Source of the DNA: Bryobacterales bacterium | GTDB lineage: Bacteria; Acidobacteriota; Terriglobia; Bryobacterales; Bryobacteraceae | NCBI GenBank assembly: GCA_026129915.1 | Contig: JAHCHD010000020.1 | Coordinates: 1-45,929, forward strand | DNA length: 45,929 bases | Direction: 5' to 3' | Shown: piece by piece, positions 1 through 45,929 of the stretch | How positions within the stretch are numbered: the first letter of the stretch is position 1 | Layout of the letters: each line of letters begins with the position of its first letter | Program-made: the position numbers and the translations under genes | The notes under the pieces: generated by a model | Database searches by the model: none | What the model was told of the DNA's origin: nothing | The model's input: the letters and a program-made list of their open reading frames with translations, nothing else

Positions 1-1169
1 GCCTGTTCCAGAACAGCGATGCTGTCGTCCGCATCTTCACTCCCTACCGAGAGCCGGACGAGGTTTTCGCGAACGCCTGTGCGCTCCTTGTGACGCGGTG
101 AGACGTCGCGATGGGAAGCCGTCCAGGGGTGCAACATCATGGTGTGCACGTCCCCCAGTGAGGTGGCGCGGACAACCAGTCGCAATCGGTCCATAAACGC
201 GAAGATACCCGCTTTGTCGAGCCCCTCCACTTCGAAGCTCACCATGGCGCCGTAGAGCCCGTCGGTGAACAGCTCATCAATCACGGCGCGGTCAGGGTGT
301 GCTGGGTCATCCAGATAATAGACACGGGGAATGCGCGGATGTGTGCGCAGCCATGCGGCAATGCGCTGGGCATTGCGGCACTGGCGCTCCATGCGCAGCG
401 GAAAGGTTTTGATGCCGCGCATGGAAAGATAGCTCTCAAAAGGACCCAGCACCGGGCCCACCACGCACGACATGGAGCGAACCTCATCCAGGTTGTCGCC
501 GGCACACAGGATCGCGCCGCCCATCACGTCGCCGTGGCCAGAAAGATACTTCGTAAGGCTGTGGACGACGTAATCCGCGCCATGCTCGAAGGGCCTTACC
601 AGCAACGGTGTGGCGAAGGTATTGTCCACAATTAGGGGCGCCTTGGCGGCTTTCGAAAGCGCGGCGATCCGTGGCAGGTTCGCCACCCGCAGCAAGGGGT
701 TGGAAACGGTCTCCATCAGCACGCAGCCGGGCTGGAACTCCGTGATGGCGGCTTCGGTTGCCTCGAGGTTGCTGAAGTCCACGAACCGTGTCTCGACGCC
801 CCAGGGTTCCAGCATGTTCACCAGCAGCCTGACTGTGGCTCCGTATAGCGCTTCGGCGCAAAGCACACGCTTGCGGCGCTCGGCAAGGCAGGTCATCAGC
901 GTTGCATGCAGGGCCACCATGCCGGAGGCCGTAGCAAGGGCGCCGCCAGCTCCCTCGAGCGAGGCGAGCAGTTCTTCCAGCGCAGCATTGGTTGGGTTGT
1001 CGTAGCGCGCATAAGCGTACCCGTGCTCTTCATGTCCGAAGATCTTGTCGAGCATCTCGGATTCCGGGTAGAAATACGACGCCGCGGTGTGGATGGGGGT
1101 GGTGACGGGAACGTGCTGGCCGGTGGCTTTGCGGTCGCCGGCATGCACCGCCTTAGTTTGCAGTTTCAA
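1..1169 (-). CDS. Trans-sulfuration family PLP-dependent enzyme (cystathionine gamma-synthase/lyase type), cut by the window edge
   Basis: This belongs to the Cys/Met-metabolism PLP enzymes, which make or cleave cystathionine, O-acylhomoserine or methionine in the cytoplasm. From the TTG at 1169 the frame stays open to the window edge, about 389 codons. The family runs about 390-430 residues, so only the C-terminal tail is missing. The motif YARYDNPT lies near residues 54-61 and VDNTFATP near 181-188. The PLP-binding lysine is K207 in HSLTKYLSGHGD. No ATG suits the N-terminus, but AAGGAAAGAGG lies 8 nt before this TTG and KAVHAG follows, as is usual for the family. It is divergent from hslR, with about 90 bp between them. 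The exact reaction (synthase, lyase or sulfhydrylase) cannot be told from motifs. Confidence 0.88.
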   Translation of the reverse strand, partial: MKLQTKAVHAGDRKATGQHVPVTTPIHTAASYFYPESEMLDKIFGHEEHGYAYARYDNPTNAALEELLASLEGAGGALATASGMVALHATLMTCLAERRKRVLCAEALYGATVRLLVNMLEPWGVETRFVDFSNLEATEAAITEFQPGCVLMETVSNPLLRVANLPRIAALSKAAKAPLIVDNTFATPLLVRPFEHGADYVVHSLTKYLSGHGDVMGGAILCAGDNLDEVRSMSCVVGPVLGPFESYLSMRGIKTFPLRMERQCRNAQRIAAWLRTHPRIPRVYYLDDPAHPDRAVIDELFTDGLYGAMVSFEVEGLDKAGIFAFMDRLRLVVRATSLGDVHTMMLHPWTASHRDVSPRHKERTGVRENLVRLSVGSEDADDSIAVLEQ

Positions 1170-1259
1170 CGAGAATAGCCTCTTTCCTTCCTAGCTATTA
1201 TCGCGGATGGCGGCAGGTACGCGAAGTGCGCGGACCCTGGCAACTGCGAGAATAGAGGC

Positions 1260-1652
1260 ATGTCCCGGTTGCGAATGGACAAATGGCTGTGGGCGGCGCG
1301 CTTCTTCAAAACCCGGGCGCTGGCTGCCCATGCCTGTGAGTTGGGCAGGGTGGAAAGCAACGGCATCGCGGCCAAAGCGGCCCGTGAGGTGCGGGTGGGC
1401 GACATCGTGAAGGTGGCGCACGAAGGTGGCGGCACCGAGGTGGAGGTGCTTGGCCTGAGCGCCATCCGCGGGCCGGCGGCGGTGGCGCAGACGTTGTATC
1501 AGGAAACAGCAGCCAGCTTCGACAAACGCCGGGCGCTGGCCGAAGAGCGGAAAGCCGGATTGCACTTTGAGGCCGGCCGCGAAGGAAAGCCCACTAAACG
1601 CGACCGCCGGGAGTTGGACCGCCTGCGAGGGCGAGAGTCTCCATTCGGCTAA
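1260..1652 (+). CDS. hslR: S4-domain RNA-binding protein, Hsp15 (HslR) type
   Basis: Protein of 130 aa. The N-terminal S4 domain begins at RMDKWLWAARFFKTR (residues 5-19), the typical Hsp15 opening, and continues through the VESNG and VRVGDIV segments. The C-terminal third is basic and charged (KRDRRELDRLRG). Hsp15 proteins bind 50S subunits that carry a stalled nascent chain and help recycle them. The ATG at 1260 gives a full domain, but its upstream GAGG is very close, and the ATG at 1275 (MDKWLW) is an alternative start. It stands alone on the plus strand, with a hairpin downstream at 1712-1738. Confidence 0.85.
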   Translation: MSRLRMDKWLWAARFFKTRALAAHACELGRVESNGIAAKAAREVRVGDIVKVAHEGGGTEVEVLGLSAIRGPAAVAQTLYQETAASFDKRRALAEERKAGLHFEAGREGKPTKRDRRELDRLRGRESPFG

Positions 1653-1711
1653 GCGGTGGAACTACTTTCGTTACGCCTTCTCATCTGCTCCGTTTCATAA
1701 TGGAGGAGGGC

Positions 1712-1738
1712 AGCGTCCGAGACAGTCTTTCGGACGCT
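1712..1738 (+). terminator. Hairpin downstream of hslR, possible terminator
   Basis: A perfect 9-bp stem (AGCGTCCGA paired with TCGGACGCT) has a 9-nt loop and is followed by CCTTTCC. The T tract is weak. It may end hslR transcription or sit in the leader of the peptidase gene that starts at 1807. Confidence 0.4.
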
Positions 1739-1806
1739 CCTTTCCATCCCACTACTATCTCGGGGAATCTCACAGAAAGACCCTTACCGGGTCTGGAGGA
1801 ATTTGT

Positions 1807-3882
1807 ATGAAGACATGGACTTGTTGCGCCTTTGCCGGTGCGCTTCTTGCGGCGGCGCTTGCAGTGCCGGTAACCGCACAGGTGCTCCCGCTGAACTTCG
1901 CCTCCGAGGAAGATCCCGGGCGGCCAAAGACGATCCATGGTTTCGACCGTCAGGCGATGGATACCTCAGTGAGTCCGTGCCAGAACTTCTTTCAATACGC
2001 GTGCGGCTCCTGGCTGAAGGAAAACCCGATACCCGCTGACCAGAGCGCGTGGGGCCGGTTCAACGAGTTGTTTGAGAACAACCGGTTGATTCTCCGCAAC
2101 ATTCTCGAGAAGGCACGGGAGGCCGCTCCCACCGCATCGAAGGAGATGCGCCAGGTAGGGGATTACTATGCTGCCTGTATGGACGAGGACGGCGCCAACG
2201 CGGCGGGGTTGACGCCCGTGGAACCGTTCCTGCGGCGCGCGGCTACGCTAAACGACAAAGCGGAGTTCGCGAAGCTTGTGGCGGACCTGCATCTAAGCGG
2301 CGTGAACGTGCTATTCGGGTTTGGCAGCGGGCAGGACTTCCAGAATGCCGCGGAGGTGATTGCAGTGGCTGACCAGGGTGGCCTGGGACTGCCAGACCGC
2401 GATTACTATCTGCAGGACAACCCGCGCTTCACCCGGATTCGCGGTGAATACCAGGCACACATTCGCCGTACCTTTGCACTGGCAGGGACGGCGGAAGCCG
2501 ATGCCTTGAAGGCTGCGGAAACGGTGATTGCGCTCGAGACCGCGCTGGCAGAGGGCTCCCTCGACCGGGTGAGCCGCCGCGACACCCGCAATCTCGACCA
2601 TCGCATGAAGGTGAGCGAGGCCGCCTCGCTGATGCCTGCCTTCGACTTTCCCGCATACATGAAAGCCGCCCAAACACCCGACGTGGCGGATATCAATATC
2701 TTTGTGCCGGACTTCTTCAAGGCCTTGAACACGCAGATTGAATCCCGTCCGCTTGATGACTGGAAGACCTACTTTCGCTGGCATATCCTGCGCAGCAACG
2801 CGCCGCTACTCTCTGCGCCTCTAGTGGATGAGAACTTCGCTTTTTACGGACGTGTACTGCAGGGCCGCAAGGAGCAGCCCGCGCGCTGGAAGCGTTGCGT
2901 GCAGGCCACCGATGGTGCGCTAGGTGAAGCCCTGGGTAAGGCCTACGTGGAAGAGACCTACGGGAAAGACGGCGCGGCACGGATGGCACTTATGGTGCAG
3001 AACCTCACCGGAGCCCTGCGCGAGAATATTCAACAACTCGACTGGATGACGCCCGCCACCCGTAAACAAGCGCTTACGAAGCTTTCCACCATCGCAAACA
3101 AAGTAGGACATCCGACGAAGTGGCGGGACTACGGAGAAGTGAGCGTCAGCCGCAAGGATGCTGTGGCCAACAAGTCCGCCGTGGCGCGGTTCGACTGGAA
3201 GCGCGATCTCGACAAGATCGGCAAGCCCGTGGACAAGGAAGAATGGTTCATGACGCCACCCACCGTGAATGCCTACTACGATCCCCAGAACAACAACATC
3301 AACTTCCCGGCCGGCATCCTGCAGCCACCGTTCTTTGACAAGTCAGTGGATGACGCGGTGAACTACGGCGCCATCGGCGCGGTGATTGGTCATGAACTTA
3401 CCCATGGCTTCGATGACCAGGGCCGCCGCTTTGACGCCGAAGGAAACCTGAAGGACTGGTGGACTGAGGAGGACGCCACGGCATTTGAGAAGCGCGCGGA
3501 ATGCTTTGTGCAGCAGTACGGCAACTACAAGGCCATCGACGAAGTGGGCCTGAACGGCAATCTGACGTTGGGCGAGAATGTGGCCGACAACGGCGGCTTG
3601 CGGATCGCATTTCTGGCGCTATTGCGCAGCCTGAAGGAAGAGGAGAAGGAGAAGGTAATCGAAGGCTTCTCGCCCGCGCAGCGCTTCTTCCTGGGCTGGG
3701 GGCAGGTGTGGTGCAATGCCTACACTCCGGAGACGGCTCGGCTGCGCGCGCAGACTGACCCTCACTCGCCTGGAAATTTCCGGGTGAACGGTGTGGTTTC
3801 GAACATGCCGGAGTTCGCGGAAGCTTTCAGCTGTAAGGCGGGCGACGCGATGGTGCGCGAGAATGCGTGCCGCGTGTGGTAG
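1807..3882 (+). CDS. pepO: M13 family (neprilysin/PepO-like) zinc metallopeptidase, exported
   Basis: Protein of 691 aa, matching M13 peptidases (about 650-700). The start at 1807 follows GGAGGAATTTGT and gives a clean signal peptide (MKTWTCCAFAGALLAAALA, then VTAQ). A longer frame back to 1567 runs through hslR and is not credible. Zinc ligands are in HELTH (residues 529-533) and ENVAD (590-594). The substrate-binding NAYYDP segment and the C-terminal CRVW ending are also present. Early cysteines (SPCQNFFQYACGSW) match the family's N-terminal M13 domain. It should cleave peptides in the periplasm or outside the cell. It faces hemB across a shared terminator. Confidence 0.95.
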   Translation: MKTWTCCAFAGALLAAALAVPVTAQVLPLNFASEEDPGRPKTIHGFDRQAMDTSVSPCQNFFQYACGSWLKENPIPADQSAWGRFNELFENNRLILRNILEKAREAAPTASKEMRQVGDYYAACMDEDGANAAGLTPVEPFLRRAATLNDKAEFAKLVADLHLSGVNVLFGFGSGQDFQNAAEVIAVADQGGLGLPDRDYYLQDNPRFTRIRGEYQAHIRRTFALAGTAEADALKAAETVIALETALAEGSLDRVSRRDTRNLDHRMKVSEAASLMPAFDFPAYMKAAQTPDVADINIFVPDFFKALNTQIESRPLDDWKTYFRWHILRSNAPLLSAPLVDENFAFYGRVLQGRKEQPARWKRCVQATDGALGEALGKAYVEETYGKDGAARMALMVQNLTGALRENIQQLDWMTPATRKQALTKLSTIANKVGHPTKWRDYGEVSVSRKDAVANKSAVARFDWKRDLDKIGKPVDKEEWFMTPPTVNAYYDPQNNNINFPAGILQPPFFDKSVDDAVNYGAIGAVIGHELTHGFDDQGRRFDAEGNLKDWWTEEDATAFEKRAECFVQQYGNYKAIDEVGLNGNLTLGENVADNGGLRIAFLALLRSLKEEEKEKVIEGFSPAQRFFLGWGQVWCNAYTPETARLRAQTDPHSPGNFRVNGVVSNMPEFAEAFSCKAGDAMVRENACRVW

Positions 3883-3904
3883 GCAAGGTGATCTCCTAAT
3901 AAGC

Positions 3905-3941
3905 AAAGGGCGCGAACGCCACAGCAGCGTTCGCGCCCTTT
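3905..3941. terminator. Bidirectional intrinsic terminator between the M13 peptidase and hemB
   Basis: A perfect 15-bp stem (AAAGGGCGCGAACGC against its complement) encloses a 7-nt loop, with an A run on one side and TTT on the other. It sits between two convergent genes, so it can end transcription from both strands. Confidence 0.85.
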
Positions 3942-3975
3942 GTTCGTTTTCGGGCAGTTGCGACTGCATGAGCCG

Positions 3976-4965
3976 CTACTGCATACGGCGGGCGTAATCG
4001 ATGGCGAAGTAGGTGAGGATCATGTCCGCGCCCGCTCTTCGAATGGCGGTGAGCGTTTCGGCCACAGCGCGTTCTTCATCCAGCCATCCGTTGGCGGCCG
4101 CGGCCTTGATCATGGCGTATTCGCCGCTCACCTGGTACGCGGCTACTGGCACATCCACGCTGGACGCCACGTCTGCGATCACGTCCAGATAGGCGAGAGC
4201 GGGCTTCACCATGACGATATCGGCGCCTTCCATCACATCCAGCATCACCTCGCGCATGGCCTCACGACGGTTGGCGGGGTCCATCTGATAGGTCTTCTTG
4301 TCACCGGAGCGAGGTGCGGAATCGAGTGCTTCGCGGAAGGGGCCGTAGAAGGAGGACGCATACTTGGCAGAGTAGGCGAGGATACCGGTGTTGGTGAGGC
4401 CGGCGTCATCCAGGGCTTCGCGGATGACACCGACGCGGCCATCCATCATGTCGGACGGGGCCACCAGGTCAGCGCCCGCTTCGGCTTGGGAGACCGCCAT
4501 GCCCGCGAGGATTTCGAGGGTGATGTCGTTCAAGATTTCCCCGTTCTCCACGTAGCCATCGTGGCCGTCGCTGGAGTAGGGGTCCATGGCAACATCGGTG
4601 ATTACGGCCAGCCCAGGCAGCGCGTCCTTCAGCGAGCGGACAGTGCGTTGCAGTAAACCATCCGGGTTGGTGCTCTCAGTGGCGCGCTTGTCCTTGGAGC
4701 CTTCGGCCAAGGCGGGGAACAGCGCCACGGCCGGAATGCCGAGGCTGTGGGCTTCACGGGCCAGCGCCAACGTGTTGCCCAGGCTGAGGCGATAGCAGCC
4801 GGGCATGGCGCCAATGGGGATGCGCGTGTCCTCACCCTCAGTGACGAACAGAGGCAGAATCAGGTGGGCGGGGCTGAGCTCAGTTTCGCGCATCAGGCCT
4901 CGCAAGGCCGCGCTGCGGCGATTGCGGCGCGGGCGGAAGGGGAGATCGTATTGAGTGTCAGGCAT
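3976..4965 (-). CDS. hemB: Delta-aminolevulinic acid dehydratase (porphobilinogen synthase)
   Basis: Protein of 329 aa that condenses two 5-aminolevulinate molecules to porphobilinogen in tetrapyrrole synthesis. Both active-site lysines are visible: K201 in AYSAKYASSFYGPFR and K254 (Schiff base) in VMVKPALAYLD. The region that binds zinc through cysteines in some family members reads DVAMDPYSSDGHDG here, with aspartates and no cysteines. That points to the magnesium-dependent, zinc-independent type. The ATG overlaps the last 8 nt of argH, so the two are probably co-transcribed and translationally coupled. The bidirectional terminator at 3905-3941 closes the unit. Confidence 0.97.
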   Translation of the reverse strand: MPDTQYDLPFRPRRNRRSAALRGLMRETELSPAHLILPLFVTEGEDTRIPIGAMPGCYRLSLGNTLALAREAHSLGIPAVALFPALAEGSKDKRATESTNPDGLLQRTVRSLKDALPGLAVITDVAMDPYSSDGHDGYVENGEILNDITLEILAGMAVSQAEAGADLVAPSDMMDGRVGVIREALDDAGLTNTGILAYSAKYASSFYGPFREALDSAPRSGDKKTYQMDPANRREAMREVMLDVMEGADIVMVKPALAYLDVIADVASSVDVPVAAYQVSGEYAMIKAAAANGWLDEERAVAETLTAIRRAGADMILTYFAIDYARRMQ

Positions 4966-6472
4966 GGGCTGGTAGCTCTCCGGTGTGCGGGTTTTGGGTC
5001 TCGGTGATTGCGGCTACTGAACGTGCAAGCAGCGCCGCAGAATCATCCAGGGCGGCATGCGCTGATGCTTTCCAGGCTTCGTTTGCAGTCCACTGATTGT
5101 GGGCACGGTGAATGGCTGCGCGCAAGGTGGAGGGGGCCGGGCCACCGTCCACCTCGCGGAGGTTAACGAAATGGCGAGGGTTCAGAGCGCCACGTACCTG
5201 GGCTTCGCTCAAGGGAAGGGAAGTGCCGAGGACGGCCTGCGCGGCGGTTTCCAACTCCCGGTGGATGGCGTCAAGGGAGTCATCCTGCCCGCAAGCCTTC
5301 ACCGCATGCGATACCACGTCATGCGCCTGGCGGAAGGTAAGGCCCCCGTTGCGGACCAGAGTATCCGCCACTTCGGTAACAGTGATGAACCGGGCACCGG
5401 CGAGGGTTTCCATGCGGGCCGTGTTGATGTGGGCGCCGTCGAACGATGCGTCAAGCAGGCGCAGGGCACGCGCCGCATCCTCAGTGGCTCGAAAGACAGC
5501 AGGCCACAGGTCGTCTTCGCTATCCACGATGTCGCCAAATGGTGTGTTGTGGGCGCAGGTAAGCACTGCCTGGGACTGGGCGAAGGCCCGGCTGCATAGA
5601 ATGCGGGCATGTTCAATGGCCACCGGATTGCGTTTCTGAGGCATGATGCTGGAGATCTGTGCCCACGCATCGCCCACGCGAAGGAAGCCAAATTCCTGTG
5701 TGGACCAGAGCAGCAGATCCTGCGTGAACTTGCCGCAGTTCAGCATCGCGACGGCAATGGCCGACATCGATTCGGTGACATAGTCAATGGCTGCAATGGC
5801 GCCGATGGAATTCTCCTGCAGGCCATCGAAGCCCAGCAATGCGGCGGTGCGGTGGCGGTTGATGGGGAAGCCCGTGGTGGTGATCGCGCAGGCGCCCAGC
5901 GGGTTGCGGTTCACTGTGGCGTAGGCAGCGCGGAGGCGGGTGGCGTCACGTTCCAGGCACTCGATCACACCCATCAGGTAGTGCCCCAAGGTTGTGGGTT
6001 GCGCCGGCTGGGTGTGGGTGTAAGCGGGCATCAGCGTCTCCGCGTGGGAAGACGCCGTTTCGATGAGCGTGCCCTGCAGCCCCAGCAGGTTGCTTAGAAT
6101 TGTAAGAAGCTCCCGCCGTAGCACCATCCGGTAGAGGGTGATGTCGATGTCGTTGCGGCTGCGGGCGGTATGGAGTTTGCCCGCGGTTTCCGGGCCACAT
6201 GTTGCCGCCAGTAACTTCTCTACGTGAAAGAAGAGATCCTCACAGTCGCCGGAATAGCGGACGGTGGCAATGGCATTCACATCCAGTGCGTTCAGCGCAT
6301 CAAGCAGCCGGCCTGCCTCGGGGGTGGAGAGCAATCCGCAATCATGGAGCATGACAGCATGTGCCCGGTGCAGGGCCAGCAGCGGGTGAAGGAACCACCG
6401 TTGGGCGTCTTCGAAGTTCGGGTTCAGCACAGTCTCGGCGTAGACGGGATGGGGAAAGGCAGTCTGGTGCAT
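4958..6472 (-). CDS. argH: Argininosuccinate lyase
   Basis: Protein of 504 aa that splits argininosuccinate into arginine and fumarate. Family motifs appear in order: HTARSRND (101-108), THTQPAQPTT (152-161, general-acid histidine region) and the lyase signature SSIMPQKRNP (274-283) with its catalytic serine. The start was set at MHQTAFPHPVYAETVL (6472) because homology begins there. No strong ribosome binding site is visible, and an in-frame ATG 48 nt upstream (MERGARRS) is possible. Further upstream extension would run into the leader of divergent egtB. It is followed by hemB with an 8-nt overlap, an unusual pairing of arginine and heme genes. Confidence 0.93.
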   Translation of the reverse strand: MHQTAFPHPVYAETVLNPNFEDAQRWFLHPLLALHRAHAVMLHDCGLLSTPEAGRLLDALNALDVNAIATVRYSGDCEDLFFHVEKLLAATCGPETAGKLHTARSRNDIDITLYRMVLRRELLTILSNLLGLQGTLIETASSHAETLMPAYTHTQPAQPTTLGHYLMGVIECLERDATRLRAAYATVNRNPLGACAITTTGFPINRHRTAALLGFDGLQENSIGAIAAIDYVTESMSAIAVAMLNCGKFTQDLLLWSTQEFGFLRVGDAWAQISSIMPQKRNPVAIEHARILCSRAFAQSQAVLTCAHNTPFGDIVDSEDDLWPAVFRATEDAARALRLLDASFDGAHINTARMETLAGARFITVTEVADTLVRNGGLTFRQAHDVVSHAVKACGQDDSLDAIHRELETAAQAVLGTSLPLSEAQVRGALNPRHFVNLREVDGGPAPSTLRAAIHRAHNQWTANEAWKASAHAALDDSAALLARSVAAITETQNPHTGELPAHA

Positions 6473-6704
6473 ACGGTGGAAAGCAAGGGAACGGCGGCTT
6501 CGGCGGGCTCCCCTCTCCATTGTACGGGGTTCGACTTCCGCCGCCGGGGGGCGCCTTTTTCGAAGGGCCAGAGCAGAAACGGTTGGCTTCTGTGAATGGT
6601 CACCTGATCTTAGAACCCCGACGGCTATTGGGGTGCATCTACTAGAGTGGCGCCGGGACCAAACGACGGTGTAAGCTTCGCCTTCCTGAATTGAGCAATT
6701 GCGG

Positions 6705-7928
6705 ATGGTTAACGACAGGATGAGATTGGCGGAATGGGGCATAGCCCGTCGGGCATCAGACCACCTATTTGCCGTGCTTACCGATGGCACGTTGTATCAC
6801 CGAGCGGTAGACGAGCGGCACCGGTTCATCTTCTATTTGGGGCACCTCGAAGCGTTTGACTGGAACCTGCTGGGAGCCGGGCATTTGCGTATGCGTTCCC
6901 CGCGGCCGGAGTGGGACAGTCTGTTTGCCTTCGGAATTGACCCTGGGGCGGATGCCCTGCCCAGCGACCTACCTGAGGACTGGCCAGCGGAGGCCGCAGT
7001 GCGCGGGTACGTGGACTCCGTGAGGGAGGCGCTCGATGCGCGGGTTGCCGCCCTTCCCGCGCAGTTGCTCCAGGTAGCCGTCGAGCATCGCTGGATGCAT
7101 GTGGAGACGCTTTCCTACCTGGTCCACAATCTAGAGTACGAACGAAAGAGGGGCGCTGACGAGGAATACTCCACTAGCGGAGTAACTCCGGAGAACCCCA
7201 TCATCGAGGTTCCGCCGGGCCGGGCCACGCTGGGGCAACGGCAAGGCGAGTTTGGTTGGGATAACGAGTTCCCTTGCCACGCGGTTGCGGTAGACGGCTT
7301 TGCGATGCAACAGCACAAGGTGACCAATGGGGAATACCTTCGCTTCGTTGAGGCTGGTGGCCCCATTCCTCATTTCTGGCGTCATAGTGATGCCGGGTGG
7401 AAGCTGCGCCGCATGTTTTCCGAAGTTGCACTGCCGCTTGACTGGCCGGTGTACGTTACCCATCAACAGGCGTGCGCCTACGCTGCCTGGGCGGGTTTGC
7501 GCCTGCCCTCCGAGGCGGAGTTCCACCGCGCGGCCTATTGCGACTTCAGCGACGGTGAGCGCAACTACCCCTGGGGTGATGAGTCGCCAAATCCCGGGCA
7601 CGGAAATTTCGGTCTGCGGGGATGGAACCCCACTCGCGTGGATGCTCATCCCGCGGGAATTAGCGCTTTCGGGTTCTGGCAGATGGTGGGCAACGGGTGG
7701 GAGTGGACCGGAACCGCCTTTGCCCCCTTTCACGGCTTCCAGGCCTTCCCTTTCTATCGCGGTTATTCCGCGGATTTCTTTGATAATCAACACTACGTGC
7801 TGAAGGGTGGCTCGCCACGGACAGCGCCTCCGCTGCTGCGCCGCTCCTTCCGTAACTGGTTCAGACCCGAGTATCGCTATGCCTTTGCCACGTTCCGCTG
7901 CGTTGCGGATGCCGGAATCCGGCGCTAA
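6705..7928 (+). CDS. egtB: Ergothioneine biosynthesis protein EgtB (non-heme iron sulfoxide synthase)
   Basis: Protein of 407 aa. The N-terminal DinB-like part holds the EgtB iron ligands: H47 in LGHLEAF and the HX3HXE motif HRWMHVE (H128, H132). The C-terminal FGE-sulfatase-type domain has RLPSEAEFHRA, YPWGDE and VGNGWEWT, and ends with VLKGGS, SFRNWFRPEYRY and FRC. EgtB joins a thiol donor to trimethylhistidine (hercynine) with oxygen. The start at ATG 6705 is chosen over a TTG two codons earlier; 6720 is also possible, and none has a good ribosome binding site. The partner egtD overlaps its 3' end. No glutamate-cysteine ligase or EgtC gene is adjacent, which fits a cysteine-using EgtB such as the one described from Chloracidobacterium. 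Confidence 0.87.
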   Translation: MVNDRMRLAEWGIARRASDHLFAVLTDGTLYHRAVDERHRFIFYLGHLEAFDWNLLGAGHLRMRSPRPEWDSLFAFGIDPGADALPSDLPEDWPAEAAVRGYVDSVREALDARVAALPAQLLQVAVEHRWMHVETLSYLVHNLEYERKRGADEEYSTSGVTPENPIIEVPPGRATLGQRQGEFGWDNEFPCHAVAVDGFAMQQHKVTNGEYLRFVEAGGPIPHFWRHSDAGWKLRRMFSEVALPLDWPVYVTHQQACAYAAWAGLRLPSEAEFHRAAYCDFSDGERNYPWGDESPNPGHGNFGLRGWNPTRVDAHPAGISAFGFWQMVGNGWEWTGTAFAPFHGFQAFPFYRGYSADFFDNQHYVLKGGSPRTAPPLLRRSFRNWFRPEYRYAFATFRCVADAGIRR

Positions 7929-8934
7929 CCCAACGAATGGGTCCCTCGGGGCCCGCGAACTCCGCGTCGGCGAGGATCCGCCACAGGGCGAGTTTGAAGC
8001 GGCCCTCGTGATGGGCTTGCGCCGTGAGGCGGGTAAGGAGATTCCGTCGGGTTGGCTGTATGACGAAGTGGGCTCCGCGCTGTTTGAGGCCATCACGCGC
8101 TTGCCGGAATACGGCCTCACCAGGGCTGATGAGCGTGTGATTGCCCGGTGTGCGCCGCGGCTGAGTGACTTCGTCCCGCCCGGCGCTTTTGTGGCGGAAC
8201 TGGGCAGCGGTTCCGGCCGGAAGACGCGCGCCATTCTGGAAGCACTCTCCCCTTCCGTGCACGGCCGGGGACATTTCGCTTATGCGCCCATCGACGTTTC
8301 CCCGTCCGCGCTTGAGGCTTGCGCGCGAGATATGGAAACAATCGAGGGTTTGACGGTCTATCCCACTGTAGGCGCCTATCTGGGTGGATTGGCGAACGCG
8401 ATGGAGCAACGGCAGCCTGGGCAATCCGCACTGCTGCTCTTCCTGGGAAGCACCATTGGCAACTTCAAACGCACGGAGATTGCGCCGTTTCTGGGCGACC
8501 TGCGTGCGCATCTTAACGAAGGAGATTTCCTTCTCCTGGGCGCTGACCTTGATAAAGCAGCGAGCGTGCTGGAGCTTGCGTACGACGATCCAGCGGGCGT
8601 CACCGCCGCGTTCAATCGGAACCTGCTGGGGCATATCAACCGCAGTCTCGGCGGGGATTTTCATCTGCATCGCTTCCGACATCTGGCCGTCTACAACAGG
8701 CAGGAACGGCGCATCGAAATGTACCTGGAGGCCACTGAGGCGCAGCAGGTGTGGATTGAAGAACTGAACTTGAGGGTAAGTCTGCACAAGGGCGAGCGCA
8801 TCCTTACCGAATACAGCCACAAGTTTCGCCTCGACGAGTTGCGGAGCTATGCGAAGGGCGCTGGATTCGTAGTGGACGAAGAGTGGGTGGATCGCGAGTG
8901 GCCATTCGCGGAGTGCCTCTGGCGGGCGGTATAG
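7909..8934 (+). CDS. egtD: L-histidine N-alpha-methyltransferase EgtD
   Basis: Protein of about 341 aa (family about 320) that makes hercynine from histidine with three S-adenosylmethionine. The family opening IPSGWLYDEVGSALFEAIT is followed by the SAM-binding ELGSGSGRKT (97-106) and the conserved GSTIGNF. Near the end, LTEYSHKF fits the EgtD C-terminus. The ATG at 7909 overlaps egtB by 20 bp; an upstream in-frame ATG at 7879 would lengthen the overlap. The overlap implies coupled translation, and the pair forms a minimal ergothioneine operon. No dedicated EgtE lyase is seen next to it. Confidence 0.92.
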   Translation: MPESGANPTNGSLGARELRVGEDPPQGEFEAALVMGLRREAGKEIPSGWLYDEVGSALFEAITRLPEYGLTRADERVIARCAPRLSDFVPPGAFVAELGSGSGRKTRAILEALSPSVHGRGHFAYAPIDVSPSALEACARDMETIEGLTVYPTVGAYLGGLANAMEQRQPGQSALLLFLGSTIGNFKRTEIAPFLGDLRAHLNEGDFLLLGADLDKAASVLELAYDDPAGVTAAFNRNLLGHINRSLGGDFHLHRFRHLAVYNRQERRIEMYLEATEAQQVWIEELNLRVSLHKGERILTEYSHKFRLDELRSYAKGAGFVVDEEWVDREWPFAECLWRAV

Positions 8935-9060
8935 GCGCGCACTTTGATTGCGTCTCGCAATTTGCGATTGCGTCCGCATCGCTCCATGTATCGTGTAAAC
9001 TCTCGTGAGCGGTCATGCAATTTGATTGCAGCCCTTATCGCCAACCGTGAGGGTGAGGGT

Positions 9061-11085
9061 ATGTGGACTAACCAGTATTCGTATCTCCGCACATGGAAAC
9101 GTAGCCTGCGAGGGCTTAGTGTGTTGATGGTTTGGGTGCTGCTCTGGCAGGTTTCCGCACTTGTTGCACAAACGATTCGGCAAGGGTTCCGCGATGAACT
9201 GGTGGCTCGCCTTGGAAGCCCCACCGCGGTGGCTTTCCTGCCGGATGGCCGTATGCTGGTGACCACCCAGGGAGGCACAGTACGCGTCTGGAACGGGCAA
9301 ACACTGCTGGCGACTCCTGCCCTGGATATCAGCGGAGTTACCTGTTCAAATTCCGAGCGGGGACTGCTGGGAATCGCGGTGGATCCGGCCTTTTCCCAGA
9401 ACCAGCACATCTACCTCTACTACACCCACCGGAACACGTCCACTTGCACCACAGGGTCACTGCAAGGGCCCATGAACCGCGTTAGCCGCTTCACGTTCTC
9501 CAGCCAGTCCTCCATCAACCCGGCATCGGAACTGGTGCTGGTAGATAACATCTGGTCGTTTGGCGGGAACCACAACGCGGGAGACCTTGAGATTGGCGGT
9601 GACGGCAATCTTTACATCTCCACCGGGGATGGCGGTACTGATTACCAGGGCCGTGGGTCTGCGGGCAATAACCCCGCCGCGCGCGAACGTCATCATCTGC
9701 TGGGGAAGATCCTGCGCATTACAACGAGCGGCGGCATCCCAGGGGACAATCCGTACACCGGGGCGGGCACTGTGCGCTGCAACCAGGGCGCGGCCACTCC
9801 CGGGCAGGTTTGCCAGGAAACTTACGCCTGGGGCCTGCGGAACCCATTCCGGATTGCGTTCAACCCCAATAGCGGCGGGAATGAGTTCTACATCAACGAT
9901 GTGGGCCAGGGTACCTGGGAGGAGATCAACCAGGGGATCGCGGGCGCGGACTACGGATGGAACGTACGAGAGGGAGCTTGCACGCGAGGATCCACCACGG
10001 CCTGCGCCCCCAACAACCCTCCTCCAGCGGGGATGACGGATCCGATCTTTGCCTACGCCCACTCCAGCAATGTACCCGGTACGTCCACCGGAAATTGCCG
10101 CTCCATCACGGGCGGCGCGTTCGTTCCCAACGGATTCTGGAGCGCAGACTTCGACGGGGCCTATCTGTTCGCGGACTACATCTGTGGGGGAATCTTTTCC
10201 ATGCACCGGGCGGGGCAGGGTTTCACGGCGCGGGCATTGGTGACCGGGATGGGTGGGGGCAGCGCCGTACACCTGCGGTTCGGCCCGGCTGGCGCTAGCC
10301 AAGCCCTGTACTACACTACCTATGCCGGGGGTGGGGAAATCCGGCGTCTGGTAGCAGAGGAACTCAGCCTTACCAATGTCTCAGCGGCAAGTTTTGACGG
10401 AGGGCCAGCCGCGCGAGGCTCAATACTAACCGCGTTTGGCGCCGCGTTAGCTACCGCGGAGGCAGCGGCTGCTCAACAGCCATTGCCGACGCAGTTAGGC
10501 ACCACGCGCGTAGTGGTTCGGGAGGACGGAGGACCGGTCCGTCTTGCCCCGCTCTTCTTTGTTTCTCCTGAACAGGTGAACTATCTGCTGCCCCCGGAAC
10601 TCTCCGTGGGCCGCGCCACCGTGGAAGTCGAACACAATGGAGCGGTAGCGGGTTCCGAATCGATCATGGTGCAGAACACGCGCCCAGCCATCTTTACTGC
10701 CAGCCAAACCGGGCGTGGGGTGCCCGCCGGTGAAGCGCTGCTGGTGGAAGCAAACGGGGCGCAAACACCCTTGGCGCTGTTCCAATGCAGCGGGAATCCC
10801 GCTCCCTGCGTGCCATTGCCGTTGAACCAGGGCGCTGCCAGCGCAAGTGTATTCCTGATTCTCTATGGCACTGGAATTCGCAATCACCCAGCGGGTACGC
10901 CGGTGCTCGCTACCGTGGATGGGATTTCCGCCGAGGTGACGTTCGCGGGCGCCCAGACTGAATTCGTTGGCCTCGATCAGGTGAATGTGCGGCTACCCAA
11001 ACCACTGGCTGCCGGGCGTGACCTTGAAGTACGCGTCGTTGTAGGGACTGAGATTAGCAATCCCGTTCAGATTCGGGTGCAATGA
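9061..11085 (+). CDS. Exported PQQ-dependent sugar dehydrogenase (GSDH family) with C-terminal TIGR03437-type domain
   Basis: Protein of 674 aa. The start at 9061 follows GAGGGTGAGGGT and gives a signal peptide (hydrophobic core VLMVWVLLWQVSALVA). Residues about 40-430 form the glucose/sorbosone dehydrogenase six-bladed propeller: SPTAVAFLPDGRMLVT, GLLGIAVDPAF, GGNHNAGDLEIGGDGNLY with the likely catalytic H171, WGLRNPFRIAFNP and NDVGQGTWEEIN. From about residue 436 (VSAASFDGG) a second domain follows, like the C-terminal domain TIGR03437 common in Solibacter proteins. The catalytic part should oxidise sugars with PQQ in the periplasm or outside the cell. The role of the C-terminal domain is unknown. 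An alternative call is a Yli-type aldose dehydrogenase of the same fold. Confidence 0.88.
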   Translation: MWTNQYSYLRTWKRSLRGLSVLMVWVLLWQVSALVAQTIRQGFRDELVARLGSPTAVAFLPDGRMLVTTQGGTVRVWNGQTLLATPALDISGVTCSNSERGLLGIAVDPAFSQNQHIYLYYTHRNTSTCTTGSLQGPMNRVSRFTFSSQSSINPASELVLVDNIWSFGGNHNAGDLEIGGDGNLYISTGDGGTDYQGRGSAGNNPAARERHHLLGKILRITTSGGIPGDNPYTGAGTVRCNQGAATPGQVCQETYAWGLRNPFRIAFNPNSGGNEFYINDVGQGTWEEINQGIAGADYGWNVREGACTRGSTTACAPNNPPPAGMTDPIFAYAHSSNVPGTSTGNCRSITGGAFVPNGFWSADFDGAYLFADYICGGIFSMHRAGQGFTARALVTGMGGGSAVHLRFGPAGASQALYYTTYAGGGEIRRLVAEELSLTNVSAASFDGGPAARGSILTAFGAALATAEAAAAQQPLPTQLGTTRVVVREDGGPVRLAPLFFVSPEQVNYLLPPELSVGRATVEVEHNGAVAGSESIMVQNTRPAIFTASQTGRGVPAGEALLVEANGAQTPLALFQCSGNPAPCVPLPLNQGAASASVFLILYGTGIRNHPAGTPVLATVDGISAEVTFAGAQTEFVGLDQVNVRLPKPLAAGRDLEVRVVVGTEISNPVQIRVQ

Positions 11086-11104
11086 AGGCCTGCTATCCGG
11101 CCTT
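11085..11104. terminator. Short hairpin between convergent genes
   Basis: AAGGCC and GGCCTT form a 6-bp stem with an 8-nt loop at the junction of the convergent sugar dehydrogenase and MerC genes. It overlaps both stop regions. It is weak and has no T tract. Confidence 0.3.
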
Positions 11105-11513
11105 AGCGGCGGACGCAGCAGGCGCAGAGGCGGTGGTTCCGGTAGTGGGCGAATGCAATCAAACAGCCGCCGAGGGCCATGCCCACACCCAGAAGCACGC
11201 CCTGATGCTCCAGCATTGTATGCGCTCCCACGATCAAAGCAATCCCGGAGGCAAACAGAATTAGCGCTGCCGGGTTGCGATGCCGCAGATAGCTGGGAAT
11301 GAGGCTCGCGATGGCCACCAGAAACGCGGAACCCACCAGGAGCAGTTCGGTGGTTTCCGAGGCCACCCAATCCGCGCCCATGTAGACGAGGCCGCCTACA
11401 ACAAACGGCATCAGGATGCAGTGAACGGCGCACGCACCGGAAAGCATCATGCCGATGCGATCGAGCGAACGCGGCTCCGACTTGGCGATGGGGTTGGCGG
11501 TGATGGTGCTCAT
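11103..11513 (-). CDS. MerC-domain membrane protein
   Basis: Protein of 136 aa with four likely transmembrane helices. The first carries the MerC-type motif GACAVHCILMPFV, with C28 and C32. A second cysteine group (HRLCACCVRR) ends the protein. MerC proteins carry Hg(II) inward in mer operons, but no merA, merR or merP lies nearby, so transport of mercury is uncertain. Chromosomal lone MerC-like proteins are common and mostly uncharacterised. A good promoter lies at 11589-11617. The ribosome binding site is weak. Confidence 0.8.
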   Translation of the reverse strand: MSTITANPIAKSEPRSLDRIGMMLSGACAVHCILMPFVVGGLVYMGADWVASETTELLLVGSAFLVAIASLIPSYLRHRNPAALILFASGIALIVGAHTMLEHQGVLLGVGMALGGCLIAFAHYRNHRLCACCVRR

Positions 11514-11588
11514 GAACTTGGCGCAACCTCAGATTCCATACTGCCAGGCAAGCGCCACGATGGAAATGAGCGTTGATTTTCTCTTCTC

Positions 11589-11617
11589 AGTATGAATTAC
11601 CGATTGGGCGGAGTCAA
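11589..11617 (-). promoter_or_regulatory. Sigma-70-like promoter for the MerC-type gene
   Basis: On the minus strand, TTGACT is separated by exactly 17 bp from CATACT, about 75 bp before the start codon at 11513. The tRNA lies just upstream on the same strand. Confidence 0.55.
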
Positions 11618-11654
11618 TAGGAGGCAAGGTGCGAGGGCGACGAAGGAGGGGAGT

Positions 11655-11731
<77 letters not shown>

Positions 11732-11736
11732 GAACT

Positions 11737-11765
11737 AGGTTAGCGCAGGCTGGCGCAACGGTCAA
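11737..11765 (-). promoter_or_regulatory. Promoter of the initiator tRNA gene
   Basis: On the minus strand, TTGACC and TAACCT are 17 bp apart, with the -10 ending 5 bp before the first base of the tRNA. The -35 overlaps the edge of the hairpin at 11764-11783. Confidence 0.65.
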
Positions 11766-11783
11766 AGATTTGGCGAAATCTTT
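11764..11783. terminator. AT-rich hairpin between the tRNA promoter and the upstream pseudogene
   Basis: AAAGATTT and AAATCTTT form an 8-bp stem with loop GGCG; further T residues follow on the plus strand. It may insulate the tRNA promoter from upstream transcription. Confidence 0.4.
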
Positions 11784-11803
11784 TTGAAACATCGTCAGGT
11801 GGG

Positions 11804-11840
11804 GAACGAAGCCGCTGCCGCACGGGCTGTGGCTTCGTTC
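11804..11840 (-). terminator. Long hairpin just after the glycosylasparaginase remnant
   Basis: A 10-bp stem (GAACGAAGCC with GGCTTCGTTC) encloses 17 nt and begins about 10 bp after the stop at 11851. It lacks a T tract, but its place supports 11851 as the original gene end. Confidence 0.45.
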
Positions 11841-11850
11841 TGGAAGGGCC

Positions 11851-12984
11851 TTAGCGCTGCTCGTAGAGATAGACGCAGTTTTCCAGGCGGCTAGCCCCGC
11901 CGTCGTTGACGGCGAAGGTGCGGGAGATAAAACTACCGTCGCTCGACCGGCGGCGACCACTCCAAAGGGAGCCACCGGCGTAGACCTTAACTCTTGCGCA
12001 AGGCATAGAAGTTGATGTCGAACTTCGCCAGCTTGGCCTTGTCGTCGTTGTAGTTGCGGCTAATGCGCTTCAGGGCTTCGAGGATGGCATCCTTCGGAGC
12101 AAGTCCGTGGCGCATGTTCTCAACAATCGTGTGGGCGCCGCACATCCGGATATTCTCTTCTCCCCTGCCTGTGGAGCCCGCAGCTCCTACTTCCTGGTCA
12201 ACAAACACGCCCGCGCCGATGATCGGGGAGTCGCCAACCCGCCCGGGGATCTTCCACGCAAGGCCGCTGGTGGGTGGTAACACCGGACATCCCCCTTGGC
12301 ATTCAGAGCCAGACAGTTGATGGTGCCCGTGGGTGGGTTTACCGCCATGTCGAGCGCCCAGGCGAGCGTGTTCTCGTCGGCATGGGGAAACACCCGCTTC
12401 AGTTCGCCAATCTTGCTCTCTTTCCAATTCGGAGAGTCGAGGCCCTCGTCCCAATTGTTACGTCCCCCGCTGTCGCGCAGTCCGCGCTTCCAAACCAGCC
12501 AGGCCAGCCGGGACTTCTCTGTCAGCAGTTCCTCTTCCTTCATGCCGTAGGCACGGGCGAAGCGAAGCGCGCCTTCTCCGGCCAGCATGATGTGGTCCGT
12601 TTGCTCCATTACGAGCTTTGCCACGCGCGAAGGGTACTTGATGTTGCGCAGGGCGGCTACAGATCCCGCGCGACGGGTAGGCCCATGCATCAGAGAAGCA
12701 TCCAGTTCCACCACACCCTCTTCGTTTGGCAATCCGCCGTAGCCCACGGAACTGTCGTTGGGGTCCTCTTCGTTGATGTTTACGCCGGCGACGACGGCAT
12801 CCAGGGTATCAGCGCCGGAGCGCAATAGTTCCATCGCCCGGGCGCAGGCGCGCTCGCCATTTGCGCTCGAAATCACAATGGACTTTGGAGTACCTTGCTG
12901 GGCCAGTGCGGCGGGCGCCGCGCTCATGGCGGCGGTAGCAGCTAACCAGTCACGGCGTCGCATGGGTGCAGGATTCTGGGGCAA
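11851..12984 (-). pseudogene. Frameshifted glycosylasparaginase (N4-(beta-N-acetylglucosaminyl)-L-asparaginase), Tat-exported
   Basis: Homology runs through three reading frames. Piece one (12984 to about 12285) has a Tat-like MRRRDWLAATAAM and reaches GTINCLALNAKGDV, holding the presumed nucleophile Thr. Reading then shifts near 12270-12290, and the second frame continues TSGLAWKIPGRVGDSPIIGAG and GAAGSTGRGEENIR to FDINFYALRKS, where it stops at 11987. A third frame then continues VYAGGSLWSGRRR, TFAVNDGG and LENCVYLYEQR to a stop at 11851. The family has autocatalytic N-terminal hydrolases that cleave Asn-linked glycan stubs. The TTG start at 12984 lies 5 nt after AAGGAGG, better placed than the ATG at 12963. 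With at least two lesions, no full product is expected, unless these are sequencing errors. Confidence 0.85.
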
Positions 12985-13287
12985 GGGGTCCTCCTTGAAG
13001 GCGAGTGGTCGATTTCTATCTTCGCATCACTTCTGGCGCGTTGAAGGGTGGAATTCAGGCCGAATTGCACAGATTTTCAAGCATCAGGTGAACTTCGCGG
13101 GGCCGAAACTCAAGTCATTGCGGACAACATTATCCAAAATGGGCCGCAACACTTAGAACGCTGGCGAATTTGTGGTACTGGTCTCTCACGCACCCAGAGG
13201 TTTTTTCTCGATTCCACAATCTCGTCATAGGATTTTTTTCCAGGTCACGATTTGAACCGGAAATTATTTCCCTTTCACAGAATTCCC
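12985..13287. other. Intergenic stretch without a recognised gene
   Basis: This lies between the divergent glycosylasparaginase remnant and the winged-helix gene. It is more AT-rich than its surroundings. Short open frames here have no credible start or composition. I see nothing else before the promoter at 13288. Confidence 0.5.
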
Positions 13288-13316
13288 TTGAACCGGACGC
13301 CAGGAATCCGTAAACT
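13288..13316 (+). promoter_or_regulatory. Promoter of the winged-helix regulator
   Basis: TTGAAC and TAAACT are spaced by exactly 17 bp, giving a leader of about 60 nt before the ATG at 13382. Confidence 0.6.
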
Positions 13317-13381
13317 AAATACAGAAAAGTACTAGATCCTCTGGTACTAATTTTCAAGCAGGAAACGAAGAGAAGGCGAAT

Positions 13382-13765
13382 ATGCTGGCTGGGTATTTAA
13401 CCTCGAACTACATTGCACCATATCAGGACAAGCATCTCACCATAAACTTTCAACGCGGCGAGGTGTTTCTGGATGGCATGGAAGTGCCGTTGACCCGCAA
13501 GGAGTTCAACCTGCTCGCTTTGATGGTCCAGAACCGCGGAGAGATTGTGCCCAGAGACGTCTTGCTGTTCCGGATATGGGGCTATGGGCGGGAAGTGCGC
13601 ACCCGGACCCTCGACGTCCACATCCGCAGGCTACGCAAGAAGCTGGAACCCTTTGGAGACGCCTACATTGAGACCGTCTTCGGGGTGGGATACCGCTTCC
13701 AGGAGTACCGTCTGCACAAGCCATTGGACACCCAACTTCATCCGTCGATTTACCTCAGCATGTAA
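13382..13765 (+). CDS. Stand-alone winged-helix DNA-binding protein (OmpR/PhoB effector-domain type)
   Basis: Protein of 127 aa consisting almost only of a Trans_reg_C domain. LTRKEFNLLALMVQNRG (37-53) is followed by the recognition helix RTRTLDVHIRRLRKKL (73-88) and the wing IETVFGVGYRF (96-106). There is no receiver domain: the N-terminal 20 residues are too short and no phospho-acceptor Asp region exists. The start is supported by GAAGG six bases upstream and a promoter at 13288. No histidine kinase lies nearby, so control by phosphorylation is unlikely and the input signal is unknown. A terminator follows at 13830, so it is monocistronic. Confidence 0.85.
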   Translation: MLAGYLTSNYIAPYQDKHLTINFQRGEVFLDGMEVPLTRKEFNLLALMVQNRGEIVPRDVLLFRIWGYGREVRTRTLDVHIRRLRKKLEPFGDAYIETVFGVGYRFQEYRLHKPLDTQLHPSIYLSM

Positions 13766-13829
13766 CAGAACCTCAGCATGGGAACCAGCTGGCGCGTGAC
13801 GTCCGGCAAGGCCAATTCTCCTTGTGGAG

Positions 13830-13871
13830 CGAGACGGCGCCCGCGTGGGCAGGCTGCCGTCTCGTGCTTTT
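13830..13871 (+). terminator. Intrinsic terminator after the winged-helix gene
   Basis: A 9-bp stem (CGAGACGGC with GCCGTCTCG) encloses an inner GCCC/GGGC stem and is followed by TGCTTTT. It separates the regulator from aroA. Confidence 0.8.
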
Positions 13872-13902
13872 CCGGCCTATCGGCTAGAATAGGGGGTTCT
13901 TC

Positions 13903-15183
13903 ATGAACCAGAAGATTCATCCCCTATCCCGCTTTGAAGTCTCCATCCGTCTTCCTGGCGACAAGTCGATTTCACATCGCTTTGGCATGCTTACGGCCCT
14001 TGCTGAGGGACCAAGCACCATTCACAACTACTCGTCCGGCGCCGATTGCCATAGCACCCTGGGTGCAATGCGTACACTGGGCGCCGAGATAAGCGTGGAA
14101 GGTACCACCGTCACCGTGCGCGGATGCGGCTCAGCGGGTCTGCGTCCACCCACCGTTCCAATTGATTGTGGCAACTCAGGAACAACCATGCGCCTGCTTG
14201 CGGGTATTTTGGCGGGGCAACCATTCGAGTGCGAGTTGTTCGGCGACGAATCGCTAAGCCGCCGCCCAATGGACCGTGTAATGAACCCTCTGGCGCTGAT
14301 GGGTGGGGTACTGGAAGCACGAGATGGCCGCTATCCTCCGCTCACCGTGCGGGGTTGCCAGTTGCAGGGGATTACCTATGCGCCGCCGATGGCAAGCGCC
14401 CAAGTGAAGAGCTGCGTACTGCTGGCCGGGTTGTTCGCAAACGGGGAAACTGTCGTTGAGGAACGGATACGCACGCGGGACCATACCGAGGTTGCGCTTC
14501 GCGAGTTTGGCGCCGACATTTCGGTAATCGGCAAGACCATCCGCGTCCGTGGCGGAAACATACTGCAGGGCCGTGAACTGATGGTTCCCAGCGATCTCTC
14601 TTCGGCTGCGTTTTTTCTATCGGCTGCGCTGCTGGTGCCTGGCAGCTCGCTGCAGATTGCCGGAGTGGGGCTGAACCCGACCCGCACGGCTCTGCTGGAC
14701 TTCCTGGTGTCGATGGGCGCCAACATCAGGATCCTCAATCTGAGCCAGGTGAACGGCGAAATGGTGGGCGACCTGCTAGTGCGGTACGGGCCGTTGAGAG
14801 GTGGCGTGATCGAGAAAGACCTCACCGCTCTGCTGATCGATGAAATTCCGGTGCTTTCCGTACTCGGGGCGGCCAGTGCTGAGGGCCTGGTGGTGCGAGA
14901 CGCCCGCGAACTGCGTGTGAAAGAAACTGATCGTATCGCCACCATGGCCAGCAATCTGCGGGCATTGGGTGCAGAGGTGGAGGAGTTCGAGGATGGCTAT
15001 GCGGTGAAGCCGCTCAGGCAGTTCCGCGCGGGCATTTTCCCCTCGTTCGGAGACCATCGGATTGCGATGTCGATGGCAATTGCTGCGCTGGCGGCGGATG
15101 GAGTGAGCGAGATCGAAGAGGCGGAGGCCGCCTCCGTTTCGTTCCCGGAGTTCTATTCGACGCTGGACATGCTACGCGCCTAG
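13903..15183 (+). CDS. aroA: 3-phosphoshikimate 1-carboxyvinyltransferase (EPSP synthase)
   Basis: Protein of 426 aa, full length for the family. It joins phosphoenolpyruvate to shikimate-3-phosphate on the way to chorismate. LPGDKSISHR (17-26, substrate lysine K21), GNSGTTMR (90-97), RVKETDRI and FGDHRIAMSMAIAAL are all present. The motif style resembles the Bacillus-type enzymes rather than the E. coli type. The start follows AGGGGG by 6 bases. It has its own transcription unit, downstream of a terminator. Its stop is close to the convergent ceramidase-like gene. Confidence 0.97.
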   Translation: MNQKIHPLSRFEVSIRLPGDKSISHRFGMLTALAEGPSTIHNYSSGADCHSTLGAMRTLGAEISVEGTTVTVRGCGSAGLRPPTVPIDCGNSGTTMRLLAGILAGQPFECELFGDESLSRRPMDRVMNPLALMGGVLEARDGRYPPLTVRGCQLQGITYAPPMASAQVKSCVLLAGLFANGETVVEERIRTRDHTEVALREFGADISVIGKTIRVRGGNILQGRELMVPSDLSSAAFFLSAALLVPGSSLQIAGVGLNPTRTALLDFLVSMGANIRILNLSQVNGEMVGDLLVRYGPLRGGVIEKDLTALLIDEIPVLSVLGAASAEGLVVRDARELRVKETDRIATMASNLRALGAEVEEFEDGYAVKPLRQFRAGIFPSFGDHRIAMSMAIAALAADGVSEIEEAEAASVSFPEFYSTLDMLRA

Positions 15184-15275
15184 GCGCCGAAGGTAGCAAC
15201 CTTGCCGTCCGCAGATTTCGCAGGCGCCTCACGAGCAGCATGTTCGCGCGTAGCGGATAGGGCGAAGGTGCGCAA

Positions 15276-16556
15276 TCACGGCCGTCCGGGCTCTTTGTGC
15301 CACATCCCCTTCAAGTCGTAGAGCTGAATGCGGTGCTGGTTGATGATTTCTTCAGCCGCACCCACGGCAATTGTTGTGCTGGTGTCGGCCCCATAACCGC
15401 CGTAGGCTGCGGAACGAATGTCCGGGATGTAACCGGGCCAGCGGTCGGGAGTGGTCTGCGTGTAGCCGAAGAAGAGCGGGTGCGCGGCATCCGCTTCACG
15501 CTTCCAGCGGGTCTGCATTTCGAGAAAGGGCTCACCCGGTACGGTGGCGATTGCGATCTGGCCGTTGATGAGCACAGTGCTCATGCCAAGCGAGACGTGC
15601 TCGCTGGGGTCCCAACGGTCAGGGAACCGCAGAGTGCGGGTGCGGTGGCCGATGGAGGCCGGTGCATCGGCGATTGGGGCGAGGGTCTTCACGGAGCGCA
15701 GCACCTCTTCAGCTAGCAGTTCCCCCATCTTGGTCATGGTGGCTAGGTCCTTTTCTTGGTCGCCCGTGCGCCCCTGGAAGAGGGGATTGGTGCAACCCGC
15801 GGCGCCCTGCACAAACATGGCCTGGACGCCGGGAACAGCTGATTCCACGCGGGCCTGCAGCACGCCGGGAAAGTCCGCTGAATAGACGCAGCTGGTGCTG
15901 CCAAGCACCACCGGATGGGCTGCGTAGTGCATCAGGAGGGCGCGCGGCTGGTCCTGTAGATCGCTCACCTGTAGCAGGACGAACTCAGGATCGACAGGGC
16001 CGTAGGGAAGGCGCTCGAGGTTATCAAATACGGCGCGGGCGCGACCGTCATCACGCAACAGCAGGCGGTTGTAGCCAAGTTGCGAAGAGCCGCGGGCGAT
16101 GCTCAGTCTTGCTTCGAAAGGTTCGCGCATGGCTTCGCGAATGGCCTGGAACAGCTTTTCCTCAAGTTCCGCAAGATAGGGCGAGGGCTCGTCCTTGCTG
16201 CGCAAAGGAGGCAGAAAACGTGGCGCGGAGTGGGTGTGCGAGGGCGCAAGCAGTAGCAGCGGGATATGCAGTTCCTCGGTGACGCGGCGGAACAGGTTTG
16301 GCGCTTCCATGCTCCCGAGGTCCATCGTAACGATTGCCATGCGATTGCCCGCGGCCTCCAGGTAGAGCACTTTGGCGTGGAGCCGGTCATGGACGGAAGA
16401 GGCGTCGCCACAGCGCCGGTTTGAATACCCATACATTGGGCCGAAGAACGAGGGTGTGATGTCTACGCGGGAGAGTCCGGCGCGTAGGGGCGGCTCCTGG
16501 CCCTCAAGGCCAATGGGTATCGAGAAGAACAGCAGAAAGATAAGTAAGTGGCGCAT
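15276..16556 (-). CDS. Exported neutral/alkaline ceramidase N-terminal-domain hydrolase
   Basis: Protein of 426 aa. The start at 16556 is set by GGAGG five bases upstream; the in-frame ATG at 16568 contains that site. A signal peptide (MRHLLIFLLFFSIPIGLEG) precedes LRAGLSRVDITP, the typical opening of this family. Likely zinc ligands lie in PSHTHSAPRF (H107, H109) and AAHPVVLG (H214). True neutral ceramidases are about 650-780 aa and have a C-terminal immunoglobulin-like domain that is absent here, so the substrate need not be ceramide. Proteins of this length are frequent in Acidobacteria and Planctomycetes with unknown substrates. It is divergent from the RraA-fold gene. Confidence 0.83.
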   Translation of the reverse strand: MRHLLIFLLFFSIPIGLEGQEPPLRAGLSRVDITPSFFGPMYGYSNRRCGDASSVHDRLHAKVLYLEAAGNRMAIVTMDLGSMEAPNLFRRVTEELHIPLLLLAPSHTHSAPRFLPPLRSKDEPSPYLAELEEKLFQAIREAMREPFEARLSIARGSSQLGYNRLLLRDDGRARAVFDNLERLPYGPVDPEFVLLQVSDLQDQPRALLMHYAAHPVVLGSTSCVYSADFPGVLQARVESAVPGVQAMFVQGAAGCTNPLFQGRTGDQEKDLATMTKMGELLAEEVLRSVKTLAPIADAPASIGHRTRTLRFPDRWDPSEHVSLGMSTVLINGQIAIATVPGEPFLEMQTRWKREADAAHPLFFGYTQTTPDRWPGYIPDIRSAAYGGYGADTSTTIAVGAAEEIINQHRIQLYDLKGMWHKEPGRP

Positions 16557-16746
16557 GACAACCTCCATGTAGGAGGGATGGTATCAAGGTTTGTGGGCAC
16601 ACTTCCGCCTTGCGGAACAGCGAAGAGGAAAACGAGTCCTGGTGAGAGATGCAACATACCTGTGGCGTGGGGATCTGCATTGGTAATAGAATCATGCCTG
16701 ACTGTTCGCCTGCCGGCGACCAACAAATGTCCCACGTGGAGGGTGT

Positions 16747-17676
16747 ATGCGACTCGTTTCCGCCACCATATCCCGGAGCGTTGTCTCCAGCCTTGCCTGT
16801 TTCCTATTGATTGCCGTATGCCTGACGGCTGTCCCCTTGGCCCAGGCGCAGTTAGGAACCTTCGATAAAGAGAAGCGTGTCGCCATCACACACAAGTGGA
16901 CCGGCGCGCGCGCCGAGGATGGACGCCCGCTGGTGCCTGATGAAATTCTGAAGCGCCTGAAGACCGCCACGGCGGAGGAAGCCTGGGGCGTGCTGCGCGG
17001 TGAAGGCTACAACTACCAGTTCACCGGCGAATGGCAGGTGATCAGCCCTGGGCCCGAACGCACGGTGGGTCGGGTAGTGACGGCGCAGTTCATGCCGGTA
17101 CGCCCGGATATGAATGAGATGATCAACCGGGTGGGCGCCGAGGAAGGGCGCGTAAGCCGCGGCCAGAACTCCTGGGTGATTGACACCCTGCAGCCCGGCG
17201 ACATCCTGGTGGTGGATATGTTCGGAAAGATCAAGGATGGCACCTTTGCGGGCGACAATCTGGCGACGGCCATCTACACCAAGTCAAAGAACGGGTTGGT
17301 GGTGAATGGCAGCGTGCGCGACGTATCGGGCATACAGGAAATTGAGGGGTTTCGCGCCTATGTAAAGGGTGTGGATCCTTCCGCCATTAAGGACGTGATG
17401 ATGGTGGGAATCAATATTCCCATCCGTATTGGGGAAACCACAATTCTGCCGGGGGACATCATGGTAAGCGACCCCGAGGGCCTCACCTTCATTCCGCCAC
17501 ACCTGGCAGAGAAAGTGGCTGATTCCAGCGAGCGCATCCAGATGCGCGACAAGTGGGGCCACCAGATGCTGCGCGAGGGCAAGTACACCCCCGGCCAGAT
17601 CGACACCAAGTGGAGCCCCGAGATGGAGAAGGAATTTGAAGCGTTCGCAGCCAAGGAGCGCGCACGCCGCCAGTAG
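16747..17676 (+). CDS. Exported RraA-fold protein, probable HMG/CHA-type class II aldolase
   Basis: Protein of 309 aa with a Sec signal peptide: a hydrophobic core at residues 12-32, then AQAQ. The mature part is an RraA/demethylmenaquinone-methyltransferase-like domain. It contains D170, exactly 20 residues, then R191-D192, the D-X20-R-D motif of 4-hydroxy-4-methyl-2-oxoglutarate/4-carboxy-4-hydroxy-2-oxoadipate aldolases. The RraA-type acidic residue three positions after RD is missing, since the sequence there is RDVSG. Such aldolases release pyruvate from hydroxy-keto acids using a divalent metal. Export is unusual, because most relatives are cytoplasmic. GGAGG precedes the ATG. The next gene, 36 bp on, is a Tat-exported enolase-superfamily enzyme, implying a joint pathway. 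Confidence 0.85.
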   Translation: MRLVSATISRSVVSSLACFLLIAVCLTAVPLAQAQLGTFDKEKRVAITHKWTGARAEDGRPLVPDEILKRLKTATAEEAWGVLRGEGYNYQFTGEWQVISPGPERTVGRVVTAQFMPVRPDMNEMINRVGAEEGRVSRGQNSWVIDTLQPGDILVVDMFGKIKDGTFAGDNLATAIYTKSKNGLVVNGSVRDVSGIQEIEGFRAYVKGVDPSAIKDVMMVGINIPIRIGETTILPGDIMVSDPEGLTFIPPHLAEKVADSSERIQMRDKWGHQMLREGKYTPGQIDTKWSPEMEKEFEAFAAKERARRQ

Positions 17677-17712
17677 AAGCCAACCGCACCGCAATTCGAT
17701 AAGGAGACATCG

Positions 17713-19068
17713 ATGAAGCAAGCAGTGAAGAACCTCGTAGGACGACGCAATTTCTTCCGCGCTGGCGCAGGGGCGGCCACGGCGGCACTGTTCGCGCACG
17801 ACGACCTGGAGGCCTATCCGCAGAATACCCAGCGGAACTCGAAGCCGTCGGAACTGAAAATTACGGATCTGCGCATCGCGTGGATTCACGAGGCACCCAT
17901 GCGCGTGCCCTTGATTCGGATCGATACAAACCAGGGCATCAGCGGTTATGGGGAAGTGCGCGATGGCGGCGACAAGCGCTATGCCCTGATGCTGAAGTCG
18001 CGGATTCTGGGCGAGAACCCCTGCAACGTAGACAAGATCTTCCGCAAGATGAAGCAGTTTGGCGGACATGCCCGGCAGGCGGGCGGCGTGTGCGGGGTGG
18101 AGATGGCGCTATGGGATCTGGCGGGCAAAGCCTTCGGCGTGCCGGTGTATCAAATGCTGGGCGGCAAGTTTCGGGATAGCATCCGCCTGTATGCCGATAC
18201 CCCGCAGACTTCTGACCCGCAGGTGTTTGGAGAACGTCTGAAGCGGCGCACTGAGCAGGGCTACACCTTTCTGAAGATGGATGTGGGTATCGGCCTGGTG
18301 GAGCAGATTCCAGGCACCGTCAGCCGTCCACTGGGAACCAGCAGCCGCGACTTCGGCCGTGTGCAGCACATGTTCACAGGCATGGAACTGACAGACAAGG
18401 GCGTTGAGCTAATGGCCGAGTATGTGGCCAAGGTTCGTGCCGTGGTGGGCATCGAGGTACCGTTGGCGGCCGACCACTTCGGCCATATTGGTGTGAATTC
18501 GTGCATTCGCCTGGGGCGCGCCCTGCAGAAGCACAACATCGCATGGCTGGAGGACATGATTCCCTGGGAGCACACCGAGCTTTGGAAGCAGATTACCGAC
18601 GCGGTGGATATCCCCACGCTCACCGGCGAGGACATCTACCTGAAGGAACCCTTCAAGGCCCTCTGCGAGAAGCACGCGGTGGATATGATCCACCCGGACC
18701 TTGCCAGCTCTGGCGGCATTCTCGAAACCAAGAAGATTGGTGACATGGCGCAGGAGTACGGCGTGCCGATGGCGATGCACTTTGCGGGTTCGCCCATCAG
18801 CTTCATGGCCAACATCCACTGTGCGGCAGCCACTGAGAACTTCGTTGCATTGGAGCACCACTCCGTGGACGTGCCATGGTGGGAGGATATGGTGACCGGC
18901 CCTGAGAAACCACTGGTGCGAAATGGCTTCGCGATGGTGCCAGACCGCCCAGGGTTGGGCGTCGAGATTGTGGAAGAAGTGGTGAAGCAACATCTTTTCG
19001 AGCCAGGCTACTTCGAGCCCACGCCGGAATGGAACGAAGCCAAAACGAACGACCGGCTATGGAGTTGA
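17713..19068 (+). CDS. Tat-exported mandelate racemase/muconate lactonizing (enolase-superfamily) enzyme, probable sugar-acid dehydratase
   Basis: Protein of 451 aa. The start lies six bases after AAGGAG. The N-terminus has a Tat signal (RRNFFRAGAGAATAALFA, twin Arg 11-12). The barrel domain keeps the metal ligands D254 (AADHFGH), E280 (WLEDMIPW) and E306 (LTGEDIY), a strand-2 lysine K188 (FLKMDVG) and H356 (AMHFAGSP). This set resembles acid-sugar dehydratases such as galactonate or gluconate dehydratase; racemase function cannot be excluded. Tat export implies it folds with its metal before leaving the cytoplasm. It sits directly after the exported RraA-fold aldolase and before a terminator, so the two form an operon. 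Confidence 0.88.
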   Translation: MKQAVKNLVGRRNFFRAGAGAATAALFAHDDLEAYPQNTQRNSKPSELKITDLRIAWIHEAPMRVPLIRIDTNQGISGYGEVRDGGDKRYALMLKSRILGENPCNVDKIFRKMKQFGGHARQAGGVCGVEMALWDLAGKAFGVPVYQMLGGKFRDSIRLYADTPQTSDPQVFGERLKRRTEQGYTFLKMDVGIGLVEQIPGTVSRPLGTSSRDFGRVQHMFTGMELTDKGVELMAEYVAKVRAVVGIEVPLAADHFGHIGVNSCIRLGRALQKHNIAWLEDMIPWEHTELWKQITDAVDIPTLTGEDIYLKEPFKALCEKHAVDMIHPDLASSGGILETKKIGDMAQEYGVPMAMHFAGSPISFMANIHCAAATENFVALEHHSVDVPWWEDMVTGPEKPLVRNGFAMVPDRPGLGVEIVEEVVKQHLFEPGYFEPTPEWNEAKTNDRLWS

Positions 19069-19086
19069 GGATGCATCAGTAGAGCC

Positions 19087-19115
19087 AAGGGGCCGCGCGG
19101 ACGCGGCCCCTTTTT
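19087..19115 (+). terminator. Intrinsic terminator after the RraA/enolase operon
   Basis: An 11-bp stem (AAGGGGCCGCG with its complement) has a CGGA loop and ends in a run of five T. It separates the two-gene operon from the transporter, which would need its own promoter or read-through. Confidence 0.9.
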
Positions 19116-19136
19116 CGTTGGGAGTTGAGAATCTGC

Positions 19137-20249
19137 ATGGACAAGCTGCGGCGGGTTGCGGGAATTGGCGCCATCGTCTTTGGGGCAATGGGTGTATTCA
19201 TCTGGATGAATCAATCGCCGCTGGCGTCTGGCCCGTATGTCATAACAGGGTTGGCGCTAGCCGCCATCTGGGTGAACCTTGGCAAGGATATTCGCAGCTA
19301 CGCGTTCTCTCTATGGGTGTTTTCCGCGGTTGCGACGTCGATGTTCTACCCGGTGGCCTTTGACACCTGGAATGGCTTCAAGATGACGCGCCTGATCTCG
19401 CCACTCATCCAGATCATCATGTTCGGCGTGGGGACGCAGTTGAGCGTCGCCGATTTTACGCGCGCATTCCGCATGCCCAAGGCAGTGATCGTGGGCGTGG
19501 TGGCACAGTTTCTTATCATGCCACTGCTGGGCTTCAGCATCGCCAAAATGCTCGGCTTTGAGGGCGAAGTGGCGGCGGGGATCGTGCTGATTGGTTCGTG
19601 CTCGGCGGGCGTGGCGTCGAACGTGATGGCCTATATCGCGGGCGCCAACGTGGCGCTTTCGGTTACGGTGACGTCGTTCACCACACTGCTCGCGCCCATC
19701 ATGACGCCCCTCGCGATGAAGCTGCTGGCCAAACAGTATGTGACCATCGAGTTCAGCGCGATGATGGTGGACATTCTGTTGATGATCATCACGCCGGTGG
19801 CTGCGGGTTTGCTGGTGAATAAGCTGGCTCATGGCAGGGCGCAATGGTTCGACAAGGCACTGCCGGTGATCAGCATGGTCTCCATCGTGTTCATCATTTC
19901 CATCATCACCGCCAGCTCGCGGGACAAGCTGCTGGACGTGGGCGCACTGCTGATTGTGGCGGCCGTGATTCACAACGGCTGCGGCTATCTGTTTGGCTAC
20001 TGGGGGGCGCGGTTCATGGGGCTTGCGGAAGCCGATTGCCGCGTGGTTGCTTTTGAGGTGGGTATGCAAAACGGCGGAATGGGTTCGGCGCTTGCGATCA
20101 ATGTGCTGAAAAGCACAGACGCAGCGCTGGCCCCAGCGATCTTCGGCCCGTGGATGAACATCTCAGGCTCTGTGCTGGCATCTTACTGGCGAAAGCGCCT
20201 GCCGCCAGGCGCAACGGGCAAGCCGCCAGAGGGCCATCGCGGACACTAG
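19137..20249 (+). CDS. BASS-family (bile acid:sodium symporter-like) transporter
   Basis: Protein of 370 aa, strongly hydrophobic, with about ten predicted membrane helices. Family signatures are SCSAGVASNVMAYIAGANVALSV cut across two segments: GSCSAGVASNV in the first half and FEVGMQNGGMGSALA in the second. BASS proteins move organic anions with sodium; plant BASS2 carries pyruvate. The start at 19137 is preceded by GGGAG at a slightly long spacing. The gene begins 21 bp after the terminator that closes the aldolase/dehydratase operon. Its position suggests uptake of their product, but the substrate is not readable from the sequence. Confidence 0.9.
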   Translation: MDKLRRVAGIGAIVFGAMGVFIWMNQSPLASGPYVITGLALAAIWVNLGKDIRSYAFSLWVFSAVATSMFYPVAFDTWNGFKMTRLISPLIQIIMFGVGTQLSVADFTRAFRMPKAVIVGVVAQFLIMPLLGFSIAKMLGFEGEVAAGIVLIGSCSAGVASNVMAYIAGANVALSVTVTSFTTLLAPIMTPLAMKLLAKQYVTIEFSAMMVDILLMIITPVAAGLLVNKLAHGRAQWFDKALPVISMVSIVFIISIITASSRDKLLDVGALLIVAAVIHNGCGYLFGYWGARFMGLAEADCRVVAFEVGMQNGGMGSALAINVLKSTDAALAPAIFGPWMNISGSVLASYWRKRLPPGATGKPPEGHRGH

Positions 20250-20275
20250 TGCTGCATCCGTGCCGTGCTTGCGCG

Positions 20276-20319
20276 CTGTGCATAAGGCGTACTGTGTATA
20301 AGGCGCACCGTGCATGCGG
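20276..20319. repeat. 16-bp tandem repeat upstream of the DUF1592 gene promoter
   Basis: CTGTGCATAAGGCGTA is followed immediately by CTGTGTATAAGGCGCA (14 of 16 identical) and then a partial CCGTGCATGCGG. The third copy ends where the putative -35 starts, so the array is well placed for a regulator binding site. Confidence 0.6.
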
Positions 20320-20346
20320 TTCACGAGGGTGCGGCTTCGATATAAT
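20318..20346 (+). promoter_or_regulatory. Putative promoter of the DUF1592-DUF1552 operon
   Basis: A perfect -10 TATAAT (20341-20346) sits 17 bp after a weak -35 GGTTCA. A poor -35 with a repeat array touching it suggests activation by a bound protein. The leader to the TTG start at 20466 is about 115 nt. Confidence 0.5.
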
Positions 20347-20465
20347 TGTCAGCAAATTCCCGCGACTAATTGCTAGACAGTCAATCGCGGCTGCACCAGG
20401 TCTCTTCCCACTGCACCGGCGGCGATGACTGCATTCTGGTGTTCGTGATCTCGTCTGGAGGCTTC

Positions 20466-22838
20466 TTGGTTGGATTCCGTCACTCCCGCTGGACTCTTAC
20501 GTCTGCCCTGGCAGTCTTCTTGTGTCTGTGCGTGGCTGCGTTCCTGGGGGCCGACGAGAAGCCGGGAAGCTCAGCTACGGCAGACGCGTTTCAGCAGCAG
20601 GTGGCTCCGTTTCTCAAGCGCAATTGCGTACTTTGCCATCAGCAGAAGAACGCCACCGCCGGACTCGATCTCTCTAGCTTTGCTTCCGCCGCAGTTGCCT
20701 TGCAGCACCCCGAGGTGTGGGAAAAGGTTTCCGCGCGGATCCTTGATGGAACCATGCCCCCCAAGGGCTTGCCCAGCCCGCCGATGGAGCAGCGTGACGC
20801 AGTGGTTGGGTGGATCCGCGATGGACTCGAACAGCTCGCGCGCAATACCAAGCCTGACCCTGGGCGCGTGACGGCGCGCCGCCTGAATCGAGTGGAGTAC
20901 AACAACACCGTTCGCGACTTGCTGGGAGTGGACTTCCAGCCGGCCTCCAGCTTTCCTGCCGATGATGCCGGCTATGGTTTCGACAACATCGGCGACGTGC
21001 TGAGCGTCTCGCCGGTGCTGATGGAAAAATACGTCGACGCCGCATGGGAGATTGCGCAGCGGGCCATCGTGTCGCCGCTTGACCGGATGGAGCCCACGTA
21101 TGCGCGGATCAACGGTGAAGACCTGAGACGGATCGGCAAGGATGCGTCCACAGTGGATGGCGAACTCGCCTTTCCCCACGCGCGAGAGGCTTCCTATGAC
21201 TTTCCCGCCGATGCCGAGTATGAGATCACACTTCGCGTCGCGGATCGCAGGCGCAAGAAAGACTCTGCTGGCCTGATGGCATTGACGGTGGTGGGGCACG
21301 CCACACCCCAGGTGTTCGAAACGCAATTGCCCAGCGGCGGAGAGGATCCGCCCAACGAGTTCAGCATCCGTGTCCGCGTTCCGGCCGGGAAACAGACCCT
21401 GCGGGCGGCCACCGTGGGCGCGGAGATGCAGGCGCGGGTGTACCACGACGAAGCGGACGCCAGCCGCTTCATTGATGCCGGCCACTTTGAGGTGCGCGGT
21501 CCCTTTGGAGAGCCCCGGCGCGCCATCACCCATAGCCATCGCCAGATCTTCGTATGCAGTCCCCGTAGTAAGGCCGAGCAGCCTGCGTGTGCCTCGCGCA
21601 TCCTGAAGCGGCTGGCGCGGCTGGCATACCGTCGTCCCGTGACTGAAGCCGATGTGAAGCCTCACATTTCCCTCGCCGCCGAAGCCCGCGCGGAGGGCTT
21701 TCCGTTTGAAGAGCAGATTCGGCTGGCGCTGCAGGGAGTGCTGGTGTCGCCGCAGTTTCTGTTCCGGATTGAGCGCGGTGGAAAGCCCGTCGGCGAGGGA
21801 GACGTTCGGGCGTTGACGCCAGTGGAACTCGCGTCCAGGCTTTCGTACTTCCTGTGGAGCAGCATGCCGGACGAGGCTCTGCTTAGCGCCGCCGAGCGGG
21901 GAGAACTGCAGACGCGCGAACAGGTGCGAAGCCAGGTGCAGCGTATGCTTGCTCATCCTAAGTCGCGAGCATTAACTGAGAACTTTGCGGGCCAATGGCT
22001 GCGGCTGCGAAACATAGACCTTGTGCAGCCGGACCGCGACCTCTTTCCGGAGTTCGATGCCAGTCTGCGTCGCGCGATGAAGCGCGAAACCGAACTGATG
22101 TTCGAGGCCTTGTTGCATGAAGGCGGTACGGTGGACGACATCCTGGTGGGTGAGTTCACGTTCCTGAATGAACGCCTGGCGAAGCACTATGGTATCAGCG
22201 GGGTGAATGGCGAGGAGTTCCGGCGAGTGCCCCTGGCCGGCACGCGCCGCGGCGGTATGCTGACGCACGCCAGTCTGCTGACGATTTCGAGCTACCCCAC
22301 TCGTACATCGCCTGTTCTTCGCGGATTGTGGCTACTCGAAAGCGTGATCGGCGCTCCGCCTCCGCCCCCGCCGCCGGATGTCCCGGAACTCGATGCGGAA
22401 GGCGTGGGCGAAGCCGCTACGCTGCGGGAGCGCATGGAGAAACACCGCGGCGACCCCACCTGTGCTGCCTGCCACAGTAAAATGGATCCACTAGGGTTCA
22501 GCCTGGAAAACTACGACGCCATCGGCCGCTACCGCGAGACCGAAGGTAAGTTTCCCATTGATGCTTCCGGCACTTTGCCCGACGGTGTTAGTTTTGACGG
22601 GCCGGAGGGCATGAAACGGGCGTTGCTTGGCCAGCGCCGCCAGATTGCCGCGAACCTCGCGGAGAAGATGTTGACCTTCGCGCTCGGCCGGGGACTGGAG
22701 CGTTACGACCGCGCCGCTGTGGAAACGCTTACCGCTTCCATGGAAGCGAATCAATATCGGATTGCCACTTTGGTGGAAGAAATCTGCTGGAGCATGCCTT
22801 TCCGCATGCGCCGCGGTGAAGGAGTCGCCCAGCCATGA
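20466..22838 (+). CDS. Exported DUF1587/DUF1592/DUF1588/DUF1585 protein with c-type haem motifs
   Basis: Protein of about 790 aa. The TTG at 20466 lies 4 nt after TGGAGG and gives a neat signal peptide (TLTSALAVFLCLCVAAFLGA). Domains in order: Planctomycete-type cytochrome c with CVLCH (C54, C57, H58); DUF1587 (LNRVEYNNTVRDLLGVD); a carbohydrate-binding-like stretch; DUF1592 (LSYFLWSSMPDEALLSAA); DUF1588 with a second haem-like motif CAACH (C666, C669, H670) and KMDPLGFSLENYD; and DUF1585 at the end. These proteins are common in Planctomycetes, Verrucomicrobia and Acidobacteria, are thought to act in periplasmic redox or polymer degradation, and have no proven function. The gene overlaps the DUF1552 gene by 4 bp. 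Confidence 0.9.
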   Translation: MVGFRHSRWTLTSALAVFLCLCVAAFLGADEKPGSSATADAFQQQVAPFLKRNCVLCHQQKNATAGLDLSSFASAAVALQHPEVWEKVSARILDGTMPPKGLPSPPMEQRDAVVGWIRDGLEQLARNTKPDPGRVTARRLNRVEYNNTVRDLLGVDFQPASSFPADDAGYGFDNIGDVLSVSPVLMEKYVDAAWEIAQRAIVSPLDRMEPTYARINGEDLRRIGKDASTVDGELAFPHAREASYDFPADAEYEITLRVADRRRKKDSAGLMALTVVGHATPQVFETQLPSGGEDPPNEFSIRVRVPAGKQTLRAATVGAEMQARVYHDEADASRFIDAGHFEVRGPFGEPRRAITHSHRQIFVCSPRSKAEQPACASRILKRLARLAYRRPVTEADVKPHISLAAEARAEGFPFEEQIRLALQGVLVSPQFLFRIERGGKPVGEGDVRALTPVELASRLSYFLWSSMPDEALLSAAERGELQTREQVRSQVQRMLAHPKSRALTENFAGQWLRLRNIDLVQPDRDLFPEFDASLRRAMKRETELMFEALLHEGGTVDDILVGEFTFLNERLAKHYGISGVNGEEFRRVPLAGTRRGGMLTHASLLTISSYPTRTSPVLRGLWLLESVIGAPPPPPPPDVPELDAEGVGEAATLRERMEKHRGDPTCAACHSKMDPLGFSLENYDAIGRYRETEGKFPIDASGTLPDGVSFDGPEGMKRALLGQRRQIAANLAEKMLTFALGRGLERYDRAAVETLTASMEANQYRIATLVEEICWSMPFRMRRGEGVAQP

Positions 22839-24202
22839 CGAGCACCAGCGCCATCACGCGCAAGCGCCTTTCCCGCCGGACCCTGCTGCGAGGGTTAGGC
22901 GCCACCGCGCTTGGTCTGCCCTTTCTGGAGGCGATGACGCCAGCGTTTGCCACGAAGCACGAGGTGGCGGCGTCGTCGCCCCTCCGGCTTGCGTTTGCCT
23001 ATGTGCCGAACGGCGTCACGATGGACCAATGGACGCCAGCGGAAATCGGGCGTGGCTTTGAGCTCACCCGGATCCTGCAGCCCCTTGCCAGCGTGCGTGA
23101 GAACGTAACGGTGCTAAGCGGCTTGGCCCAGCACAACGCGAAGGCGCTTGGAGATGGTCCGGGTGACCACGCCCGCGCCGCGGCTGCGTTTCTTACCGGT
23201 GTACACCCGCGCAAGACGGACGGCGCCAACATCCAGAATGGCGTTTCGATTGATCAGGTGCTGGCGCGGCAATGGGAGAGCCACACCCGCTTCGCTTCAC
23301 TCGAACTCGGCACTGAGTACGGCGGGGTAGTGGGCAATTGCGATTCCGGCTACAGTTGCGCGTACACGAATAGCCTGGCTTGGCACAATGAGACCACCCC
23401 TCTGCCCCCGGAGATCAATCCCCGGTTGGTGTTCGAGCGGCTCTTCGGCGCGTCGCGCAACGGGGAGACGCCCGCCGAAGCCCGCCAGCGCCAGCGTTTC
23501 CAGCGCAGCGTCTTGGACAATGTGCAGGAGGATACCGCGCGCCTGATGCGGGATCTCGGACCCACCGACCGCCGCAAGCTTGACGAGTATCTCTACGCGG
23601 TGCGGGATGTGGAAAAGCGGTTGGCGCGGGCCGCGGAGCATCCCGTGGTGGAAGTGGACATGCCAAAACCTTCGGGCATTCCGGCGCGGTTTTCTGACCA
23701 CCTTTCCCTGATGTACGACCTGATGGCAATTGCCTTCCAGACGGATTCGACAAGGGTAGCCACGCTAATGGTGGGCCGCGAGGGTAGCAGCCGTACCTAC
23801 CGGGAAATCGGTGTGCCGGACGCGCACCATCCCCTCTCGCATCACCAGAAGAATCCGGAGAAGATCGAGAAGATCACCCAGATCAACACCTTCCACATGA
23901 GCCTGTTCGCGAAGTTCTTGGAGAAGATGCGTTCAGTTCCCGAGGGCGACGGGAACTTGCTGGAACGCAGTGTGGTGGTGTACGGCTCATGTATCGGCGA
24001 CGGCAATCGTCATAACCACGACGAACTCCCGGTCTTGCTGGCCGGCGGCCAGGCGGCAGGGTTCCGGGACAACCAGCATCTGCGCTTCCCGAAAGATACT
24101 CCCATGACAAACCTCTACCTGACGCTGCTGGAGAAACTGGGCGCCCCTATCGAACAGTTCGGCGACAGCACCGGCCGCATTCAGGAATTGAGTGGGCTGT
24201 AG
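22835..24202 (+). CDS. Tat-exported DUF1552 family protein
   Basis: Protein of 455 aa that starts inside the stop of the DUF1592 gene (ATGA overlap), so translation is coupled. The Tat signal is SRRTLLRGLGATALGLPF (twin Arg 14-15). Family features include RLAFAYVPNGVTMDQWTP, FLTGVHPRKT, DHARAAAAFL and, near the end, VVYGSCIGDGNRHNHDELPV. DUF1552 belongs with the DUF1501/sulfatase-like alkaline phosphatase superfamily and nearly always accompanies DUF1592 genes. No function is established. The pair probably forms one periplasmic system. Confidence 0.92.
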   Translation: MTSTSAITRKRLSRRTLLRGLGATALGLPFLEAMTPAFATKHEVAASSPLRLAFAYVPNGVTMDQWTPAEIGRGFELTRILQPLASVRENVTVLSGLAQHNAKALGDGPGDHARAAAAFLTGVHPRKTDGANIQNGVSIDQVLARQWESHTRFASLELGTEYGGVVGNCDSGYSCAYTNSLAWHNETTPLPPEINPRLVFERLFGASRNGETPAEARQRQRFQRSVLDNVQEDTARLMRDLGPTDRRKLDEYLYAVRDVEKRLARAAEHPVVEVDMPKPSGIPARFSDHLSLMYDLMAIAFQTDSTRVATLMVGREGSSRTYREIGVPDAHHPLSHHQKNPEKIEKITQINTFHMSLFAKFLEKMRSVPEGDGNLLERSVVVYGSCIGDGNRHNHDELPVLLAGGQAAGFRDNQHLRFPKDTPMTNLYLTLLEKLGAPIEQFGDSTGRIQELSGL

Positions 24203-24317
24203 GCAGGGCGCCAATCGCGCATCGGTGCATCGGGGCTGCATCTAGAGAGTCTGCATCGAGTCGCCCGCGCGGCAGGACTTACGTGTAGACTGATGGGCAA
24301 ATCACGGAGTGTCTATC

Positions 24318-25580
24318 ATGCAACCCAATCGCCGCCGTTTCCTCGCTGCTTCCGCCGCGGGAAGTCTTGCTTCCCTCACTTCCTGCGCCACTGCGGAGTC
24401 CTCGGCCGAGGCTCGCTTTCAGCAACTCGGGGAGATCCTCAAGCAGCCCGTGCTAAAGAAGCAGTTGTTCAGCTCCCCGGTGATCATCGAGACGCTGGAA
24501 CTGTTGCGGCTGGGGAATACCTTTCTGTGCCGCGTGCGCTCGCGCGACGGCGCCGAAGGCATTTCCGTGGCGCATAGCGGGATGAGCACGCTATACCCCA
24601 TCTTCCTTAAGAGCTTACGGCCTTTCTTCCTGGGCAAAGATGCCCGGGAGCTCGACCTGATTCTCGACAAGGTGTATATCTACGGGTTCAATTTCCGCTT
24701 CAGCGGAATGGCGCTTGGCTTGCCTCTAGCCACCATCGAGTTTGCCATTCTTGACATGCTGGGGCGCATTGCGCAGAAGCCCGTGGGCGAACTGATCGGC
24801 GACATTCACAATCCCGCCGTGGGTGTCTACATGGCCACCGAGTGGCGCGAGAAGCCGGTGGCGGAATCCATCAAGCTCATCCAGGATGCGGTTGCTTCCT
24901 ACGACGTGCATGCGCTGAAGATCAAGGTGGGTGGCCTGATGTATATGACCACCGACATGTATGCCGAGGGTCCGAAAGGACGTACCGAGGAAATCGTCCC
25001 GCTTGTGCGAAAGACCTTCGGGGACGGCATGGCGCTTTATGCTGACTCCAACAGCTTCTACACGGTGCCGGAAGCAATCCGGGTGGGCCGGCTTCTCGAA
25101 GAGTACAAGTTTCGCTATTTCGAAGAGCCGGTAATGTTCGATCACCTCGATGAAATCAAGCAGGTGGCCGACGCCCTGACGCTTCCCATCGCGAATGGCG
25201 AGCAGGACTACAGCTTCTACGGGTTCCGCTGGCTTCTCGCCAATGAAGGACTGGATATCGTACAGCCCGACAACTACTACTTTGGCGGACTAGTCCGGTC
25301 GATGAAGGTGGCGCGCATGGCGGCCGCCTGTGGCAAGGAAGTGATCCCGCACATGTCGGGCGGTGGCTTGGGCTTCCTCTATAACATCCAGTTCGTCTCC
25401 GCGGTTGCGAACGCCGGCGAGCATCACGAGTTCAAGGGTCTGAATACCCACGTGAAGTATGAATGCAAGACCTCGCCCCTTACCGTGGTGGACGGGAAAA
25501 TGATCGTGCCAACGGGTGCCGGTTTCGGCGTGGATTTCGACCCTGATTGGGTGAAGACGCACGAAGCCGTGTCTGCCTAG
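24318..25580 (+). CDS. Second Tat-exported enolase-superfamily enzyme, likely a lipoprotein
   Basis: Protein of 420 aa. The ATG at 24318 lies 8 nt after GGAG. The Tat signal [20 protein letters not shown] ends in a lipobox-like LTSC with C23, so it may be membrane-anchored. The barrel keeps K201 and K203 (LKIKVGG), D243 (YADSNS), E269 (YFEEP), E295 (NGEQD) and H345 (IPHMSGGG), the full mandelate racemase-type catalytic set. Substrate unknown: the KxK motif with a histidine is compatible with racemase or acid-sugar dehydratase chemistry. It differs clearly from the enzyme at 17713. It follows the DUF1552 gene by 115 bp on the same strand and converges with the esterase. Confidence 0.87.
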
Positions 25581-25704
25581 AGCGGCGGTAACGGGCGCCG
25601 CAGGCAGTTCCTACAATCGGGCACACGCCTTCGAATGCCGCTAAGGAATTCCCATGATGGAATCAAGTTGTCCTGGTACCGGTTGGAGGCGAACTGACGA
25701 AAGA

Positions 25705-25720
25705 AAGCGAAGCCTCGCTT
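25705..25720 (-). terminator. Hairpin after the double alpha/beta hydrolase
   Basis: On the minus strand, AAGCGA and TCGCTT form a 6-bp stem with loop GGCT, followed by TCTTTC, 10 bp beyond the stop. It is modest but well placed. Confidence 0.5.
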
Positions 25721-25730
25721 CTCCTGGCGC

Positions 25731-27953
25731 CTAGCGTTTCAGCCACTCCAGGTAAACCGCGGCCGTCGTATCCTCTGCCTCGCGCAGGATCTGCAAGCCC
25801 TCAGGCCGGTTGGTGCCGAGGAATGCGTTTTGCGCGCTTCCGTATTCCTGCCGGACGGTTTCGCGAGCATGGAGAAACTCCATGGGCGCGCGCGTGTTCA
25901 GCAACAGCACTTCCTTGGTGGCGAGCGAGGCCACCACATCCGGAATGTCGAAGGCCTTCAATACGCCTGGAACCACCACGCTGGTAGCGAAGTAGTGTCG
26001 CGGACTTCGCACGATGTCGTTGTAAGAAAGCAGCGCCTCCTCGGCGGCGACGCCTTCGATGCGGGCGGCCAGTGGATCCGCGGCCAGTGATACCGCAAAC
26101 AGGGCAATCCAGCCCATGTTGCCCTTACCCACGAGGCGAATGGGCTTGTCGCGCCACGCTTCGGGAAGCGGCGCACTCTGGATGGCCGCCAGCAGATCCT
26201 GTGTCTGAATGGCAGCCAGCGTTGTGCCCACCAGCAGGGCGCGCATGGCCTCGCGGTACATGGGGGTGTAGCCCACCATCTTGTCTTCAGCAGCCCACTC
26301 TCCCGCGCCGCGCACATCAATGGAGAGCACCGCATGGCCCGCTTTGGCGAATGCCGCAATCAGGCCCTGCTCTCCGGCTTCGGCGGCTTTGCCACGGTCG
26401 TCAAGATAGACGATCAGCCGGGCGTTCGACGCCGCGCGATCAGGCACCGCCAACAAGCCCGGCACGCGTCCGCCGCTGCCCACCGGGGCGATGAACTTGT
26501 CCATACGGTAGGCGTCGCGACGGATGGCGCTCACCACATTTCCCTCAGCGCCCGCTTGGGCCTCCCTGGGCAGCATGCGCAAGGTTTCCTTCAGCAACTG
26601 GCGGAAGGCAGTGCGATCGGCATCGGGAATCGAAAGCGCCTGGCGCGCGGCATGCTGGCTGGCGGCACGTTCACGCAGAATCTGCTGCAGGCTGCGCCCG
26701 CCCAGCGAAAGCAGTACCTGGCCCTTCTCGGTCACGTGGAGCAGTTTTGCGTCCTCCGGGGTGAAGGGCGCTTCGGGTTGGGAATCTTCGCGCCCTTGCA
26801 GCCACTTGGTGAGCCAGCGGTAGGTGGCCTCCCGGCGTGGCTGGCTCCAGCCATGGGTGTCGTCGTACTCAAAGTAGCCCGTCTTTTCGGTCGCGCCCAT
26901 CAGGCCATACATCCGCTGGGTCTCGGCGAAGGCGGCGCGTGCGCCGGCAATGGGGAAAAAGTCGCGAATGGCGGCAAGCATCTGAACCGGGCGCGGAGCC
27001 CAAGCCGTGAGGAAGTCAGCGAAGTCGAAGCCGTCTTTGACGAAATCCACGAAAACCTGTTCAGAATCCTGTGGCCCGGGGTCGTGCCAGAGCTGACGCC
27101 AGGAGGTGATGTAGCAGGAAGGCGAAGCGGTGGCCAGGCGAGGCTCCAGAAGGTTCAGGTAAGCGCTCTGCGTGCCCCCGCCCGAGTTGCCCACAACAGC
27201 CAGACGAGTAGCATCCACATCAGAGCGGGTGAGCAGATAGTCGACGGCGCGGATGCCGTCCCAGACCTCGTAGCGCGCGAAGTTCGTGCCCGTGATCAGC
27301 GAAGCCAGGCCCAGCATGATGTGCTCGCGCGTGCCGTTGCCAACCAGGGATTCGCCCGTGTCTTCATCGATATATTGGAGGCGCTCTCCTTGGCCGATAG
27401 GGTCGTAGGCCAGCACGACAAAGCCGCGCCGCGCCAATCCCACCCAGCCGTTCTGGTAGATGGGTGCGAGTTTGCCATCGTCGTGGTGCCCGGCTGTTCC
27501 CAGCACGGCCGGAAAGGGTCCCGCGCCGTGCGCGGGGTTCGTGGGCACGTACACGTTTGCCGTCACAAACAAGCCCGGCATACTCTCAAACAGCAGCTTC
27601 TCCACCCGGTAGCCGTCTCGTTCCACACGGCCGACGATGCGGGCATTCAGGGGCGTCTTCTCCGGCCAGCCATCGAACCCACGCAGCACGGTTTCCCTCA
27701 CGTGCCGCTGGCGCTGGCGCAGCGCGTCGGAGGTCTGAATGGCGGCGATGCTGCGCTCGCGTTCGGCAAAATGGCGCTCGGCGAGGGTATCGAGGTAACT
27801 GCGCAGTCCTCCCGAACTGCTGCCCCCAAGTACCTGATAAGGGTCTTCCGGGGCGGGGGCCACCGGGGCTTGTTGCGCAGGCATAGAGGTAGCGCTCAGC
27901 AGCAAGCCAAGGCTCACAACAAGGAGTGAGGCATAAGGGAGGGATCTGATCAT
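25731..27953 (-). CDS. Secreted alpha/beta hydrolase with two hydrolase-like domains (acetyl xylan esterase/prolyl oligopeptidase type)
   Basis: Protein of 740 aa. A signal peptide (ASLLVVSLGLLLSATSMPA) is followed by an alpha/beta hydrolase domain with the nucleophile elbow VGNSGGG (S257) and the upstream oxyanion-type GTAGHHDDGK. DTHGWSQPRR around residue 375 may supply the histidine. A second, shorter hydrolase-like domain fills residues about 460-740 (IVYLDDRGKA, VLSIDVRGAGEW) but lacks a clear GxSxG, reading GKGNMGW instead. Relatives include acetyl xylan esterases and cephalosporin-C deacetylases. The likely role is deacylation of carbohydrate polymers outside the cell. No strong ribosome binding site precedes the only usable ATG. 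Confidence 0.85.
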   Translation of the reverse strand: MIRSLPYASLLVVSLGLLLSATSMPAQQAPVAPAPEDPYQVLGGSSSGGLRSYLDTLAERHFAERERSIAAIQTSDALRQRQRHVRETVLRGFDGWPEKTPLNARIVGRVERDGYRVEKLLFESMPGLFVTANVYVPTNPAHGAGPFPAVLGTAGHHDDGKLAPIYQNGWVGLARRGFVVLAYDPIGQGERLQYIDEDTGESLVGNGTREHIMLGLASLITGTNFARYEVWDGIRAVDYLLTRSDVDATRLAVVGNSGGGTQSAYLNLLEPRLATASPSCYITSWRQLWHDPGPQDSEQVFVDFVKDGFDFADFLTAWAPRPVQMLAAIRDFFPIAGARAAFAETQRMYGLMGATEKTGYFEYDDTHGWSQPRREATYRWLTKWLQGREDSQPEAPFTPEDAKLLHVTEKGQVLLSLGGRSLQQILRERAASQHAARQALSIPDADRTAFRQLLKETLRMLPREAQAGAEGNVVSAIRRDAYRMDKFIAPVGSGGRVPGLLAVPDRAASNARLIVYLDDRGKAAEAGEQGLIAAFAKAGHAVLSIDVRGAGEWAAEDKMVGYTPMYREAMRALLVGTTLAAIQTQDLLAAIQSAPLPEAWRDKPIRLVGKGNMGWIALFAVSLAADPLAARIEGVAAEEALLSYNDIVRSPRHYFATSVVVPGVLKAFDIPDVVASLATKEVLLLNTRAPMEFLHARETVRQEYGSAQNAFLGTNRPEGLQILREAEDTTAAVYLEWLKR

Positions 27954-28173
27954 CGCGTAGGCATGGTATCGCGATTGCGCCTGGCGAGAAAAGGGCGGGC
28001 AGCAAAATGGTTCCCTGTTGCTGTAAACGTTTCGAGCAAGATGCCGATAAAGCCACTGAGCCCGACCTCGGGCTGAGTGCCGCCTCGTCCCTTAGTCCAA
28101 CGCAATGGCAAAACGTCCAACGCGGTGGAACACGCTGGAAGCGGCACGGCACGGAACGGAAGGATATCCAGCC

Positions 28174-29049
28174 ATGCAGCAACTGAGTGGAGTAAGCCCA
28201 ATGACGACGGTGCCCAAGTACCCCTGGGCCTTGCGCAACCTGCCTCCGTTTCCGCCGGTGGCCAATCGCCTGCTAGCGCTCCTGCAGAATCAAAACGTGT
28301 CGAACATCCAGCTGGCGGAGGTCATCCGCATGGACGCGACCTTCTCGTTCGAACTGCTGCGGCTAGCAAACTCCTCTCTGTTTGGCTTTGCCCACCAAAT
28401 CATCGACATTGGCCATGCCATCTCGGTGGTAGGGCTCGAGCGCGTGAAGGCAATGGTGATGATGGTGGCCCTGAATGCGCAGATTAAGTCAGCGCTGCGC
28501 TACCAGCGCCTGCTCGATTGCTGGGTGCATTGCCTGGCCTGTGCCGTCCTCTCGGAGCAGGTGGCCTACGGCTGCGGGCTGCCGCCCGAGCGGGCCTATA
28601 CCGCTGGATTGCTTCACGATGTGGGACGCCTGGGGATGATGACGGCCTATCCCCAGGAGTACAATCGGCTGCTGGACGTGGCCGCTGACGAGAATCTGCA
28701 GCTGATCGATGCGGAGCTCGACGTCTTCGATATCGACCACTGCATGGCGGGTGCCTGGCTGGTGGCGGAGTGGAATCTGCCCAACGAGGTGGGGATCGTC
28801 GCGCAAACCCACCACGAACCCCCGATCGCCGGCGACCGTGAAATGGGCAACGTCATTCGCATCACCAACCGTCTGACCAACGCCCTGGGCTTTCACGTGT
28901 TACCGCCGAAGGAAGACTTCTCTTATCCTGCACTCCGGCGCATGCTGCCTTCCATCGCCCAGCGCAACCTGCCTGAAGACCCGGAAGAACTGCGCCTGGG
29001 TATCCAGGAGCGTGTATTGTCCTTCACCGCACCAAAGACTGCCGCGTAG
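28174..29049 (+). CDS. HDOD domain signalling protein
   Basis: Protein of about 291 aa. The HDOD domain opens at LRNLPPFPPVANRLLALLQ, continues with DATFSFELLRLANSSLFGF and the helix pair GHAISVVGLERVKAMVMMVAL, and includes LLHDVGRLGM. It keeps an HD pair, but the wider HD-GYP motifs are missing, so it probably does not cleave cyclic di-GMP. HDOD proteins act in signalling and regulation. Start 28174 follows GGAAGGA by 9 nt; an ATG at 28201 with GGAG is an alternative. No receiver or other output domain is fused, and no partner is adjacent. Confidence 0.88.
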   Translation: MQQLSGVSPMTTVPKYPWALRNLPPFPPVANRLLALLQNQNVSNIQLAEVIRMDATFSFELLRLANSSLFGFAHQIIDIGHAISVVGLERVKAMVMMVALNAQIKSALRYQRLLDCWVHCLACAVLSEQVAYGCGLPPERAYTAGLLHDVGRLGMMTAYPQEYNRLLDVAADENLQLIDAELDVFDIDHCMAGAWLVAEWNLPNEVGIVAQTHHEPPIAGDREMGNVIRITNRLTNALGFHVLPPKEDFSYPALRRMLPSIAQRNLPEDPEELRLGIQERVLSFTAPKTAA

Positions 29050-29365
29050 CCGCAAGCCTCTCAGCCACAGCGAGGCATTCCCGGCGCCTCATCGGCGACA
29101 GGTCGACAACGTTCCGTCTCCGCCCTGTTCAACCAGGGGATGAAAGGCACTGCGAATCCATGGAGTAATGCAGACTCAGGGGCCCCTTTTGGATCCCTCC
29201 GCTCGTACGGTGCGGGTTGCAGATTCGATAGCAGATCATCAAAACCAGATAATCTGGTGTGGAACGGCGGAACTCGATATGCTGTTAGCGAGCTGGCCGC
29301 TACCCTCGGCGTGTACAGCGGTCTCTCTTGGCAATGCCCGGATTCATGCGGGTGGGAGGTTTTCC
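29050..29365 (+). other. Leader region upstream of the DUF5107-TPR gene
   Basis: No gene is credible here. The open frame that runs on from 29168 into the DUF5107 gene lacks coding character before the signal peptide. The main structure is the palindrome at 29244-29258. GGGAGG at 29354-29359 is the ribosome binding site for the next gene. Confidence 0.55.
29244..29258. promoter_or_regulatory. Perfect palindrome, probable operator
   Basis: ACCAGATAATCTGGT is a perfect 7+1+7 inverted repeat about 110 bp before the start codon at 29366. Its size and symmetry fit the site of a dimeric helix-turn-helix repressor. No cognate regulator is visible in the neighbourhood. Confidence 0.5.
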
Positions 29366-32300
29366 ATGTCGATCCGAATTCTAAGCAGGCTACTCGCCTT
29401 CGCCTTTGCGTTGTGTCTATTCGTACCCCCGGCGATCTGCGCGAACGCAACCCCGGTAAAGCTGTGGCAGACCCAGATTGTGCTGCCCACCTACCTGGCT
29501 GGGGAACCCGAGCCCAATCCCATGTTCTTTTTCGGACGGCAGTCGCAAGGCGCGCAAGGGCCGGTGTATCCCTATCCGATGTACGACACGCTTACCGGCA
29601 AGAAGGTGGACAAGAGCTACACCATCGTCTACCTCGAGAACGAGTACCTGCGCATTGGAGTGCTTCCCGAAATTGGCGGGCGACTGTTTGAGGGCGTGGA
29701 TAAGACCAACAACTATCACTTCATCTACCGCCAGCATGTCATCAAACCAGCGTTGATTGGACTGATTGGCGCGTGGATCTCAGGCGGTGTGGAGTGGAAC
29801 ATTCCGCACCACCACCGTGCCAGCACGTTTATTCCCGTGCAGTACAAACTGGAAGACGGAGCGGATGGCGCGAAAACGGTGTGGGTGGGCGAATTAGAGC
29901 TGCGAGACCGTATGCGATGGGCAGTGGGCTACACGCTGCGTCCAGGCAGTTCGGTCCTGGAGACCTCGCTGCGCATCGTAAACCGTACCCCTGAAGCGAA
30001 TTCGATGCTGTGTTTCGCCAACGCCGCGGTGCATACGAATGAGAACTACCAGGTAATCTTTCCGCCCAGCACCCAGTTCGGCGTACACCATGCGAAACGC
30101 GAGTTTACTGAGTGGCCCATCGCGCGGTCTACCTACGGCGGCGCGGACTTCTCGAATAGCGTGGACATTAGCTGGTACAAGAATCACATCTCGGCGAACT
30201 CAGTGTTCGCGTGGAACTACGACGACGATTTTCTTGCCGGTTACGACCACGGCAAACAAGCGGGTACGATGAGCGTCGCCGACCATCACATCGTGCCGGG
30301 CAAGAAGTTCTGGACTTGGGGTAACGGGCCTAGCGGCAGGCGCTGGGATACCGTCCTCACCGATAGTGATGGCCCCTATATCGAATTGATGGTGGGCGCT
30401 TATTCCGACAACCAGCCAGACTATAGCTGGCTGCAGCCGTTCGAGACCCGATCGTTCTCGATCCACTGGTATCCTTTCCGCGACATTGGTGGCGTGAAGA
30501 AAGCCAACGTGGATGCGGCGGTAAACCTGGAAGTGTCGCAAGGTTCAGCGAAGCTGGGTTTTTATACTACGGCGGCACACCCGGAGGCGCGCGTGCTGCT
30601 GAAGGCGGGCGCGAACGTACTGCTAGACAAGGCAGTGGTCATCAACCCCGGAAAGCCATTTGTGGAGCAGGTGTCATTGCCATCGGGAACCGACGTGCAC
30701 GATGTGGTGGCCTCGCTGTGGGCAGAGGGAAGGGAACTGGTCTCCTACCAGCCGCTCCGGCTTACGAAGCAGTCAACGCCACCGGTGGTGGCCGCGCCGG
30801 CTCCGCCCGCAGACATCAAGACAATCGAGGAGCTGTATCTGGTTGGATTGCGGGCGCAACAGTTCCACAGTCCGTCAGTGGATCCGCTGCCCTATTGGAA
30901 CGAGGCCTTGCGGCGCGATGCCAATGATGCCCGCGTGAACACCGCCATGGGCATCACTGCCTATAGAAAGGCGCGCTATCCGGAAGCGGAAGCCCACCTG
31001 CGGCGAGCCGTGGCGCGCGTGACAACCGACTACACCAGCCCGCGAGACGGCGAGTCAGTTTACTACCTGGGCGCCACCTTGCAAGCGATGGGAAACACAC
31101 AGGAAGCGGAGGTCTGGCTGAACAAGGCGAGGTGGAACTTCGCCTGGAAGTCCGCGGCTTACTTCGCATTGGCACAGATTGCAACCGGGCGTGGCGAACT
31201 TACGCAAGCCCTCAACCTTGTTAGCCTTTCCACGGAAAGCAACGCCCTTAACCTGCGTGCGCAGAACCTGAAGGCGGCGCTGCTCCGCCACCTTGGGCGC
31301 AAACAGGAGGCGATGCAGGTGCTGGCATCTGTTTCACACGCGGCGGATCCGTTGGATGTACGAACGCTTGCCGAGAGGTTTCTGGCCAGCGGAAGTCAAG
31401 CGGATGCCAAGACACTAGCGCACGAGATGAACCAGCATCCGGCCACCGCGCAGGAGACTGCGGCCGAGTACCTTGGCGAGGGACTCTGGCAGGATGGCGC
31501 GACCGTCCTGCAGGTGATGATTGACCAAGCACCCGACAAGGCCCGCATGCATCCACTGCCTCACTACTATCTCGGCTACTTTGCCGGGAAGTTGGGGCAG
31601 CACGAAAAGGCCCGCGATCACTATCGGGCCGCGATGTCGATGCCCGCGGAATACGTGTTTCCCTTCCAGCCGGAGGCCATTGAAGTCCTACGGCAGGCAA
31701 TGCGGGTGAACCCGCGCGATGCACGTGCGCCCTTCTACTTGGGTAACCTGCTCTACGATTGGCAGCCCGAAGAGGCCATCCGGCTATGGGAGGCGTCGGC
31801 GAAGCTGGACCCTCAGTTTGCCATTGTCCACCGCAATCTTGCTGTCGCCTACCTGCACCTGCCCGTCGGCCCGGATACGGGCAAGGCAATCGCCTCGCTG
31901 GAGAATGCGGTGGCGGTGTCGAAGCCCTACCCGCTGCATTTCACCGAGTTGGATGAACTCTACGAACAAACCGGTGCGCCGCTGGAAAAGCGCCTCCAAC
32001 TGCTTGAACGGAACGAAGCGGTAATCGCTCGCAGGGACGATGCCTTGAATCGCGCGATTGGGCTAAGAGTCGCCAGCGGTCACATGGACGATGCCATTCG
32101 CACAATGAGTAGCCGAACCTTTGCTGTGGCAGAGGGCGCCAATCTGAATGTGGTGGACCACTGGACGGAGGCGCACATTCTGCGCGCCCGGCAGCATATC
32201 GCGGCGAAGCGTTTCAGCCAAGCCCTTGCCGACCTTCGCGCCGCGGCAACCACACCGGACAATCTGCCCGTGATGAGCCTGGAGGCGGTAAGTGGCCGCG

Positions 32301-32761
32301 CCGCGGAAATCGCCTGGTGGACCGGCGTTGCGCTGGAAGCATCGGGCAAAGCGCAGGAAGCCCGGTCGGCATTTGAGCAGGCAGCCAGTGCGACCCGGCA
32401 ATCCCGGCGGCGCAGACCCACTGAACAGCCGGAACAGGCGCGGATGGCGAGTGCCCAAGCCTATTTCCAAGCCTTGGCGCTTCGAAAACTGGGGCGGGAT
32501 GCCGAGGCGCAGCAGCGCTTCGATGCGCTACTGGAATTGGCAAAGCGCGAATTGAGTCCGGCCACTGCTGCCAGCGCGCCGCAAGCCGAGGGCGGGCGCA
32601 GGCAAGGGCCAAGCCCCCGCGCCCGCACCGCCAATGCACACTACCTGGCCGGGCTCGGCTACCTGGGAAAGAACGAAATGGAGCGGGCCAAAGCCGAGTT
32701 CGCCAAGGCGGTGGAAACCAGCCCGGATCACGTGGGAGCGCGCATGGCAATGGCGTTCTAG
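29366..32761 (+). CDS. Exported DUF5107 domain protein with tetratricopeptide repeats
   Basis: Protein of 1131 aa. GGGAGG lies 6 nt before the ATG at 29366, and the protein starts with a signal peptide (SRLLAFAFALCLFVPPAICA). Residues about 30-400 match the DUF5107 style: YPMYDTLTGKK, YLRIGVLPEIGGRLFEGVDK and SGGVEWNIPHHH. This fold is related to galactose-mutarotase-like carbohydrate-active domains. From about residue 500 to the end the protein is a chain of TPR-like helical repeats (AYRKARYPEAEAHLRRAV; YYLGYFAGKLGQHEKARDHY). DUF5107 proteins often lie in glycan-use loci, and a direct enzymatic role is unproven. A palindrome upstream may control it. The secreted beta-helix gene follows after about 200 bp. 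Confidence 0.85.
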   Translation: MSIRILSRLLAFAFALCLFVPPAICANATPVKLWQTQIVLPTYLAGEPEPNPMFFFGRQSQGAQGPVYPYPMYDTLTGKKVDKSYTIVYLENEYLRIGVLPEIGGRLFEGVDKTNNYHFIYRQHVIKPALIGLIGAWISGGVEWNIPHHHRASTFIPVQYKLEDGADGAKTVWVGELELRDRMRWAVGYTLRPGSSVLETSLRIVNRTPEANSMLCFANAAVHTNENYQVIFPPSTQFGVHHAKREFTEWPIARSTYGGADFSNSVDISWYKNHISANSVFAWNYDDDFLAGYDHGKQAGTMSVADHHIVPGKKFWTWGNGPSGRRWDTVLTDSDGPYIELMVGAYSDNQPDYSWLQPFETRSFSIHWYPFRDIGGVKKANVDAAVNLEVSQGSAKLGFYTTAAHPEARVLLKAGANVLLDKAVVINPGKPFVEQVSLPSGTDVHDVVASLWAEGRELVSYQPLRLTKQSTPPVVAAPAPPADIKTIEELYLVGLRAQQFHSPSVDPLPYWNEALRRDANDARVNTAMGITAYRKARYPEAEAHLRRAVARVTTDYTSPRDGESVYYLGATLQAMGNTQEAEVWLNKARWNFAWKSAAYFALAQIATGRGELTQALNLVSLSTESNALNLRAQNLKAALLRHLGRKQEAMQVLASVSHAADPLDVRTLAERFLASGSQADAKTLAHEMNQHPATAQETAAEYLGEGLWQDGATVLQVMIDQAPDKARMHPLPHYYLGYFAGKLGQHEKARDHYRAAMSMPAEYVFPFQPEAIEVLRQAMRVNPRDARAPFYLGNLLYDWQPEEAIRLWEASAKLDPQFAIVHRNLAVAYLHLPVGPDTGKAIASLENAVAVSKPYPLHFTELDELYEQTGAPLEKRLQLLERNEAVIARRDDALNRAIGLRVASGHMDDAIRTMSSRTFAVAEGANLNVVDHWTEAHILRARQHIAAKRFSQALADLRAAATTPDNLPVMSLEAVSGRAAEIAWWTGVALEASGKAQEARSAFEQAASATRQSRRRRPTEQPEQARMASAQAYFQALALRKLGRDAEAQQRFDALLELAKRELSPATAASAPQAEGGRRQGPSPRARTANAHYLAGLGYLGKNEMERAKAEFAKAVETSPDHVGARMAMAF

Positions 32762-32964
32762 TTCTGGTCCCAGATCCCAGCAACTGCCAGGAACCTAAGG
32801 GCCTCGTTGATTGTCGGCTCGAAGTAATGAAGGCTTGGGATTTGGCGGGTCGACGGGTTTCGTACGCCATGCATGGGCGAATTCGTGCCCGTTCCGGAGG
32901 CACTGTCGAGCGGCGTTTTCGCGTGCCGTTGGATTCGGAGTTTAGGTACTGATAGTATCCGTAC

Positions 32965-34392
32965 ATGTCACGCTGCCTGTTCTTACTCATCTTCTTCGCC
33001 AGCCTCAGCCTGCAAGCCGCCACCTACTACGTGAACGCAGCCAACGGCAACGATACCAACCCGGGCACTTCCGCCTCGCAGCCATGGAAGAGCCTCGAAG
33101 CCGTGAACGGCAAGCTGCTGCAGCCCGGCGACGAAATCCGCTTCGCGCGGGGTGGCGTATGGCGGGGCATGCTTGCGCCGCAAGGGCGCGGCGAGGCGGG
33201 AAAGCCGGTCATCATCCACGCCTACGGGACCGGCGCGCGGCCCCGCATTGAAGGCGTCGAAGAGGATGCCGTCCTGCTCCGTAACTTCCCTCATGTGGTG
33301 CTGCGTGATCTCGAAATCACCAACCGTGGTGACGGTAACCGCCCCCGCCGTGGCGTCCACATCGTGGCCGAGAACATCGGCACCCTCGCGGGTGTGATTG
33401 TCCAGGATCTCTACATCCACGACGTAAACGGCACCAACAAGCAGAAAGACAACGGCGGCATCATCTTCCGCACAGTGGGAGACAAACAGCCAAGCCGCTT
33501 CGACGGCCTGCGCATCGAGCGCAACATCGTTTGGCGCGTGGACCGCAGCGGGATTGCCGCGCAGAGCTACCATAGGACTCGCCATCGATGGTTCCCCTCA
33601 GTAAACGTGGTGCTGCGCGACAACTACGTCGCCGACGCGGGCGGGGATGGCATTGTCCCATGGGCTACGGATGGCGCCCTGGTGGAACACAATATCGTGC
33701 GCGGCGCCAACACCCGAGCGGGTAGCTACAACGCAGGCATCTGGCCTTGGAGCGCCGACCATACACTCTTCCGCCTGAACCGGGCCTCCGAAGTGCGAAC
33801 CACGCTCGATGGACACGGCTTCGACAGCGATTACAACTCCCGCGGCACACGCTTTGAGTACAACCTCAGCCACAACAACGAGGGCGGATTCATGTTGATC
33901 TGCTCCCCTGGAAAGCGAAACCCCAAGGAGAACATTGGCAATCAGAACACCGTAGTCCGCCGTAACATCAGCCGGAACGACCATGAACGCATCTTTGACG
34001 TGAGCGCCGCAGAGAATACGCTGGTGGAAGAGAACTATATCTACATCGGGGCAGGCCTCGACGTGCAGTTGCTGTTGCTGGCAAGCTGGGAGGGCTGGGC
34101 CGACGGTTTGCTCCTTCGTAACAACCGCTATGTCATGCAAGGGAGGGCACGCTCAGGCCACGGCGTTAGCCGGAACGAGCAGGGCTCCTACACGCTGGGC
34201 GAAGGGTGGGGCGGCGCTCGCAATGTGAAGCTAGAGGGCAACCAGGAACTCGCCAAGGGTGTGGATGTGGCGGACTGGTCAGGTCCGCAGTTTGACCCGG
34301 CCCACCCTGACAACTTCACCGCCTTCCTCGCCAAACACCGTGCGTGGATGGAGGCATTGATGCGCGCCCACTTCGGCGAAGCCCTGGACTAA
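32965..34392 (+). CDS. Secreted right-handed parallel beta-helix protein
   Basis: Protein of 475 aa. A short signal peptide (CLFLLIFFASLSLQA) is followed by TYYVNAANGNDTNPGTS and QPWKSLEA, the common opening of secreted pectate-lyase-like beta-helix proteins. The body is rich in Asn and Val/Ile rungs (VVLRDLEITNRGDG, NVVLRDNYVADAGGDGIV, FEYNLSHNNEGGF), as in the Beta_helix/NosD families. Such proteins bind or cleave polysaccharides; no catalytic residue can be picked with confidence. The next gene is convergent, 50 bp away. Confidence 0.85.
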   Translation: MSRCLFLLIFFASLSLQAATYYVNAANGNDTNPGTSASQPWKSLEAVNGKLLQPGDEIRFARGGVWRGMLAPQGRGEAGKPVIIHAYGTGARPRIEGVEEDAVLLRNFPHVVLRDLEITNRGDGNRPRRGVHIVAENIGTLAGVIVQDLYIHDVNGTNKQKDNGGIIFRTVGDKQPSRFDGLRIERNIVWRVDRSGIAAQSYHRTRHRWFPSVNVVLRDNYVADAGGDGIVPWATDGALVEHNIVRGANTRAGSYNAGIWPWSADHTLFRLNRASEVRTTLDGHGFDSDYNSRGTRFEYNLSHNNEGGFMLICSPGKRNPKENIGNQNTVVRRNISRNDHERIFDVSAAENTLVEENYIYIGAGLDVQLLLLASWEGWADGLLLRNNRYVMQGRARSGHGVSRNEQGSYTLGEGWGGARNVKLEGNQELAKGVDVADWSGPQFDPAHPDNFTAFLAKHRAWMEALMRAHFGEALD

Positions 34393-34442
34393 CGATTCTC
34401 ATCCAGCGCGCGGCAGGTTCCTGGCAGTCGGCAGCGCCCCCG

Positions 34443-35255
34443 TTACTCAATAGCCATAGGGCTAACTGGCGCACCCTGCCGCGGAGATACTTCCGCTTCG
34501 CACACAATCAGGGCCTCGGCATCCACGCCATACGGGCCTTCCGCCAGCAGCTTGCCTCCCGCCTCCATGGCCAGGGAACACCCGATGACGTTGCGTCCGG
34601 CCCAGGGACCTGCTGTCAGGTGGCCCACGTTGCTCACGCCAACCACGGTCATCGGAAACTCGGTGGTTAGTGCTCCGTAGGCGTCGCGCCACAATCCGCC
34701 ATACGGTTCGGAATTGTTGTCATGGTCAGCAGGCACCGCCCATGCGCAGGGTGAAAGCAGCAACTGGCAACCCATGCGCCCCAAAGCGCGGCCGTATTCC
34801 AGGCAATCGGGAAATAGATCCGCACAAATCAGCAAGCCGATGCGCCCCAGCGGGGTATCAGCCACACGAACGGAAGTACCCAGGCTGTAGAGATCATGCG
34901 CAAGTGTCAGTTCGTTCAGCTTGCGTTGGCGAAGCACCATCTTCCCTGCCGGCGATAACAGAACCGCCGAGTTGAAGATCTCGTCACCGGCGCGCTCCAC
35001 CAGGCCAGCCACCACCCAGATCTCCGCGTCACGCGCGGCTTGCGCCAGCGCTTCACTGTGCTCGCCGGCCAGCGGCATGGCAAGCTCGCGAGCAGACGGA
35101 TGAGTCCATCCCAGGTTGAGGCACTCAGGCAGCACAACAATGTGGCAGCCGCGTGAAGCAGCGTCGCGAATCGCCGCCGCTGCCCGTGCAAGATTGTTCT
35201 CTGGTTGGCCACCCTCCACCAGGATCTGTGCCATCGCAATGCGAACCCGCGGCAT
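34443..35255 (-). CDS. Carbon-nitrogen hydrolase (nitrilase superfamily)
   Basis: Protein of 270 aa from the ATG at 35255 (MPRVRIAMAQI); a 35291 start would add an unlikely 12 residues. The catalytic triad is complete: E44 in VVLPECLNLG, K112 in RQRKLNELTL and C144 in GLLICADLFPD. Members hydrolyse amides or nitriles, for example N-carbamoyl compounds or omega-amides, in the cytoplasm; no signal peptide is present. The substrate cannot be told. It is divergent from the Tat-exported aldo/keto reductase, with about 145 bp between. Confidence 0.88.
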   Translation of the reverse strand: MPRVRIAMAQILVEGGQPENNLARAAAAIRDAASRGCHIVVLPECLNLGWTHPSARELAMPLAGEHSEALAQAARDAEIWVVAGLVERAGDEIFNSAVLLSPAGKMVLRQRKLNELTLAHDLYSLGTSVRVADTPLGRIGLLICADLFPDCLEYGRALGRMGCQLLLSPCAWAVPADHDNNSEPYGGLWRDAYGALTTEFPMTVVGVSNVGHLTAGPWAGRNVIGCSLAMEAGGKLLAEGPYGVDAEALIVCEAEVSPRQGAPVSPMAIE

Positions 35256-35400
35256 AGGAGTTTCCCTTCGTATTGCAGCCCAGCGTAGCATGCCCGCTTG
35301 GACCCACCAGCAAACTCGGCGTCACAGAGTGTCCCCGCAGGTCTCAATTTGCATACAATAACGGGCAACTGGCAATGCCTGAATTCCTAGGAGGTTCCCG

Positions 35401-36384
35401 ATGATAAGCCCATCCCGGCGTGGTTTCCTTACCGGCGCGGCAGCGCTGCCGCTGGTTGACGCACTGCAGGCACAATCCACTGCGAGCGGGGTTCCCACCA
35501 AGCCGCTTGGTAAGACGGGAGTCCAGGTTTCCGTGCTTGGGCTGGGCGGCCATCATCAGGCGCGCCCGCGCGAGGAAAGCGAGTCCATCCGCATCGTACA
35601 TGCCGCCATCGACAATGGCATCACCTTCATGGATAACGCCTGGGAATACCACAACGGCCGTGCCGAAGAGGTAATGGGCAAAGCGCTCGCGATGGACGGC
35701 TATCGCAATAGGGCCTTCCTGATGACGAAGGTCTGCGACCGCGATTATGCCGGAGCCATGCGGCAACTCGAAGAGAGCCTCAAGCGCCTGCGTACCGATG
35801 TCATTGACCTGTGGCAGTTTCACGAATGCAACTACTTTAACGATGCCGAATTGTTGCTGGATGAGGGCGGGCTGCGGGCCGCGCTCGAAGCCAAGAAGCA
35901 GGGCAAGGTGCGCTTCATCGGCTTCACTGGGCACAAACACCCGCGGATTCATCGCAAGCTGCTTGCCCTGAAGTTCGACTGGGACGCCTGCCAGATGCCC
36001 ATCAACATCATGGACCACAGCTTCGAGAGTTTTCGCCACGAGGTCGTGACGGAGTGCAATAAGCGAGGCATCGGCGTGGTGGGCATGAAAGGCTGTGGCG
36101 GTGACGGGCGCATGCTTGCGGATGGCAAGGTTACCGTGGAGGACTGCTACCGCTATTGCCTGTCGCAACCCATCAGCACGCAGGTGGTTGGACTCGCGTC
36201 AATGGAGCACCTTGAGAACGCCCTGCGCATCGCCCGCGCCTTCAAACCCATGACCGCGGCGGAACTGCAGACCATCAGCGCGCGCCTGAAGGACGTGGCA
36301 GGCGACGGCCGTTACGAGTATTTCAAGACCACTCAGCGCTTCGATTCCGGCCATCACCGGCGTCAGCACGGCTTCGCCGAGTAG
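35401..36384 (+). CDS. Tat-exported aldo/keto reductase
   Basis: Protein of 327 aa. The start is ideal: AGGAGG six bases upstream. The Tat signal SRRGFLTGAAALPL (twin Arg 6-7) precedes the AKR barrel. The catalytic tetrad is intact: D78, Y83 (MDNAWEYHNG), K110 (LMTKVCDRD) and H141 (WQFHECNY). The C-terminus has QVVGLASMEHLENAL, the usual cofactor-loop region. Tat export would carry a folded, possibly NADP-bound enzyme outward, as for glucose-fructose oxidoreductase. Its physiological substrate is unknown. It stands alone downstream of a likely TACAAT -10 at 35354. Confidence 0.9.
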   Translation: MISPSRRGFLTGAAALPLVDALQAQSTASGVPTKPLGKTGVQVSVLGLGGHHQARPREESESIRIVHAAIDNGITFMDNAWEYHNGRAEEVMGKALAMDGYRNRAFLMTKVCDRDYAGAMRQLEESLKRLRTDVIDLWQFHECNYFNDAELLLDEGGLRAALEAKKQGKVRFIGFTGHKHPRIHRKLLALKFDWDACQMPINIMDHSFESFRHEVVTECNKRGIGVVGMKGCGGDGRMLADGKVTVEDCYRYCLSQPISTQVVGLASMEHLENALRIARAFKPMTAAELQTISARLKDVAGDGRYEYFKTTQRFDSGHHRRQHGFAE

Positions 36385-36560
36385 CTTACACTGTTCGTCC
36401 GCACCCTACCCCTGGTGCCGGCGGGCTGCGGCGAGGGAAAGTTGTGCCAGGACAGTGGCATAAGTCCTTGTGACCTACAACTTTTGCCTCGCGCTGGCAT
36501 CTGTGTAGGAGCGTCGCGGAAACTGCGCTGCGATTAGGTACGTCACCTAAGTAACCTAGC

Positions 36561-37691
36561 ATGCTCCGAAGTCTTCATAGCCCGTCGAACTCAAACGCAA
36601 CTGAACGCATCTCGCGCCGGCAGACTCTGGCTCTTGCAGCGGGCATGCTGGGCCTTCAAGGTGGTGGCTTTGCAGCCACCGTCAGCCTGATTGCCCCACA
36701 AAAGCAGGAGTTTATCGACCCCGCTACGGAGTTCCAGGTAACCCGCTGGACCGAAGAGGCTTCCGACGCCCAACTCCCTGGTGACCTCGACCGCGTGATG
36801 ACTCGCAACGACCAGCAACTGCTCTATGCGAGCAATCGCAGTGGCCACTGGCTACCCTATCTCCTGCAGGTTCCCAAAGGGGAAAGCCTGCCGATTGCCG
36901 AAACCGCCAACCTGCAACCTGCTTCCCTGGCCTTTCTGAAGGACGAGAAGGAAGTGATCTACGTGGACGGGCTGTCGCTTGTCCGCACCCAGTTGCGCAA
37001 ATCCCGGTCCCGAGAGCTGTACGAGGCGGCGAATGGTTGGGCGCCCACAGGTACCCTGCGCATCTCGCCGGACGACCGCACCGTAGCCGTACTCGAATCC
37101 AAAGGCGGAGCCTCCCGCATCGTCTTCGTGGACCTCGGAAGCGGAAAGTCGCGAATCGTTATCGAGACGGCGCAGGGTTCGTTGAAGCCCCTTGATTTTC
37201 ACCCCCGCTTTGGTTTGCTGCTGCTCGACTCGCGAGGCGTTCCCGTGTTCCAGGGAGGAACGCCGTTACCGGCGCTGGCGCCATTTCCCGCCGGCGAAGT
37301 GCTGGACGCCCGGTTTGACCATGCGGGGGGGCGCTTGATGTACCTCATCCGTTCCCAGGGTCCTCCCGAACGCACGCAGCTGATGGAACTGGCCCTCCCC
37401 GGTGGAAGCCACCAACTCGTCGCCAACACCAGCAAGTTCGCCACGTTCTCGCCTAATGCCGACGGCTCCGTATTTGTTGGCGCCAGCGGATCCATCGCCC
37501 AGCCCTTGCTGTTGTTGCTGCTGCGTGTCACCAAGCGCGAGTTCTCCCTCATGGAACATAGCTCCTCGCAGCCATCCGTGGTCCAGCCGTTCTTTTCCAA
37601 TAACAGTCAGTTGATCTTCTTTCAGTCCGACCGTCTCGGCAAGAACTGCATCTTCAGTGTCAGCGTCAAGGGTCTTGTGGAGCAAACCTAG
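36561..37691 (+). CDS. Tat-exported TolB-like beta-propeller protein
   Basis: Protein of 376 aa. A Tat-like signal (ISRRQTLALAAGMLGLQGG, twin Arg 19-20) is followed by FIDPATEFQVTRWT and repeats of the WD40/TolB type: NDQQLLYASNRSGHWLPYLLQ, LRISPDDRTVAVLESKGG, RFDHAGGRLMYLIRS, FFSNNSQLIFFQSDR. The opening resembles oligogalacturonate-lyase-type propellers, but no catalytic His/Mn set was identified, so the function is open. No strong ribosome binding site is visible for the ATG at 36561. It is followed by a 600-bp AT-rich gap. Confidence 0.7.
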   Translation: MLRSLHSPSNSNATERISRRQTLALAAGMLGLQGGGFAATVSLIAPQKQEFIDPATEFQVTRWTEEASDAQLPGDLDRVMTRNDQQLLYASNRSGHWLPYLLQVPKGESLPIAETANLQPASLAFLKDEKEVIYVDGLSLVRTQLRKSRSRELYEAANGWAPTGTLRISPDDRTVAVLESKGGASRIVFVDLGSGKSRIVIETAQGSLKPLDFHPRFGLLLLDSRGVPVFQGGTPLPALAPFPAGEVLDARFDHAGGRLMYLIRSQGPPERTQLMELALPGGSHQLVANTSKFATFSPNADGSVFVGASGSIAQPLLLLLLRVTKREFSLMEHSSSQPSVVQPFFSNNSQLIFFQSDRLGKNCIFSVSVKGLVEQT

Positions 37692-37968
37692 GCGTTTCCG
37701 CCCTGCGCCGACCTTCTGGCAATGGTGACTTGCTTGTTATATTATTGAGAATGCAGTTCCATTTCGGTTTACAAAGGTCAAACTGTCGACCTGAAATCGT
37801 AGAATGGGTCTAGCAGCGCTCTTGGGGATACAGATCATTGATATCAATCAGATAGCAAGGATATCGCAAGTTTTGCATTTCCTTTTCTTCTCCCTGGGTA
37901 CTGCGCGCTCCTGAGAAAATATCCTAAGTTCTCTGCTTTCTGACCTTTGGCTATAGATCTTCTAGGAC
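37692..37968. other. AT-rich intergenic stretch with a 12-bp palindrome
   Basis: No gene is seen. Composition is clearly more AT-rich than the surrounding DNA. ATTGATATCAAT at 37837-37848 is a perfect 12-bp palindrome that could be a protein site. No transposon ends or direct-repeat pairs were found. Confidence 0.5.
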
Positions 37969-37997
37969 TTCGCATCTTCGAGAAAATCCCATACTAT
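37969..37997 (+). promoter_or_regulatory. Putative promoter of the small RNA
   Basis: TTCGCA and TACTAT are exactly 17 bp apart (four of six matches each). Transcription would start near 38004. Confidence 0.4.
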
Positions 37998-38003
37998 CGA
38001 AGT

Positions 38004-38162
38004 GGGTGAAGCCGTTTAGGCCAAATAGGCTCACTCCAGGCAACACAGCAAGAGGCCAGCCAAAGGTCCGTGGCCAGCCACGGCAAGGCCAGCGGCAAAC
38101 AAGATCAGTTCATTCGGCAGGGCAGGGGTGCCGTCTCCGGCAGTTTCCCCTGCCCTTTTTTT
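38004..38162 (+). ncRNA. Candidate structured small RNA, about 160 nt, family not recognised
   Basis: The segment has no open frame of note, yet carries ordered structure between a promoter-like pair and a strong terminator. A 5' helix can form between GGGTGAAGCC and GGCTCACTCC with one bulge. A second hairpin is CCGTGG-CCAG-CCACGG (38068-38083), flanked by GGCC repeats that may extend it. The last element is the terminator at 38119. I do not recognise it as 6S, tmRNA, SRP RNA or RNase P. It could also be the leader of the VWFA gene at 38288, but the terminator argues for a separate transcript or an attenuated leader. Confidence 0.5.
38119..38162 (+). terminator. Very strong intrinsic terminator
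   Basis: A 10-bp stem (AGGGCAGGGG with CCCCTGCCCT) stacks on an inner TGCCG-TCTC-CGGCA hairpin, with a GTTT bulge, and runs into seven T. No coding sequence lies upstream for 430 bp, so it most likely ends a non-coding transcript. Confidence 0.9.
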
Positions 38163-38287
38163 GCTTACCGAACACATCGCCCAGCCAGTCATCCGGGGTC
38201 AGTCGTCACCGGTGCCCTCTGTCAGTCAATGCCCTCAGCGGACTCTCCCAGGCAGGAATACGATAAGCTCGTGGGCAGAGGAACCAC

Positions 38288-39127
38288 ATGTCCCCACATC
38301 CCCTTCCCGCGAACCGCTTCTGCCTTCGCTGCGTGATCCTCGCGCTGTCCGCCCTCTTCTTTTCTGGTGCGAACAGCGCATCCGCCGCCACCAAGTTGCT
38401 GGTGACCGTGGTCGACCAGAACACCATGACGCCGGTCACTGACCTCAAACCATCCGACCTCGAAGTGACCGACGGCAAGCGAACCCGCATGGTGGAAAAG
38501 ATCGAGCGTCTTGAGGGACTGCTGGACCTCGCGTTGCTGGTGGACGCCAGCTTGGTGGGCGAGATGGTGCAGCCCGCTGCCGCCAACATCATCGAACAGA
38601 TCGGCGACAAGGACCAGATGTCTATCGTGGCATTCGATAGCGCCGCCACCCTCGTGCAGGACTTCACTTCCAGCAAGAATCTGTTGCTGGGCTCGCTCGA
38701 ACAGATCAAGTACGGCAACGCCCCGCGCATCCTCGATGCCGTCTATGCCACCATTGACGGGGCATTCACCAACACCGGATTCCGGCGCATCGTGATCTTG
38801 ATTACGGCGGGCCTTGAGGCCGGAAGCCGCACGCCCGAGGCACGGCTCTACCGTGCGGCGCAACGCAATCAGGTAACGGTCTACTCTTTGTTTGTCGGGG
38901 GCTGGCGCGGCATGTTCCGCGAACTTGCTGAGAATACCGGTGGAGCGGCGCTCAGCCTTCAGGACATGCGCAAGCGGACCAAGAAAGGCCCCGGCGAGCT
39001 GGTCTTCGATCTCATCCGCAACCAGTACACCGTGACGATCTCCGGGGACTCCTCCTTAGGCGAGAAAGCCAAAATCCAAGTGAAGCGGTCAGGTAAGTAC
39101 GCGGTCAGCTTTCTGGAATTGGAGTAG
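38288..39127 (+). CDS. Exported VWFA-related protein of acidobacterial type
   Basis: Protein of 279 aa with a signal peptide (ILALSALFFSGANSASA) and a GAGGAACCAC ribosome binding site. LLVTVVDQNTMTPVTDLKPSDLEVTDG is given here in two parts: LLVTVVDQNT and VTDLKPSDLEVTDG, the pre-domain of acidobacterial VWFA proteins. The VWA core follows (LALLVDASLVGEM, DKDQMSIVAFDS, RRIVILITAGLEAGS). The metal-site motif is degenerate: D86-A-S-L-V lacks the last Ser of DxSxS, so metal-dependent ligand binding may be weak or absent. The role is unknown; such proteins probably mediate protein contacts in the periplasm. Confidence 0.85.
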   Translation: MSPHPLPANRFCLRCVILALSALFFSGANSASAATKLLVTVVDQNTMTPVTDLKPSDLEVTDGKRTRMVEKIERLEGLLDLALLVDASLVGEMVQPAAANIIEQIGDKDQMSIVAFDSAATLVQDFTSSKNLLLGSLEQIKYGNAPRILDAVYATIDGAFTNTGFRRIVILITAGLEAGSRTPEARLYRAAQRNQVTVYSLFVGGWRGMFRELAENTGGAALSLQDMRKRTKKGPGELVFDLIRNQYTVTISGDSSLGEKAKIQVKRSGKYAVSFLELE

Positions 39128-39570
39128 CGCCCCCCGCATGGCCCTTCAGGCAGAGCGGATGGCCGCAGTGCTCAAAAGGGATGATTTTGTGGAGGTGAAT
39201 CGGACAGGAGTAAGAAGCATCGAAGCGATGCAATCACCTCAATCCACGAAACGATGAACGCCCTGCACGCCATTCGTGCGATTGACAAACAGACCATGCG
39301 CTGCTTTGACGACGCCTGCCTGACGCCTGTCAGTCCGCTGACGGCGGAACAGGAACAATGCACGGCAGAGGTCTTCCAAGGACCTGCCTCCAGGGGAAGG
39401 GCTTTTCCTCCAGTGTCGCGTGGGGCAACCGAGGCCTGAACTCCAATACTCCGCGCCCGCCGAAAGGCCGCGGGATCAATGGGTGCCACACGGGGACATC
39501 CAGTTCGGGGCCGTGATATTTTCGGAACACGAGACCTGATACTCTCGTTATCCACCCCAGAGGAACTTTC
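39128..39570. other. Intergenic region with a nested hairpin, no gene seen
   Basis: The main structure is at 39189-39247. The outer arms GAGGTGA/TCACCTC and GTGG/CCAC enclose GCATCG-AAG-CGATGC. Open frames on either strand lack start signals and family features. It is the leader of the ADOP permease gene. Confidence 0.4.
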
Positions 39571-42030
39571 ATGGCGCATCTCGGGTACGAACTCTGGCAT
39601 TCTCTTCGCTCCCTCGGACGGCAGCCTCTCTTCACCATCTCCGCCATCCTCACGTTGGGTCTGGCGATCGGTGCGGCGACCAGTGTCTTCAGTGTTGTGA
39701 ACGGAGTGCTGCTGAAGCCAGTGTCCTACCCTGAGGCCGGGCGACTGGCTCTTGTTTGGGAAACCAGCGTCCGCATGGTAGCGGCAATGGGAGTAAGCGA
39801 GATTCCGGTGAGTCCCGCTCTGGGCATGGAGTGGCGTGAGCGAAACCGCGTCTTCTCGCAGACGGCGCTCTTCCAGAGTGCGACCATCAACCTCACCGGC
39901 ACGGATCTGCCTGAACGGGTCCGCGGTGCGTGGGTGAGCGCGGACATGTTCCCTCTTCTGTCGGTGCAGCCACAACTGGGCCGCGGTTTCACTGCGGAGG
40001 ACGAAGCAGAGAGCAGCCCGCCGGTGGTGATCCTCTCCCAAACGCTGTGGCACAGACGTTTCGGGGGACGGAGAGATGTCCTTGGCTCCACCATCCGGCT
40101 AAACGATAAACCCTACACCGTGGTGGGCGTGATGCCCGCGGGGTTCGCCTTTCCGCGCGGGAACGAGTATCCGCATAGCGAACGCATTCCCGAACTCACT
40201 GAGCTTTGGCGGCCTCTTGTCGTCTCCGCAGCCGAGCGACAAAACTTCGGCAACCACAACTCAGGCTTTGTCGGACGGCTTCGCCCTGGGACGACATTGG
40301 AACAGGCTCGTGAGGATCTGGCCGCGATCCAGCGCGGATTCTGGGAGCAACGGGAACCGGCCGCGCTCAATGAGTTCGGCGTCGCACCTGTCTTTTACCT
40401 TGAGAACATGGTGAAGAAATCGCGGCCAGCCTTGCTGCTCTTGGGCGGCGCCGTGTTGCTGGTAATGCTGATCGCGTGCGTGAATGTCGCGGGCTTACTG
40501 GTGGTTCGGACCATAGGGAGACGGCAAGAGCTGGCAATACGGGTGGCCATGGGCGCAGGAACGCAATCGATCTTCCGGTTGATGGTGATCGAGAGCGCAA
40601 TACTGGCGCTGGCAGGTGGCGCGCTGGGTACCGTATTTGGATATTGGGGGCTGCTCCTCCTGCGCGCGGTGGGCGGGGCACGTATTCCGCGGATTGAGGC
40701 AGCCACCGTTGATCCCACCGTCCTCGGTTTCGCGTTGCTGGCATCCTTGATTGCGGCGTGCGTCTTCGCATTCACGCTATCGCTGGCGAATGCGCGGATC
40801 CATCCATCCGAGGCATTGAAGGAGGGTGCGCGCACAGGCGCTGGACGCGCCCAGAACCGGATTCGTACCGCGCTGGTGATCGGGGAAGTGGCGATCTCCA
40901 TGGTGCTCCTCACCGGTGCCGGCCTGATGATGCGCAGCATGATGATGGTGCTTAGCGCGGATCGCGGATTCCAGATGGATCACCTGCTCACCATGCAGAT
41001 TCCCCTGCCGGGATATCACTATCCGGGAACGGAAGCGCGGGCGACGTTTGTCGCGAGCTTGCTGGAGCGCATCGAGAGTCTGCCATCGGTGACGGGCGTA
41101 GCGGTGGTGAACCAGTTGCCTCTCACCGGGGAAAGCAACATTCATCCGCTCACCATACTCGGGGCGCCGCGGAAGCCCGGCGAAGAACCCGTTGCGGAGG
41201 TTCGCGAAGTATCTCCTGCCTACTTCTCTGTATTTGGCCTTCAAATGCGCAGCGGACGAACGCTGGATAGCCGCGACGTGGCTACCGCTCCCCAGGCGGC
41301 AGTAGTGAGCGAATCGCTTGCTCGCCGGTTCTGGCCCGCTGAGGATGCGGTGGGAAAGCGGTTTCGTTTGGGCGAACGAGAAAGTCTGCCGTGGGTGACC
41401 GTGGTGGGCGTGGTGGCCGACACGCGCCAGGCAAGCCTGGAGAAAGAGCCACGTCCACAGGTCTTCACTCCATGGGCGCAACGCAACTCATCAACGATGG
41501 CACTTGCGGTAAGAGCAGCAGGGGAGCCCACCGCGCTCGTAAACAGCATCCGCGGGGAACTCGCTCGGCTTAACGGGTATCTGCCGTTAATCCAGGTGCG
41601 CACGATGGATGAGGTGCTTGCCTCCAGCGTGGAGCAGCGTCGCTTGCACACGGTTCTCCTTATGGCGTTTGCGTTGTTTGCCTTGGTGCTGGTAGCTACC
41701 GGATTGCATGGAGTGATCTCCTATACCGTGGCGCAACGTACCCGCGAGTTTGGTGTGCGGGCCGCGTTTGGTGCGAAGCAGGTGGATTTGTTTCGGCATG
41801 TGTTGCGGCAAGGCATCCGAATCGGAGTAGTCGGTTTGCTGTCCGGTGCAGCGGGCAGCCTGCTACTCGCGCGCTTCATCGGAAGCTTTCTCTACGGCGT
41901 TTCCCCGTTCGATGCGCTCACTTACGTCACAGTGGGGGCACTCACTCTTGGCATAACGTTACTCGCGACCGCACAGCCGGCGTTTCGCGCCACGCGGGTG
42001 AACGCGGTAGACATCCTGCGCGAGGGGTAG
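39571..42030 (+). CDS. ADOP-type (acidobacterial duplicated orphan permease) ABC transporter permease
   Basis: Protein of 819 aa, the typical ADOP length. It has two MacB-like periplasmic domains and two FtsX permease domains in one chain. The first helix follows RSLGRQPLFTISAILTLGLA and precedes FSVVNGVLLKPVSYP. Other helices lie near residues 281-305 (LLGGAVLLVMLIACVNVAGLL), 335-360, 380-402, 690-712, 745-768 and 775-800. The C-terminal LATAQPAFRATRVNAVDILREG holds the family ending RVNAVDILREG. ADOP permeases are by definition usually without an adjacent ATPase, and none is here. They are assumed to work in MacB-like export or lipoprotein handling, unproven. AGAGGAACTTTC precedes the ATG. 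Confidence 0.92.
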   Translation: MAHLGYELWHSLRSLGRQPLFTISAILTLGLAIGAATSVFSVVNGVLLKPVSYPEAGRLALVWETSVRMVAAMGVSEIPVSPALGMEWRERNRVFSQTALFQSATINLTGTDLPERVRGAWVSADMFPLLSVQPQLGRGFTAEDEAESSPPVVILSQTLWHRRFGGRRDVLGSTIRLNDKPYTVVGVMPAGFAFPRGNEYPHSERIPELTELWRPLVVSAAERQNFGNHNSGFVGRLRPGTTLEQAREDLAAIQRGFWEQREPAALNEFGVAPVFYLENMVKKSRPALLLLGGAVLLVMLIACVNVAGLLVVRTIGRRQELAIRVAMGAGTQSIFRLMVIESAILALAGGALGTVFGYWGLLLLRAVGGARIPRIEAATVDPTVLGFALLASLIAACVFAFTLSLANARIHPSEALKEGARTGAGRAQNRIRTALVIGEVAISMVLLTGAGLMMRSMMMVLSADRGFQMDHLLTMQIPLPGYHYPGTEARATFVASLLERIESLPSVTGVAVVNQLPLTGESNIHPLTILGAPRKPGEEPVAEVREVSPAYFSVFGLQMRSGRTLDSRDVATAPQAAVVSESLARRFWPAEDAVGKRFRLGERESLPWVTVVGVVADTRQASLEKEPRPQVFTPWAQRNSSTMALAVRAAGEPTALVNSIRGELARLNGYLPLIQVRTMDEVLASSVEQRRLHTVLLMAFALFALVLVATGLHGVISYTVAQRTREFGVRAAFGAKQVDLFRHVLRQGIRIGVVGLLSGAAGSLLLARFIGSFLYGVSPFDALTYVTVGALTLGITLLATAQPAFRATRVNAVDILREG

Positions 42031-42086
42031 AAACCGCCCAATGGGCGCTCACCGCAGATCGGGGAGTTCTCTGTCGAGCGGGCAAT

Positions 42087-42102
42087 CCGGAGGCTCCTCC
42101 GG
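42087..42102 (+). terminator. Hairpin downstream of the ADOP gene
   Basis: CCGGAG-GCTC-CTCCGG is a 6-bp stem with a tetraloop, 57 bp past the stop. It has no T tract, so termination is uncertain. Confidence 0.3.
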
Positions 42103-42308
42103 CGCCAACACGCCGTAACGTCTCCCTGCGGCGCTTTTCGCACTCTCCGCCATGCGCCCACATCGCGTCGTTGCTGCTCCGCACCCGAGTTCGGTTGCAA
42201 TCATTCTTCCTCACTGCAACTGTGGTAGCGTTGATTCGCGGCGGCTACGATGCATGAACCGCGCAGTCGTCCAGACATCACACTGCAATCGCTGAAATAG
42301 GAGCACGC

Positions 42309-42422
42309 ATGGGAGACAAGGGTGGGAAGAAAGACAAGGAAAAGAACAAGCAACAGCAGATGACGAAACATAAACAAGTGGAGCAGAAAAAGACCGACAG
42401 AGCCCCGGTCAGGAAGCCGTAG
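42309..42422 (+). CDS. Tiny lysine-rich protein (37 aa)
   Basis: The frame starts MGDKGGKKDKEKNKQQQ and ends RAPVRKP; more than a third of residues are Lys or Arg, with many Gln. It has a near-ideal ribosome binding site (AGGAG, five-base gap). The MGDK opening and Lys/Gln/Asn composition resemble widespread very small uncharacterised bacterial proteins that begin MGDKSPKANQK. The function is unknown; its charge suggests nucleic-acid or ribosome binding. It stands alone after the ADOP gene. Confidence 0.65.
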   Translation: MGDKGGKKDKEKNKQQQMTKHKQVEQKKTDRAPVRKP

Positions 42423-42533
42423 CAGGAACCGCAATCAGCCGACTGGTGGTCGCGGTGAACGGGAATCTCTCCCGCCATTCGGTGGTTCAACCTGGGGGGT
42501 TCGTCTCAGGTTCACCCCACCGCGCCACCATGC

Positions 42534-42815
42534 TCATTTCGGTTCAAAGCGGTTGTACAAACCCTTCCCCTTGAGCTTAGGCCAGCAACTGGCGCGGAGA
42601 TTTGTGCCTGTCTTCGCGAGATACACCGTGCAGTTGCCGCTTTGCCCGGTACGCACCTGCGCGAGATCGATGATTCCGAAGACCACGCGGCCAGACATTC
42701 TTCTGGTGCATGGCATCCCCCTTCCAGCACCTGCAATTGCCTCACTGAAGGACGGCCTCTGTGTTCGCAATCCTGCGACGTCACGCGGGCTAAACGTCCC
42801 AGCCCAAGCCGCCAT
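42534..42815 (-). CDS. Doubtful small hypothetical protein
   Basis: An open frame of 93 codons. The second half (VVFGIIDLAQVRTGQSGNC; TVYLAKTGTNLRASCWPKLKG) reads like protein, but the first half does not, and no ribosome binding site is clear. It could be the end of a decayed gene. The rest of 42423-42904 shows nothing I recognise. Confidence 0.25.
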   Translation of the reverse strand: MAAWAGTFSPRDVAGLRTQRPSFSEAIAGAGRGMPCTRRMSGRVVFGIIDLAQVRTGQSGNCTVYLAKTGTNLRASCWPKLKGKGLYNRFEPK

Positions 42816-42904
42816 TCAGAGGTTCCGACGACATCATGGGATCAAGTCCGAATGAAACGTCCGGGCGATTCGACAGGTCAACGGGAAAACGCGGACGGGT
42901 GCAA

Positions 42905-43801
42905 ATGATGAACCGAAAAGGAGTCTGCAGGACGGGTGCGTTCAAGTGTGCGTTTCGCAACGCAGCAACCGGCGTGTCGCTGTCGCTCTGTACTCTTCTG
43001 CTGTTTCTTCCGGCCGTCTTCTGCGGGAGACTCCGCGCGGAGAATACGCCCGGCTCTGCCATCTCGGTGGTGTCGCTAAACGTGGCAACCAACGACAGCC
43101 CTGCTGGCCTTGCCGAGGAAATCGGCCTAAAAGGTCTTGGCGAGGCAGACATCTACCTCCTTCAGGAAGTTCTGGGAGAAGATCTCGGGATCAGCAGCTT
43201 CGCGGAGAGCCTCTTCCCCAACAGGGCAATGCACGTGTTCTACCAGGGAGCCTTCGAGCTGAAACCTGGACGTATGTGTGGACTCGCGATCATTAGCCGT
43301 TTCCCACTGCATGACACGAAAGTCATCCACCTCAAGAAATATAACCTCAACTTTCGCAGCAGAGTGCGAATTGCCATCACCGCCAGAATAGACGGGCCTG
43401 ATGGAACTATTACTCTGATCAATACCCACCTGGACACGCGGATTAGCGCCAGCCAGCGGCTTGAGCAACTGCAGCCACTGGTCAACCATGCGGTGTCCAC
43501 CCAATTGCCAACCATTCTTGGCGGAGATCTGAATACCAACCCGCATCGCTGGATCTTCCACTTGGTGCCCATCCCGTATACCCAGTCGCAAGGGAAGGCA
43601 ATCCGGCGCTACATGGAGGGTTTGGGTTTTGAAAGCGCAATTGGTGGCAGGCAGGGAACACACGACTTCCTCGGCATGCAACTAGACTGGATCTTCCTCA
43701 GGGGATTGCGCGTGGGTGAGGTAAGGGTGGAACCTCTCAAGCGCTCTGATCACCACGCCATCTTTGCCACCGTCCGGGTCAATCCCGAAGCGCCAAAGTG
43801 A
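42905..43801 (+). CDS. Exported endonuclease/exonuclease/phosphatase family protein
   Basis: Protein of 298 aa. The N-terminal membrane segment (GVSLSLCTLLLFLPAVFCG) acts as a signal peptide or anchor. EEP motifs are all present: SLNVAT (N59), YLLQEVLGE (E88), LINTHLDTR (H175), ILGGDLNTNP (D208, N210), QLDWIF (D261) and KRSDHHAIFA (D282, H283). The family hydrolyses phosphodiesters or phosphomonoesters in nucleic acids, phospholipids or inositol phosphates; the substrate is unknown. The ribosome binding site is weak and a second ATG at 42908 is equally possible. The frameshifted PEP-CTERM gene starts 5 bp after its stop. Confidence 0.87.
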   Translation: MMNRKGVCRTGAFKCAFRNAATGVSLSLCTLLLFLPAVFCGRLRAENTPGSAISVVSLNVATNDSPAGLAEEIGLKGLGEADIYLLQEVLGEDLGISSFAESLFPNRAMHVFYQGAFELKPGRMCGLAIISRFPLHDTKVIHLKKYNLNFRSRVRIAITARIDGPDGTITLINTHLDTRISASQRLEQLQPLVNHAVSTQLPTILGGDLNTNPHRWIFHLVPIPYTQSQGKAIRRYMEGLGFESAIGGRQGTHDFLGMQLDWIFLRGLRVGEVRVEPLKRSDHHAIFATVRVNPEAPK

Positions 43802-43805
43802 AGCC

Positions 43806-44619
43806 ATGCTCCAACTCAAATCGATTCTCTCTATCCTCATCTTTGCACTGGGTCTAGGTGCATCGCTGCTGCTCATGGCGGCGCCGATTCTGTATGGCGC
43901 CACTGCTACCGGCGCTGGTACTGGCACCTTGCTAACGATTGATCCCACCACAGGCAACTTCACGAAGTGGGCGAACTGAACGACAGCCTTCACCAGAATT
44001 ACAGGATTACCGGATTGGCATTTCATCCCACGACGGGTGTACTTTATGGTTCGGCAAACAATAACTCACCCACCAACCCACGAAGCCTGGTGATCATCGA
44101 CCCCTTGACGGGCGAAGTTACCCTCGTGGGTTCTTATCGTAGCCATGGCATTCTCAATGGATGACGTGCTTTTTGGCATCGTCGGATCATTCGGCGTCGG
44201 TGCTGCGTACCTCAAAACCATAGACGCAGACACTGGCGAGATTACAGGGATTGGTCAGGCGATTCTGAACGCCGAACCAGTGGGCCACTGCGTCATCGGC
44301 CTTCATTGGAATGACCATCGCAAGTCCGCAATCTAGTCCTGCCGTCCGTAGCCTTCCCTGCACGAAGTGCTCAACGAACTCAACGAAAGGCAGACGGGAT
44401 CTGTGCGTCGGTCCGCTTTAGCAATCGCGGTTGGCCGCGACCGTGTTCGCTACGCCTGCCCCGCCGCGGGAGGGATGAATCCTGGGTTCATCTGCCCGTG
44501 CCTTCATCTCCGTCATCCCCCAACCTGATACTGCTGTCCCCGAACCCGGTACGTTTCAGTTCCTTGCCGCCGCCGCTGGGCTTGTTGCTCTCACCCGATG
44601 GAGAATTCTCCGCGCCTGA
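43806..44619 (+). pseudogene. Frameshifted beta-propeller protein with a PEP-CTERM tail
   Basis: The pieces lie in three frames. From 43806, a signal peptide (ILSILIFALGLGASLLLMAA) leads to GTLLTIDPTTGNFTK, then a stop. One missing G near 43970 would join it to VGELNDSLHQNYRITGLAFH and PTTGVLYGSANNN, which stops near 44164. A third frame goes on AFSMDDVLFGIVGS and LKTIDADTGEITGIGQ to 44336. Finally VPEPGT plus a hydrophobic helix and RWRILRA (44536-44619) is a classic PEP-CTERM sorting signal for exosortase. Repeats of the LxTIDPxTG kind mark a propeller of DUF4394-like type. The part between 44336 and 44527 is degenerate. Confidence 0.75.
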
Positions 44620-44658
44620 AGTCATTCTGCCCCTTGCCCCGAAGAACCCGAACGCCAA

Positions 44659-44687
44659 AGAGACAGCTGATTCTTCAGCCTGTCTCT
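44659..44687 (+). terminator. Hairpin after the PEP-CTERM remnant
   Basis: AGAGACAGCTGA and TCAGCCTGTCTCT pair with one bulged base around a TTCT loop. It lies 40 bp after the PEP-CTERM stop, between convergent genes. Confidence 0.55.
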
Positions 44688-44818
44688 CTGGCATTCGACG
44701 GATTTCCGTCCTCTGGTGCTGCCGGTGGGAACCGGTTCCCACGCCAGCCGGGACAGCCGAGGGATACCTGGGGCTCCTCCACCCACGTCTTGACAGTCTG
44801 TCTTCCCGCCACCGTGGT

Positions 44819-45415
44819 TCACGCCACTGCACTCTCGACTTGTTCCTCTGTCTCCACTCGCTTCAGAGCCATTCGCGCTGAACGGAGAACCCGGCGAACA
44901 CCAAGTGCGATTGCCAGGTAGGCAAAGCCGGAAATCAGCATGCTAAGTCCAAGCATCACTCCGGTTTGCTCATCGGAAATCACTGGGTACGTACGCAGCA
45001 TCCCGGCGCTTGCAATCATCCCGCCTACCGCGCTGTGCTGGAACGCGCGGTGAGGTTCGTCCTGCCTCCTCAGTTGCGAGGCTGCCAGGAACTCAAGCAG
45101 CGAAATCACCACCATCATCAATACCAGGAGGTGGCGATAGTCGGGCGATTCAGGATAGCTGGTCACCACAGCGCCGACTCCCGTAACCATCCGAAATCCA
45201 CCCATCCAGAACGAAATGCGAGCGACAGTCCAATTGCGGAACAACAAACTGAGAATCGCGGCGTTCAGGCCTGCAGAAAATAGCAGTGCGGCCGTAAGAA
45301 TTCTCGCGTTCGCAGCTCCGGGAATCAGAGTGCAGGCAGCAACACCGTGTAGCACCAGCACCGCGCCAAGTGTGGTGAGAGAGTGCCACGACTGAAATCG
45401 GGAACGGAAACTCAT
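44819..45415 (-). CDS. Uncharacterised integral membrane protein
   Basis: Protein of 198 aa with about five or six hydrophobic segments: LTTLGAVLVLHGVAACTLI, ILTAALLFSAGLNAAILSLLF in two halves (ILTAALLFSAGL; NAAILSLLF), LLVLMMVVISLLEFLAA, GLSMLISGFAYLAIALGV. GGAGG lies 10 nt before the ATG at 45415. No family is recognised and no catalytic or metal motif is seen. The C-terminal tail is acidic and short. Confidence 0.65.
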   Translation of the reverse strand: MSFRSRFQSWHSLTTLGAVLVLHGVAACTLIPGAANARILTAALLFSAGLNAAILSLLFRNWTVARISFWMGGFRMVTGVGAVVTSYPESPDYRHLLVLMMVVISLLEFLAASQLRRQDEPHRAFQHSAVGGMIASAGMLRTYPVISDEQTGVMLGLSMLISGFAYLAIALGVRRVLRSARMALKRVETEEQVESAVA

Positions 45416-45929
45416 TACTAAACTACCTCCGTACTGTAATTGCAGATCGTAGCGGAAGCGGGTCTCTTGTATTTTCCATGATCTTTCGTGCCGCGCAAGC
45501 CTTGCTCTAGCTCCGCCGTAGTCCCCTCAGTACCCGGAGGAACCCGACTGGAATAGAATCCTCTACAGGAGACGACATGTCGGCTCTGATGGACGTGGCC
45601 AATTCCTGACCGAGCGAAAGGCACCGAACAGCCTCCGTAGCACTCTGAAGCGGCAAGCTTATCCGTTTCACTGCTGAAATAAAGCATTTATAGCTAACAC
45701 GTTACACCGGTCTGCAACTCATTGGCACTGGGGAGACTCTACGCCTTGGTTACGGAGAATCTCTATCCGCCGCACTGCCGCGAATCTGCCGGAAGCACAA
45801 AACGTCGCATCTAGTTAGCACAGTACTAAGGAACCCTGGAACCCTCCGGTTGACCCAGGTCAGGTTCATCCACGCCACCGGATTGCCGCCTTGGCCTCCT
45901 GCTCAAGCTGCTGCTTTCAACGGTTCCCA
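45416..45929. other. Terminal stretch without a supported gene
   Basis: Only short frames occur. One at about 45577 on the plus strand has a good ribosome binding site (AGGAGACGAC) but stops after ten codons; in the next frame FLTERKAPNSLRS continues, so it may be another frameshifted remnant. The rest holds the leader of the membrane protein gene and nothing else recognisable. Confidence 0.4.

Follow-up and report, generated by a model that had tools for sequence, protein, structure and literature searches.

In the 45,929-nucleotide stretch of Bryobacterales DNA analysed here (the window), a gene for an RraA-fold protein (RraA) is followed on the same strand by one for an enolase-superfamily protein of the MR/MLE type (MLE), and these two genes form a conserved pair whose co-occurrence is strongly supported. 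The pairing of predicted export signals on the two partners is likewise strongly supported. We give about an even chance to the reading that the two proteins act in sequence in the periplasm on sugar acids, with a neighbouring carboxylate importer taking up the products: MLE would convert a sugar acid by dehydration into a 2-keto-3-deoxy acid, RraA would cleave this to pyruvate and an aldehyde, and the importer would carry in the cleavage product.

Features of the RraA-MLE locus in the window
Feature	Position	Strand	Basis
RraA-fold protein, predicted class II pyruvate-type aldolase, 309 aa	16747..17676	+	PF03737, motif conservation, nearest solved chains
MR/MLE enolase-superfamily protein, Tat-type signal, predicted sugar-acid dehydratase, 451 aa	17713..19068	+	PF13378/PF02746, 54-sequence alignment, DgoD alignment
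Terminator-like hairpin between MLE and SBF	19087..19112	+	11 pairs, 9 G-C, T run; folded
BASS/SBF-family transporter (SBF), likely ATG start	19137..20249	+	PF01758; ORF runs from TTG 19125

The gene pair and its recurrence

RraA, MLE and SBF adjoin one another in that order and the RraA-MLE spacer is exactly 36 bp, both as described in a sequence-only reading of this DNA; the spacer contains AAGGAGA, 5 bases 5' of the MLE ATG. The same three-gene order occurs in three Chitinophaga genomes, two of them from strains with DSM numbers. That reading had made co-occurrence of the three genes a test, and RraA and MLE do recur together: an MLE lies within 3.5 kb in 43 of 80 RraA loci, spread over five named phyla. 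In a set of 150 genomes from the order, 31 of the 74 MLEs are within 3 kb of RraA among the matches listed, versus 0.17 expected, an adjacency about 180 times chance; the other 43 have no RraA within 3 kb among the matches listed. The 27 closest RraA genes, including the window's own, have an MLE neighbour in 21 cases. RraA and MLE distances were strongly correlated over 44 pairs (Mantel r = 0.89; 0 of 2000 permutations) and also among the 30 non-Poribacteria pairs (r = 0.72; 0 of 2000 permutations). Neither MLE nor a DgaE-type gene was found within 3.5 kb in 28 of the 80 loci, some contigs ending inside that distance.

At nine of the 80 loci, a DgaE-type ammonia-lyase homologue, detected by phmmer with the protein of locus L017 as query, takes the place of MLE. 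The query protein scores below the cut-offs of TIGR01437 (168.7 of 385.3 bits) and NF047797 (128.8 of 600 bits), and its closest solved chain is 7lc0. All nine homologues have a twin-arginine N-terminus (in L038, two ORFs together make up the gene), and a RidA homologue lies within 3.5 kb in seven of the nine loci. By the chemistry of their family, DgaE-type homologues presumably supply the same 2-keto-3-deoxy acid pool as MLE, and the replacements support a dehydratase-then-lyase logic independently. SMP-30 lactonase homologues occur beside one MLE (L163) and within an RraA-DgaE locus (L060).

Predicted chemistry of the two enzymes

RraA matches PF03737 (76.1 bits) and has an intact D170-X20-R191-D192 motif, which we take to be that of class II pyruvate aldolases of the RraA fold. 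The sequence-only reading had singled out this motif, and its residues are conserved in 79 (D), 81 (R) and 81 (D) of 81 sequences. The nearest solved chains are 5x15 and 3noj, the latter aligning only across residues 144-256 (49.8 bits). RraA is a putative aldolase, with pyruvate as its probable product. In the HMG/CHA aldolase (3noj), a class II pyruvate aldolase according to the available part of its description (PMC5065237), the motif D, R and D align with those of RraA; that enzyme serves aromatic degradation, unlike the role proposed here. RraA scores below the cut-offs of the HMG/CHA aldolase models (NF006731, 73.5 of 179 bits; TIGR02798, 69.2 of 304.5 bits).

The main rival chemistry for RraA is an FlDet-type reaction, in which MLE would yield a 2-keto-3-deoxy aldarate and RraA would convert it to alpha-ketoglutaric semialdehyde and CO2, with import or oxidation to follow. 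Such a step would likewise come after an MLE dehydratase, but the DgaE-type partners, again by their family chemistry, presumably indicate 2-keto-3-deoxy aldonates, and we judge this alternative unlikely. FlDet itself, in the excerpt of its description available (PMC8563752), is an RraA-family 2-keto-3-deoxy-glucarate dehydratase/decarboxylase that performs the reaction in an alginate degrader, so that it resembles RraA in family and in its 2-keto-3-deoxy sugar acid substrate. By the same excerpt, however, purified native FlDet retains its initiator Met, and therefore no signal has been removed; an MLE partner is not mentioned there, and the reaction differs from the aldol cleavage proposed for RraA.

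MLE matches PF13378 (169.5 bits) and PF02746 (46.1 bits), both over cut-off, and the N- and C-terminal domains together with three acidic metal ligands place it in the MR/MLE superfamily. The ligands are D254, E280 and E306, and H356 forms a dyad with D329; D254, E280, E306 and H356, the residues named in the sequence-only reading, are the same in every one of 54 distinct sequences. The best curated matches are sugar-acid dehydratase models, all below cut-off (none of the curated NCBIfam cut-offs listed is reached by RraA or MLE); MLE is a predicted dehydratase of a sugar acid. The standard galactonate-dehydratase active site is absent. In GalD, the His of the DxH motif is the general acid; MLE has F256 at this position, its relatives have F, L or Y, with invariant His residues at H255 and H258 instead (54-sequence alignment), giving a variant motif D-H-[FLY]-G-H. 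Because the GalD His is replaced, dehydration by MLE is uncertain. MLE also falls short of the D-galactonate dehydratase model PRK14017 (199.1 of 311 bits), with the DxH His missing. It is 28% identical to E. coli DgoD, with metal ligands and His-Asp dyad aligned, but DgoD has DFHGR where MLE has DHFGH, begins at the domain rather than with a signal, and belongs to an operon with a kinase (dgoK) and a phospho-aldolase (dgoA), unlike the RraA-MLE pair.

The departure of the D-H-x-G-H motif from GalD lends something to a second alternative, in which MLE would epimerise or racemise its substrate, or dehydrate a non-sugar hydroxy acid, and RraA would be either a decarboxylase of the oxaloacetate type or an aldolase acting on an aromatic-derived acid; RraA scores 69-74 bits against the CHA aldolase/oxaloacetate decarboxylase models, below cut-off. 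The top models for MLE are nevertheless those of sugar-acid dehydratases, albeit below cut-off, and single-locus neighbours include DgaE, SMP-30, and UxaC with UxaE, while inspection of the neighbour lists by eye turned up no aromatic-ring enzyme. We therefore hold this alternative, too, to be improbable.

Predicted export, transport and the proposed pathway

Signals were called by eye with hydropathy and RR rules. RraA has a hydrophobic, Sec-type N-terminus (about residues 1-34) ending ...LAQAQ/LG, the Q-L-G at its end being invariant in 16 of 16 aligned sequences, and the MLE N-terminus, GRRNFFRAGAGAATAALF, fits the Tat pattern; as predicted N-termini, these are the signal types assigned in the sequence-only reading. 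TatC is encoded in the source genome; both proteins are putatively exported. Signals are present on both partners in 29 of the 43 RraA-MLE pairs, on neither in 11, and borderline in three (Poribacteria), although this correlation across pairs is not phylogenetically independent. Homologues without signals, which that reading had held would count against its pathway, do exist, and on this point the evidence speaks partly against it: none of the 14 Poribacteria pairs has a clear signal on RraA or MLE. Export is therefore a variant and not a requirement, and the RraA-MLE chemistry can do without the periplasm. These pairs, and the abundance of MLE paralogues (9 to 124 first-look candidates across 67 matching genomes), favour a cytoplasmic pair or a by-product of many exported paralogues, with incidental transporter adjacency, but signal-like N-termini on both partners in several phyla and an adjacency far above chance make this the least probable explanation, and a quite improbable one.

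SBF belongs to the BASS family (PF01758, 134.1 bits versus a cut-off of 24.3), as the sequence-only reading had proposed for the third gene; translation more likely begins at ATG 19137 than at TTG 19125. Its nearest curated family is PanS (NF047939), with which it shares an aligned EVGMQN stretch, but it scores 251.7 bits, short of the cut-off of 400; the nearest solved chains are 3zuy, 8oyf and 3zux. The hairpin, which is strong and has a similar counterpart in locus L003, may uncouple the transporter from MLE, and a strict three-gene operon in the window was rejected because of it.

Carriers near RraA in the 80 loci are BASS in six (spanning three phyla), LctP in seven (483.8 bits against a cut-off of 341.15 in L018) and Tct in one (TctA and TctC). 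In 13 further BASS loci read within the order, an exported MLE stands alongside once and RraA never. The transporter is thus interchangeable, and BASS was discarded as an obligate partner; on this point the sequence-only reading is borne out only in part. According to the part of PMC10645422 available, pyruvate, glycolate and 2-keto acids are among the substrates of BASS proteins in plants. Inward transport of pyruvate by SBF is plausible.

The periplasmic dehydration, cleavage and import first suggested from the sequence are supported in part: the pairing, the paired signals and the DgaE-type replacements argue in favour, whereas the signal-less Poribacteria and the rarity of BASS argue against. 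A broader version, somewhat less probable, is a modular, phosphate-free Entner-Doudoroff-like route in the periplasm: exported RraA would receive its substrate from Tat-MLE (for sugar acids) or from Tat-DgaE together with an exported RidA (for amino-sugar acids). The small keto acid alone would then be imported, via BASS, LctP or Tct. Non-phosphorylative sugar-acid pathways with mandelate-racemase-family enzymes and COG3836/COG0329 aldolases have been proposed for SAR202 (PMC10444878, available in part). There too an enolase-superfamily enzyme feeds a keto-acid lyase without phosphorylation, but the present pair differs in having an RraA-fold aldolase and predicted export signals on both enzymes. 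In the PMC open-access literature we found no description of an RraA-MLE pair of this kind. If the proposed pathway is correct, sugar-acid dehydration and C-C cleavage, part of central carbon breakdown, would proceed on the outer side of the cytoplasmic membrane in several phyla that are known mainly through metagenome-assembled genomes, and the exported branch of the large RraA family would gain a function. Exported and non-exported members alike, this family has 4835 homologues with E-values no higher than 1e-10, variously labelled in sources as RNase E regulator RraA, HMG aldolase or plain RraA family protein.

Pairing of the RraA and MLE genes

The window is the entire contig C113 of a 5.28-Mb draft genome, and the close named relatives of its RraA-fold protein (RraA, a predicted pyruvate-type aldolase) found by homologue search are from Bryobacterales, Acidobacteriota. 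Only 36 bp separate RraA from the gene for the MR/MLE protein (MLE, a predicted sugar-acid dehydratase), and AAGGAGA lies inside this gap, 5 bases ahead of the MLE ATG. Between MLE and the SBF (BASS family) transporter gene sits an 11-pair hairpin with T residues after it; its stem is the longest among the five terminator-like sites in 15000-25700, a number of sites not above chance (mean 8.4 in shuffles). In a near relative (L003) this position holds a comparable GC hairpin with a T run; inspection of the same position in L004 showed no clear T run. The gap between MLE and SBF in Chitinophaga is 15 bp in L063 and 18 bp in L077, and the two ORFs as called overlap in L064.

Features of the window and of two other loci
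Feature	Position	Strand	Remarks
RraA	16747-17676	+	Pfam match well over cut-off
MLE	17713-19068	+	Pfam match well over cut-off
SBF	19125-20249	+	Pfam match well over cut-off
Second twin-arginine MR/MLE protein	24309-25580	+	27% identical to first MLE; comes after a DUF1592-type gene and a DUF1552 gene
Asparaginase_2 protein	11987-12984	-	By eye continues in another frame (ORFs 12187-12984, 11987-12454); likely a frameshift or sequencing error
Second RraA and second Tat MLE, window's genome (L114, G000:C146:1000-17000)	5747-8068		RraA divergent, with signal-like N-terminus; genes adjacent, convergent
RraA paralogues (L123)	5779-7454		Two in tandem

A search of GTDB genomes with an RraA alignment confirmed at least 575 relatives, of which the best 80 loci were kept. 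MLE (>500 bits, ≤3.5 kb from RraA) was present in 43 of these 80; by phylum, as assigned from record titles, it was found in 23/46 loci from Acidobacteriota, 14/19 from Poribacteria, 3/4 from Bacteroidota, 1/2 from Omnitrophota, 1/1 from Verrucomicrobia, 1/1 with no phylum name, 0/5 from Latescibacterota/Gemmatimonadetes and 0/2 from Chloroflexi. Neither MLE nor the DgaE-type protein described below was within 3.5 kb in 28 of the 80, some of whose contigs end sooner.

A survey of 150 genomes of the order found RraA in 99 (E 1e-20), MLE in 67 (E 1e-110) and SBF in 23 (E 1e-40). A listed RraA lay within 3 kb of 31 of the 74 MLE hits above 580 bits (64 genomes), versus an expectation of 0.17 calculated from gene numbers with the genome size taken as 6 Mb. 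MLE was present at 21 of the 27 closest RraA genes, a set that includes that of the window. The two samples overlap, as several species represented among the 80 loci recur among the 150 genomes (e.g., L004 and the locus of the genus mate G010, with identical N-termini). In the 20 MLE loci without adjacent RraA that were read, the neighbours were mostly unrelated by eye (a few loci are cut by contig ends). Among distant RraA loci, 5 of the 20 fetched adjoin an MLE that belongs to a different subfamily (196-235 bits); one such pair is the second in the window's own genome. Judged by eye from N-termini only, distant RraA paralogues lie directly beside a phosphoglycerate kinase-like gene in three genomes (L118, L124, L126) and an aconitase-like gene in two (L115, L128).

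Active sites and likely substrates

RraA keeps D170, R191 and D192 in the alignment, the motif residues of this fold's class II pyruvate aldolases. For the P. putida HMG/CHA aldolase, a 181-fold drop in kcat is reported for R123K (PMC5065237).

MLE residues K188, D190, D254, E280, E306, D329, H356 and E381 occur in 54 of 54 distinct sequences (repeats dropped). At the site where E. coli D-galactonate dehydratase (GalD) has DFHGR, MLE has DHFGH. Where GalD has its general-acid His, 41 of the 54 carry F, 9 carry L and 4 carry Y, while H255 and H258 are invariant; MLE is thus a member of the enolase superfamily whose acid/base set is unusual. Dehydration is the likely reaction judging from the models that fit it best (dehydratases of galactonate, gluconate, mannonate and arabinonate), all of which score below cut-off; the five nearest solved structures bear putative names only.

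An exchange of partners gives the strongest indirect argument for 2-keto-3-deoxy acids being what RraA consumes. Among the best 80 loci, a DgaE-type PLP protein (an ammonia-lyase homologue) replaces MLE near RraA in eight from Acidobacteriota and one from Bacteroidia (L060); the L017 example scores 168.7 bits with TIGR01437, for which the cut-off is 385.3, and among solved chains 7lc0 is the one closest to it. All nine have a twin-arginine motif at the N-terminus (the L038 gene is split across two ORFs), and seven of the loci also encode, close by, a RidA-family protein whose N-terminus is similar. DgaE enzymes convert 2-amino-2-deoxy aldonate 6-phosphates to 2-keto-3-deoxy acids, and RidA clears the imine. 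Because MLE and the DgaE-type protein belong to unrelated families but would both yield this type of product, their alternation beside RraA points to 2-keto-3-deoxy acids as its substrates. Individual loci also show a sugar-acid context: SMP-30 follows MLE in L163 and is also present in L060, and UxaC and UxaE are near MLE in L177.

FlDet, also of the RraA family, dehydrates and decarboxylates a 2-keto-3-deoxy acid rather than cleaving it (PMC8563752), a precedent that would not fit aldol cleavage by RraA. Sugar-acid pathways that use MLE enzymes and involve no phosphorylation are already known; a large-scale proposal of them for SAR202 has different aldolases (PMC10444878), whereas the aldolase here would be RraA-fold. 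If true, the novelty would be an RraA-fold aldolase in this non-phosphorylative role, with both steps predicted to be exported; an open-access literature search (PMC) found no description of the RraA-MLE pair.

Transporters near RraA

Within 3.5 kb of RraA, the best 80 loci include BASS in six (two Acidobacteriota, three Chitinophaga, and one Verrucomicrobia with a different gene order), LctP, a lactate/glycolate family by family search, in seven from Acidobacteriota, MFS (>150 bits) in nine from Acidobacteriota, and TctA with TctC in one. Plant BASS proteins transport pyruvate, glycolate and 2-keto acids (PMC10645422). The alternation of unrelated small-carboxylate carriers near RraA is consistent with import of the cleavage product by these neighbours; MFS and Tct, however, could also transport the sugar acid. 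By listed coordinates, BASS was near a listed RraA only in the window and G010 in the order survey. Of 31 BASS rows listed there outside the window's genus, 13 loci were fetched: none has RraA beside BASS (L144 ends right after the BASS gene), and one (L155) has a Tat MLE there.

Predicted export signals

Fixed rules were applied ahead of each domain: a 10-residue mean hydropathy of ≥1.6 for RraA, and RR followed by a hydrophobic stretch for MLE. RraA was positive in 57 of the 80 loci, and the 43 pairs comprised 29 with both signals, 11 with neither and three with that of RraA alone (Fisher P 6e-8). This association reflects a handful of events at best, because all 14 pairs outside the doubly positive group are from Poribacteria. 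The three RraA-only positives (L053, L055, L067) stand at 1.62, barely above the cut-off, the remaining RraA positives being all ≥1.93; read by eye, their hydrophobic stretch belongs either to the domain itself or to an ORF called too long. Sequence distances of RraA and MLE co-vary (r 0.89 over 44 pairs; r 0.72 over the 30 non-Poribacteria pairs; reached by 0 of 2000 permutations in each case), and shared ancestry contributes to this. The Poribacteria pair without signals, whose neighbours are a Gfo/Idh/MocA protein and a TIM barrel resembling xylose isomerase (PF01261), does not fit the picture of two exported steps. Poribacteria have a recurrent cluster (L050, L052, L055, L058 and others) of the PF01261 TIM barrel, RraA, an AstE-like zinc hydrolase and MLE, together with PhyH-like (by eye) and Gfo/Idh/MocA genes, apparently without signals.
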